Positions 1-64,000 of a stretch of DNA of 64,000 nucleotides are shown piece after piece. The stretch's first letter is position 1; every line of letters begins with the position of its first letter. The stretch spans positions 14,797,046-14,861,045 of the forward strand of contig NC_079219.1 in assembly GCF_029633865.1 (NCBI RefSeq), given 5' to 3'. The DNA is from Lampris incognitus. Taxonomy: Eukaryota; Chordata; Actinopteri; Lampriformes; Lampridae. The notes beneath the pieces were generated by a model. The model did no database searches. It saw only the letters and a program-made list of their open reading frames with translations, and was not told where the DNA came from. The translations under genes were made by a program, and so were the position numbers.

Positions 1-431
1 AACTAGCGGTCTATTCCGTTGCCTACCAATATGGTGATTGCCACTTCGAATCCCCGTGTTACCTGTGGCTCGGTCGGGCGTCCCTACAAACACAATTGCC
101 CGTTTCTGCGGGTGGGAAACTGGTTGTGGGTATGTGTACTGGTCACTGCATTAGCGCCGCCTCTGATCGGTCGGGGCGCCTATTCAGGGGGGAGGGGGAA
201 CTGGGGGGAATAGCGTGATCCTCCCACGCGCTGCGTCCCCCTGGCGAAACTCCTCACTGTCAGGTGAAAAGAAGCGGCTGGCGACTCCACATGTATCGGA
301 GGAGGCATGTGTTAGTCTGCAGCCCTCCTCGGATTGGCAGAGGGGGTGGAGTAGCGACGGGAACGGCTTGGAAGAGGGGTAATTGGCCGGATACAATTGG
401 GGAGAAAATCCACAAAAAAAAAAAGAAAAGG
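1..431 (+). repeat. tRNA-derived SINE, family A, copy 1 (cut by window edge)
   Basis: The first 430 bases match three other stretches of this window (17084-17517 on the same strand, about 37690-38152 and 26255-26445 on the other). The 5' part has a tRNA-like head with a B-box-like TTCGAATCCCCG; the body contains a purine-rich GGGGGGAGGGGGAACTGGGG stretch and the tail is A-rich. The first bases of the head lie outside the window. It sits in the CEP85 intron that precedes the first visible exon. The family name is not known to me. Confidence 0.75.
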
Positions 432-749
432 TATGCAACTAACTGACCGAGTCACCAGGATGCCCCAGAGCATGCATGTTAATTTGTTTTAGTTTTGTTT
501 TTTAAAAATCGTTTTACTTTTTTACTTAAAATTAAGTAATTAATGAATTATTAGATAAAGTTCTAGAGTTTATGAATCATGTATACCATCTTGGTTTGGT
601 TTTATTATTGCAGTATTATATTACTATTACCCGCTGCTAGGTACTGCACAACATTCTTGGACTGTCTGAATTGTTTACAGTGTTGCTGCATGGGATGTGT
701 TTATATCATCTGTGCTATTAATAAATCTGTGGACATGGTCATATTTCAG

Positions 750-3077
750 GCAGAAGCAACATATGGCACAGCTTGAGCAGCATCTGAGGGAAAGTGAGCT
801 GCAAGTGCATGGGGCTCTGCTGGGCCGCGGGGCACCGTTTGGAGACATGTGCATGCTCCGACTGCAGGTCAGCAGCACAAAAGATAAGATGGAGACAGTG
901 TGCCACACATCCGTCCATGCCAGCTGAAGAACTTCACACCATTGACTAATCATGAATCATAACTTTTCTTGCATGACTGTCTTATAGGAGGCTCAGAGGG
1001 AGAATGTGTTCCTGAGGGCTCAGTTCGCTGAGCGCACCGATTGCGCTGTCCAGGAGAAGGCTGAGGCAGAGCGCAGGTTGGGGGTGGTGGAGGCTGAGAC
1101 ACGTTGTTTGGCTGACAAGCTGAAGGAGAGCACCGAGAAGCATACAGAGGAGATGAAGAAACAAGAAGAAAGGGTTTGTTCACACATTAACATAGCAACA
1201 ACAGGTCAGACGGAGACCACAAATTACTGCAGCTATGATCTATCTCCCCGTGTGTATTTCTACAGATCCGCAGTCGAGACAAACATATCAACAATCTGAA
1301 GAAGAAGTGTCAGAAAGAGGCAGAGCAGAACAGAGAGAGGCAGCAGCGAATCGAGACCCTGGAGCGCTACCTAGCCGACCTACCCACCATGGAGGATTAC
1401 CAGAACCAGAACAAAGAGGTAGGAAATGTTCTGCTTTAATTTCCCCCTTTCTTATTGAGCTGATCGTGATCTTCATGGGGTGATAGTTATGGAAATAAGC
1501 ACTAGCTAAACATATCTTGGACATGGGCATGTGTCCATCAGCTTTTAGAGTCTGAACAGCGGGCTGCCCAGCTACAAGGCAGGGTCCGAGAATTGGAGGT
1601 CTGTCTGGAGGAGGCACATTCGCACACCCGGGAAAAAGATGCACAGCTAGAGGAACAGAGACGCAGGGAGAGAGAACTGCTCACCACCGTTACCAAGTAT
1701 GAACACACATGCACTCACATACCCACGTCTACAGTCCTCTGATTTAGATGTACCTACAGAATTTCTCTTCATTGCCAGTGCATATTCATAGATGTAAGCT
1801 GAACACAGCCTGATGTCTTTATTAGTTTGCAGGAACGTGTACAAGAAGGCCTTGAGGATGGAGCCAGACTCCCCTCTTTGGACATTGAGAAGCTTAAAGG
1901 AGAGAATAACACCCTAAGAGAAGAGCAGCAGAGACTGAAAAAGGTCTGCCCTTCTCTGCCCACTAGAGTTTTTATTCCCCATGAATGCTCACAAGACTGT
2001 CCACAACATTAAAAATGCTCACCATCTGTTGCTGCCCTTTGTACTATAGCATTCTGTTGAATGAAATAAACAATTTTCAAACAATATTTAATGTTGAAAA
2101 TTAAAATGCCTCTCTTTGTAGGTCATTGAGAAGCAGCACAGGATGATGGAACAGCTAGGCTCTCAGATTCGGGTATGTACCTCTTCACAAGTCAAATACA
2201 TTTTATGACCATCTTCCGCCTGCTGTTTCTTACACGTGTATGTGTGTTTAGACTTTGGAGGAACAGATTTCTCAGGAGGAAAGCAGCTCTCAAGCCCTCA
2301 GAGAGGAAGTTCTTGCCAAAGAACAGAGCTTGTTACAGCTCCGCACGGCCATGAAGGAGGTGAGTGAGTCTAGCGACCCCATCTTGTTAGGAGTCCAAAG
2401 AGCCTGCGAAATTTTGTCAGACTTTGTTAGGAACTGCTAAGCTACAATACATTTTCTAATGAGAAATGCTGAATCCTATGTTCCAGCTTTCAGTCCAGAA
2501 CCAGGAGCTGATGGAGCAAAATCTAACCCTGCAGGAGCATATGGAAGATCCAAAGTGGAAGTATGCTAACCAGGCCTCCTCCACCCTGCAACCAGCAGGG
2601 GCTCGCCTCACACAGAGACTACATGGAGAGATGTTCTCCTGCCTGTGTGAACTGCGCTCTCTGTGCAACGTGCTGACTCAGCGGGCCCAGGGACAAGACC
2701 CCAATCTCTCCCTGCTGCTCGGCATCACATGTAAGCACTGCTTGATTCAAATGAATCATTTATTGATTTGTTGTCTGTCAAAACCTGAGACAGATGTGTT
2801 AAACTAAATAGAATAAGGGTGAATAATAAACGAATGTTTGTAGATAATTGTTTTCAGAGAATGAACGGTACCGTCTGACAACAGACTTTAGCAATATCTT
2901 GTTCCTATTTCAGCGTCCGCTGCGATGGGGCAGGAAGTGGAGGACTGGATGAGTCCGGAGGTGCTGCAGAAGAAGTTGACTGAAGCCCAGCAGTTGCGTC
3001 GAGATGTTGAGGAGCTTCGCACCATAGTCTCGGATCGTTACGCGCAGGACATGGGTGAGAACTGCATTACCCAGTAG
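750..3077 (+). CDS. cep85: CEP85-type centrosomal coiled-coil protein, 3' nine exons (partial)
   Basis: Nine coding exons are joined by GT-AG introns in consistent phase: 750-867, 988-1173, 1266-1418, 1542-1696, 1826-1943, 2122-2172, 2252-2359, 2487-2730 and 2914-3077 (TAG at 3075-3077). The first exon starts on the third base of a codon, so the amino half of the protein lies upstream of the window. The translation is almost entirely heptad-type coiled coil rich in Q, E, K and R. Landmarks typical of the CEP85/CEP85L family are visible: [17 protein letters not shown] in exon 3, [15 protein letters not shown] and [16 protein letters not shown] in exon 8, and the C-terminus [16 protein letters not shown]85 is a centrosomal protein that in mammals restrains NEK2-driven centrosome separation. 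UBXN11 as convergent neighbour favours CEP85 over the paralogue CEP85L. No frame breaks were seen. Confidence 0.9.
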
Positions 3078-4215
3078 CCTATCACTCAGGTAATGAGTGA
3101 TAACGGACCTTGAATATTTGACACTGGAACTGAAATTAACTTGTTGCTCAGAATGTTTATCACGGAACGTTCATCCGTCTCAGTCCAAGGGCTATCACTA
3201 AAAGAACTGAACTGTCATACTTGACTCTCTTAAAGTCTTTCTTTTGTGTGTGTGTTTTTCAGTGGACTGTTAGGTTATGACACATCTTTTTTGTTGCCGA
3301 AAACACTTCCACTTTCTAAATTAGTTTGGATGGGTCTTTGTCGAACTATTCCCGTAAATATAATTTATTTAAATCTCGCATTTTCTTACTTTCCCTCTTA
3401 AGGGAAATAATCCAGGATGTGGTTGACAATCAACCGAAAATACTTTTAATGTGTTTTTTATTTGAATGTATTTCTGTTGTGAAAGAGAATCTGGTCAGGA
3501 CGGTTGCACAGTGCTATGAATGTTTGTGGACGCTCCTCAGCTAGAGGCCTTGTATTGAATGTCTGCCAACATGTGCCTTTAATGTGATGTTTGCAGCCAT
3601 AATGCTAATTCAGTTAGACCAACCAGAAAGTGCTACTTCAAACTGACTCTTTGGATATAATTGACTTTTTTTTTATGGTGTTTCAACCAACGGTATAATC
3701 AATACATTCCTTGACTCTGATTGTAACCAGTTTTGGGCAGTGTCATTACTGCTTTTATTAGCAACTCATTGCTGCTTTTATTAGCACATTGAAATTACCG
3801 ATTGATACTTTTTCCATGGAAATTCATTCTATCAAGTGCTCTGGGTAGATCCCAGCCTATCTAGGTGAATAAGCCAATTGTATATGAAAACCTTTCAAGC
3901 TGGTAATGACTGACATGCTATAACGGTTCACTGTCTGACACCCATAACTGAAAAGTTGTTTTTTTTTGCTTATGTTCATAAGACAGCATGAACGTGTTCT
4001 GAGTCCCTTTTATTCTTTGCTGTAATGTCTGGCTACAAAACACGACACTAACAAGTTGCAGATTTGACTTCCAGCTGAAAGAAAGTTACTCCATGAAGTC
4101 TGCTACCATATGCCTTAATGTTTCAAGTCTTTCGTGAAAGGAGGAAGAGTTTTCCATATATTTTTGTCCATGACTGAATTTGCATATATTAGAAATAAAG
4201 ATTTTCCAAAAAAAG
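3078..4215 (+). other. CEP85 3' untranslated region with polyadenylation signal
   Basis: AT-rich sequence without long reading frames follows the CEP85 stop. A canonical AATAAA lies at 4194-4199, about 230 bases before the end of the convergent UBXN11 coding sequence. The transcript end is inferred from this signal only. Confidence 0.5.
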
Positions 4216-4430
4216 TGGTTTTTATTCATTTTTGAGGGCAGCCATTCGTCCTGCTTCTAAGCTCATGCACCTGCTTTGTAACCAAATCTATGTGTGGATC
4301 ATGTGCCTATATAATTTAATAGATATAAAGATCAATTTCAAAAAGCTCCCTTTTTCATCAAACCTACTACAAGCATACTAATTTAACTGGAATCTAGTAT
4401 ACCTGAAAAAAAAAAAGTATTTTCAGTCTT

Positions 4431-5946
4431 TTAACTTGGAGGAATTGGTTCGCGTTTGCTGTGTGTAGTCTGTAACAACAGTGTAGCACTGGGTGTGAGT
4501 CCACAAGACAGGAGATCCTCACAGTCGTCGTCGTAGCAGCGTTTTGGGAGCACACTGATGATGTCATATCCTGATAAATGTGTCCCTCTGCGGAACAGGA
4601 AAAAAAATCGACTTTCAATGTGTGTTTTCCTTTTAACATGTTTTTGGCATTTTTAGCCTTTATTCAATAGGACAGTAGAGATAAGAGAGACAGCAGGGAA
4701 AGACATGCAGCAAAGGTCCCAAGCCAGATTCAAATCCAGGACACTGCAATTGGGCCCGAGCCAACATGATAAATGCTCAAACTGGCTGAGGGCGGGGACA
4801 CCCAAAGGGATTCTTTTTTCATTTATTGATTAAACCGTGTGTAGTACTGTTCTGCATCCAGCATATCACAGATTCGATTTTACTGTCAGTCTTTTTCTCT
4901 TTCCTCTCTCTGTCAAAGTAAATTCATTCACATTTGCAGCTAGAAAAGCTCTATATAAAATGCAACGTGATTGATTGATTGATTGATTGTGGCCTGCTCC
5001 AAACTCTCCAAGAATCTACACTTTCTTGCCAGCCCCCCACCCCCACCCCCCACCCCCCGTGGTTTCACTTACCTGTGTGTGTCCAGATATTGTCGAAGGT
5101 GGCCTATAGTTTCTGAGAAGTGCATTTTCAGCATGTAATTGTGATCCCCATTTTCTGACCTCACCCTGAGTGTGGTGACATCTGGGATAGACGGAGGCTG
5201 ATCGGAGTCGCACATCTGTAGTCTGAGTGTTACAGGATGACAAAGTCATGGGCATGCACAGTCTTATGAAAATATTCATTTTGCCTTCGTCTCATTGCGA
5301 GCATGAGAACATATGTGTTTTTGCAGATATCTACTAAACTGAGTATCTGGAGAATGAGAGAAGCACAAATGAGAGCTTGCGTACATCTCTTTCACAGCAT
5401 GCAGCGCTGGAGTATCTATGAGAGTCACTGAACTGTTCTTCTGGTCATCAGATAAACCCTGTAGAAGAAGGTACTTTGTCACATAAACGTCATAGTACAT
5501 AGTGAAGTGTTTATTAACAAGTAGATGGGCAAGATGTCTGAATATAGTGATCATTGGTAGCCTTTAAATGAACATTAGACAGTTATAGGCTGTTGGAGGC
5601 TTCATTCCCCGATCCCCTTGTTCACTAGCCTCACCTGGAGGGTAGCCCTCAGTGAGTTTCTGATGTCAATCACCTGACCAGCTTTGACTACTACCTTTGG
5701 CAACCTGCTCAGGAACTGATCCATAGTCAGTTTCCTCCCTGTGAACATAGAAGTTATCAGTACATGCCTGGCGATGAAAAACATATTGATCCACCAATCA
5801 GCGCTTAACAATTGTGACCTTCCAGCATTGATGTCTATACTTCACTTATCCTGCTCTCAGGGATGCTGGAGCCTATTCCAGCAGTCATTGGGCTGCAGGC
5901 GGGGCGACACCCTGGATAGGCCGCCGCCAGGCCATAACAGGGCTGA

Positions 5947-6009
<63 letters not shown>

Positions 6010-7938
6010 ATTCATACCTAGGGACAATTTAGTATGGCCAATTCACCTGACCTACATGTCTTTGGACTATGGGAGGAAACCAGAGCTCCCGGAGGAAACC
6101 CACGTAGACACTGGCAGAACATGCAAACTCCACACAGTACGACCCAGGATGACCCACCAAGGTTCGACTTCCCCGGGGCTCAAACCCAGGACCTACTTGC
6201 TGTGAGGCAACTGCGCTAACCACTGCGCCACCGTGCTGCAACTGTAAAACAGATTCGCACTATCCTGGAGATGTCTTGAAAGTTTGTTGGAGATCGCAAC
6301 GGTAACTTAACAGAAGCAGACTTGGAGAAATTTTGCGAACCGTCATTTGGTTAATTATCAGATTTGTGGCACATTTCCCATTTTATCTATCAACAAAGTA
6401 ACGTGTGGAGGACAGACCTGGTATTTGAGAGGAGAAAGTGTTTGAAAATAGTGCTTTATCCGTCGCCCCGTCAACAGATAGTCCCTTCCCTGGAAACTTT
6501 GACCATGGCCATCTGACACTAAAGTCCTCATCTCGTCTGTCATGAACCTGTAAAAAGATTGAATGAATTAATGTTTAATTGAGATTCAACACACTGCCAT
6601 TAACAAAAAAACTTAAAAAATGTACATAAGTTTGCATGTACACATGCACCCAGAGATGCACACCTCAAAAGGCACTCCATCAGGGAATCTCTCTTGAAGC
6701 TCCAAGGGGAAATATCCATCCATCAGATCTTGCATGCACCGCTGCAAAGAGCAATAGCATACAAACCAAGGATCTTAAATGATGAAACTCAAATACAATT
6801 TTTTTTCTGAGCACTTGTAACACACAAACCTGAGTGCTGTGCTCTTGGTAAGAGCGGAAGGGCCCGTCAAACATTAAGATGCCATTTCTGTAGAGCCTTA
6901 GCTGAATGGGGTCCTTTTTGGCTAACTGTGCACCCTTGGCTGTCGCTTTTACAAAACATTCCCCCTCTCCAGCCACAATGTTCAGCTCCTTGATGTTCTG
7001 CAGCACGAGGTCAAAGTTCACGTGGAAGTTTGTATCCATGCAGGTGTCTGAAAAAGGACAGGTTAAGAGCTCTACATTGAAGATAATACAGAATATTTTT
7101 TGACGGTATCTATCCTAGCACTGCTCAGTGGAGTTGACATTTTGGAAACTGAATGCTTTAGGAACTATTCATGATTTTTTTTTTGGGGGGGGGGGGTTGT
7201 GGACAACTTGCGTGTGAGAAATTGTGGGTCCCTACTACCCGGATACCACTAACCTTTCTCTGGGCTCTGGGTCTGGGTGTGCTTGACTCCTTCCTGTTGG
7301 CAGGCTGTGTCACAGGTCTCCCCACTTCCCACCCATGTCATGCCGTAGTCACTCAGAAAGCACTGTGGTGGAAAAAATGGCTAACTTAAAAAAAACCCCA
7401 AACAAACAAAGAAAAAAAACAATGCATTTATCATCATACTGAATTATAGGAACTTACTTCCATTTCAGATACTTGTGTTTGCAGGCGGTGGCAGGTCCTT
7501 ACAAGATCGTCTTTATCATCCGCATCACTTGCTCTCTCTAAAGTGACATGGAGTGACAATTTGGCCTAAATTAAAATCTTTGCATTGAGCACTCCTGAGG
7601 TGAAAAGTGGCTACCTGTAAAAACTCTTGTTTCTCTGTTTAAGCTAGAACCCAGCTCTGCATGAGACTAGGGAGTACCTGATTTTTGAAGCCTGTTCAGT
7701 TTCCCCTCCAAGACAGAAATCTTTTTCTCCTTTGGTTGGATAGAGAAAAAGAAACAAGATATGTCAAATTACGTCCCGACTTGATTCCGTCTGATCTGGG
7801 CTACTTTGAAAAGGCTCACCTTGCGTTCAATCTCTTGTGCCTGACCCTTCACCTTTATCTCCAACTGAGTCAGACACTTAATCATGGAGGACATTAGCTC
7901 AGGGTCAGTTGGTGGAGTAATACCTGGTTGGTTATTAA

Positions 7939-8014
<76 letters not shown>

Positions 8015-8670
8015 ATGTTGTAACCGAAGAGATGTTACCCTACAATATAAACATGTCCAATCTTACCCCAAAATCTACCCAGGTTTGAACAATGTTAACT
8101 GAACGAAAACGAATTGACTCTTAAATAACTTGTGTGAGAACTTAACCTTTCTTGAGCGAGGCCTTTAATGTAGAGGTGGAGACGGTTTCAGTGGGCTGAG
8201 CATGGGGCACAGGTGGGCGTTGTACATCAGGGGAGTCGTCTACGGCCTCTGTGGTCCCATATTCTGAATAGACCATTGAGACGCTAACGTTAGCATTCAG
8301 TCATGATGAGGGGAAACACCGCCTGCTTTCAGTACGTAGGGGGGGAAACCCGTTAGAAAATCTGAATAAATTGTTGTCATACCGTGATGGCCACCGTGTT
8401 GGTGGGTTGTCACTGCTGAAAGCCTCCCTGTGGAAAGACCCCCCTTGAGGGATTCCCTTCTTCCTCCGCCCCTGGTGAACAAAGCGTTTTTACAAGCCTC
8501 ACAAGTGCTCTCCATATCAATTAAGAAAACTTGAACAGTGAAGTTGTTATTTTCAATCTTTGTTTTTTGGGGGGGTGTTTCCTTGAATGAGTAGCCTACC
8601 CTTGCGGGATCAAAGGTCCTTGGAGTGGAATGCGCTTCGTTTTCTTCAACATTGACAAAGGTGAGCTCAT
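4431..8670 (-). CDS. ubxn11: UBXN11, SEP and UBX domain protein (13 exons, complete)
   Basis: Exons in transcript order: 8600-8670, 8147-8283, 7820-7923, 7678-7729, 7458-7537, 7254-7362, 6830-7047, 6664-6741, 6418-6547, 5635-5738, 5385-5458, 5073-5222 and 4431-4587. They total 1464 nt (487 codons plus stop), and every junction keeps frame with GT-AG sites. Human UBXN11 is of similar size. The protein starts MSSPLSMLKKTKRIPL, like the mammalian start; a short coiled coil is spread over exons 3-5, then a SEP domain (exons 7-10, with IQLRLYRNGILMFDGPF and LDQ/DLMDGYFPLELQ-like segments), and a UBX ubiquitin-like fold over the last two exons (LRVRSENGDHNYML, then DDDCEDLLSCGLTPSATLLL). UBX proteins usually bind p97/VCP; UBXN11 (socius) was reported with Rnd GTPases. 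An upstream out-of-frame ATG at 8722 overlaps the start. Confidence 0.92.
4640..4795. repeat. Degraded interspersed repeat fragment
   Basis: The stretch with TTTTTAGCCTTTATTCAATA followed by purine-rich sequence and GATTCAAATCC resembles a repeat common in fish genomes. Family and ends were not resolved. Confidence 0.35.
4930..4992 (+). repeat. LINE 3' tail remnant (L2-like)
   Basis: An AGCTCTATATAAAATGCAA block is followed by a (TTGA)n run, the usual 3' end of L2-type elements in fish. It lies just downstream of UBXN11's penultimate exon on the genomic map. Confidence 0.4.
5838..6240 (-). repeat. tRNA-derived SINE, family B, full-length copy with CA expansion
   Basis: Reading on the minus strand, a tRNA-like head (A-box-like GTGGCGCAGTGGTTAGCG, B-box-like GGGTTTGAGCCCC) leads into a body with GGAGTTTGCATGTTCTGCC and TTTCCTCC blocks, then a long GT repeat (plus-strand CA at about 5947-6006) and a 3' part ending near AGGATAAG. 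It lies in the UBXN11 intron between exons 9 and 10. Same family as 38330-38775. Confidence 0.8.
7938..8010. repeat. CA microsatellite
   Basis: About 35 uninterrupted CA units in the UBXN11 intron between exons 2 and 3, close to the exon 3 acceptor at 7924. Confidence 0.95.
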
Positions 8671-9586
8671 TTTTAAGGCACCTCTTGCTTTCTCTTGCGA
8701 TTGTGTCGGGGTCCGTCGCCATTGGTTACGTGGAATCCACGGCCGTTGAAATGTCTTGTTTCTACCACAGGGAGGCGCTGCTCTCTCGCTCGCCCTCGCT
8801 CTCTGCATGTGTCTATCAATTCAGGTTCAACTCAAAGTTGCTTTATTGGCATGAAATAGATGTTTCGTTTGTGCACTTGATAGGATAATCATACTTATTA
8901 TAACATAGTAACAGCTGTTATTATAACATAGTAACAGTGATCACAAGAGTACTATTACTCTTATCATTATCTTGAAAATAACTCAGCCACAATCGACAGT
9001 GTGGCGTTAAAATTTCTAACAAGATATTAAATCAAAGCTGTCTGTTGACGAGAGGAAGAAACTTGACCGAAATGGGACGCCGCAGGTGGTCGCTGTTTTC
9101 AAAGTGAACTGCGACGCCGAATTTGACATCCCCAAAATAACACGTATCCCCGGATATAATCCACGGAGTTGCTGAACAAACATTCACCTCGACTTTCACT
9201 TCAGTTAAAAACAGCAAGCACGTCACATCGTTTAACTGAAAATTTCTGGAAACCATTTCTAATTTATCAACAGGGTTTAACAATGTAGCCCTACCGAAAG
9301 CCCCCCCCCGCCCGCCCATTGCAATTCGCTTGCTTTCGGTAAACTACTTTGTTTATGAAGTGGTTAAAAAAAAAACAAGAGGGCGAAAAAAGATTCGGCG
9401 TCTCGTATATGAAAAACATAATCGCATAATGCGGCATATGTGAGGGGGGGCGTATTATTTCGGGGGATACAGAATTTGGCATCACGCATGGCCAGCCAGA
9501 GAGGATGCTGAGGCCTGACATTCCGTCGACACATACATCATTTATCCCGGGCTGCTGCTGCTGCTGCTGATGGGCTGGTCGCGGCC
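8671..9586. promoter_or_regulatory. Intergenic region between divergent UBXN11 and FEZ2 (shared promoter region)
   Basis: The 916 bases between the two ATGs hold no recognised exon. The half next to FEZ2 is richer in CpG and contains a C-rich run (about 9301-9316) and a (GCT)n run just before the FEZ2 start. Both 5' UTRs and a two-way promoter are inferred from gene orientation; no specific elements were identified. Confidence 0.4.
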
Positions 9587-12051
9587 ATGGCGGCGCCCTT
9601 TGCCTGTTTCAGCGAGGAGTGGCGAGGTCCGGACGAATTCGGGACGATGTCGGACGCAGTCATTCATAAGGGATGTGTGGACGGGAAAGTCGAGGGACCC
9701 CCGGAGGTCTCGGAGGACCTCCGCGAAATACACAACGGCGGTACGGCCGCTTTCAGGTCCGTGGAGGACCTGGTGAAGGATTTCGACGAGAAGTTATCCG
9801 CGTTCTTCCGACACCGAAACGCCACAGAGACGGACACCGTCCCGCCTGGAAACGCCATCAGCGAGGAAACGCTGTTGAAAAAAGACGAGTGAGTTGTTTT
9901 GCGTTCCTTTATCTCACTCTGTGTGTGTGTGCGTGTTTGTGTGTTTGTGCGTGCGTGCGTGCGCATCTTCACAGCAACGCGACACTGTAATACGATCGTC
10001 CTTGACGTTATCGGGTTCCCGGCGTCAATGGCAGCGGAGGGTTCAGTTCCGAGTTGCATGCGCACCAAGTTTTTTTTTTCTTCTTCCAAACTACAAACTA
10101 ACACTTTGCGGCAGTGTCATTGTCGTTTCCCATCTGTTGGACATTCCCCGACAGAGATGAGGCCGCTCGCGACCGCTGCCGTCGCTCCTCCCGTCGATTT
10201 GGAAACGCGAGCGAAACTCGAGAAGAAGTGAATGTAGATGAGATTAATGGTTCAGAGGGGCTCCGTCGATATTATTTGGACGTGGCGGCATGTGGAGATG
10301 TGAGGCTCCGCTATTCTGAGAACTGCACAAATAATCGCGATGATCGAGTCACCCCACATAACCCGTTATCATCATCATCATCATCATCATCATCTCTGTC
10401 TGGGACTGTCTTCCCCATGACACTGGATCGTCTCTCATTATATATCCAATGCTTTCTGTTACACATAGCCCCCGTTGAGTACTGAGGTGATTCAGATGTT
10501 GGGTCTGTCTGTGTACCCTCTCTGCCAAATCCCCTTGAGAAATCAAAATGTGTAATACAGGCCTGCCTGCTGTTATGCAATTTACAAACAAACCAAATCT
10601 AAACTAACATTTGATAACATCAAAACACAACTGCAGATGTCCATCTGTCACACACTGGGTGGCTCGGTGTCAAAACAAAATGAGTTGGGGAATGAAAACT
10701 GTCCTCGTTTCAGTTTAACGACAAAGTCACCGAGGTCACTGGACTGGCAGTGCAGGAGGGTTAATACTGTATTTATGGACTGGGACTGGAGTCATATCTT
10801 GAAATATTGCGTTTTACCGTTGGCAAAACAAACAGCAAACCATAACATTTGTCACAGTTGTTGTGTTATAGTGTTGTTATTCTATGTTAAGTGCACAGAG
10901 AGCCACGAAACCGGAGTCACATCCCATGTATGTGCCAACCTTACATGGCCAATAAACATGATTCTGATTCTGACTTTTTGAATTCCACCACATTTTTCAA
11001 TCCAATTGCAACATTTTTTTAATATCAGCTGACAGTTTTTTTCTGTTTTTAAGCAATAAATAATTTCTACCCGTGTTAGTCCCAGGCAATGTTAGTTGTT
11101 CTCTAGGACGATACTATAGTGAAAACAGAGGCTATGTTTCAGCAAGATTTTGCGAACTGCTCTGCAACACTGAGCTGATAATCCTTTTTTAGTCAGGGGG
11201 ACATTTTTTTTTTTATAATTCAGGCATGTGTGGTATATACTTCCATTTATGTATGTAGTGGTGGTTTGAGGTTTGAACTAACTTCATTTGTACCCTCTCA
11301 TCCCCCCCCCCCCCCCCCACAGAATCTGGAATGCTTTAACCGACAACTATGGAAATGTGATGCCGGTAGATTGGAAACAATCTCGAACGCGCTCCCTGAT
11401 TGCCCCCATGTTCAACCCGGAAGAGAAACCAGTGAGTTAGACCCCCCCCCGCCCCCTGCTCCAGTTTCCACCCTGACCCCATCCATCCTGTTCATCTCAC
11501 AAATCTCAAATATTCATTGTTCCAGGATTTAGTCCCTTGATTAAATCCCCTCCCCCTGTCCTGTCCCGGCAGAGAACGAGTGATGTAACGACTGAGCTGT
11601 CGGACGACGAGGAGCTAAGGGAGCAGCTGGACATGCACACTATCATTGTCTCGTGCCTCAGCGAGGAGCCCCTCTTTACTGCCGAGCAGGTGAGCCGCAC
11701 CAATGACAACCTGCATCTTCGGCGTGGCATCGCTGCAGCTTGTGATCACAGCCTTTCAGAGTGCTGTAAACACAAAGGAGCCAGAGCTTGGCATGGCCGA
11801 CATCTGGCTGTGCTCCACTCAGACAGATTTAGATAGACATACTTTATCATCCTCAAAAGAGGATATTTGTTTTCACCTCTTGTACAGAGCCTCACATACA
11901 GTAAATACATAGACACAAGCTATACATACCACATGACATACGTAGAGAACAGGGAGACGACAATACATCAACACAACAGTTTCCATGGCACAGAATTTAT
12001 TGACTGGGCTGATGTTTTACGGTATCGTTTTGTGTGTATGTCGCTTATCTT

Positions 12052-12117
<66 letters not shown>

Positions 12118-14872
12118 GGTGGGTGGCGCTGTAGGTCATTGAGGAGATAGAGGAAATGATGCAGGACTCTCCAGACACTGAGGCAGAGCCGAAGCCATCT
12201 CAGTCCGATCTCTCTATGCTTTCCCTGGACATCCAGTGCTCCGACGCCAGCCACAGCTATGAGGAGAGTCAGTATCGATCGAACAGGGCTGTGTTTCATG
12301 CATGCACCCATTGTCTGCATCTAATAAATTGTAAAAGAGAGAAAAAAAGGAAAGAGATGAATAGACCGGGGTAAAAAGATAGAGAGAGAGAGGGAGGTAG
12401 AGTATTGTGTGCTATACATGGTTGATGTACATGTTTTTCCGGTGCAGGGGTGAGGGCCCTGAGTGTTGCAGAGCTGAATGAGTGCCTGGAGGAGACAGAG
12501 GCAGCCATCAGAAAGTTCTCCGAGGAACTGATACAGCATCTGGCCCTCAGGGACGAGCTGGACTTTGAGAAAGAAGTGAAGAACAGCTTCATTTCCGTGC
12601 TCATTGATGTCCAAAACCGACAGAAGGAGCTCCGGGAGCTGCTGAAGAAGAAGAAGAAGCTGAAGAGTGGAGGTGGGACCTCACAGGGATGCGCGGAGAA
12701 GACGCAAGCACCTGGATCAGTTAGTCCTCTTTCTTTTTTCTAATTTTTACCTGTTGTGGTTTTGTTTTCATTCAGTCATTGAGCAGCAGAGTTATCCCTT
12801 TTGGTCTATTCATGTCCATGATGTCGTCTTATTCCTTGGTCTTTTTTTAACTCGCCGTCTGGTTTATTTTTGACATTCATTATCATGGTCTTATTATTCT
12901 CATTTTTTCTGCTATTTCCAGTATGCTTTATCCAGTATCTTGCTATATTTACCATTTTCCCACTATATATGTTATGTTTTTTCAATATTTAACTGGTAGT
13001 AGCAGTTCCCTGTATCCTTTCGATGGGTGCTATGATCTGAGTTTCCTGGAAAACTGACATATAAATTGATCCACATGTGTTATTTTCTAAATTGCATTCC
13101 TGCCTGTTTCCTCGTTGTGCTTCTGTGTTCACCTGCCGTGGCGTGTTTCTCTGCTTTACTTCTCTCTTCAGCGCTTTAGCATGGAGGGACTCTCCACTGT
13201 TATTCAAAATGGCTTCCGGCAAACTTTTGGGAGTGGTTGCGGTGAAAGACAGGTTACTTCCTTTTTCTCTCCCAGCCACTGATAGCTATCATTCTTCTGT
13301 TTCACCGAGAATCAAAATGCTGCTGATGGAAACATTGTCCCATTCTCATATCTGAAACATAAAACCTTTGACTCTAATCAGCTGGGGGGGGGGGGTTCAA
13401 GCGAAAGGAACCTAATCTGGTTTGCCACCAAGCAATAAAATAAACAAAATTGCATTCATTGCTCAACTGTAACTATCATAGCCCCGTCCCATCTCCATTA
13501 TGTGGTATATATGAATTCTCTCCTCACATTTCTGATTTCCTGTTGTTTTTCCTGATATCTCAGTATTTGACCACGGTCATCCCTTACGAGAAAAAAGGAG
13601 GCCCACCATCTATCGAGGACCTGCAGATCCTGACTAAGAGTGAGTCTGATGACTGTCTCGAGCGTTACGTGCTGAGTCAGTTCCACTGGGACATCAGTTC
13701 CTCCCTCTGACGTGACTTTTGTCTTGCAGTCCTGCAGGCTATGAAGGATGACAGCGACAAGGTGCCCAGTCTCTTAACAGACTACATTCTCAAAGGTAAA
13801 CCACATTGATTCTTGCATACACTTTAATAATAGGTGGTATATTGTGTTTGCAATATGTTTAGACTATTACACATGCTTTCCAAGTCTCTCTAAAGAAACT
13901 AAAGAGTCGCCAACCGAATCGTATTTTCCATATTACCAGTGATTGGACCGGAAGCTTAACGTTATGCTTTCAACTAACAACCAAGAACATGCATACCTTT
14001 TTGTGGGTCCTTTCTTTAATCTGCCATTTTTGTCATTATTCTGTTTTATCTCCTCTCTCCTTGCATCTTATTTTCCGTTCGATCTCACTTGTTGCTACGT
14101 TGCACGTGCTAGCTCTGGTGTGAGAGCGATGGATGGAGAGGTTTGTGACATGCATTCACATGTGATGTGCACTGTGTGGTGTTATCGCTCATGGTGGCCG
14201 AGTGCCCCTTCTTGACCACTGAGCCCAAGGGCAAACCGATCCTGACCTACCCTTTTTCACTTCACTCCCCTTACCAGTCTACACTTAAATGTGTAGGGCT
14301 TAGTCGAGTCCGCTTACCTGTCATAAGACTTAACCATCTCTGAAAACCGGCAGCCACATTACTGCGGCCACTTCCCACTGCAGTAATGGATCTAGAACAA
14401 AGATGCCGCTGAATATTGGATGGCAGCATGTAACAGTAAGCGATCACTTAACCCATTTCATCCATCTTTCATTAAGGTGGGTGGCAGTTATCCAGCAATA
14501 GATTGTGATAGATTGTCCTCTGATGTTTTAAATACCCTACCTTGTAAGGTTTCCCAAATGTCCTCACCTGTTTCCCCATAATAATACTTGACAAGCTTAA
14601 CAGCCCTTAATTGCCAAATATTCTTCCCTTAAAGTCACTTCATCTGCTTAAGCTGTTCTGACCCAATCAAGGATCTTTTCATTAACATACACCCAGTGTA
14701 GTCTGAATACTTACCAGATGTTTTTTTTTCCTTACTTCTTCATCTTAGCCTCCTACTTGTTTGATTTGTTTGACATTACTGTACTGCCAAAGGAGGAAGC
14801 CCTGGTCGATAGTAGTTATCTGTTCTGCTGATATTCACCTCTGGTTCCTTTGCAGTGCTTTGCCCAACGTAG
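9587..14872 (+). CDS. fez2: FEZ2-type fasciculation and elongation protein zeta (nine exons, complete)
   Basis: Exons: 9587-9888, 11323-11431, 11573-11689, 12135-12267, 12448-12719, 13172-13252, 13564-13639, 13730-13795 and 14856-14872. They total 1173 nt (390 codons plus stop) with consistent phase. FEZ proteins are cytoplasmic adaptors linking cargo to kinesin-1 in axonal transport and outgrowth. Family landmarks: SVEDLVKDFDEKLSAFFR in exon 1, IWNALTDNYGNVMPVDW in exon 2, acidic SDDEELREQLDMHTIIVSC in exon 3, VIEEIEEMMQDSPD in exon 4, a long coiled coil with LDFEKEVKNSFISVL and poly-Lys in exon 5, RFSMEGLSTVIQNGFRQTFG, then TTVIPYEKKGGPPSIEDLQ and the C-terminus VLCPT. GNVMPVDW and SDDEELREQLDMH fit FEZ2 better than FEZ1. 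The last exon codes only five residues. Which teleost paralogue this is cannot be told here. Confidence 0.92.
10369..10396. repeat. (ATC)n microsatellite
   Basis: About nine ATC units in FEZ2 intron 1. Confidence 0.9.
10858..10980 (+). repeat. LINE 3' end fragment (same family as 55069-56851)
   Basis: The sequence ends CCAATAAACATGATTCTGAT and matches the reverse complement of 55070-55165, the 3' end of the LINE inside the Tc1 element. It is heavily 5'-truncated and lies in FEZ2 intron 1. Confidence 0.7.
11816..11975 (-). repeat. LINE 3' tail remnant
   Basis: A degraded ATACTTTATCATCC-type block followed by TTTGTTTTCACCTC resembles the reverse complement of a fish LINE tail that normally ends in GATCAATAAAGTAT repeats. 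It lies in FEZ2 intron 3. Compare the plus-strand tail near 35760-35800. Confidence 0.4.
12052..12112. repeat. TG microsatellite
   Basis: About 30 TG units in FEZ2 intron 3, ending some 20 bases before the exon 4 acceptor at 12134. Confidence 0.95.
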
Positions 14873-16837
14873 AGCAGACGGATGATGCTCGACTCTCTGG
14901 CGAGACTTCAGGTAGCGGGGGCTGTTTTACCATGGCAACAACTACCAAGATGAAGAGGATTCACTGTACTATTTTTATTTATTTCTTCCAAACACAAGCA
15001 GACTTAATTTATTCCTGCATGTTTTTTACCTCATGGTGCTCCTTCGTTGTATTCCACATCTCATTTGGTTCTACTTAATTATTCTGTGCGAGCATGAGGA
15101 ATTCGCTAAACCTTGTGTATGGACAAACCTGCTGTACTCTGCCGTCACCGTTTATGTTGTATCACTGTTTTTGTTTTTGTTTTTTCTTTTGTTACACCGT
15201 GAAACAGTATCTTAAATGGTAAACCATTGAGAAAGTATACTTAGTGCGAGAGTAGTTGGAAATTGCAAGCCTTGCTAGCCGGTTAAAAGCAGGAGTGACG
15301 CTGCGACTTTAAGGGTTTTGCATCCATTTGGTAAGCCCCGTCTGATGCGCTTACTAACAATTGAGTGCTGAATATATACTGAATATGCATAAACCATGGT
15401 AGGCTCTTGAATAGATTGTGCTTGGCCCTGCTGGTTTATCCCTAAGAATGACAAATAGCAGTGAAGGAGGTTGACGTGTGTTATGCACACCATGCATTAA
15501 GTAAGGTAGGATTAGAGCACAGCGACGGCAAAATAAACATTTACAAGCAACATTTGAACCATTCGGTCTGCATCTAAAACCGAAAAGTGCTTCATAATTC
15601 ACCTCAGCCTAGCAGCTATAGACAGGATGTACTGTGCTTTTTCCTATTTTGTGGTCATGATTGCAGTACTCCATGTGCACCATTATCATTACATGGAAGA
15701 GTTGGTGTTTATGGACGAGTTAATATAGCGAGGTTTGAAACGGTATAACACTGGTACTAACAAACAACCTAACTAACTATGCATTTTAGTGATCGATGAG
15801 ATGAAATATGACCCATGCGCTGTCTGTACTTTTGAGACACTGATTGGATCTCTGAATCAGAGACTCTAGCCTAGACCTGCCTATTGTGCACAAGGCAACC
15901 TGTATGTAATGAATGGGCATTGTTACATGTATTTCTATCCACTAGTGGTCAAGCTGCCTTTGCCTTTGCTTGAACTTTTGTACATCATAGATGACTTATT
16001 TTCGTTGAATGTGATATGACCGGGCTACTTACCTGTTTCATTATTAATTTATTTTGTAAATATTTAATTTCCCAAAGATTGATAAACTCATGACTGTTAA
16101 ACAAAATTTCAGTCTTGAGTCGTTGTTTGTCGTCGAGAATGATAGTGCAAAAACAGCGAGCCACCTCACCAAGATTTGTCTTGATGATGTCTAAGCGTTC
16201 GTAAACAGTCAGGCTATTTCACCGTATTCGAGCAGTTCATGTTCTGAATTAAGCGTTAGCATTACATCAGTTTAACTTTCGTGTTATATCGTTGCAAAAT
16301 CTGTGTGCCAGCGTCACATCGAGGTGCCAACTTTGAGATCAGCATCAGCAACAGATATCTGGAGAGATGGGCTGTCAGTTTCAACACGCCCACTGTGCTG
16401 GCCGAGGATGCTGAAATAACACTCAAGCGAAGGCTCCTGCCAAGGAAAAGACTAAACAAAAGGCACCACATTAACAGTGCTGTGGGTTTGTTATGCAAGA
16501 CTCTGCCACATGTCTGCTGTACCTTTTCCAGTTTACTGAGGTGAACCAGATGCTGACTCTGGAATAGCTGCAAAACATATATCCAGTATCTGACCTGCGA
16601 CTGACATCACACAAATCATAACAAGCCCTCCCATGTCCTGCCAGGAACTCCGGATGAAATGAGTCTATAGCAGACAGCCGTGAAGAGGACTAAACTGAAT
16701 TCGAGCTGATAATTATTTGCTATACCATTTGTGGGACTCGTGGTCTGCTTAGAGGCACATATAACGACAAACTGGTCAAATACAGGTCATGCGGGGTGTG
16801 ATTATAATGGGTGATGTTAAGAGAGAGACTTAAACAC
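14873..16837. other. FEZ2 3' UTR and intergenic DNA
   Basis: No coding exon, RNA gene or clear repeat was recognised. The first part is probably the FEZ2 3' UTR (T-rich; an AATAAA-containing stretch occurs near 15530). Longer open frames here, such as around 16270-16570, have no family resemblance. Confidence 0.4.
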
Positions 16838-17819
16838 CAGTAGTGGAAAACGTATTCAGATCTTTTACTTAAGTAAAAGTAGTAATACCGTGGTGTAAAA
16901 ATAATTTGTTACAAGAAAAAGCCCTGTATTCAAGATCTTACTTAAGTAAAAGTACAAAAGTATTAGCATCAAAATATACTTAAAGTAGCAAAAGTGAAAG
17001 TACTCATGCAGAATGGCCCATTTCAGAATCATATTATTTGGACTGATTCATTAATGTGTTCATTACTTTAATGCTGCAGCTGGATGGGGCATCCCGGGTG
17101 GCGTGGCGGTCTACTAACACGGGATCGCCGGTTCGAATCCCCGTGTTACCTCCGGCTTGGTTGGTCAACCCTACAGACACAGTTGGCCGTGTCTGCGGGT
17201 GGGAAGCCGGATGTGGGTGTGTGTCCTGGTCACTCCACTGGCGCCTCCTCTGGTCGGTCAGGGTGCCTGTTCAGGGGGGAAGGGGAACTGGGGGGAATAG
17301 CGTGATCCTCCAAGGTGCTGCGTCCCCCTGGTGAAACTCCTCACTGTCAGGTGAAAGGAAGGGGCTGGCGACTCCATAAGTATCGGAGGAGGCATGTGGT
17401 AGTCTGCACCCCTCCCGGATCGGCAGAGGGGGTGGAGCAGCGAATGAGAAGAGCTCAGAGGGCGAGGTGATTGACCAAGTATAATTAGGAGGAAAATGGG
17501 GGGGGGGTAATAATAATAATGTTGCAGCTGGTAAATGTGGAGCTAATTTTAATTACTATATATTGCTGGGTAGCTTAACCTATAAAAATACATCATTATT
17601 TATTAGTTAATTTATAATTTGTATTAATAATCTAAATCTACAAAGTAAAGAATAACCAAAGCTGTCAAATAAATGTAGTGGAGTAAAAAGTACAATATTT
17701 CCCTGTGAAATGTAGTGGAGTAGAAGTATAAAATAGCATAAAATGGAAATACTCAAGTACCTCAAAATTGTACTTGAGTACAGTACTTGAGTTAATGCAC
17801 TTAGTTAATTCCACCACTG
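16838..17819 (+). mobile_element. Non-autonomous hAT-type element with nested SINE
   Basis: The ends are CAGTAGTGGAA and TTCCACCACTG (inverted). They are flanked by a perfect 8-bp duplication TTAAACAC at 16830-16837 and 17820-17827. An 8-bp duplication with CAGTG-type ends is the hAT hallmark. The interior is AT-rich with AAGTAAAAGTA blocks and no transposase frame. A family-A SINE (17084-17517) is inserted inside, so the unoccupied element was about 534 bp. Confidence 0.9.
17084..17517 (+). repeat. tRNA-derived SINE, family A, copy 2, inserted in hAT element
   Basis: Starts with a tRNA-like head (GGCGTGGCGGTCTACTAACA, then GCCGGTTCGAATCCCCGTG) and ends in a G/TAA-rich tail. It is flanked by a 14-bp target duplication AATG(C/T)TGCAGCTGG at 17070-17083 and 17518-17531 with one mismatch. 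Insertion came after the host hAT element had landed. Confidence 0.88.
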
Positions 17820-18237
17820 TTAAACACAAAATGTCGCTATCGTCTGGATTAAAAAAAAAACATGTTGCATGTAGACACATCGTAACGTTTGCAAAAATTC
17901 ATCGGTAACCCCCCCCCCCCAAAAAAAACCAAAACAACAAAAAACACATGGAAGCCAAGTCACACTCGTCCCGGCAGTGTTTAACGCTCCATGAGCCTGT
18001 TTACCATCCATCTCTTGTTAACGTCTCAAAAGAAACACAAACAGCTGTTCGACATCTGTAAAACATTTGTCGTCTGTGACATAGTGTTGCCTCGTTCAAC
18101 TGTGTGCCGCCACTCCTCAAGTGTAACGACAAAACAGTGTGTGTCTGGCCAGCCCTGAAAGCCACAGAGAGCTCTCGCAGTGCGGTCAGGACGGAGTTTC
18201 TGTAGTGGATTTTCTAGCCCCTTGTTGCTTGAGCGTT

Positions 18238-19762
18238 ATGGATACTAGACGTGTGTGCTTGATGTTGTGCCTTCTTCTACTGGCGCACTCCACAACCCAG
18301 CAGACCTCTTCCAAAAGGAAAAATGAAAGGAAAGGTAGGATATACATAAAAACATCTATATGGACACAGAAGTATGAGCTGTCATAACTTGTTATCCCTT
18401 TGGAGGATACAAAAGCATCAAAATGAATGAGAAATCAAGTGTGGATGAATGGTTGTTTATATGGCTCCTTTCTCCTTGGTAGACAACAGTGCTGCGATTG
18501 AGGAGCTGAAGAAGCAGATTGAGGATATTGTGCAAGAGCTGCACTTGCTGAAAGAGCAGCAAGCCTTGCAAACAGGTATTGTACCGTCAGAGAAAGGACA
18601 CCGTCTATACTTAGCACAAAAAGTAAGGAAATGTGTGTTTGGTAGATGATTTCTTTGTGGTAACAATGCTTCTTGGCAATACATCTTATACTGTTGGAAA
18701 GCCTGTTTATTTCCCTTTTAAATGACGCCACATTTGTGAGGAACATGCATTTGTGGGATGAGCAGCAGAGCTGAGTATGTGGGTTGCGCCCATGAAAAAT
18801 TTGTCAGATCTTCTCTGCCAATGCCAAACAGTTTATTTTGCTGTTGCTGTTGACTCTTGTTTTGAGCTTCTGGTACCCCAGGTGCTGACGATCGGGTGCC
18901 TGATATAAGATTTATTGCCAAGAAGCATTGTTACAGCAAAGAAATAATCTACCAAACATAAATTTCCTTACTTTTTGGGCTAATTTTATATTTATTAAAT
19001 TGGTACACTGTAAGTATTAAGCTTTGCGCAATCATGAGGGACCCCAAAATGCCAAATTAAAAACAGAGACGGGCAATAGATGTTTGATGTTTCTTCCTGT
19101 GTTTGAGGTCCCACATGAGATCACTATCATACACTATTACAAAGTTTACTTGTATCCCCCCCCCACACACTGTAATACAAACAGTATGATGAATGGGGGT
19201 AGCAATTCGGTTGGGTGGGGGTTCTCATCCCAAATATTAAGCATCGAATGTTGGAACAGCACTTTGCGATTGGGAACCTAAACATGACACTGTGATGAAA
19301 GGGACAATTACTCACACTGACGCCTGTTAAAAAGCTAACTTTGCGTTAACCTCTCCCCCAGTTTGCTTGAGAGGCACAAAGATCCTCGGCAAGTGCTTCC
19401 TGGCTGATCCAGTGAAGAAGACCTATCATGTAGCCAACGAGGACTGCATCGCCAAGGGGGGCAGTCTGAGCACCCCAGTCAACGGAGACGAGAACGACCA
19501 GCTCAACAGTTATGTACGCCAGAGCATCGGCCCCGAAGAGCACATCTGGCTGGGAGTCAACGACATGGTGACTGATGGCCACTGGGTCGACCAGTCAGGG
19601 ACCAGTGTGCGCTTTAAAAACTGGGAGACAGAGATCACCCTGCAACCAGACGGAGGACGGAGCCAGAACTGTGCCATCCTCTCCACCACGGCCAACGGGA
19701 AGTGGTTTGACGAGAGCTGCCGTGCTGAAAAGGCCTCTGTTTGCGAATTTAATATTGTGTGA
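18238..19762 (+). CDS. clec3b: Tetranectin (C-type lectin domain family 3 member B)
   Basis: Three exons, 18238-18334, 18483-18575 and 19362-19762, total 591 nt (196 codons plus stop); human tetranectin is 202 residues with the same three-exon plan. Exon 1 gives a hydrophobic signal peptide (VCLMLCLLLLAHS) and a Lys/Arg-rich segment. Exon 2 is the trimerising coiled coil, ending in LLKEQQALQT. Exon 3 is the C-type lectin-like domain, with NEDCIAKGG, WLGVNDMVTDGHWVD, NWETEITLQPDGG, GKWFDESC and the C-terminus CEFNIV. The KNWETEIT and QPD segments correspond to the calcium and plasminogen-kringle-4 site of mammalian tetranectin. It is a secreted plasma/extracellular-matrix protein. NWETEIT separates it from CLEC3A. 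Its position next to CDCP1 and TMEM158 supports CLEC3B. Confidence 0.93.
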
Positions 19763-20235
19763 GGGAGGCCGTCGTCTTGCTCTGATGTTTCTAAAGCTCA
19801 TGTCAATAACATGTTTCTGAGCAGATTAATTTTCACATGAAAAGGTGAATACTGCACGCAAAAACAAATTCAACGTGTTGCGCAATTGAATGCTTTTGGG
19901 TGCATATGCGTAAGAGACCCTTGGGAGTGATGTCTTGCATTACCTAACCATTAGCTCACTGTTCCTTTGTCAGATGCAGATAATCTAAAACAGGCTGAAT
20001 TCACAATGCTGGTTGGGGATGGAGGATGTTACAGACTAAATCACTGGTACATGATGTTCTATATGCAAATGCTTTAGCTGGTGTGAAATATCTTTTCTAT
20101 GAGCAATGTACTGTACCAGCCTACAGTTTGCCTAGAAATCACCGATGGGTGGCTCGTCTCCAATACTTGTTGATTCTCTAAAGAAAAAGTCCTTTCCTGC
20201 TGTAATTCCTGCTGATCTGTTCAATAAAACCTGTC
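19763..20235 (+). other. CLEC3B 3' UTR with polyadenylation signal
   Basis: Non-coding sequence after the stop. An AATAAA at about 20223-20228 (TTCAATAAAACC) would end the transcript. Confidence 0.5.
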
Positions 20236-20579
20236 AACGAGAAGCAACTGTCGTGGGTTTGTTTAATCTGACATATTTGGAATTAGTTTTCTATTTTTGC
20301 TCAATGGACAGAAAGAAACAAATCAACCCTCGTTCATCAGTGTAACATAATACAATATATGCAATATGAAAATACATGTAAAGTAAAAAATATGAAATGT
20401 GATACAAGTTGTGGCATTGTAATTGTCAGATCCTTTGTGTGATTGCCATCCACCTGCTCTGTTCTCCTTGGTTTTCTATTTTCTGTTGTTTTGTTTATTT
20501 TACGATTGCTCCAGCAACTACCTCATTTAGCCACAGAGATCAATCAATTTTATCTTTTAATAACAACCATCAAACAGCC

Positions 20580-20667
20580 TTCTTTAATTAGGATACTTTG
20601 TCATTAGGATACTTTAATACTTTAGGATACTTTGTCAATTAGGAGACTTTAATTAGGATACTTAGTC
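20580..20667. repeat. Short tandem repeat of a TTAGGATACTTT unit
   Basis: The unit (T)TAGGATACTTTGTCA and shortened variants recur about five times, with spacing of 16-25 bases. It abuts the SINE fragment that follows. Confidence 0.6.
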
Positions 20668-20945
20668 ATTGTACATGCATGCAATGAAATGTATCCTCTG
20701 TGTTTAACCCAGACACACAATAGGGGCAGTGGGCAGCTGTAGTGCAGCACCCAGGGACCAACTCCAGTTCTTTTTAACGCCTTGGTCAGGGACACAGACA
20801 GGAGTATTAATCCTAACATGCATGTCTTTTTGATGGTAGGAGGAAACCCATGCAGACACGGGGGAGAACATGCAAACTCCACACAAAAAGGACCTGGAAT
20901 GTCCCGGAGTTCAAACCCAGGACCTTCTTGCTGTGAGGCAACAGT
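20668..20945 (-). repeat. Family-B SINE variant with a different 3' tail
   Basis: On the minus strand the tRNA-like head (GCCTCACAGCAAGAAGGTCC) and core (GGAGTTTGCATGTTCTCCCC) equal family B. The 3' part instead reads through a block complementary to GGGGCAGTGGGCAGCTG and ends near TACATGCATGCAATG. The same tail form is seen at 57340-57665. Confidence 0.7.
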
Positions 20946-21092
20946 GCTTTTTTTGTTTTTGTTGGCTCAAGCTCCCGCACCTGCCCTCCAGTCCCCACCA
21001 GGTTTAGTTTGTAGTTTATTTTGGAATGAAAAAAAAAATTTTTTTTAATTGTAGAATTCAGAAGACATCCATTAGTGTGTGTTTGTGTGTGT

Positions 21093-22153
21093 GTGTGTCC
21101 AGATGATGGTTGTCTCATCTGCAAACTTCAGGAGTTTAACAGATGGGTCACCTGAGGCAGAATCATTTGTGTAGAGGGAGCAGAGTAGAGGGGAGAACAC
21201 ACATCCCTGGGGGGCGCCAGTGCTGACGGTTCGGGTGCTGGATGTGATTTTCCCCAGCCGCTTCCCGTGTTTCAGGAAGTTTCTAACCCACTGACAGATG
21301 GGGGCTGGTATGGTGAGCTGGATTAGTTTGGAGTGGAGAATATCTGGGACGATGGTGTTGAACGCTGAGCTGAAGTCCACAAACAAGACCTTTGTGTGTC
21401 TCTCAGGAGTCAAGATGTTGGAGGATGTAGTGCAATCCCATGTTGACTGCGTCACCCACTGACCTGTTTGCTCGATAGAAAAACCACAAGGGGGTCGAGC
21501 AGAGGGCCTGTGATGTACTTCAGGTGGGCCAACATCAGTCTCTCAAAGGATTTCATGACCACAGACGTTAGGGCCTATGGTCATTTAATCCTGTGATACG
21601 GGGTTTCTTGAGGACTGGGATGATAGTGGAGCTCTTGAAGCAGGAGGGGACTTCACACAGCTCCAGTGATCTGTTTAAGATCATTGTGAAAATGGGGACC
21701 AGCCGGTCAGCACAGACTTTAAGACAGGAGAGTGACACGCCATCTGGGCAGTGGCGCCCCCAAGGGGGGGCCTGGGTGGCCACGGCCACCCTGATACTAT
21801 CCCTGGCCCCCCCCAGCCACGAGTCGCATATGCAGAATATGCTTCTATCTGATATTTTACATTAAGTGCTGTTCATTTAAATCAATAATGTATATTTTTC
21901 TTAACTCTCATATTGACAGTTTTCAACTAGCCTATACAGTATACTACAACAGCATCATAGAATTCCCGAAATTCAGTCATGGCTTTTGGTTTTGGTGTGA
22001 CCCCCCCAAGATTTTCAGCGGCCCCATTTGGCCACCCCTATGAAACATTTCTGGGGGCGCCACTGCATCTGGGCCCGGTGACTTGCTGGTCTTCTGCCTC
22101 TGGAAGGGCTGGTGCACGTCCTCGACACATATCCTGAGTGTGGGTGGAGGTTA
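21093..22153 (-). mobile_element. LINE reverse-transcriptase fragment, interrupted by a hAT element
   Basis: Minus-strand translation gives LFVDFSSAFNTIVPDILHSK, an active-site-side block with KLLKFADETTII (FADx motif), and upstream [20 protein letters not shown]. The RT is a non-LTR type of the CR1/L2/Rex group; the clade is not certain. It is the same family as 55069-56851. It is truncated at both ends, the 3' side ending at a GT-rich run near 21090, and it is split by the hAT element at 21749-22065. Confidence 0.8.
21749..22065. mobile_element. Short non-autonomous hAT element (MITE) in the LINE
   Basis: The 317-bp element has 14-bp terminal inverted repeats CAGTGGCGCCCCCA and a perfect 8-bp target duplication CATCTGGG at 21741-21748 and 22066-22073. 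Removing one duplication and the element restores the continuous LINE text GCCATCTGGGCCC seen at 56670-56682. There is no coding capacity. Confidence 0.93.
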
Positions 22154-22270
22154 ATGTTCTGTCTATTGTAAATATTCCATGTAAATTCAGCCGCATACTA
22201 CTTTATTGTATGTGAATATTCGCACTTGGTGTGGCAGTCATCAAATCTCGCCACAAGACAGCCCACGGGA

Positions 22271-22344
22271 GGCGCTGTGGCTTAGTTGGTTAAAGCGCCT
22301 GTCTAGTAAACAGGAGATCCTGGGTTCGAATCCCAGCAGTGCCT
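22271..22344 (+). tRNA. tRNA-Thr (anticodon AGU)
   Basis: A 74-base tRNA gene without intron. The acceptor stem GGCGCTG/CAGTGCC pairs with one G-U; the A box is TGGCTTAGTTGG, the anticodon AGT is at 22305-22307 in the loop CTAGTAA with stem CCTGT/ACAGG, and the T arm is GGGTTCGAATCCC. Discriminator T starts a TTTT run, a Pol III terminator. It is nearly identical to vertebrate tRNA-Thr-AGT, so it looks functional rather than SINE-derived. No other tRNA gene is close. Confidence 0.96.
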
Positions 22345-22349
22345 TTTCC

Positions 22350-22791
22350 GTCCTACCAAATATAGTATTTGTCCTGTAAACTGCATTAAGGTCACACACT
22401 TTCAACAAGACACTCTGTCCCCCATGAGATACTATAGAAGTCCATAACATAAGGTATTTGTTAATTACAAACGGGTGTGATGATGTGTGTGCTGTTTTGT
22501 TTTGTTTTTTTAAAGAAAATACCAGGAGGCATCAGGCTATACAGCTAACAAATTTAAAGATGCTGTTCAATTTGTTACTTCTAATATTATGATATGTGTA
22601 AAAGTGACTTGGTAGGCTTTGGCCTAACAGTTGTGATGTTGTCCATTAAAAGCCGAGAGATTTTTATCAACTGAACAAAAAGAACTTTAATGGTGCAGTA
22701 TTTTTAATACATCAAAGTGTCATGTATATGCATGCAGAGGAGGAGAATGTGTGCTGTTCTTCTTCTTCCTTTTTTTTTTAACTGGCACACC
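22350..22791. other. Intergenic DNA, probable 3' UTR of the orphan gene
   Basis: AT-rich, without recognised genes. Its right part would be the 3' UTR of the minus-strand gene at 22792-25074; no clear polyadenylation signal was settled on. Confidence 0.35.
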
Positions 22792-25074
22792 TTAATATTC
22801 ACCGACCCAGAAGATAGCTTTAAAAATGAAAATGATGATGGTATCGACGATGGGATGCGTCTTGCGTTTTTTTTGAAATGGGTTATAAGAGAAACGGCTC
22901 TTTCTGTTGCCATTCGGGGCTTCAGATGGCGGCGTTTCTTCACAGGTTCCGCTGGCGCTTTCATTGCTGGTGTCCTCGGCGCTTTCATTGCTGGAGACCT
23001 TGGCGCTTCCTCTCTTTAATTTGCCGCAGAAGTTCCTAAAGCGCTTTAGTAAACCGGGTTTCTTTGTTGGCAGTTCTGGCCTGGGAGGTTCCTCCATCTT
23101 CAGGTGCGTCTTTAGGGACCTCACCAAGGCATCATTGAAAGCGTTGTCCCCGGTCGCTGTGGTTGCCTGTATTACTCGGTCGGACCCAAATTCAGCCAAC
23201 AGATCCCTCAGCACCGCCTTGTACACTTCTTGGATATCATAATCCGACGATTGGGCAGCAGTGGAGTTGCTCAATTTCCCCATTGTCCTCTGAGACAGAT
23301 GTTTGACCATCTGATTAATGACGTCAAAGGTTTCAGTGCCTTGTTTGGAGTTGACCTGGCTGAGCAGCCTCATGAGAAGCAGATTAATAACGAGGCTCAG
23401 AGACTCACTGCTGCTCTCGGAGGAAGAGGACTCGCCTCTCACGTCCAACACAGGGGAAGTGGACTTAGTTATAATGTCAAACTCAGAGGGGGACTCGCTG
23501 GGATCATCAGCCATTGCAGCCTCCAGCCTCTCCAGCTTGTTAACCTTTCCTGCTGGCGGCGTTACCGACACCTCCTCCATGCTGCAGTGCTCATCCAAGC
23601 GGTCTTCAGATTGGGGAGTGGCCAGTTTTGCGTCTCGTTCAGGATTTTCACAGTTCAGAGATAACTCGTCATCAGTCCCCTGGCACTCCTGCATAATCCA
23701 GATTTCAGCCTGGTCTAGGAAGCGCTGTACGGCTCCCTCTGTTATAGCATAGAGTAACACAGACACGGCGCCTCCATCAGCATCTTCATTTTTCTGCAGT
23801 AGCTGCAAAATGGCGGTGTCCAACATGCTCATTCCAAACGGTATCACCGGACTCGGGTATTTCCTGTCAGTCACAATGAGCTTATGGATATTGTCAGTGA
23901 GGTCTGCAAAAAGGTTCTGCAGCTCACTGCTGGAGATTGGCATTGTTTTTCCAGGCCCATACCTTGGTTTCAGACATTCCTCCACCAGATCGGTGACAAG
24001 CTTCTCGACAGCCATTAATTTTTTATCAAAGGCTATCATAGCACGGGCTGCTTTGCACCTGGCTCGAAAGCTGCCACGGCAGAGTTCGGATGATTCGGGT
24101 ACAGCTTCCGGCACACTCATCAACTCCTCATGGGCTGTTTGTAGCCTGTGTGACTGGCTCAGGTAGGATATGGCCTCTGAAAGCCGCTCTGTTGAGCCCA
24201 CTATCACAGAGGCTTTATGTTGGCCAGAGGTCTGTATATGGTGTTTGGCTTCCACCTGAGTGCATTCTCTGAGGGTCTCCCCCAACCAACGAAAATGCTG
24301 CTTAGCAAACAGCAGAAAGTTCTTCTTTGATTTCCCCTTCAATATAGAGCGCTGGGACTCGGCCTCTACCACGAAACTCTCCGGCTTTCTGTTGCTAGGA
24401 GCAGACAGCGAGGACTCAGCGGATGCAGATATGCCTCTTTTTTTAGAGCGCTTCGTTGACTTTCCAATGTACATGCTCAGGAAGGCACCCATCGCAGTGG
24501 CCATTTTGCGGCGCATGGATGGGCACGTGATGCACCCGCTCACATATATAACCGGTACATCTTTCGCTGTTTCCGGTCTCTGCCAGACTTCGGAAATGAT
24601 CGAGTTAACTCTGTCAGCTACTGCTTTCGCAACCAGTTTACGTACCTCGACAGACAACTCTTTAAATTTCTCATCCAGCTGCCATTTATCAGACGGAGCC
24701 ATAGACACAGGCGTGAAAAGACTGCGCAGGCTCTCCTCGACACTTTCTTCTGTAACAGTGAGATAATTCATCTTAGATGTCGTATCCTGGGAACTTCCTG
24801 ATGCAGCGAAGCTCCTTGACAGGTTAAAAAAAGGGGCATTCCGATGCACCCGAATGAAGCCCTGGACCTTAGGCAGGATGTTCTCCACGATCGCTGTGGC
24901 AGCTCCCTGGACAATGTCCATGCACAAGCCCGCTAAGTGCGCCAACACTTCAGGGCTTGTTGTTTGTGATGCCACGGTCCTCCTTTGTCCTGGAGTCAGG
25001 TTGTCAATGAACTGTTGGATGATCTGATGGAGTTCATCCAAGTTGACATGAGTGAGGTTTACAGTAATTGCCAT
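22792..25074 (-). CDS. Intronless 760-residue protein of unknown function
   Basis: A single uninterrupted frame runs from ATG at 25074 (context CGAAATGG, good Kozak) to TAG. In-frame sequence continues upstream only to a TTG, so this ATG is chosen. I do not recognise the family. Visible features: an all-helical N-terminal third (LDELHQIIQQFIDNLT; ELSVEVRKLVAKAVADRVNS), a basic stretch around residues 205-215 (KSTKRSKKRG), a middle helical region with VEKLVTDLVEECLKPRYG, an acidic/Ser-rich linker (GESSSSESSSESLSLVIN), and a basic segment (KKPGLLKRFRNFCGKLKRG). The C-terminus has a hydrophobic 17-residue tail (IVDTIIIFIFKAIFWV) that could be a tail anchor. Helical modules containing a V-x-E-x-V/L pattern recur, suggesting internal repeats. 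The long open frame and codon regularity argue for a real gene or recent retrogene. It sits between CLEC3B and CDCP1, where mammals have no counterpart I know. Confidence 0.7.
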   Translation of the reverse strand: MAITVNLTHVNLDELHQIIQQFIDNLTPGQRRTVASQTTSPEVLAHLAGLCMDIVQGAATAIVENILPKVQGFIRVHRNAPFFNLSRSFAASGSSQDTTSKMNYLTVTEESVEESLRSLFTPVSMAPSDKWQLDEKFKELSVEVRKLVAKAVADRVNSIISEVWQRPETAKDVPVIYVSGCITCPSMRRKMATAMGAFLSMYIGKSTKRSKKRGISASAESSLSAPSNRKPESFVVEAESQRSILKGKSKKNFLLFAKQHFRWLGETLRECTQVEAKHHIQTSGQHKASVIVGSTERLSEAISYLSQSHRLQTAHEELMSVPEAVPESSELCRGSFRARCKAARAMIAFDKKLMAVEKLVTDLVEECLKPRYGPGKTMPISSSELQNLFADLTDNIHKLIVTDRKYPSPVIPFGMSMLDTAILQLLQKNEDADGGAVSVLLYAITEGAVQRFLDQAEIWIMQECQGTDDELSLNCENPERDAKLATPQSEDRLDEHCSMEEVSVTPPAGKVNKLERLEAAMADDPSESPSEFDIITKSTSPVLDVRGESSSSESSSESLSLVINLLLMRLLSQVNSKQGTETFDVINQMVKHLSQRTMGKLSNSTAAQSSDYDIQEVYKAVLRDLLAEFGSDRVIQATTATGDNAFNDALVRSLKTHLKMEEPPRPELPTKKPGLLKRFRNFCGKLKRGSAKVSSNESAEDTSNESASGTCEETPPSEAPNGNRKSRFSYNPFQKKRKTHPIVDTIIIFIFKAIFWVGEY

Positions 25075-25242
25075 TTCGTAGTAAATAGAAATGCTCTTAA
25101 ACTCTATAACGTTGCTCTGCAAATGTCGAGTGCTGCTTTCTCAAGGAAGTCTTGGAGCAAACTGAGGGCCAGTGTCAATCACATCGCCTCTTATGCTGTT
25201 CTAGAACCATACAACGTCATCGAACTAAAGAATGGAACCTCA

Positions 25243-25360
25243 ATTAAAGGGACAATACACCTATTTTCCCAAGTGGAAAAATACCAGTTAAAGAGACAGG
25301 ACACCTATTTTTCCAAGTGGAAAAATACCAGTTAAAGAGACAGGACACCTATTTTTCAAA
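25243..25360. repeat. Tandem repeat of 44 bp upstream of the orphan gene
   Basis: About 2.6 copies of a unit containing CACCTATTTTTCCAAGTGG and AAAATACCAGTTAAAGAGAC lie about 170 bases 5' of the orphan start codon, in what could be its promoter or 5' UTR. Confidence 0.8.
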
Positions 25361-25543
25361 GCGGATAATAAGTGTCAGTCGGGGTAGCTAGCTTAATTAG
25401 TCTAGTGCATTTGTTTAGCAGAAGTCGGGATTCAGGTATGTGTCATGGAGTCATTCATTAACAATTTAGCAATTTACAGGTGAATATTCTCTCTCCGTCT
25501 CGCTAGCTCTTTCACTAACAGACACACACACACACACACAAAC

Positions 25544-25580
<37 letters not shown>

Positions 25581-26240
25581 CAAATACAAAAAAGGCTTTA
25601 GGGAAACCACAGATTGCCACGTTTTTAAAGATGTATTTTTCCACCATTTTATTTTTTTCAACCATGTTTTGAAAAGTTTTATTTTCATCATCTTATTTTT
25701 GGTCATAGAAATTATAATGGGATGTTTATCATCAGGCAGTCGCCATGAAATTACTTTTTTTTATCTCCTGATCCTGCCACTTGCCGAGCCGACAGCATTG
25801 CAGCTATTCTAGTATCAAACTGGGATCTGTTTTTATTGTTTGTCATTTGGCCGCGTGTTTCTCATTTATTGTATTCAGGTATTTACAGGATATTGTCATG
25901 GATGGCTGAGAGTCCATTAAGCATAATTAAATCCCTTCAGTCATTCTGGCAGTTCCACTTGAAGGACATTGGAAGCCTTTTTTTATATGCACTGGAAAAT
26001 ATTGTGTACTCAAGGCAATTGGTAAATCATTTTATGGAAGGAATTGCAGATTAGTTTCTTTCATGTTGTTGGTGTATATGTAACAGGGATAAGAACTACA
26101 TGTTATAGACTTTTTGCAGTTCGGCTAAATATATTAAATTACTGTTCTTTATATATTGAGTTTCTCTTGCGCTCCCCAATATTCAAACCTGGCATCATTC
26201 ACTCAGCTCCCCCTGGTGGTGACGGTTGTGGTCAAGCGCA
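25361..26240. other. Gene-poor stretch with CA repeat
   Basis: Contains an interrupted CA repeat at 25521-25579. The rest is AT-rich with no exon or repeat family recognised. Confidence 0.4.
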
Positions 26241-26254
26241 TTACGTAGTTTTTT

Positions 26255-26445
26255 TTTCAATCCCCCCTCCCCCCCTTTTTCTCCCCAATTATATCTGGCC
26301 AATTACCCCGCTGTTTCTGAGCCGTCCCGGTCGCTGCTCCACCCCCTCTCTCCCGATTTGGGGGGCGCCCCGACTAACCACAGGTGGCGCTAGTGCAGCA
26401 ACCAGGACAAATACTTACATCCGACCCCCCCCCCCCCCGCAGTCG
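26255..26445 (-). repeat. Family-A SINE, copy 4, internally deleted
   Basis: Plus-strand text CCCCAATTATATCTGGCCAA and GGTGGCGCTAGTGCAGCAAC matches two separate parts of the minus-strand copy at 37690-38152. The middle of the element is missing. Confidence 0.6.
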
Positions 26446-26500
26446 TAGGGCTCTTAAATGGGCCGTGTGGAAGCCACTGACTACGTAGCTTTCCGTTGTG

Positions 26501-26832
26501 CAGGGGTGCTCAACCAATCGATCGCGAGCGACCAGTTGCTCGCGGGATGATTGCTAGTCGATCGCGAGATGATTTTGAAAAACGGAGTAAGATCTTGAAA
26601 AAATAAGTAAATAAACAAAATCCGCAAACTGCCGATTTTATTTATCTTGTTTGGCCTCGAACCTTACTCACCATTAAGAGGCAATGTCTGCATTAGCCTT
26701 GTATTAGTCAGAGCCAACGTCAATCAAGATATTATTGGCGAATTATCTCACACGCAACCTCTGACGTATGAAGGCGTAACCTTTTTGTTTTTTTCCATGT
26801 CCCCTGCCGTATTGTTTATAATTGTTTATATG

Positions 26833-26895
<63 letters not shown>

Positions 26896-27108
26896 ATGTT
26901 CTCTTTGTAATGTTTTGAATTGGATTTAAAAAAAGTTTTGTTTAAAAAAGTGGAAAAGAGGAGACGAGAGTTGAGACTAACGTTAACAAGATCGACTTCT
27001 CTTTAATTTTCTTTTGAGTGTTCGGAGATGACAAACAACAAATATAGCAGAAGCCAAAAGATCGAAAACGTATCATTTCCACAATGAATGGGAGGAAGAT
27101 TATTTTTT
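26501..27108 (+). mobile_element. 5' part of an autonomous hAT element (ZBED5/SCAND3-like transposase)
   Basis: Starts with a hAT-like end CAGGGGTGCTCAACC, followed by the GATCGCGAG palindromic subterminal repeats (26518-26572). Near 27045-27105 a plus-strand frame reads AKRSKTYHFHNEWEEDYFF, the usual start of the transposase zinc-finger region in this group. The rest of the transposase is missing: a SINE follows at 27108. A TA/TG microsatellite (26823-26892) interrupts the 5' region. Confidence 0.6.
26823..26892. repeat. TA/TG microsatellite
   Basis: About ten TA units run directly into about 21 TG units. Confidence 0.9.
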
Positions 27109-27109
27109 C

Positions 27110-27308
27110 GTTCATTCATTCATTCATTCATCCATCCATTCATTCATTATCCAAAGCGCTTATCCTGCTCTCAGTGTCGTGAGGATGCTGTAGCCTATCC
27201 CAGCAGTCATTGGGCGGCAGGTGGGGAGACACCCTGGACAGGCCGCCAGTCCGTCACAGGGTGGACACACACACGCACATTCACACCCAGGGACAATTGT
27301 TGGGCGTA
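27110..27308 (-). repeat. Family-B SINE, 3' half
   Basis: Plus-strand text ATTCATTATCC, GCTTATCCTGCTCTCAG and TCATTGGGCGGCAGG, then a short CACACA run and ACCCAGGGACAATT, gives the 3' half and part of the core. The tRNA head is absent. Confidence 0.75.
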
Positions 27309-27387
27309 ATTTCATCACCAATTGCCAACATTATGATAATTAAAAAGTGGACTTTAAAATTTGATTGATTTGATAATATAATAATTT

Positions 27388-27457
<70 letters not shown>

Positions 27458-27598
27458 GGCCCTGCGATGGCCTGGCGGCCTGTCCAGGGCGCCTCCCTGC
27501 CTGCCGCCCAATGACTGCTGAGATAGGCTCCAGCCTCCCTGCGACCCTGACAGCAGGATAAGCAGTTTGGATAATGAATGGATGGATGGATGGAGTCT
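27388..27598 (+). repeat. Family-B SINE, 3' half with long TG expansion, opposite strand
   Basis: A TG run of about 32 units (27390-27455) leads into GGCCTGTCCAGGGCG, GCCCAATGACTGCTGAG and a (GGAT)n end. It is oriented opposite to 27110-27308, so two half copies face each other across 80 bases. Confidence 0.75.
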
Positions 27599-27679
27599 TA
27601 ACCTACGAGTCCCCCCCCCAAGTGGTATCCGTAGCTTTTGTTTACACCACCTAAAAATATTTTTTGTTCAGAAAGAGGT

Positions 27680-27685
27680 GTGTAT

Positions 27686-27733
<48 letters not shown>
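27680..27733. repeat. TG microsatellite
   Basis: About 26 TG units. Confidence 0.9.
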
Positions 27734-28416
27734 ATACACACAGGGTGTTGTGATGCGTCTAGTGCAGCAGTGTGTAGTTGGAGGGAAGGTGCATGTGTTC
27801 TTCCAACCCGCTTGTGTCCTTCCTGCCCTTAGCTTGCTGCCGCTGGCTAGCCTTTGTGGCGAATAGGGAAGCATCCTAGCGTGTAAGCCTTCCCATGCCA
27901 GTACATAGCCTCTCCTTCACCAAGACTCCTGCCAGGCCTCCCCGTGGCCACACGTGGTAACTGGGGTCTTGCGGCCCCAGGCTAACTTGGCAGGGGATCT
28001 CGGAGCAGCAGTGGGCCCCAGAGATATGGTGTGCAGGCCCACCCTGGTGGACATGCCCTGGCACCTATCAACCACTGCCCCGCTGCCTTGTGGGTGAGTC
28101 TGGGGAGACATAAGGCTAAGGGAGCTTACCTCAACAGAAAAGCAAGCTGTGGCGGTACGCTTCGAGGCGGTTTCCGAAAAACTGGATTTCCGGCAGCCCC
28201 CTGTAGTTGTGTGGAGGTGCCGGTCGTCTAGGGATCCCCCTTGCCATCGGAACCATCTCCTCTACAATCAAGTCATGTGGCGTTGGGAGAAGCGCACCCC
28301 CCATGCCACTTTAAAAACCATCTCTGCGCAGGTATCTTCTGCTATCTGAGTCCTCAAAGGACCCACAAATAGAAGAAGATGGTCATCATCGGGCACGATG
28401 GACAACCAGCAAGCAA

Positions 28417-28528
<112 letters not shown>

Positions 28529-28529
28529 G

Positions 28530-29242
28530 AGCTTCAGTTGTGCCAGTGGCACTTATACCAGACTCAGGAAAAGAGTCTTTGTAGACTGAGACCTAAAGGC
28601 CCAAACAAAACTCTTGGTCTATAGAGCTGTTGTTGTCCCCACCCTTCTGTATGGAGCAGAGTCATGGACCATCTACAGTAGGCACCTGAGAGCCCTGGAA
28701 CTATACCATGAAAGATCCTGAGGATCAGCTGGAAGGACAGACACACCAACATCAGCATTCTGGAAGAAGCCAACATGAGTAGCATCACCACCACAATAAT
28801 GCAGGCTATGTGTTCCACATGTCCATCACTTCTCCCCAGACAGATCCTGTACTCCCAGCTGAAGGAAGGTCAGCGAGCTCCTGGCAGGAAAAAGACACGT
28901 TTCAAGGACAATATCAAGACCAGCCTGAAGAAATTCAACATCACATTGAGAAACTGGGAACACATTGCACTGGATAGGCGCTCCTGGAAGAAATCCGTGC
29001 AGAAAGGAGCTGCATGTCATGAAATGGAACCCCACTGTGCTGCAGAGAAAATCAGCAGCACCGCAAGGAGAGAGAGAAAAAGGCTCAACCACCAGCACCA
29101 CTTTCCCCTGCCCACACTTCACCAAAGTATGTTGATTGCAGCTCGGCCTCTATAGCCATCTGAAGGCCCACAAGTAGACCACCCAATGGATAGGACAGTC
29201 ATACTCACTTTGAGTGACCGCCAATGATGATGATGATGATGT
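28530..29242 (+). mobile_element. LINE 3' fragment (C-terminal part of ORF2)
   Basis: Plus-strand translation gives LVYRAVVVPTLLYGAESWTI, then RQILYSQLKEGQRAPGRKK and RRSWKKSVQKGA, the C-terminal region after the RT palm in a common fish LINE. It is degraded: a stop codon follows the first segment and the frame shifts between the first segment and the rest. A (GAT)n run at 29222-29241 is its 3' tail. The clade was not settled. Confidence 0.65.
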
Positions 29243-29425
29243 GTCTGTGCATGTGTGCATGAGAGAGAAAGAGACACCATGTCTTTAACGAAGGGTTACT
29301 TGTTTTGCTGCTATTCAACAATAAAGAAAACTGTTTGGAACAATTCGTCTGTTCATTTAGTAGCCTAAATTCAGACACTATTAGGCTGAGATACAATAGG
29401 CTATGCCTTGCAATCAGTGTATTAT

Positions 29426-29490
29426 GCTGAGCATCCATCCATTCATCCATCCAAGCCGTTTATCCTACTTAGGGTCATGGGGATGCTGAG
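29426..29490 (-). repeat. Family-B SINE tail fragment
   Basis: Plus-strand CCATCCATTCATCCATCCAA followed by GTTTATCCTACTTAGGGTCA is the SINE 3' end only. Confidence 0.55.
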
Positions 29491-29859
29491 CAAACGGCCC
29501 AAAAACAAAATAGTGCAACACTGCTCACTTTCCTGGCGTAGGCTAAATGTGGAGGTTTGTGGGTTGGCACGGGTTCGGGTGGTTAATTAATGCATATTTT
29601 AGCAGGGCCGGTGGTGCGGATTGGCTCTCATAATGGATCGGGTGGGTGTGGGTAGTAAAAAACGCTGACCCGCACATCACTACTGAACCACCATATAAAT
29701 GCGACTTAATACACCGAAGTGACTTATGTGTGTGTTTTTCCTCACAACAACACGTTGTTTGACTTGTAGTCTGGGAAATACGGTAATCAGTTGTGTCCCT
29801 GATGCTGCTTATTGTGTCTGCTATGCCCTACCTGGTGTGCTGTAAGCTTGTGTGCTTCC

Positions 29860-30830
29860 CACCACCTCTTTTGATCATGTTGGCTAACACCCTAGCTAAT
29901 ATCTTGTAATTGCTATTCAACATGTTAAGTGGCCTATAGTTTTCAAATCTATCCCTACTCCCTTTCTTGTAATATAGTGCTAGCTACCCCTGTCGACATA
30001 CTAACCAGCATCTCGGCCTTCTCTTATTCCTCTCTAAACTCAATATAATCTACTCTTTCATCTATCCCTACAAAATCTGTGATCTTCCCACCATCCTTTC
30101 CCTCCTCTTCTTCTGCTTTCTTTTCTAACCCTAAAAAAATAAACCCCTGTACAGTTCTCTCCCTCGATTACATATCTAGCTCTGCTATTGCTCTCATGCA
30201 CCGCTTGTCTTCTATCTTCTTCAGTTCCTTTTATTCTAATATACTCCCCTAAATCATAACCCACCTCCCTTTCCGCCCTGTCTGCCTCTAGCTAACCCTC
30301 CCTTTAACCTCCCCTCCTCTCCCGTTCCTGCCTCTGCTATAATCTATACTCAATTTCTTCCTCTCCTTTCAAACTCCCCCGCCACCTCCCAATGTTCTCC
30401 TCATACATACCATACATACACTCGTTCTTTCTCATTATAAACTCTGTCACTTTCTCCTTATATCTCCCCCCTCTCAGCAACTCACCATTCAGACCCCCCC
30501 CCCATCCTCCTCTCTACACCTTGGCCAAAGCTAAACCCCAACACCATGTGATCACTGAGTATCGTGACCTTGTAATCTATTCTATTGTACCTGCTATGCC
30601 CCGCGTGCTCAAAACTAAATCTATGCTGCTCTGTTTTAACACCCCCCCCTTCACCACTTGTCTCCCCGAAAAAGCCCACCCCTCTGGATTCCTCTCCCTC
30701 CACACAGCAATCAGCCTCTCATTACTTTTTTCAACACACCTCTCGACGAATCACTCTTAAAACGCTCACTCACAGGCGTACCCAACCTTAACCGCTGTAC
30801 CCGCCCACCACCATACAGACCCCCCCCCCA
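29860..30830 (-). mobile_element. L1/Tx1-type LINE remnant (endonuclease end to RT start)
   Basis: On the minus strand, RYNRIDYKVTILSDHMVLG (from about 30620) resembles the C-terminal end of an APE-type endonuclease with its SDH motif, and ALYYKKGSRDRFENYRPLN followed by YKILARVLANMI (29870-29975) is a typical L1/Tx1 RT start. Coding sequence between them is broken. The element lacks the RT catalytic block, so it is a truncated fossil LINE. Confidence 0.7.
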
Positions 30831-30865
30831 ATCTCTCAAGAAAAACAAAAACACCCCAGGACTTT

Positions 30866-30904
30866 CTTACTGTGAGACAACAGTGCTAACCACCATGCTG
30901 CCCA
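30866..30904 (-). repeat. Family-B SINE head fragment
   Basis: Plus-strand GACTTTCTTACTGTGAGACA and CAGTGCTAACCACCATGCTG is the tRNA-like head of family B only. Confidence 0.5.
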
Positions 30905-31985
30905 ACTCACATTCTATATAGATTGTTGGTCCTTCGCTCAGTAGTATTTTCAGGCCAGTCCAACAACACATACACCCCTTCCCTTCGCCAAGTGGTTAAT
31001 GTGGGTTTCCAAAGATAGACTTCCCAACACTGGGTGATCACGGGTTTCATATCATTTTAATGCCATCTGACACTTAAAATAGCCGCAGCGTCAACACAAA
31101 GATTTAACAGAAATGGAAGCGATCCTCTGGGTGTCTCACCCTGCAACTCAGTGTACATATTAGTGAAACATCAAAGTATGATGGGACTTTTTCTAACAAA
31201 AGTTAAAATCCTGCAGTTTTTGTTGTTATTCAAGTAATTTTGACTACGCTGTAGGCTCAGTGTGAGACAAACAGAATAACAACCAAGCACAGAACCTTGA
31301 GATTTACTTGCATGAAATGTTTGATTTCACATTGCATACAAATCCAATCTATCTACACAATCCCAGCCTTGTCTCTTGCATCATGTGCAGGTCTATATGT
31401 AGCCACTCATGTCTCATAGCCAAAGGAATAGTTACGATTACATAATACAGTGTGTTCTGGTTATTGCGCAACACATCTTCCCATTTCCAGAGGCATCCGC
31501 CACAGCAGTCTCACAAACAATTCCCTCAACTCAGTCCTTTGAGCCGACACAGAGCCCAGCAGTGTGTGGGTCTGATGGTTCTTGACCGACTTAGCTTTTG
31601 ATATTGAAATTTGCTGCAGTGTAAAACTACAACGAGCAGCGAGCATGGAAATATCAACTGGTGGCACTCTTAAATGGTTTATGTCTCCCTCCACCGTGTA
31701 GTCTCGGAATAACATGAGGCGAGAGCATCCAACCCTGTGAACCTCATACCTGTGACAACATGTCTTGTATACACGTTCACACAAACACTGAATTCACAGG
31801 GCGTCAGATGGCAGTTTTGTTACTCTAAACAAAATCAGTTCAGCTGTCACACAACTACTTATATATCATAAGCTAATATAATCACCCTATTTCATTCAAC
31901 CATGCTAAAAAGAACTACTTTGTCCAGGGTTATCGTTTCCTTATTGTGTGTATGCCGAATTCACCAGCGGTTTCTTATATTGCAG
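30905..31985. other. Intergenic DNA, no recognised gene
   Basis: No repeat family or exon recognised. A 107-codon minus-strand frame at 31461-31784 has no resemblance to a known family and no support other than being open. Confidence 0.35.
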
Positions 31986-32192
31986 TCTAGCTGGAGACGG
32001 CCCTCAAGAACATGGCACGACAAACAGCAACAAGATGCAACAGCGACGCTCATTCATCTGCAAGATGACGCTACAGTACAAAGGTCATCACCACTCCCAG
32101 ACTTTCCCTGCTCCCTGCATGGGCCCAAGGCTGCTGATGCAAAAACTAAACAACTAGTCGAGTCCCTTTTCCTGGCCCGGACTAAAACAAAG
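31986..32192 (+). other. Possible exon of an unrecognised transcript
   Basis: A 207-base (69-codon) open stretch is bounded by an acceptor-like TTTCTTATATTGCAG and a donor-like AAAG|GTCTGT. The frame stays open from 31902 to 32261 and gives WRRPSRTWHDKQQQDAT and AKTKQLVESLFLARTK. No partner exons were found and no family is recognised, so it may be chance or part of a non-coding RNA. Confidence 0.2.
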
Positions 32193-32409
32193 GTCTGTAT
32201 TATACCACTACAAATGTTAGTATTCAGCTGTGCTACAGGGAAGGTGGCAGAGCTAGAATAACAAGACAGACATATTTCATAGACAATCATTACAGACATA
32301 GACAATCGTTTAATATGCAACAGTGAGCCTCATAGAAACTACTAACAGAAAATATGGCCTAAAGATCTGTCCAGTAATAAATTTGTGCAACAACAGTAAT
32401 GATAACAAT

Positions 32410-32700
32410 AGAGATGGTACAGTGGCTTAGTGAGTAACATTGTTGCGTCATATCAAGAGGGTCCAGGGAGTTTCGAGACTTTCTTCCAAGAACCGCATTA
32501 TCCTCCCATAGTCCATGCACGTTAGTCGAATTGGACAGTCCAAACTGCTCTTCGGTAAGAATGGTGTGTTGATTGTGTCTTGCCCCTGAGTTGGACTGGC
32601 AACCAGTCCCATATTGCTCCCTGCCTTTCACCCATTGCATGATGGGATAGGTTCCAGCCGACCCCCCCCCCCCAACCCATCCCGGGAAGCATAGATAATG
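32410..32700 (+). repeat. Old, diverged family-B-like SINE
   Basis: GGTACAGTGGCTTAGTGAGT resembles the A-box head; CCTCCCATAGTCCATGCACG and TTGGACTGGCAACCAGTCCC resemble the core; GATGGGATAGGTTCCAGCC is the 3' end. It is much more diverged than the other copies. Confidence 0.55.
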
Positions 32701-32937
32701 TTGATAACCTTGTGATCCTTCAGTCAAGAAACAGGATATGTCTTCTGTAACACACTCTGGGTGCCTGAAAAAGCACATTTGATTGTTTAATGATAACATG
32801 CAAATATTGCCATTTCCAGTTGATAAATACGAGAAGAGTGAGTAAACCGTACACATTGTTGGCTGTAACATTCATTCTACATTTTGTCCTAGGGTAAGAC
32901 GTAGACGTAAAACACAACACAAACTACATTCATCTAT

Positions 32938-33486
32938 TTAAAGGTAGAACGAGTAAGATTTTCCTAAAAATTTATGTATAAACTCATACAAAAATAATCC
33001 TTCTCAATCATCACTTATGACCTACTAGATGTGTGCGGCAGTGTCTGTACCTGCACAGACCCTGTCCTCGGCCTGTATTTTCTTATTTTGCTGTGTACGG
33101 GACATTTCTGGGCATTAACCTTTAGGCAGCAGGGCTCTAAAAACGTAGAGACCAGGTGCCAGATCGAGATCGTAAGCACGCATCCAAGCGGAAGCTACGA
33201 CAATAGTGGACACAGTGCCGAAAAGACGCAAATATAGTGAGGCGGAACGCCAGGTCGACAAGGCTCATTCCAAAATGAGAGTGAATCTGGGGCTAGTTTT
33301 CACCCACTGGCGAGGACTGAAGGAGAGGATGGGGATGAAGAGTAATGTGGAGTTGGCCTGTATGTACACTGGGATGCGGTCAGGGGGCGCGCACTTCTGG
33401 AGTCGTTGAGCTGGGGAGGAGGGACCAACTCTGAATGTTGCGTTTACAAACTGCAACCAACAAATCCTACTCGTTCTACCTTTTAA
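32938..33486. mobile_element. DNA transposon with AAAGGTAGAACGAG terminal inverted repeats
   Basis: The left end AAAGGTAGAACGAGTAAGAT and the inverse of the right end (AAAGGTAGAACGAGTAGGAT) differ at one position. Flanking TTTAAA text at both ends allows a TTAA- or TA-type duplication but does not fix it. A plus-strand internal frame includes PKRRKYSEAERQVDKAHSKM and GLVFTHWRGLKERMGMKS, a pattern I associate with a recurrent fish transposon-borne protein segment. About 549 bp; non-autonomous or truncated. Confidence 0.75.
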
Positions 33487-33764
33487 AGCAACATAAATAT
33501 CCTTAGCAGTCCCAAAAGATTTGAGACGTTTGGCATGGGGATCAGCTGTAATGAAATTAGGAAACTACCTACAGGCAGGTCCTAACTGGTCTATTTTGTA
33601 TCTTTGGCTTCAGTGTAAAACTGCAACTGAAAGGCATTGAAGGATTTTTTTTTTTTTTTGCAAGGCTAGACTGCTGTTAATCACACAGATGCCAGGAAAG
33701 GACATACGAGAGTTCGAGAGTTCAAAGCAGTCAGGCAAAAAGAAGACAGATTTGCATCTTCTCT

Positions 33765-36700
33765 TCAGTCTCCTCCCTCCGGGTCCATCCTTGGTCCTAG
33801 CACTGCGCTCCTCGTAAGATCTCCACAGTCTTCCTCCTCACTGTTGCTCTCAGTGCAATATAAGTCATTTTTCACAAAGCACTGGGCTTGGCTTGGAGGT
33901 CTATTTGGAAGAGGAGGGCCCTGGTGAGACGGCGGCACAAACGGCCGGTACACACCGACCTCCGGACGCTCAGAAGCCATGCCCTGCGAGTGTGGTGGTT
34001 CTGTGGGGCCCGTGAATGGCCGATACGTGTCAGCCTCTCCATATACTCCCATCTCTACCCCTTTTCTTAAAAGGTGCGTGTAAACCAGCGAGTCCTCAAT
34101 GGAGGCGTAGACATGGTCATCCTCCTCAGGTGATTTTGGGAGGCCGTTGTGTCCTGGCAGGAAGCTTGTACCGTTAGGATTGTAGATAGACACCTGATGA
34201 TTCATCTGTCTCTTCTTCTTCCTGTTCAGCAGAAAAGATGAAGTGATAAAAAAAGACAGTGGGATACTCATATCAGAGACATACATCTGTTTGGAGTTAA
34301 GTTTGGGTATGAAGAATTCCAAGCAGGAAATGACTCATTTGAAGTCAGACAAAGACACAAGATCAACAAAATCTAATGTATGCAATGTATCTTATTCATG
34401 TATTACTGTAAACGATGCTAGGAATTTTCCATTTTTAACAAGTAGTCATTAATTGTACAATAAAGGGATAAGAATGCTAAAAAAAAGTAAGCATGCAGCC
34501 ACACGGATGTACATAAAATAAACCCCAATAATAATAATAATGATAATGTGACAACCAGACACAAGAAGACGCACTCACCTGATCACCACACAGACCACCC
34601 CCAATGCAATGAAAATGATGAGCAACAGTGCAGCCACCACGCTCAGAACAGCAATCAGGAGCAGGTCTAGTTATTTATAAAAAAGAGACAAAATAATTAG
34701 AATCATTTCAGCGTTTGAAGGAATAATGCGCTCATTCTTGTAACATCACTGTTAAAGCTAAAATAATACATACAGATATCTAAGTCTTGAACTTTTTTGT
34801 TGTTTGCCCCAAGGCTAACAGGAGCAAGAGGGCTTTAGTGGTGGATGAATAAGAGGAGAAAACCATGCGTGTTAACATTTTCTTACTCTTGTTCTTATGC
34901 AAAGTGATCTGCGAGACGACAGTGAAGTGTCCTCTTTCGGGCATACAGTTGGACATGTTCAGATAGAAGCTCTTGGAGATTGTGATCTCACTGTCAGCTT
35001 CCTCGTCCTCTCTGCGGCTGTACATCTCCTCCAGGGAGCCCAGGCTCTGCACCCTGATGTTGGTGTGGCGGTTGTTACATTTGGGCTGAGTGATGTTGGT
35101 GAACATCAAGTGAGCCTCCTGCTTGGCCGGCACAGAGATGATCCAAGAGACTGTGGAGTAGGACTTCATCCCTTCTGGCCATCCAGGAGTAGCTAAAACG
35201 GTCTGGACTCCTTTCTCAGGAGCTACATTGAATATGTACCTCTCTAAATCAAGAAATGGGCAAACAAAGAGGAAAGGAATTAAAGGGAAACAACCATGAT
35301 TTTCAACATTATCAATATATTTGCCATGCCATTTTTATTTTTCCATATTCAAATACCCATATATCCTCTATACTACTACTATAGATAAGATCTATTTATT
35401 AATTAAGTTATATGCAATATACAACCATCGGCTTGCTATTATGTGCAATATACAACAACTGTGCAGTAACTGTGGATAACTGTACCCTGTGCAATAACTG
35501 AACATATGATCATGCTGCTGCATCTTTTTTTTTTTCAATGTAACCTCTGCTATATTTCTTTTATACCAATGCTCTTGATCCACCCTGCTTTTATATATAA
35601 ATATACATCTCTTTAGTCTATTTTATTTTTAGGCACTTCAGTTTAGTCTAGTTCTTTATATTTTCTATATTCTCTATAGTTTTGCTTTATATTCTTGCTA
35701 TTGTTGTGTGTATTTTTGATATTGTGTGCCGTTGGATTATGCAAGCTGTAATGACGCTTTAATTACCCTCGGGATCAATAAAGTATCTGTCTACCTATCT
35801 ATATGCTGCAGGGATAACAGTTAGTTAACAGGTGTAATACTGAGCAGTCTTCTGTGTCATTGAAATGCTGCTGAAATTGTGCAGAAAAGCGAATCAAATT
35901 CATGTATTGTCCGCCAGTAATGTCACTGGTGGACACTTTTCTGCACAATTGGGCAGCTACTGAGAAGCACGCAGAAGACTGCTTATTATTATGGCTGTCA
36001 ATGAGTTTTATCCCTACAGCTAGGGCTTGCTGATATTGACAAAATCAAATAAAACTTCGACAATAAGATATCTTATCAATAAGGCATTCACAAACAAGAA
36101 AATTTTGAAAAATTATCTTTAGTAATGTAGATATGATGGCCAAGCACGTAGAGGCATTCATTGTTCATTTCATTCAACTAAAACAGCCTGATAAGTTCAG
36201 AAAATTGTATTGGTTACTGTAATGCAGCCTTTAAGACCAGGAAATGACAACACAACTTATATCACGACAACCAAAATCCTACATAATGTCTCACGTCAAG
36301 ATATCCGCATATCAATATAATGCCCAGCACAACCTGCGGAGATAACATTGAAAATCGCGATTAAGTGTTCATTTATGACGTGTGACCTAACACACCTTCT
36401 ACATTTTAAGTCACTTGATACCTCTGATCTCCCCTCTGAAAACAGCATGTAGCAGCAATTTGGAAGTTCGCAGCACTCCATCCCCCACGCCGGAGGCGGT
36501 AACGGAGACATTGGCGTGAATCTGGATGCTCTTTATGGCTCCCTCAGGGCAGAACTGGCCGAGAGAGGTGCCGTCATCCTCAACCACTTGGAGAATGATG
36601 CTGTCATTGCACGGCTGCCCGGGCGGTGACTGTCTGAGAGGGTTGCTGGGGGACAGTAGCTCCACAGCTCCATGTGGAGGAGGCAGGAGAGTCCAGGTCA

Positions 36701-38462
36701 CGTTACTCAGTGGGGCAGGAAGGCAACTGGGCAGCGAAGGCACTGCCAAAGAGACCTTCGGACAGCGGTTAAGCTGTTGGCAAGCTACACCAAAAAATGG
36801 AAAATGATTACAAGAAATGACAACAAACGTCATTTGTGACCTGAAAGGTACAGTGAGTAAAGACTGAATTCAACTTTTTTTTTTAACTAAATTGTTGGAA
36901 ATAGATGAATTAAAAGTGGTCAACATATAACATCATGTTGTGACAGGAGTGTGATATGGGTATGACATGAGTGGTAAACCACACAATGAGTTGCGTGACT
37001 TTGTGAAGCACTGTATGAATACCCATACCCTGAAGGAATGATGACTCAACGTGCTAGTTTACAATACCTATAATTCTCCTGGCTGTCACCCGTACATCTT
37101 CAGGGGAGCAGTCCTGGAATGACAGCTGAGTAATGCTTTTAGATGGAAGGGTGATTCTCTCCTTGGTATTGAAGTTCATTTTCATCTCGCACTCAGAGCC
37201 CGGTCTGGCCTCGATGTAAAGAGAGAGCCTCTCCTCTTTTCTCAGGTCCACTTCACACAACACTACAGAATACATCACACTAACATGAGCATGTCTTCAA
37301 ACAAAACCTGCCTCTGTCTTTATCTCTCTTTGTCTTACTCAGTAGTGTACCATTCCAGTCATGACGCAATGGTGAAGCAATCTCAGAATTCCCCTTAAAG
37401 CCAATGAGGTCCTCAAATGAAGGCCACGGGGCCCACTTTTTAAACCAGGCCATCATGCTCACCTAAGTCTATGGCTATCACTAAACTAAGTCCAGGCGGA
37501 CAAAATCCAAGTATATACCTGTCTAACAACCTTGCATTCTTTCTGTAATGTTGTGTTGGTATCTTAGTCATTTAGGTCAAGCTCCAATTCAGAACAACCT
37601 GGAATGGGCAGGTATGTTTAGAGACTTGCTCAGGAACACTCCCTAGAAGAATATGGGACTTCCCTTCTAACCTAATTAAATAGATGAAATTCTTCTTTTT
37701 TTTGTGGATCCCCCCCCCCCCTCCCTTTTTTTCTCCCAAATTGTACTTGGCCAATTACCCCAATCCTCCAAGCTGTCCCGGTCGTTGCTCCACTCCCTCT
37801 GCCGATCTGGGGCAGGCTGCAGATTACCACATGCTTCCTCCGATACATGTGGAGTCGCCAGCCGCTTCTTTTCACCTGACAGTGAGGAGTTTTGCCAGGG
37901 GGATGTAGCACATAGGAGGATCACGCTATTCCCCCCAGTCCCCGCCCCCCCCCCAACAGGCGCCCTGACCAACGAGAGGAGGCGCTAGTGCAGCGACCAG
38001 GACACATATCCACATCCAGCTTCCCACCCACAGACATGGCCAACTGTGTCTGTAGAGACGCTCGACCAAGCCGGAGGTAACACGGATTCGAACCAGCAAT
38101 CCCCATGTTGGTAGGCAATGGAATAGACCACCACGCCACCGAGACGCCCTGATATAATTATTATAATCAAATACATAAAAGATATATCACTATGACAAAA
38201 GCAACAGTGTTCAGCATTAATTTTGTTGATAAAAATTGTGATGGAAAATGTGTGTCATTGAACTGGGGGGGGGGGACAATAACTAAATCAAAATTCTCCT
38301 TTCTAAACACAAAGGTGAAATGTAAAGTTCCATCTGTCCATCCATTGTCTGAACCACTTATCCTCCTCTCAGGGTCGCAGGGATGCTAGAGCATATCCCA
38401 GCAGTCATTGGGCGGCAGGCGGGGAGACACCCTGGACAGACCGCCAGGCCATCACATGGCTG

Positions 38463-38549
<87 letters not shown>

Positions 38550-41500
38550 CCTAGGGACAATTTAGTACGGCCGATTCACCTTACCTACATGTCTTTGGAC
38601 TGTGGGAGGAAACCGGAGCACCCGGAGGAAACCCACGCAGACTTGGGGAGAACATGCAAACTCCACACAGAGGACGACCCGAGATGACCCACCAAGGTTG
38701 GACTACCCCGGGGCTCGAACCCAGGACCTTCTTGCTGTGAGGCGACCGTGCTAACCACTGTGCCACCGTGCCGCCAAATGTGAAGTTATTTTCTCATTTT
38801 TAATCACAGAAACAAGGTCAATGTTGAACTTTTTCAGTCATGCCAGGGTGTAGCATAATAAGGTGCGTGGTTTACAAACCTGGGCGACTTCTCTGGACAG
38901 CGGCGACCTTAAAGTGTACGGAGAGTCCGGCTGTATTATCACGGGCCCTGTCCATTTCACAGTTCCTTAGGGTCAGGGAGAAGTTGCCTTGGATCTGGGT
39001 TGACTGGGTGACGGACAGCCCCCGCACCGATGCCTCTCTTCCTCTCCGGTGGTACTCCACAGCAGTGCTCTTCTTCAGACAACGGGGCTGCGTGTGGTCC
39101 AAGAAATCAATGGTTGCATTGTATTTGGCTGGAGTCTGAAACTCCCACTCCATCTGGTCATCATCAGGAAAACTGCCCGGGTAGTTTGGAGAAAGCAACT
39201 CTGTAGATGAGCTCCTCTCTGGTAAAATCAGTTTCATTTTGGCAAGGGCTAAGAGAGAATACAAGTACATGAGAATGTCAGTGGGCTGCGTCATTTATCT
39301 TTAAAATCTACCCTTTAATGATCTCTGCAATCTGTTGGACCTCATCGCCTCTGTATTTTCACCTCACAGAAATCATTTAAAGCAACTCACATTTGATTTC
39401 CTCTCCAACCGATACACCAAACCGGGCACCTTGTAACTTCTGTTTGGCTGGAACTTGTACAGAAAAGCTGCCCTGCTTTAGCACCTGAGCCCCATGAAAG
39501 GAGCCAGTTCTGCAGTATGTCCCAATAGCCACCTTCCCGGTGGCCTGAAGGGCCTGGAGGCTGTAGGTGTGTTTATCTGGACAGGTTTCTGAGGGATTAA
39601 TCTGTCTCAGACCTGTGCTGGTGAAGTCTAGTTGAAATGCTTGCTGTGCAGAGGCCTTAAGGTTCCAGGTGAATGTGCGGTTGAAATCCGTCAAAGGAGT
39701 GGAGCCGTACTCAGTCTGGATGATATCTCCATTGCAGGACTTTGCGGTACACTCTGAGGAAGAGGGATAATTCTGTTCACACACAGCCTATAAGTAAATT
39801 CGACACTTACAAAGAGTCACCACTGTGACCAGGTTATATAAAGATGTCGTGAAATCAGATCACCATTATTTACACACCTTTCATTTAATTAGTGTGAATG
39901 GAAAACTCCTACCTATACTTCGAAGAATTTCCACACTGAATACATCCTGAGGTCTGGGGCACCTGAACTCCACTGACACAGTACCAGTGTCTCTTAATAA
40001 GGCAGATGCATCACATAGTTGTGACCTTCCTGATCCAGTGCACACATTGCACACTGACCCCTTGACATTTTTACTGCTGATGTGAAAGGTGGTGCCCCTG
40101 TCAGGGGTGATGGTCAGCTTCTGTGTCCCTGGATAAAATAAATACAGGCAATATACCAAGAAGGGATGAACGCAGGTCAAAATAATACGTAGTAATCCAA
40201 GAAGGTTAAATCAGTTCATCTGGATCAACCGCTTCAGTCTAAACTGACTGCAGGTATCCCCACCATTATAAACAATATAGTACCATAACAATCGAAACCA
40301 ATGATCGGTTTCATATGCAAATATGGGTATGACCATTAACTAGAGTTTCAATAGCCATGTGTGCTATTCACAGAGAATTTGGGAATGTTTGCAATCACAG
40401 CATTGTAAGATGGTGACAGATGTACTCTTAGCCCCCCCCCCCCTTGGTTCAGGGATGATCATTCCCTCTTAACATGTAGATGGCCTCTCTGACTCTCTGT
40501 TCAAACCATCATTCCTCCCTATCACGGATGTGCACATCCTCATCTATGAAAGAGTGGCCACTGGCCTGTAGATGAATGTAGACTTAGGAGTCCTGGCCTG
40601 ACGTGTTAGCTCTCCTGTGTTGTGCCATTCTCTTGGCCAGCATCTGTTTAGTCACAGCAATCCTCCTGGCACTTAACAGCATACACTATATTGCTCCGTT
40701 TGTGCCAGGGGGCCCGATCCTTGCGGTGGACCAACTTCTGGCGCAGTGTATTTTGGGATTTGAAAGCAACTGAGACACAGGTTTTGGAAAATATGTGTCT
40801 CAGCTTTTCCCACACTCCCGCCACATACGGGATCACCACTGGTTTACGCTTAGACAGCTGTTGTCCTTCTCCTCTCTTCGATTGGCTGGTGCACTGTTTG
40901 GGCATCTTCCTGGCTTTGACAAATGCCCAGTTAGGATAGCCACACAGTGACTGTAGCTTCCTACAGTCACTCCTCTGTTAGGAATCTTGGAGTGATTTTT
41001 GACAGCTCTTTTAACTTTGACAAACAAATAAGCTCAGTAGTCAAAACAAGTTTTTTTTCCAATTACGACTTCTGGGGAAAAGTAAAGGCCTATCTCCCTC
41101 CAAATGACCTTGAAAGGGTAATTCATGCATTTATTACCTCTCATTTGGATTATTGTAATTCATTGTATGTTGGCGTAGCTCAGTCGTTGCTTCGTCGCCT
41201 GCAGCTTGTACAAAATGCAGCTGCTCGCCTGCTGACAGGAAAGAAGCGACGTGATCACATAACGCTTGTACTGGCCTCCCTTCATTGGCCTCCGGTCTGT
41301 TTTAGGATCCAGTTTAAGATTTTATTATTTGTTTTCAAGTCTTTAAATGGGCTGGCACCATCTTATTTATCTGAGCTGATACATCATCATACACCAGTCA
41401 GAGCACTCAGGTCAGCAAACCAGATGCTCTTACATGTTCCCAGATCCAGGCTTAAGAATAGGGGCGACAGAGCCTTTGCAGTGGCTGCGCCTGATCTCTG

Positions 41501-43138
41501 GAACAACTTACCAGTGCACATAAGATCTGCTCAGACCCTAGAGACTTTTAAATCTTGGTTAAAGACCTACCTCTTCTCGCTGGCATTCAATTCAAGTTGA
41601 GCTTGACACTGTGATTTTAGTGTGCAAATATACTTTTACTCTTGTGTTTTATTGTTTACATTTTAATTTCTTTATTTTACTGTCTTTTTTTACATATATT
41701 TTTATATTCATACGTGTTACTTATTTTATATTGTATTTTAAGCTTGTGCAGCACTTTGGTTCAACTGTGGTTGTTTTAAATGTGCTATATAAATAAACTT
41801 GACTTGACCAAGGCCTGTTTAATGTGGGATTTCGCCCCTTCCCCAGCCGCTGTTTCGGTGGAGACGATGTCAGCTCAGTGGTGCAGCGTCCTGATGACTC
41901 CTCCTAGTTTGTGCTCCAGTGGATGATGAGAGTCAAACCTTAAGTCAGAACTCATCTGTCGCCATCTTACAGTGCCGTGATTGCAAACATCCCCAAATCC
42001 TCTGTGAACAGTACACATGACCATTGAAACTCTAGTTAACGGTCACACCCATATATATATTTTTGGATTCAACCTTCCTTCATCTTCTTACCTGGATTAG
42101 TGAGCATGCATCAAGACAATGTGTAGTCATAGTAACCAGTTATGACCATTGCGATAATGGTGACAATGTTGTGAAAATGAAGCGGTTAATCTAGTTTGTC
42201 CTTAATATCATTCAAAACCGTGACACCGTTGGTTCATAAGGGTTTGGAGACGAGTTTTCTGCGTTTGAGTTTGTTGTCGACAAAGCCAAGTATGAGGGAC
42301 TGGGGTTGAGAAAGAGGGAGGGTGACAGCTCGGCTCGACTCCCTCTATGACTAACCAGGTCGACGTTAAGTTAGCTGACTCCTGACTAAACAAAGCAACA
42401 CATGTCCTGCGGTTGCTGGCATCAACTCACGATCCGTTTCATTTGTATTTTTCTTTTTTTCAACCGTATTCTATCTGCCAGCGTTTGAGTGTGTGTGTCA
42501 TCTACATGACACAGCGGAGATTGTTATCTGTAACTGTGACTACTGACTGTGCAGTGGATTTGCACGACTGACGCCAGAAACGGGTTTTCTCCAGTTTTGA
42601 AGAACTAATAAAATCCAATTTTGCACCAACTTCGCAAGGGTAAAACATCTTCCAGTACTTCCACCTTGGCCTCGCTCAAGACGTTTATGAGGATAGAGAT
42701 CTGCGTCATGACCAGTTTCCTGTGTTAACACCCGGTTACTGGGTGGTGCACGTACACTTACGAGTTCAATTGCATCTACTCAGCTCAGGCACACTGATTT
42801 GAGATGTGAACTAATTACAGACAGTACTGTTTATATTAGACCATGAAATATGTCTGATGATAAAACCCCTTTTTAATTTCAGCCGTCTTATTTACATCTA
42901 CAATTAGTTTTCATTCAACTCAGGTATTTCCCACACACATAATCTAGTAGGGCTCGGCCACTGCCATGACTAGTTAAAAAGCCAGGTGAGTTAAACCCAT
43001 TACACCCATCTCATATCTTCATTTAATGATCACATCTCAGTACACCACGTGACTGCATTGCCGCTTACCTGATACACTCAGAACGACGGAGGCGAGGACG
43101 ATGATCTGTAGGACGGCGCTGACTGTAGGTAAAGGCAT
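33765..43138 (-). CDS. cdcp1: CUB domain-containing protein 1 (nine exons, complete)
   Basis: Exons in transcript order: 43069-43138, 39919-40128, 39391-39753, 38880-39248, 37068-37262, 36422-36784, 34887-35243, 34579-34666 and 33765-34221. They total 2472 nt (823 codons plus stop; human is 836), and the first seven introns are all phase 1. Exon 1 is a signal peptide (VLQIIVLASVVLSVS). Exons 2-7 are the cysteine-containing CUB-like ectodomain; exon 4 has the CUB start STELLSPNYPGSFPDD. Exon 8 is the membrane span (LLLIAVLSVVAALLLIIFIA), with one cysteine before RKKKRQ. Exon 9 is the cytoplasmic tail with tyrosines in DHVYASIEDSLVYTHLL and DTYRPF; the DTYRPF site equals the PKC-delta docking tyrosine of human CDCP1, and a second VYRPF is present here. 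CDCP1 is a Src-family kinase substrate in adhesion. Introns hold SINE, LINE and Penelope-like insertions. Confidence 0.93.
35385..35810 (+). repeat. LINE 3' UTR fragment
   Basis: The sequence ends CCCTCGGGATCAATAAAGTA followed by a degenerate (TCTA)n run, a common 3' end of fish LINEs. It carries no coding sequence. It lies in the CDCP1 intron between exons 6 and 7. Confidence 0.6.
35843..35992. repeat. Long imperfect inverted repeat (foldback)
   Basis: Two arms, about 35843-35917 and 35925-35992, are reverse complements of each other with mismatches and gaps. Shared blocks are AGCAGTCTTCTG, AATTGTGCAGAAAAG and GTCC(G/A)CCAG, with a short TAATGTCA loop. It lies in the CDCP1 intron between exons 6 and 7. 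Confidence 0.75.
37690..38152 (-). repeat. Family-A SINE, copy 3, near full length
   Basis: Reverse complement of copies 1 and 2: a GGCGTCTCGGTGGCGTGGTG head at the 38150 side, a B box over GCTGGTTCGAATCCGTGTT, and an A-rich end near 37690. It lies in the CDCP1 intron between exons 4 and 5. Confidence 0.85.
38330..38775 (-). repeat. Family-B SINE, full length, with target-site duplication and CA expansion
   Basis: The 446-bp element is flanked by a 12-bp duplication AAATGT(A/G)AAGTT at 38318-38329 and 38776-38787. On the minus strand the head is GGCGGCACGGTGGCACAGTG with the B box GGGTTCGAGCCCC. It contains a CA tract (about 38463-38546) at the same internal position as the 5838-6240 copy. 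It lies in the CDCP1 intron between exons 4 and 5. Confidence 0.9.
40203..42060 (-). mobile_element. Penelope-like retroelement remnant in CDCP1 intron 1
   Basis: Minus-strand coding traces (about 40430-40945 and 41809-41955) resemble the C-terminal part of a Penelope-like polyprotein leading to its GIY-YIG endonuclease side. Arms at 40203-40425 and 41957-42060 are inverted copies of each other, an arrangement known for this family. The element is broken and 5'-truncated, and a younger LINE (40946-41808) is inserted in it. Confidence 0.7.
40946..41808 (+). mobile_element. L2-type LINE, 5'-truncated, inserted in the Penelope-like element
   Basis: An open frame of 217 codons (40947-41600) encodes the RT thumb and connection region: RNLGVIFDSSFNFDKQISSV, HAFITSHLDYCNSLYVGV, LQLVQNAAARLLTGKKRR, LHWPPVCFRIQFKILLFVFK. 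The 3' UTR ends TGCTATATAAATAAACTTGA followed by a CTTGAC end. The open frame and clean tail suggest a fairly recent insertion; the catalytic RT core is absent. Confidence 0.85.
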
Positions 43139-43724
43139 GCTGCTATCAAATCTCAGCGCGACTCACTACATCGGCCCCGAGAGAGGTCGCATACTAAGGG
43201 CCTATTTTGGTGTGTCCATTTCGGTCCAGTTAGATGAGCATTCATAAGACTTCTCCTGCTGAAAGCCAACCCGTGACAACTCGCCAATACGCGTCCGTGA
43301 GACTTCCTGGTGGGACTGTACCTCCTCCAGGTAAAGGCGTGGTTCCAGCGGCCATTTTGCCCATGACGAGGAAGACGGTGCAATACAAGCACGTCATTAC
43401 ATATGCATCAGCTAATATGAATACAAGTTAAGTGTTATAGCTGAAATGACAGTTCGGGGCTTTATAGCTCTCACGTCGCAAATTGCCTATAGTCTTTAAT
43501 CAGACGTCGATGAAAAGGCCAGTTTTATAGTTCGACAGTCTATAAGTCAGTATGGTCATCATCATCGGCGGTCTCTCGAAGCGAGTATGAAAGTCCTCTG
43601 AAGGACGCCTGTGCGTGATTTTTTTTAATGCATGCTCAATAACCCAGGTAAGAAAATCAAAGAAGGTTGAATCAGGTCATCCATATACGTTTATTGACAC
43701 ATACGTTTCATCACTCATCTAAGT

Positions 43725-44172
43725 CAGAGCCCTAGAAAGAGAGTTACGTCAACTCCGTAGACGTCAATGGGCCAACAGCAATGGCGGATCATGGGAGCCC
43801 CGGATAGTTCCAAACAGTGCGCATAGAATATGCGTCACGTTGGAATATATCTATATCTATATATAAATGTAAAAAATCTGAAAATATTGGTTAGTAGTGT
43901 AAACTACTAATAATACACGTTAGTCCCTAGCTAACGGGTGTGACCCTTTAGCCGAGCGGTTAGTGATGTCGCCTTGTGGTGCAGTACACTCCTATCGAAT
44001 CCCGCACCGGGCAAGAAAATAACCGGTTACAGTAGTTACCAGAAATCGCGGCTAAGCAGTTCATTTAAATGACCCGCCAAGCTTCGTTTGGAACTATTCG
44101 GCGGCTACATAAACCACGTGGCCATCTCGCGTTCTGACCCCGCGTTGACGCAACTCTCTTTCCAGGGCTCTG
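43725..44172. mobile_element. Non-autonomous hAT-type element carrying a tRNA-like sequence
   Basis: The 448-bp element has 29-bp terminal inverted repeats with three mismatches or fewer (CAGAGCCCT(A/G)GAAAGAGAG...) and a perfect 8-bp target duplication ATCTAAGT at 43717-43724 and 44173-44180. Inverted text around TAGTTCC/GGAACTA lies further in. The tRNA-like block is at 43944-44015. Confidence 0.88.
43944..44015 (+). other. tRNA-like sequence with Pol III box motifs inside the hAT element
   Basis: TAGCCGAGCGGTTAG matches an A box and CCTATCGAATCCC a slightly weakened B box, about 38 bases apart. CGCC/GGTG can form a short anticodon-like stem around TTGT. The acceptor ends pair poorly, so it is not called a functional tRNA. 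It could be a captured tRNA pseudogene or SINE head. Confidence 0.5.
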
Positions 44173-44189
44173 ATCTAAGTGACCTCTTC

Positions 44190-44327
44190 CAGTGGTCACC
44201 AACCCTGCTCCTCGACGGCTACCGTCCTGCCGGATTTCAGATCAATTGAATCAGGTGTGTTAAAGTAGGGTTGGAGTGAAAACCGACAGGACGGCAGCTC
44301 TCCAGGAGCAGGGTTGGTGACCACTGT
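44190..44327. mobile_element. Short palindromic hAT/Charlie-like MITE
   Basis: The ends CAGTGGTCACCAACCCTGCT and its inverse, AGCAGGGTTGGTGACCACTG, are perfect inverted repeats. Further blocks (CCTGTCGGTTTTCACTCCAA) are also partly self-complementary. This is a very common short element type in fish. No clean 8-bp flanking duplication remains; part of the host Penelope arm is missing here. Confidence 0.75.
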
Positions 44328-44949
44328 TTATATAACGATCGAAACCAACGACCAGTTTCATCTGCAAATATGGGCGTGACCATTAACTAGATTTTCAGTG
44401 GCTCTGTGAGCTATTCACAGAGGACTTGGGGATGTTTGGAATCACAGCATTGTAAGATGGCGACATTAGGGAAACCGAACAGACGCTGGTCAAGAGAATT
44501 GCACAACATAGAAGAATTAACGCGTCAGGCCAGGACTCCGCAGTCTACACCCATCTACAGGCCAGTGGCCACTCTTTGAAGGATGGGGCTGTTCACATCT
44601 TTGATAGGGAGGAACGCTGGTTTGAACGGGGAGTCAAAGAGCCAAGAGTGAAAGAGATGTTAAGAGGGACCGACCATCCCTGAACGGAGGCGAGACCTAA
44701 TTAGAGCCCACCTGTCACCATCTTACAATGCTGTGATTGCAAACATTCCCAAATCCTCTGTAGGATACATATAGCCATTGAAACTGTAGTTAATGGTCAC
44801 ACCCATATTTGGTTTCGGTCCTTATGCAACATATTGTTTATAAGGGTGGGGATACCTGCAGTCAATTTAGACTGAAGAGGTCACTTAGATGAATGATGAA
44901 ACGTATCTGTCAATAAACATATCGATTCACATAACTGATTCAACTTTTA

Positions 44950-45430
44950 TTGATGTGCGTGACTTTGTTTAACATAGGGAGACTGGTGCAGAGACAGCCC
45001 CCACAAGGTCCTTGATAGATCTGGGTCAGGATCCAGTGGCATGGAGTCCAAGACGACTGGGGGCCCATTTCTGCTGCAGCCTTCATCTGCCTTCCCAGCC
45101 GTTGTGATGTTTCCCTAAAGTCAGCCATCATCCTCCGCCTGTTCGACCGTTGAGGTCTTGGTTAGATTGTTCTTTGTGGGGGACCCCATGTTAACCTTGA
45201 CCTTACCACCATGGGTGACCCTACCAGGAACATAGCTCCAGACGGTGTTGCTCTCGGGATCTCAGGCCCACACATGCTTCTCCACCACGACAAGGTGACA
45301 ATCCATGGAGAAGTCAGTATGGTACTGCAAGCATGACGGTGAGCTATTACTGTATAGGACATATATAGGCTATATGCACTGTTACAGAAAATATTAGGCA
45401 TACCGAACGCGCAACGATAGACCTAAAATG
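44950..45430. other. Unclassified repeat-like sequence
   Basis: GC-richer than its surroundings, with the text TTCTTTGTGGGGGACCCCAT and CACCACGACAAGGTGACAAT that has the look of a mobile-element body. No diagnostic motif was identified. Confidence 0.3.
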
Positions 45431-45549
45431 CCAGTTAAGGAGTGAAAATTAAGATTACAAACTTGGCATTTGGTCTCCCTATGAAATCCACCCATTGCGA
45501 AGAATGCCCAGTGGTGCGTCACGATTGATCTTCAGCCTGCATAGCGTCT

Positions 45550-46130
45550 CACACCTCTCTCTGTGTCATTACACTGTCTACATGTTGCTGCCCTGCATAA
45601 AAAATATTCAACGAACTGCATCAACTTACCAGCAAACCTGTACATGCGCACCGTTCCTCATCTTCATTTTCTCCCTCTGGCAGATATACATATTGGCCCT
45701 CTGCGAGATTGAATGGATGGCCCTCCGAGTTTCACAGACTTCCTACAAGGCCTAAAACCTTCCTCTACCAGACTTAGCTTTATCTTTAAATGGTCTCCAG
45801 TGTGCATCTAATATGAATAATCTAATATTACTGTTGAGTATAGGCTATTACTATTGCACTATGGATATTGGTGTCTACTGTTGTGCCCTCCTCCTTTCTG
45901 CACTTAAAATTTGATGCTTTTATGATGATAATCGCCTGTTATACCGATCTGTGGCAGGTTTGCCCTTTGATTCTCCTATTCACTGCACTTCACATGATAC
46001 GCTCCCTTGGCTATATGACACGATTACCGGAGCCTGTGGGTAACACTCATATTTATCTGCTAATCACCGACTTTCTTGTGCGTTACTTTGGATAAATGCA
46101 TCTGCCATATGAATAGATGTAAACAGTAGC
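45550..46130 (+). repeat. Probable LINE 3' region
   Basis: Ends with ACTTTGGATAAATGCATCTG followed by AATAGATGTAAA, like the GATAAAAGCGTCTGC...TGTAAA tails of fish LINEs. No RT sequence is present. Confidence 0.45.
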
Positions 46131-46667
46131 CATATTTGGAGAACGTTCTACAAATTAATGAATCACTGCAGTTTTGATAGGGCTACGGGTCGATGAGGCA
46201 AATAATGCACTGATATCCCAATACTTTGGTGATCTGATATATTCTAATGGCAACACTCACCTTGATATCATAGCTTGTAACCGAATTTATTCATTTTTTA
46301 TTTTTTTGGTGTATTCTAGAACGGCCATTGGATGACAAGAGGGACCGATAAGGTGAGCGATGCGGCGTTTTCTTCCTTGTAATGTGATGTGGGCCCATCT
46401 CAGGCCACAAAAATAAGCACCATCAGACTAATTATGTTTATTTCTGTTCGTTTTTGACCTGTTGTTACAGCACATGATTCTTTATAGATGCTATTCCTTT
46501 ATTAGATGGAGACGGCAGTGCTATTGCACTACACCGGATCATGACTTTGGAGCCACATATGCGGTAATCAGCCCTAGAAATAATGAGTGAGAAATGGCCA
46601 CACGCACGCACCTATTTTGGATTCTCATGTACTGTATTTGCACATCCACGCACGCGGCTCTGTCTCA

Positions 46668-46668
<1 letters not shown>

Positions 46669-46713
<45 letters not shown>
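46669..46713. repeat. CA microsatellite
   Basis: About 22 CA units. Confidence 0.95.
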
Positions 46714-46716
<3 letters not shown>

Positions 46717-48224
46717 GACAACAACGGGGAGTTAACGAGGATTTTCATTTAGCACGTCCATTAAACCTATAGTTCATATCCTCTTCTTGATTTAGCTACA
46801 AAGAGATGAGCAACCAGTAAAAATCAAAAACCTACCAGTGCTACCTACTGGTTGACAAAGGCAGCTCAGCCATAAGGTATATGCATGAATTGCAATTAAA
46901 ATAACTCACTGACAGACCTTGAGAAAACAGCTAAAAAAAAAAGAAAATAAAGTCTATTAAACAGCCTACAGAGAATTTTATTTTTTACTCTAGTCGCTGC
47001 AACACAACTACAAGTGAGCACGTGTTTTAAAGTTGACGTTATAAATATGACCATATAAATATTAGAATTTTATTTCAATCATAAACATCTATGTGTAAGA
47101 ATATATTGAGGGGACATCTACATTTATTCTAAAACCTAAGTACATATGGCATACATATACTACTGTATCGTATACGGAACACACGCAAAGTCAAAATGTC
47201 TTTGTGTGAAGGTTCTACACGTTGGATAAGGCAACAAAACAAAACAAAATTTCTATAAATATTCAAAACTATACAAACACTGGCTTATAAGAAAAAAGTC
47301 TGCTGAACTTACAATGACCTAACTTCCGGGAAGGTCTATACACGGACATACAAAAACAAAACGCGCGGTAGCGCTAACCGGCCGCTAAGAAACGGGCTAT
47401 TGATCCAGTTACTAGAAGGCTACGTAACTCAACCTTAAACCTTACTTAACGTGGCCCTAATAAGAGTCAAGAGAAGAAAAGAAAATGGGTTTATACCTAC
47501 CATGACCTCCAAACCTCCACCTCAGATACACCACTGAATGCTATAGGATAAAGGTGGTGCAGACTTGTTTTCAGGTCATTTGGGAAGCATCTCATAAACC
47601 CGCCGTTACTCACTTTCACCCACTCACGTGCGAACTGACTTCAGCTGTACCATCTGCGTGGATTTGGGGGGGGGCATCCAAAACTGTTTGTGACTGTATC
47701 TAAAAGTAATTTGTAGTTGTAAGACGTTGGAGATTTTGTATTTTTTCCCAATAACATAATGATTCACAATTACAAAACCAAGCCTCTTTTTCATTCACGA
47801 CTACCACTATTCTCTCTTACCCCCCCCCATATTGTCACGTTGTGTTGCCCGTGGAGGTAGGATTTCACAGAAACTACCAACAGAGGTGCAGTACTTGACT
47901 ATCGCCTTGAACATAGCCAAACAAACGAGTATATTGATTAAAGTTTAGCTAAGGTGTTTCTGATGTGTCATCTTAATATTCTGGGTTGTCAGTTATCCAA
48001 AACTTTTTTTCCCAGATGAGCAAACCTCAGTCCCGTTCACACCGTCGATGTTGAGTGTCCAGGCATGATATCGTGTGAATATGTAGCGTTAGCTCCTTAG
48101 TTGAAAATGTCCAGTCAACACTATAGGCCTGCTCACAATAACGAACTCAAGACAACGATCCTGTCCACAACACAGCCATCCAAGTTGTGCTTCGCATCTT
48201 ACGACACTGTGCATCTCCGTTTGA
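46714..48224 (-). other. Probable TMEM158 3' UTR and flank
   Basis: AT-rich sequence with no other gene follows the TMEM158 stop on the minus strand. TMEM158 in mammals also has a sizeable 3' UTR. The true end was not located. Confidence 0.35.
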
Positions 48225-48923
48225 TTATCTCGGCCGCCTCTGCTCCATCCCATTAGGCAGAAATCCTGCAATGATAGGGACCGGCCATATGAGAGCAGCA
48301 ACACTCCACACAATGATGACCAAAGTCATGAAACAAGCCACAAGTGTCGACTCGATGGGTTTCCGGTTGAGCCTCCAACTTTTGTCCCCCTTCAACTCGT
48401 CAAGGCTGAAGTCGACACAGCAGAAACTGATGGGGTCTCCCGTCTGCTGGCCCCTCGACCTGCCTTGGCCGAACCTCCTGTACCGGGAGAGCCCGCAGCC
48501 AACACACAGCCTCAACTCCTGCTGACCGCTGTTGACTCCGAGGTGCTCGATGATGACGGGCGAGATCGCCCTGTTGAAGGAAGCGGAGAAGAAAGCCCTG
48601 CCGTGGTTGTTGGTGGTGTAGAGGAGCACGTCGCACTGGAAGCCGAAGTTGCTGTCCCAGCGCGCCACCAGCGAGGTGGGCAAGAGTCTATGGACGCTGA
48701 CGTTGCACTGCGCGAGAGTCTGGAGCGACGCGTCGGACGAGGCTTCGCCCTCGTCCACGGATCTCTTCGAATACCGCACGTCCACCTCCAGGTTGGCCAG
48801 GAAGCGGTTGGTGGAGTTGATGGGCGGCAGGAGCAAGTCCTCGTCGCTCCAGCCATGGCATCGCTGGAGAAGTCCGGCCACCGTGGTCAGAGCCAAGAGG
48901 AGAGTCGGGGAGTTGTTCAGCAT
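48225..48923 (-). CDS. tmem158: TMEM158 (Ras-induced senescence protein 1), single exon
   Basis: An intronless frame from ATG at 48923 (context GCCATGC) to a stop at 48225 gives 232 residues; human TMEM158 is about 300, the difference being Ala/Pro-rich inserts. Residues 1-22 are a signal peptide (LLLALTTVAGLLQRCHG). The ectodomain has conserved cysteines: CNVSVHRLLPTSLVARW, GFQCDVLLYTTNNHGRAFF, LRLCVGCG and FCCVDFSLDELKGD. The C-terminal part (WRLNRKPIESTLVACFMTLV then IVWSVAALIWPVPIIAGFLP) is nearly identical to mammals and contains the membrane helix. The protein ends EQRRPR, lacking the mammalian Ala-rich tail. Sequence upstream of the ATG stays open to a GTG but lacks an ATG. The function is poorly known: induced by Ras and linked to senescence, and a proposed receptor-like membrane protein. 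Confidence 0.95.
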   Translation of the reverse strand: MLNNSPTLLLALTTVAGLLQRCHGWSDEDLLLPPINSTNRFLANLEVDVRYSKRSVDEGEASSDASLQTLAQCNVSVHRLLPTSLVARWDSNFGFQCDVLLYTTNNHGRAFFSASFNRAISPVIIEHLGVNSGQQELRLCVGCGLSRYRRFGQGRSRGQQTGDPISFCCVDFSLDELKGDKSWRLNRKPIESTLVACFMTLVIIVWSVAALIWPVPIIAGFLPNGMEQRRPR

Positions 48924-50126
48924 GGCACAGGGCGCGTCTCTCCCGTTCGCATGGTGGGTTTTCCGAGGGGGATGGTAGGCGATGCACACCGCGTATGGTG
49001 TTTGAAAATACCCGTCACCTCGCCAGTGAATAATAAAAAAAGAAAGAAAGAAAGAAAAATCAGCCACTATGTCCGGTCGGAGAGATTAAAAATCCCCCCC
49101 CCCCACCTTATCCAGCCGTTATGGAAACGTCAGATGCCAATCATACGCGCACTCCCCCCTCCCCTCCCTCGGTGTTTTTCCTCGCTACAAAGTAACAGAC
49201 TTGTTTTTCCCACATTCTCGCTTCTCGGGAGATGGAGGTTGTAGGTACCATTCCCTCTGCCGTTGACTTCAGGAGCATCGCTGTGCATCACCTCCCCCCT
49301 CCCTTCCCTTCCCTCCCCTCCTCTCCGCTCCGCTTGTCTATTCAGGTGTGATGAACGCTCGGAGTGGTGGGCAGTGATGAGGCACCTGCGCGGAGACACG
49401 CCAGTTTCCCCCTACTGGGTGCTGCGCAGCTCCACTTTCCAAGGCTCAGGTCGAGGTTCCCAGACAAACAAAGATATTTTGTCATTTTAGGAAATGTCCA
49501 ATCCGGATGCAGCACACAACATGCTCATCTCATACTGGGTCTGTTTTTTTTGGGGGGGGGGTGTAGTTACATTTGAGCTTTGATCAAGACATTTTTTTCA
49601 AGCTCAAGTTGAACAGCATTACAGTAAGTGACAAACAGGAATTTTAAAATGCAATAAAAAAAGCATGGGGGGTAGAAGGGGGCTTTGGCGAGTTCCTTAA
49701 AGTCGCAGTCACAGAGACGGTTGATCACAGTAACCTAACAAAAAAATCCTTTCTGATAGGCCACAGTGAATTATGAGTCCCCAGTTGGGAATATATAAGG
49801 AGGCCGTTTTGGATGGAGCTGTACAGGGAGTTGCGGTACCCCTCGCGCCTGACCCTTTAAGCATCTTAATGTATTTCTTCACAATTGTTTCTGTCCAGCA
49901 GATTCATGATTGGCTCTTCAGCACCACACACACACACCCCCCCATCACCCACCACCCAGATTTAAATTTTAACCAAATGATTTTATTGCATAAACAATAT
50001 GATGGAGAGATAATTAAAATGGCGATTTGTCAAATTCCAGTGGCACACGATAGACCTTACCGAGATTCCAAATACTTTTGGAAAATATAAAACATGACCT
50101 TCCACCCTAATTCTTTTTTCTTACAT
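48924..50126. other. TMEM158 upstream region
   Basis: Contains an AAAG-rich run (49034-49057), C/T-rich tracts (49150-49330) and a G-run near 49552. No TATA box or other element was identified with confidence; a TATATAAG at about 49793 is the only candidate on the plus strand and has no gene behind it. Confidence 0.35.
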
Positions 50127-50138
50127 TGCAGTTGACAA

Positions 50139-50278
50139 TCCATCCATTCCACCCATTATCCAGACTGCTTATCCTAGTCAGGCTCATGGGGATGCTGGAG
50201 CCTATCCTAGCAGTCAGTTGGGCAGCAGCCGGGGAGACACCCTGGACAGGCTGCCAGACCATCACAGGACAATTGATA
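50139..50278 (-). repeat. Family-B SINE, 5'-truncated, with perfect target-site duplication
   Basis: Only the 3' third of the element is present (plus-strand CCATCCATTCC ... GCTTATCCTAGTCAGG ... GGAGACACCCTGGACAGG). It is flanked by a perfect 12-bp duplication TGCAGTTGACAA at 50127-50138 and 50279-50290. Confidence 0.88.
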
Positions 50279-50290
50279 TGCAGTTGACAA

Positions 50291-51723
50291 GACTCATAAA
50301 AATCCTGTCGTCCGTGGGCTAAATCTAAGACGACTGCATGTGACCATAAAAGACAATAATATAGGGTCTGTTGCTGGACTTTGGCTGTGATTGAAACGTC
50401 TGGATGTGCAGTAGTTTCAGTGTGAAATACCCAGCTGTGGGTGATGGATTATGGATGACCAATTCACTGGATATGGCTAATCACAAACAACCCCAGTGCA
50501 CAAAAGGGGGGTTCTTTGGTCCTGGTGTCATGGAGTCAGAATCCACACGTTATTCGCCAACTTTTCTCGTGTTATAATTGTGTGTGCTGACCGCTCTCAC
50601 TTTGTTTCAATTAGATCACACGGAGATGTCTTTAGATTCTCCATCACTGCAGAGCAGACTCCAACTGCCACAACATTTCTCCCCCCCCCCCTTGTGTTTC
50701 ATTACTCATCACTTTGCATCCTCTATATGGTATTTAGTATTGGGAGCTCATCATAAAATCCTAAAACCATTCCAGAGAACAATTAATAAACAAATTAGTA
50801 ATGATATTCATTAATTAAGAATTAGATTTTTTATTGCATGTTAACCTGTCCAATGGACTGTGTATTATTTTTAACTGTATTGCCCAACACTTGCAGCTGT
50901 TTCACAAGGGCACAATGCGTGGTCAGGGGTATCTGGCCACATAAATAAATATCTGCCTGTACTGTGTTCAGACTGCAGGGATATTGTACACAGCGTGTTT
51001 GGTCTGTGTGACATTGGGTTGTTGCTGTGTTTGATGCTGAAACAATAGACGCCCCCCCTCCCCTTTTTGTTTTGAGTGCAACGCTCTTGCAAACAGCGAA
51101 TATGATTGCGATTGCAGCTGGGGACACAGATGCAATGTGGTTCATCAGAAATGTGTGAGGTTGTAATGAAAGTTTGCACATCATAGCAGCGCACTCGGCC
51201 TTTTTTCCCCCCGACACAACTGACCCCTCACACGGCCAGTAGCACCGTCCCCCTGTTTGCGTGGAGTTAATGAGGTGACGCTCACACATATCACTGTCTG
51301 CAGGAATAAGAGCCCTGTTGTCAGGAAAAACTATTGCGAGGGCAGGACTCTTGTCTTTTGCCTGTCATGAGTGCCTCGTAGTCTAATCTGCAGACTGTCA
51401 TACACAGAAACAACCTGTTCCCCTGTTTTCATCGTACACCAAAATGAGCTGCAAAATGAGCCCATAATGTGCACGTAACTGATGCGCACTTGTTTTCCTT
51501 TTAATAGCTCTGCCATAATTAATTAGCCTTGTAGACCCCATACACTTAGATAAGGAAAACAATCACTATTTGTCAATGCAACAAAAATTGTCCTTGCATC
51601 CTTAATGCCCGGCTGGATTGTAAGTTAGCAGATGGAATGACTTTATTTTAGGACATTTGTTTTGCTTTTTAGTTTTTAGCAATACATTACAACAATCATA
51701 TGCACACACACACACACACACAC

Positions 51724-51775
<52 letters not shown>

Positions 51776-53206
51776 GTATATATGTATTTGTCACAGCATG
51801 GAAAGTTATCATCTGACTCAGGTAATTGACCTGCAGCAGAATAGTGATCTCTCATTCTCTCTCATCTCTGCCCGGGTGTATGAGTGGCACAGATGTATTG
51901 TTTTCCCTCTGTGCTGTCTAAACGGGGTAATTTGCCCCCGGAGGACTGCCTCCATGTATTTGATGTGAGGACCATCTGAAATGAAAGACACTGCTTGCGT
52001 TTGGCCTCAATTTGCATCTGAAAGCCCCCTTTCCTCCCTCGCATATTTTTTTCTAATTATCAAAGCCAATTAGGCCCAATTTTTATGGTAAAAACAGACT
52101 TTATTTTCTATCTTTCTACACAGTCAGACATCTCACTGGTAAACGCAGACACACTCCCACACGTTTCCGTGCTGGTGCCTCCCCATCAGATATGAACCTG
52201 ACAATGTACTGGCGAGCAGAGCAAAAAAAAAAAAAAAATGTAAATGACTTTCTTGTTCATTAATTATGCTATAAAAATGTAAATTGCTTCTCTGCCAAAA
52301 ATGCAAATGGGACAAAGATAAAAGTCTCTTGTGCCAAAGGAGAATGTATAAAAGATTCATTTTTGCAAAATGTGTCTCTTTGTGCAGGAAACCCAAATGG
52401 AGACCTGTTCGGGGCATCCGGCTGGCCTCTATCAACTCGATGCTACAGAGCAGACACTATTAGAATGACCCGCTAGCTCGTATGGACAACGAGCTTAATT
52501 AGAGATTGAGGATCGGGTGAATGTGTTGTCATTGTCTCCATGTTCACTGCTCTCTTAAATGTGACCCTTGTTAACCCCCACTGCCTGACTTTGATTGCCC
52601 TTTTCATGCCATCAATGACAAGGTTGCGCATCATGACCCAGGTAATTTACCGAACATTGACATTCTGGCAAGTTAAGTCTCATCACTTTCACCGATGGGG
52701 AAATATACAGTATGCATGTGGTCTCTGTAATTCTTAATAGTAGTACTAATAGTAGAGTAGTAGTGGTAGTAGTTGTAGTGACAGAGTTCACATTAGTACT
52801 TATCCATGCACCTTGTTTTAGCACCTTTTAACATATAGGCCTATTTTATAATTGGATAATGACTGGGATAGTTTTACTAGGTTGGACAATCCTCAGACCC
52901 TAAAATAGGGGAGGGTTAATTTGATGTGCACAGCCTTGGGAAATGTAAGAGTTGCTTTTTGTCCCATTTGTTCTATTGTGCTGAATTGCATACTTTTAAT
53001 TACTGTCGACATAGATGGCGTGTACCTCCTGCACTGTCTCAGTGACATAAATGATGCAGACCTAGTGGGGATAGACCTGACATAACCTCAGCTATATTCA
53101 CCACACCCCTCAATCTTTAATGTTACATTCGGGATCACCCCTTCATCGGAAATAGTGCACAACAGGCTGCAAGTACAAATACAGATGAGGCCTTGTTTAA
53201 TGAGAA
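50291..53206. other. Long gene-free stretch with possible conserved non-coding DNA
   Basis: No exons recognised. Contains a CA/TA microsatellite (51702-51784). The parts 51790-52090 and 52240-52660 are non-repetitive and carry many developmental-factor-like sites: TAATTATCAAAGCCAATTAG near 52055-52075, octamer ATGCAAAT near 52300, and TTCATTAATTATGC near 52255. Enhancer function is inference only. Confidence 0.3.
51702..51784. repeat. CA/TA microsatellite
   Basis: About ten CA units, then about 25 TA units with TATG interruptions. Confidence 0.9.
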
Positions 53207-53275
53207 AATAGGCTCCAGCATCCCCGCGACCCTGAGAGCAGGATAAGCGGTTTGGATGATGGATGGATGGATAGA
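53207..53275 (+). repeat. Family-B SINE 3' tail
   Basis: ATAGGCTCCAGCATCCCCGC, AGCAGGATAAGCGGTTTGG and a (GGAT)n tail; the rest of the element is absent. Confidence 0.7.
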
Positions 53276-54006
53276 TACTTGGAAAACATTTGTATCATAA
53301 AATCCTTTCTGTAACTGTTACTGTATGAAGGTCAATGTTAACCTCCATTGAGTAAATCAAAATTGCTATCATATATTGATTTGGTTCATAGTCAAGTGGA
53401 ACACATATTATATAGATAGATACATAATGCTGTATACAGTCAAAATAATGTCATATTTTACTGAGTGCAATATTCTAGACGTGAATACTCTATAATGTGA
53501 ATACTTTAGTTATAGAGTATTTCATTGCAATTACGCAAAAAGGCATTTACTTGCATTACTTTTTCTTGCAAACCCGGAGATCCAGTATATCAATATTCAT
53601 AGAGCTCTGACATCACTTACTTACTTTTTATGTTATTTGTGATATATTTACTCATATCTTTGCTAAATTTTGTATTTGGGTTGGACAGTGGGTCCAGCAT
53701 ATCTGGTAAAGGTCTAAAAATGATACACTATGACCAAACTAGATTCACTATGGTGAAATTAGACAACAGCTTAGATGAAATAAAAGTACTCAAGCCACCC
53801 AAGTCACACTACAATTTAGTTGTATTAATTACAAACAAGTCCCTTTGTCAGCCTAGATAAGTAAGAGCAGCATAGTGCAACAAAGACACCTATGTCAGAA
53901 TGTTGTTTATTGACTCTATAGCTCTGCGTTTAATACCATTGTACCATTTAAATTGGTATTAATGCTTAGGGACCTTGGTCTTTGTAATTCCATCTGTAAG
54001 TGGTTA

Positions 54007-57000
54007 TACACCGATCAGCCAAAACATTAAAATCACTGAGAGGTAAGTGAATAACATTGATTATCTCATTACAATGGCACCTGTCAAGGGGTGGGATATA
54101 TTAGGCAGCAAGTGAACAGTCAGTTCTCGTTGATGTGTTGGAAGCAGGAAAAATGGGCGAGCATAAGGATGTGAGCGACTTTGCCAAGGGCCAAATTGTG
54201 ATGGCTAGACGACTGGGTCAGAGCATCTCCAAAACGGCAGGTCTTGTGGGGTGTTCCCAGTATGCAGTGGTCAGTACCTATTAAAAGTGGTCCAAGGAAG
54301 GACAACTGGTGAACAGGCAACAGGGTCATGGGTGCCCAAGGCTCACTGATGTGCATGGGGAGCAAAAGCTAGGCTGTCTAGTCCGATCCCACAGAAGAGC
54401 TACTGTAGCTCAAATTGCTGAAAAAGTTAATGTTTGCTATGATAGACATGTGTCAGAACACACAGTGCATCACAGCTTGCTTCATATGGGGCTGCATAGC
54501 TTCAGATCAGTCAGAGTGCTCATGATGACCCCTGTCCACCACCGAAAGCACCTACAATGGGCATGTGAGCGACAGAACTGGACTACGGAGCAATAGAAGA
54601 GGGTGACCTGGTCTGATGAACCACATTTTCTTTTACCATGTGGATGGCCGGGTGTGTGTTCGTCGTTTACCTAGGGGAGAGATGGCACCAGGATGCACTA
54701 TGGGAAGAAGGCAAGCCGGTGGAAGCAGTGTGATGCTCTGGGCAATGTTCTTGCTGGGAAACCTTGGGTCCTGGTATTCATGTGGCTGTTATTTTTGACA
54801 CATGACACCTACCTAAACATCGTTACTAACCAGGTAAACCCCTTCATGGCAACGGTATTCCCTGATGGCCGTGGCCTCTTTCAGCAGGATAATACGCCAT
54901 CCCACACTACAAAAATTGTTCAGAAATGGTTTGAGGAATGTGACAAAGAGTGGCGAGGTGTTGCCTTGGCCTCCAAATTCCCCAGATCTCAATCCGATCG
55001 AGCATCTGTGAGATGTGCTGGAAAAACAAGTCTGATCGATGGGGGGCCCACCTCACAACTTAAAGGACTGAATCAGAATCATGTTTATTGGCCGTGTAGG
55101 TTTGCACATACATTGAATTTGACCCCAGTTCCGTGGCTCTCTCAGTGTACTTAACATAGGATAACAACACAACAATCTTCAGATATATACACAAGGATTG
55201 ACTATATACAAGTGACATAAGAGGTGATAAAGTGCAGTGGTTCGCAGAATATATCAGAGATGCTGAAATAAATGTTAGCAGGTTACTTACATACATGCCT
55301 GAGGTAGATGGACATGACAGAACATACCAGTATACATACAATGTACAGTTCGGTATGGTTGGATTTATTTGGCAGTGTTAAGCGTTCATTTGAATGTCAG
55401 CCCACGGAAAGAAACTGTTTTTATATCTGGTTGTTTTGGCGTATAGTGCTCTGTAGCGCCTACCAGAGGGGAGGAGTTGGAACAGGTTGTGCCCAGGGTG
55501 TGATGGGTCTGCAGTGATGTTGCCTGCCCGTTTCCTGACTCTGGAGGTGTATAAGTCCTGAATGGAGGGCAGATTGACACCAATGATTTTCTCTGCAGAC
55601 TTAACTGTCCATTGTAGTCTGTCCCTGTCCTGTTTGGTGTCCAGTCCAAACCAGACAGTGATAGATGTGCAGAGGACAGACTGGATTATTGCAGTGTAGA
55701 ACTGAATCGACAGTTCCTGAGACAGGTTGAACTTCTTGAGCTGGCGGAGAAAGTACATCCTCTGCTGGGCCTTTTTGATGATTGTGTCTATGTTGGATGC
55801 CCACCTTAGGTCCTGGGAGATTGTTGAACCCAGAAATCTGTAGGTTTTCACCGTAGACACGGTGTATGGTGGAGGGGGCAGTGTTGGGGGGCTCCTCCTG
55901 AAGTCCACTGTCATTTCCACTATTTTGAGCATGTTCAGCTCCAGGTTATTATGGCCGCACCAGAGGGCCAGCTGTTCAACCTCCCGTCTATATATGCAGA
56001 CTTGTCACCATCCTGGATAAGGCCAATGATGGTTGTGTTGTCTGCAAACTTCAGGAGTTTAACAGACGGGTCACCTGAGGTGCAGTAATTTGTGCAGAAG
56101 GAGAAGAATAAAGGGGAGAGCACACGTCCCTGGGGGGTGCCAGTGCTGATTGTCCGGGTGCTGGATGTGATTTTCCCCAGCCTCACTGGCTGCCTCCTGT
56201 CTGTCAGGAAGCTTTTAATCCACTGGCAGATGGGGGCTGGTACAGTGAGATGACTGAGTTTAGAGTGGAGGATATCTGGGACGATGGTGTTGAACGCTGA
56301 GCTGAAGTCCACAAACAGGACTCTTGCATATGTCCCTGGGGAGTTGAGGTGTTGGGAGATGTAGTGCAATCCTGTGTTGCCTGCATCCTCCACTGACCTG
56401 TTTGCTTGATGGCGAACTGCTGGGGGTCGAACAAGGGGCCTGTGATTTCCTTAAGGTGGGCCAATACCAGTCTCTAGAAGGATTTCATGACCCTAGACGT
56501 TAGGGCCTGTAGTAATTTAATCCTGTGATACGGGGTTTCTTGGGGACCGGGACGATAGTGGAGCTCTTGAAGCAGGAGGGGACTTCACACAGCTCCAGTG
56601 ATCTGTTGAAGATCAGTATGAAAGTGGGGACCAGCTGGTCAGCACAGACTTTCAGACAGGAGGGTGACACGCCATCTGGGCCCAGTGCCTTCCTGGTCTT
56701 CTGTCTTTGGAAGAGCTGGCACGGGTCCTCAACATAGATCCTGAGTGTAGGTGGGGGTTCGGTGGGGAGGGGAGAGTGGCTGGCAGGGAATGCAGTTGGT
56801 TGTGTGTTGTGGCTGGTGAGGGGTGTGAAAGTTCGCCTTTCAAACTTGCAGTAAAGGATAAAGGATCTGCTGCTAACATCTTGGTGCCAGATATCAGAAG
56901 ACACCTTCAGAGGTCTTGTGGAGTTCATGCTTCGACAGGTCAGAGCTATTTTGGTGGCACGAGGGGGACTTACACAATATTAAGCAGGGGTTTTAATGTT

Positions 57001-57016
57001 TTGGCTGATCGGTGTA
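54007..57016 (+). mobile_element. Tc1-type DNA transposon, non-functional, containing a LINE
   Basis: Terminal inverted repeats CACCGATCAGCCAAAACATT are flanked by TA (54007-54008 and 57015-57016). The transposase (from about 54152) shows the paired helix-turn-helix ([20 protein letters not shown]), RRATVAQIAEKVNV, and the catalytic region around HYGKKASRWKQCDALGNVLA and FQQDNTPSHT; the last Asp/Glu block near SRSQSDRASVRCAG is shifted out of frame. Several stops and shifts are present (for example TAA in GTACCTATTAAAAG and TAG after TTEQ). The interior is broken by a LINE at 55069-56851; without it the element would be about 1.2 kb. Confidence 0.92.
55069..56851 (-). mobile_element. LINE inserted in the Tc1 element
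   Basis: Minus-strand ORFs give [40 protein letters not shown], the FADN catalytic block in KLLKFADNTTIIGL, then TYRFLGSTISQDLRWASNID and HPGHNLFQLLPSGRRYRALY. The 3' end at 55070 reads GATTCTGATTC on the minus strand. An imperfect short duplication TAAAGGA(C/T) lies at 55061-55068 and 56852-56859. It is 5'-truncated with few frame breaks. Same family as 21093-22153 and 10858-10980. Confidence 0.88.
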
Positions 57017-57339
57017 TGAATTTCAGACAGGCAGACTCCAGACAGTGAGAGCAGGTACCAGCTACTCATCTAGCATAGCTCTCAACCAACACAGGAGTGC
57101 CACGGGGTTGTGGCCTTAGTCCCTTATTCTACAGTCTGTTCACACATGACTGTGTTGCCAAATATCATAGCAGCATAGTGAAATTTGCAGATGACACCAC
57201 AGTAACTGGATTGATAAATGACAACAATTAAGATGCCTATAGGAAGGAGGGGAGGGACCTATCCATATGGTGTCAAGATAACAAGTCCAAAATGGTTCAG
57301 ACACAAGTTTACATCAACAGTGTCCCTTTAGTCAACATT

Positions 57340-57665
57340 GTATTCTTACAACAAATTGTATTCTTACGATGAATTTGTTCTCTGCATTTAACCCATCCTA
57401 TTGTATAGGAGCAGTGGGCAGCTGCAGCACCCGGGGACCAACTCCAGTTCTTCTTTCCATTGCCTTGGTCAGGGGGCACAGACAGGAGTATTAACCCTAA
57501 TGTGCATGTCTTCTTGATGGTGGGAGGAAACCAGAGCACCCAGAGGAAACCCACGCAGACATGAGGAGAACATGCAAACGCCACACAGAAAGGACCTGGG
57601 ACGGCCTGGGGTTCGAACCCAGGGCCTTCTTGCTGTGAGGCAACAGTGCTAACCACTGGGCCAAG
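57340..57665 (-). repeat. Family-B SINE variant inserted in the outer LINE
   Basis: The head complement TGTGAGGCAACAGTGCTAAC is at the right end; the core complement CATGCAAACGCCACACAGAA and the variant 3' region GGAGCAGTGGGCAGCTGCAG lie to its left. It interrupts the outer LINE between its RT and C-terminal segments. The tail form equals 20668-20945. Confidence 0.75.
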
Positions 57666-58319
57666 AATTTCAGATTTTCGGGCATTCAGATCTCAGACAT
57701 CCTCTCCTGGTCTCGTAACACCAGCTGTGCCATTAAGAAGGCACAACAGGGACTATACTTTATGAGATGTCTTAAAAAATTTCAGAATGTCCACAAAAAA
57801 GCCTAGTCAATTTCTATCAGACTACCATAGAAATCATCCTCACTTGAAGCATACTGGTGTGGTTTGGCAACCTGGCCGAACAGGGCCACAAACAACGGCT
57901 TCAAAAATAACAGAAACAGCACTGCCACAGCTTCAGGACATGTACACCACCCGTTGCAGAAGGAAGGCCCTAAGTATGATGGAGGACAGCAGCCACCCAG
58001 CACATGGTCTGTTCTCACTCCCTCCCTCAGGACAACACTTACAGAGTACCAGAGCTTGGACCAGCCGCCTGAAAGACAGTTTTTACCCCCAGGTGATCAG
58101 ATTAATGAACAATAGGCGCTTATATAACTTCAGTGATTTATTATCTAGTGGCATTTCTGATTTCTTATTTATTGTTTTTGTTATTATTTATTATTTCCTT
58201 ATATATAGTTTTAAGATCTGAGAGAGCCAGGGCACATACATTCCATTACATTTGAAGCTACATGGTACTTTTTACATATATATGACAATAACGTGAACTT
58301 GAACTCACAACAAGCTCTC

Positions 58320-59360
58320 GTGGGTCTGTCACCACTGGGCGCTGGAGTAAAAGGAAAATAATAATGACGCTCTTTTCATGTCACTTGTGCTTTGCATTCC
58401 TTTTATTGATCTTGCGCTAGTCAGTTTGCAGTGTTTTTGTAAGAAACCTGATTAATTGCGATGATAATGATTTCATTTTTCAACATGTTGATGTTTCATT
58501 AACTTTTCACAAAAAAATTTTGTTTTTAAATAGAGTGTTGGTGAAAGTGCGTTAAAGGGATACCACATTTCAAAGCTGCTGCTGAAGCTCCAAATAAAGA
58601 GGGCCATAGAGTTTTTGAGTTGCCAAGCGAATGTTCCAAAAAAAAAAAATCATCCACTTAAAAGAGAGAGATTCTTCAAGGGGAAGAATAGTTATTACAG
58701 ATTCTCTAAGATCTTTAAGCATCTCTAGTCGCTCTCAACCCTCCGTTTCCATCTCACCATCACGGATCTCTGTCCGCCACTGGTAAAGATCAGTGGTGGA
58801 GACATACATGCCTAGACAGGGTGCTTTGGTGAAACAGGCCCTGAAAATAGCATCCCACGTATTGGTTTCTTTGAACGACGGTCGCAGGCACGCGGAGACC
58901 TATCAGCCTTCTCCTTGCCGCTTATGCGAAGCTGAGATAGTGTGAGATTGCTTCTCTCTGGCATGGCCACCAGCCTGTTTCTCATCGTCATGGAAGTGGA
59001 TGTAAATCGTGCACCCGTCCATGAAAGGTCACCTAGTATGGGGTGGAGACAAGCAAGCCCCCCCACCCACTCCCCCTCTACAACATCCTACCCTTCTCCT
59101 TCTTGCTGGTTGTTTCTCATCTGTTTCGCTGCTAGTGAGATGTAATCACCCTCAACAAAAATAGAAAAAAAATAGGGTGAGATTACCTGAAGTTGTTTAT
59201 CATGGTGGTACACAGCGAGGTGGGAGTCAGGAAAGGTGGATGTGGATGCAAAAGGAGGCATCTGAGAGTGTTTGATCCTGAGAGTCAAAGCCCAGGGAGA
59301 TTCACAAAATGTCAGTTCTGACAGGTAGAGCAAAAGTATTTGCCAGTGAAACAATGAATG
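58320..59360. other. Gene-free stretch
   Basis: No gene recognised. A minus-strand open frame at 58812-59066 and plus-strand text around 58570-58660 look like degraded mobile DNA but could not be assigned. Confidence 0.3.
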
Positions 59361-59361
59361 A

Positions 59362-59575
59362 CGTCACAGAAAGTTGAATCAGTTCATCTGGACACAACGT
59401 TTATTGGGAGAAACGTTTCATCACTCATCTAAGGGACCTCTCCAGTCTCAACTGACTGCAGGTATCCCCACCCTTATGAATAATACAGCAGCATAACGAC
59501 CGAACCAACAGCTGGTTTCATATGCAAATTGCGATGACCATTAACTAGAGTTACAATGGCCATGTGTACTATGAA
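59362..59575 (-). repeat. Solo terminal arm of the Penelope-like element
   Basis: GTTGAATCAGTTCATCTGGA, then AAACGTTTCATCACTCATCT and ACTGACTGCAGGTATCCCCA, matches the arms at 40203-40425 and 44705-44949. No coding part is attached. Confidence 0.7.
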
Positions 59576-59579
59576 TGAT

Positions 59580-61500
59580 GTCACAGTGGTTGTCAGCAAT
59601 TTGGTGGCTTGAATGAGGTCAAGTGGTGAAGACTGACATCAGTATCTAGTTAGGATGCTTACCATAGTTGTTTATCATAAAGCATGCTATGAAGGGTACA
59701 ATTTCCTGTTAAACCCCAAAGTAAAAAATCATGTCAATAAGCTATCCAGTGAACAAATCTCTTGGCTATATAACACATTTTTCACCGTGTATTGTTTTTT
59801 AACTGGTTTACCACTGGCCATGTCTAACATGGTTATGTGGACCCTAAACACGAAAGCAGATTCATCAACCTGTTCATATGATGTGTTACTGATTAATACA
59901 TTTTTCATGTGCGTATCCACAACAAACACTGAAAAATACACCTGAAAAAATATATCATGAAAATATATATGGTCGTCTTTTTGATGAAATTCTCAATTCT
60001 CCACCAGCAATGCCAGCTTGACCCTGTGTGATAAAAATGCGTATTGAACCAGCCAGGCACAAATGGGCCAAGGATCAGATTCATTCATCAGGCAGGCACC
60101 CTCTCCGTACTGTATCTGGCTGCATGCTGATGACAGATCTTCAGTTGTATGGGGAGAGTCAGTGTCTCGATAGTGTCAAAAACCCATTTCCCACTCTCAT
60201 TCCTCCTTTCAGCCACATCCTGTTGGGCCCTGGGCTAAAGCGGCCACTTGACTGTGATATACGAGGGCAGGCCAGAGCAGAGCCCTAGGTTTAGCTCACT
60301 GACGTCAGACTGAATAGCTCTGTTCCTGCTAATGCAACCCCCACTACACCCCACCCACCCCATTTTTATTCCTCGCCTGCTCTGACTTTCTCTTTCTTCC
60401 TTTGCTTCCTCCATCTGCTAGTCAGATCAAAGGTGGGAGCTCTTGGGAGTGCTCATAGAAGAGACCCTCTGATTAGACACTGCCACCTCCTCCTCTTCCT
60501 CCTCCTTTTCAACGGATCTTTCCTCTGCGATAGAGATGCATGAGAGGAACCACTCTTGGTACAGTCAGTAATCATTGAAGTTGGCATCAGAACAGCACAC
60601 TTAACTAAAACGATGTATGATGAAAGCCTCCTTAAGTATCCCCGTGCTCATGTAGGCAGCACATGTATGTCATGTACTCAATTCAGTGAGTTGTGGATGG
60701 AATCATGTTTTCTGGCCATGCTCCTCACGTAGGCTCTGTGTGGTTTAATTTCAATTAGTTGTACCCGTTTGTTTTTGGAAAATCATGATGTACACTGATG
60801 TTTTATGGCAGCGTTTCAAGTGCAAAATTAACCACTTTCATGTGCAATACTGAAGAATGAAACCTTTAAGTTTTTTATTACCCCACTATTCCTGCACCCC
60901 CTTCATCTTCCTCTCTCTCTCTCTCTCGCGCACACACACACCGCTGTAGGTATAAAACCCTTGAGCTAAGAACAATATTGTGGGTTGCTAAGGTAACAAG
61001 CAGTCCAATCTAACATAAAAATCATGCATTCCAGCTCTGCCAATGAATGAAACTAGAAAATCTGAGCAATTTGCATATTACATAGACACATATTGTAGTA
61101 TGTTACCCGAATGGACAATTCCGAGGAAGGTAACCATGTTTTCTATGGCCAATGGAACACATCAGCTGAAAGAAACGTTTTAAAAGTGAGGAGAAACACA
61201 ATGGCATAATTTAAGATGGTAAATTCTAATCAGGAATTCCAAAACTTGATTCGAGTAGGATCACTTACTATATATTAAAAAAAAACCAAGCAAAAAAAAG
61301 GACAAAAACAAAACAAAACAGAAAAAAACAGACAAACTCTAACCAATTCAAACTATGGCCTAGATGCAAGATATTAAAACATAAAAAATGTCCCGAATAC
61401 AGCGTAATCTCAATGATCATCTCAACAATTTAAATCGTTACACAAGTTCAATCTGCAGTTTAAAATGTATTAGTTAATAATAAGAATTCAGCAATGACTT
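59580..61500. other. Gene-free stretch, possibly with conserved non-coding DNA
   Basis: No exon, RNA gene or repeat family recognised. The region 60050-60830 is non-repetitive with homeodomain-like sites (CAATTAG, TTTTATGGC). A (CT)n run is at about 60911-60928. Confidence 0.3.
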
Positions 61501-61519
61501 TACACACAAACTTATAAAC

Positions 61520-61770
61520 AAATCGACGAACGATCGGCGCGGCCCTGATCCTCGGTTCCTCTGTTAGCGAAGCTGTGCCGATAAAGTTATTTTGAAAAGC
61601 AAAATGGCGGCGCGCATATGGGATCCTTGAGTCCTGAAAACGACTCCTTTGAATAGCTTAAATGGCTGGATTTGGCACATTAAACGTTACTCATCCATGT
61701 AGTATTACGCAGGCTTAATCACTAAACAAGGGGACTTGGAGATAAAACAGTGAGTTGCCTCTTACTTTAC
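61520..61770 (+). promoter_or_regulatory. Possible promoter and non-coding first exon of the next gene
   Basis: The local composition turns CpG-rich (GATCGGCGCGGCCCTG near 61532). AAAATGGCGGCGCGC at about 61602-61616 matches the YY1 element found just downstream of many housekeeping start sites, and AAAACA|GTGAGT near 61750 is a good splice donor. Mammalian synteny would place LARS2 or LIMD1 next on the plus strand. No coding exon was found before the window end, so the gene is not named. Confidence 0.35.
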
Positions 61771-63415
61771 GTTTTTTGATTTAACGTTAGCGTACCCCTA
61801 CTTTGCTTGACCATCTCTCTTGTACGAATGCCTTGCATGCACCTAGCGTTAGCTGTGATGCTGAGAAAGCTGCCCTTAAAGACTTACTAGAAGGCATTAA
61901 GTTATTTGTGTCGATTGGATCTCTTTTTTAGTTAAGTTTGCCCGAGACCAGATGTGCTGACCAGCGATCAGACGATCTGTTGTGTGGATTGGCTAAAAGA
62001 ATTAATTTATTTAATATTGTTGTGTATAATTTATCGTAGTCATTAACTAACGCTTCGTCGACTCCGCCCACCCTTCAATGTACTTAGGTTGTAGTTATAT
62101 ATACCCATGTTCACCGTGACCAAGTTCCATCTCCCCTGTTTGTACTCATTATAGAAAAGGCCCATTAGTTTTTGTTAGTAGTTTCATGTCGGTGGTGTTT
62201 GTTTTGGTAGTCAGTCTTACATGATTGGAGACGCTGAGGTGGATTAGCAAAGTAACCATAGGAACATGCTCTTTCTGTCTCTCGCCTCTGCCCACACTCA
62301 TACACAGAGACGCACACAACCTTGACAGCATGACTCCTTCAGCCTTTGCTGGAGGAGAGAAAGCGTTGGCTGCTGTGATGCTTAGGCCATACTCAACATA
62401 ATTTAGTTAAAAACACGTCCCCTCAAGTAGGTGGGTGGCAAAAAAAAGGAAGAAAAAACAACTTTGCTGGTTTTTGCATCTAGATGAATGTGCAGGTGTG
62501 ACGCTCTAATATTAAAATCTCTTTCAGTGCAAGTGTAAAATGGAGCATTTTTGTCTCCAAGTCCCTCATGAGACTATCTTGTGCATATGGTTTTGATCTT
62601 GAAGTGGAAAATGTGTCTCGATTATCGATTGATTGAATGAGTCATTAAATCCAGTTATTATTTAACCGATTTGTAGAGGTATGGAAGAAACCAGGCATTT
62701 TATGACGGAAAGAGTTGCATGTGGTCACTACTGTGACTCTAGATTTAAGGTACTAGCCCTGTTTCAGTTGTTAACTTCTTGCCTTCTTGATAATAATTAA
62801 ATTACACTTTATTTATCCTAGTGGGAAAATTTGTCCACTGAGTTTAGCTCATCCTAACTATAGGAGCAGTGGGCAGACAGTGCGGATCCAAATTCTGAGG
62901 CAAGTGGCATAGTTAAGGTCAATGGCAGGAAAATCTGATACCTAACCAAACACTGCATGTCTTTTGATGCAGATAATAAGATATAAGATACAATATCCTT
63001 CTAGTCTTCCTTGACAACATATTGAAAGTACATCCCTTCCACTGTTTATTTGCATTTTCACTGTAATGGAGCTTATTGGATAGAAATCCACAGTGCTGCT
63101 AGTAGGGTCAGTGGCTATGGCAACTGTGGCTGGGTTGACCCTGAAATCTAGCTGTCTCATATTGAGATGATAAATCTTGTTAAAATGCTTTCTAGTTTAG
63201 TCAGGTCAATAACATCTTCACTCTACTGTCAAGGAGGCAGAGATATCTCAGGTTACCTTAGAAACAGCGTGTGATTATTTGAGTGGGAGAGAGAGTGTGT
63301 GTATGTGTTTGCTTTTGTGTGTAAATGCAAAATATCTGTCAAATTTGCTGTTTTTGTGAGTGAAATGGCTTACAGTGGGGGTTTCTAGGGCTGCTCAATA
63401 TATTGTTTCAGGATT
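61771..63415. other. Gene-free stretch, possible first intron
   Basis: No exon recognised. A relict of the family-B SINE variant (GGAGCAGTGGGCAGACAG) lies at about 62820-62965, minus orientation. Confidence 0.3.
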
Positions 63416-63419
63416 GTCA

Positions 63420-63657
63420 TTGCAATGTGCGCATGTGTAATAATCACATTGCAGGACGTGCGATGTGAAGTAAGGCAAATTAACTCAAACACCTCATGCT
63501 ACAACTTTTTCCTGTTTGATAAAAAAGGAAAACTTGCACGGTTCTCACTTTCCATGACTAAGGACAGGATGTTGTATTGCTGTAAAGCCCACAGGCAAAT
63601 GTGTAATTTGTGATATTGGGCTATACAAATAAAATTGACTTGACTTGACTTCACAAA
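63420..63657 (+). repeat. L2-type LINE 3' tail
   Basis: Ends GGCTATACAAATAAAATTGA followed by (CTTGA)n, like the tail of the LINE at 40946-41808. Confidence 0.55.
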
Positions 63658-64000
63658 GTCATTACTCAAAGATCTGCATCTGATTTTTTATTCAAGGTCA
63701 GAGGTCCGGCACAATTGACAAAACATTTAATCAACTCAGTTGTAACTTTAAAAGCAACATATATTCAAGTTAGAGACAGTCAAGTTAGTCAAAATACATT
63801 CGAGCCTAGTGGGAGAAATGGCATCGTTTGCCTCCAATAAATTGCTTGTACCTAGGCACAAAAGGCGTGATTACCAGCCAAGACACTGATCCAAATGTTC
63901 ATTTCAAAGACCTGCCCTACTCTGCCTCTGATTGGTTGTAACCGTAATGAAAACTTGCATACTGGTAGGCTCCTCGTTACTGTCATTTATGGTCGCGCTG

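Follow-up and report, generated by a model that had tools for sequence, protein, structure and literature searches.

In European sea bass, single-exon genes have been inferred to arise by retrotranscription followed by tandem duplications, and that survey reports 74 comparisons of single-exon genes with their parents in which Ka/Ks was above 1 (PMC8207432). On this account, a single-exon gene that was retrocopied and then duplicated is of a kind established in fish. The gene described here, found in a 64-kb stretch of the Lampris incognitus genome (the whole of which is called the window), resembles the sea bass retrogenes in being single-exon with multi-exon paralogues; it differs in that its parent family is domain-less as far as recognised and is itself amplified, in that the copy in the window appears to have moved with its flanks as DNA, and in that its dN/dS is below 1. 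With lineage-amplified fish immune families, represented by a TRIM subset (PMC2657112), it shares duplication-driven expansion and fast-evolving protein parts; unlike those families, RING, B-box, B30.2, NACHT and GTPase domains are absent among the Pfam matches here. From comparisons of sequence, this is very probably a functional protein-coding gene of retrogene origin, one of many in a large and fast-evolving family.

A sequence-only reading of the window had singled out one long open frame with a protein-like composition, which was confirmed as follows.

22792..25074, minus strand: intronless 760-codon gene of an amplified family (frame, paralogues, frame retention)

The frame runs from an ATG at 25074 to a stop codon at 22794-22792, encodes 760 amino acids and measures 782 codons from stop to stop. 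When the 64-kb window was simulated 20 times with an order-1 Markov model, stop-free runs reached at most 147-232 codons, and 20 simulations that kept the composition of the ORF itself gave maxima of 190-281 codons; the frame is not explained by chance, as had been argued. Codon-position bias is seen (G is 0.315 at position 1 and 0.163 at position 2), and the start context is the good Kozak match that had been described (GAAATGG, with G at -3 and +4). The characterization of the DNA as AT-rich applies to the surroundings (the window is ~44% GC) and not to the ORF, which is 50% GC. The ORF lies, as proposed, between the tetranectin (CLEC3B) lectin exon at 19331-19759 (+; tetranectin match, E 2e-55) and the CDCP1 CUB exons at 36414-36869 (-) and 39380-39787 (-), both of which match Pfam CUB_CDCP1_2.

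In Pfam, NCBIfam, PHROGs and PDB the window protein has no match that clears a curated cut-off or reaches E 0.001. A collection of 5.8 billion proteins was queried with the window protein (7994 candidates scored, none accepted at E 0.001), with an 11-member family alignment termed A1 (7994 scored, none accepted at E 10), and with a distant paralogue (7996 scored, none accepted at E 1), and in viral and prokaryote contigs no relative was found at the sensitivity of the searches used. These results agree with the earlier statement that no known motif is present. Among the papers listed by term searches of the literature, which do not reach sequence, none describes the family in its title or abstract opening, and the family is apparently undescribed; the databases searched did not include fish proteomes, in which it may well be annotated as 'uncharacterized' under a variety of names. 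Ribosome-inactivating proteins matched weakly in PDB, with a best E of 0.066, and were rejected. AlphaFold2 gave a pLDDT of 39.8 for the single sequence and 44.4 for residues 545-690, which makes the models unusable, predicted helices included. From paralogue comparison, composition and substitution patterns, the coding region was divided into the following parts.

24838..25074, minus strand: residues 1-79, the part that exons 1 and 2 encode in paralogues with introns (paralogue comparison)
24580..24762, minus strand: residues 105-165, the most consistently constrained helical block (regional dN/dS)
23680..24039, minus strand: residues 346-465, helical block, partly constrained (regional dN/dS)
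23425..23679, minus strand: residues 466-550, Ser/acidic linker, unconstrained (regional dN/dS, composition)
23080..23406, minus strand: residues 557-665, C-terminal helical block (alignment, regional dN/dS)
22954..23008, minus strand: 24-bp tandem repeat, in frame, encoding a Ser/Glu-rich octapeptide and having one more unit than its counterpart in L021, the nearest relative
22795..22974, minus strand: residues 701-760, basic cluster and hydrophobic C-terminus, a putative membrane anchor (regional dN/dS, hydropathy)

The Ser/acidic linker, basic patch and hydrophobic C-terminus named in the earlier reading are all present: residues 466-556 hold 16 Ser with a net charge of -14, residues 720-742 have a net charge of +7, and the C-terminal hydropathy peak is 1.65 on the 19-residue Kyte-Doolittle scale, a value close to the usual threshold. 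A positive stretch plus a short hydrophobic segment ends 10 of the 11 members compared (the exception is the truncated L014; the match is loose in L023), and six of the 11 carry a Cys within the last six residues, L014 not being counted; the window protein and L021 have no Cys there, yet their C-termini are the most hydrophobic. The sequence of the putative anchor segment is not conserved among members. Because charged and hydrophobic C-termini, and Cys, recur among members, we infer a putative C-terminal membrane tether, read from hydropathy alone. Residues 619-630 (KAVLRDLLAEFG in the window) are a strongly conserved string of the A1 alignment. The suggestion of repeated helical modules is not supported within this protein: when its own segments were compared as profiles (20 pairs), 19 pairs had a probability of 1% or less and the only match was of a segment with a longer segment containing it, so that internal repeat homology between the helical blocks was rejected.

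The gene had been called an orphan, and a check for paralogues overturned this. Searches of the same genome gave at least 97 matching stretches with the window protein (59 of 151 candidates scored) and at least 119 with the distant paralogue (65 of 216 candidates scored), which merge at 6 kb into at least 38 and at least 57 loci, respectively, and at least 93 loci combined; these counts are lower bounds, the merge having taken one or more starts per locus and not every stretch. Copies occur on 12 contigs (C numbers below), mostly in arrays, and many loci are truncated or broken. The genome search located these arrays.

C2, 43.355-43.474 Mb: family array
C1, 146.305-146.411 Mb: family array
C21, 43.078-43.176 Mb: family array
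C15, 14.045-14.132 Mb: family array with seven 728-codon frames

Truncated members of a second subfamily, in which open frames of 312-340 codons prevail, make up large arrays at C18:0.35-2.35 Mb and C30:0-1.7 Mb. These two arrays are alike, with stops inside the matched stretches, and the end of C18 and C30 may be related. The nearest relative of the window gene, L021, lies at C12:18.04 Mb, 3.2 Mb from the window, and is intact with 758 codons and 86% identity. At L034 (C21:43094500-43104400), a 1938-codon frame contains an in-frame 227-residue unit matching residues 320-551 in at least five copies with 98.7-99.6% DNA identity; the block of residues 346-465 lies in this tandemly amplified unit. 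Counting the window, 11 intronless loci were found, seven open and four broken, and the C-terminal sequence differs in four of the open C2 copies (L022, L023, L026 and L027). Downstream of the C2 and C5 intronless copies is a Pro/Ser-repeat ORF starting MDPADLLSLPY (L023:7041-8057(+), L029:2113-3471(-), also L022 and L024-L028), which has no match in the window; the C5 ORF matches Pfam Cornifin, likely due to its repeat composition.

In five paralogues (L031, L032, L038, L039 and L014) exons 1, 2 and 3 are separated by 128-348 and 488-506 bp, with exons 1 and 2 encoding roughly the first 90 residues; ten further loci resemble the window in that these parts are contiguous to within 1-32 nt. When L039 is spliced at GTAAGT...TAG and GTAAGT...AAG (introns of 347 and 502 bp), one open frame results, and the spliced protein aligns with the window protein through both junctions. 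The first donor is GTAAGT in nine of nine loci examined and the second is GTAAGT or GTGAGT in eight of nine; with strict acceptor patterns, the first acceptor was found in four of the nine and the second in three. Both introns are precisely absent from the window, where the frame is continuous. A tree rooted on L041/L042 was built from 23 of 31 frames, leaving out both L025 pieces, L024, L034, L037, the first L029 piece and two extra downstream L028 frames. All 10 intronless rows fall into a single clade (support 100/99), which needs one change of state, and the 10 rows labelled intron-bearing comprise five with all three exons apart, three with exons 1-2 apart and two with exons 2-3 apart. 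The introns look ancestral because the outgroup C15 loci have exon-like pieces upstream of the main frame, although the matches are weak (E 1e-4 to 0.007); one piece sits at the matching QW..M site. With sister copies that have three exons and both introns precisely missing here, the economical reading, that the clade traces to a single retrocopy of a spliced mRNA that would have lost both introns, is supported. For the founding retrocopy, neither a poly-A tail nor a target-site duplication was recognised, short of a systematic search; in the window copy a run of 10 A starts 12 nt past the stop.

The surroundings of the ORF belong to a larger duplicated block, with the following features.

22068..26238, no strand assigned: segmentally duplicated unit common to C12:18.04 Mb (L021), with both flanks and tRNA-Thr (alignment)
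25241..25368, minus strand: 2.8 copies of a 44-bp tandem repeat that has a TTCCACTTGGAA core and lies upstream of the ORF (repeat listing, paralogue alignment)
22270-22345, plus strand: tRNA-Thr(AGT) gene on the 3' side of the ORF, part of the duplicated block and shared by L021 and L030

Over 26238..22068 the window and L021 align at 86% over 3649 bp and 89% over 592 bp (~4.2 kb), with common flanks of ~1.1 kb upstream and 0.7 kb downstream. The broken C15 copy, L030, shares 25086..22235 with the tRNA and does not share the upstream flank. The flanks held in common with L021 on both sides point to DNA duplication, not a fresh retrocopy, as the step by which the window copy reached the CLEC3B-CDCP1 interval. 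The retrocopying put forward in the earlier reading thus applies to the clade, with its two precisely lost introns, and not to the arrival of the window copy itself. The copy number of the 44-bp repeat varies among paralogues. C2 intronless copies match the ORF at ~79% and the upstream repeat at ~90%, a gap that is only suggestive because repeats give local alignments several tries, and the C5 copy matches the window from 25335 on, covering part of the repeat; the idea of the repeat as a candidate shared promoter element is only suggestive. Matching tRNA-like copies of the tRNA-Thr(AGT) gene cluster at C12:39.6-39.8 Mb.

The window and L021 differ at 160 of 2259 coding sites (7.1%) and at 113 of 1016 (11.1%), 16 of 150 (10.7%) and 42 of 493 (8.5%) sites in flank stretches. 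Their coding sequences are separated by two indels, of 18 and 24 nt, and their flanks by 18 indels, 12 of which are not multiples of three. No frameshift is seen in the coding alignment vs 16.5 expected from the flank rate (conservatively 11.0, with only the eight shortest counted), an expectation inflated because some of the flank is low-complexity, and no stop is seen vs 4.9 expected in a neutral simulation (2000 runs, P 0.0075). Synonymous differences number 48.5 over 511.7 sites and replacement differences 111.5 over 1741.3 sites, for a dN/dS of 0.66 (NG86; Fisher p 0.024), and the replacement count is not significantly lower than the 117.7 of the neutral simulation (P 0.12). The window frame is kept by selection, and the amino-acid constraint on the window/L021 pair alone is modest.

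Across the family, dN/dS was 0.32-0.79 in all 12 pairs chosen by hand, which are not independent, with Fisher p < 0.05 in eight of them; values below 1 are what the sequence-only reading had proposed to look for, and its refuting sign, a neutral ratio, did not appear in these pairs. In a wider set dN/dS was 0.23-0.82 in 59 of 59 pairs, under a filter that drops locally unalike columns and so favours low values; frames in both sets run stop to stop and a few codons before the start may be non-coding. Regional dN/dS was taken from three comparisons. Low values mark residues 41-80 (0.33 and 0.20; the third comparison has only 2 codons), 105-165 (0.23, 0.46, 0.32), 401-465 (0.27, 0.43, 0.69) and 641-665 (0, 0.24, 0.41), with residues 346-400 at 0.17, 0.92 and 0.65. 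Residues 1-40 are not constrained (1.42 and 0.86). Values for residues 466-550 (1.71, 1.12, 0.94) and 701-760 (1.29, 1.41, 1.22), and also for residues 206-245, are 0.91 or more wherever computable, and residues 1-40, 81-104, 291-345 and 581-640 (the last at 0.63, 1.14 and 0.48) exceed 1 in at least one comparison. Constraint is patchy, and the linkers and C-terminus evolve freely.

It is very improbable that the frame belongs to a copy in decay or without function that chance has left open. The high dN/dS of 0.66, the replacement count that simulation does not find significantly reduced and the four broken loci among 11 would suit such a copy, but neither the window nor L021 has a frameshift or stop where 11-17 frameshifts and 4.9 stops are expected, and both frames are open although the two copies have diverged by ~7% in the coding part and by 9-11% in the flanks. 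It is likewise very unlikely that the family is the protein of a mobile element or virus, or such a protein recently domesticated, with the copies being those of the element. Spread over 12 contigs, an intronless form that arose via RNA and a nearby LINE reverse-transcriptase-like fragment (21075-21542, by eye) speak for such an origin; against this, the Pfam matches of the window protein and of the other 10 A1 members include no transposon or viral domain (reverse transcriptase, integrase, transposase and Gag all being absent), the window protein has no PHROGs or NCBIfam match, and peptide-pattern scans of viral contigs found no relative. The relatives' introns are at fixed places, multiplication was largely in arrays and, for the window and L021, with flanks, and of the repeats listed for 20000-28000, which comprise 16 direct families and 25 out of 214 inverted pairs, none bounds the ORF as a terminal repeat. 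No match to a known transposon protein was found, a check that the earlier reading had named. It is also very improbable that introns were gained in the other clade and the window form is ancestral with no retrocopy: the tree, taken as unrooted, does not tell which way the state changed, and the exon matches in the outgroup are weak, but this course needs the gain of two introns with GT-AG ends, and the outgroup exon-like pieces are separated, one of them at the matching QW..M site. In the preferred reading of a retrogene-derived family member, the ancestral gene would have had at least three exons; one of its mRNAs would have been reverse-transcribed and inserted, losing both introns, and the intronless founder would then have spread through DNA duplication and given rise to two groups of copies, one on C12/C15 that includes the window and one on C2/C5/C18, with the window copy coming to the CLEC3B-CDCP1 interval within the ~4.2-kb duplicated block.

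The role of the protein can be proposed only tentatively, as a helical scaffold tethered to membrane by its basic-hydrophobic C-terminus, in a family that copy number has diversified like those engaged in host defence or germline conflict. An intracellular all-helical scaffold would bind partners through its conserved blocks (above all 41-80, 105-165, 401-465 and 641-665), the fast-evolving Ser/acidic linkers would space these blocks, the basic and hydrophobic C-terminus would tether the protein to a membrane, and the Cys at the C-terminus of several relatives is possibly acylated; selection would act on copy number and on the linkers and tail, in the manner of host-defence or germline-conflict families. 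A comparably tentative alternative is that the family acts in the germ line, in copy-number or meiotic conflict, and not in defence or as a membrane scaffold. Tandem amplification (the seven 728-codon C15 frames and the arrays of truncated members on C18 and C30), the internal amplification of one module into a 1938-codon frame and fast-evolving tails would fit germ-line action, but defence families fit the same features. Descent from an NF-YC-type histone-fold protein (residues 105-165) is highly improbable. The family profile at about residues 100-160 aligns weakly to NF-YC (PDB, E 0.26), and Pfam CBFD_NFYB_HMF gives E 0.004 in L031 and 0.043 in L039, but the scores of 17.8 and 14.5, respectively, compare with a gathering threshold of 21.4, and the weak match occurs in two of seven paralogues tested and not in the window protein. 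The lead is weak because a plainly spurious match of L031 to a Pfam bilin reductase (E 0.0043, below the cut-off) is equally strong. Under NF-YC descent, the rest of the histone-fold protein would have been stripped away, and the family would now be a multi-copy competitor in chromatin or transcription, gene-drive-like or in dosage conflict, spread by one retrocopy and repeated array amplification as copies gained a transmission or expression advantage; annotation would pass it over, as no domain model recognises it.

In a vertebrate genome at least 93 loci match the family, many of which hold long open frames, and Pfam, NCBIfam, PHROGs and PDB fail to recognise it. With intron-bearing and intronless clades side by side, birth by retrocopy and then amplification would be traceable within one genome, and should expression turn out to occur in gonads or upon infection, the family would offer a ready case for copy-number-driven adaptation.

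Farther out in the window are a FEZ-domain exon and a piece with a SEP-domain match under the cut-off. Adjoining CDCP1 at 48228-49085 (-) is an intronless frame that is TMEM158-like by eye and has no Pfam match. A Tc3-type transposase helix-turn-helix is located at 54285-54593 (+) and a reverse-transcriptase fragment at 55938-56450 (-). A 161-nt inverted repeat with 85% complementary arms (27129-27289 / 27432-27592) is probably a dispersed repeat, since pieces of it also occur near L014 and L015.
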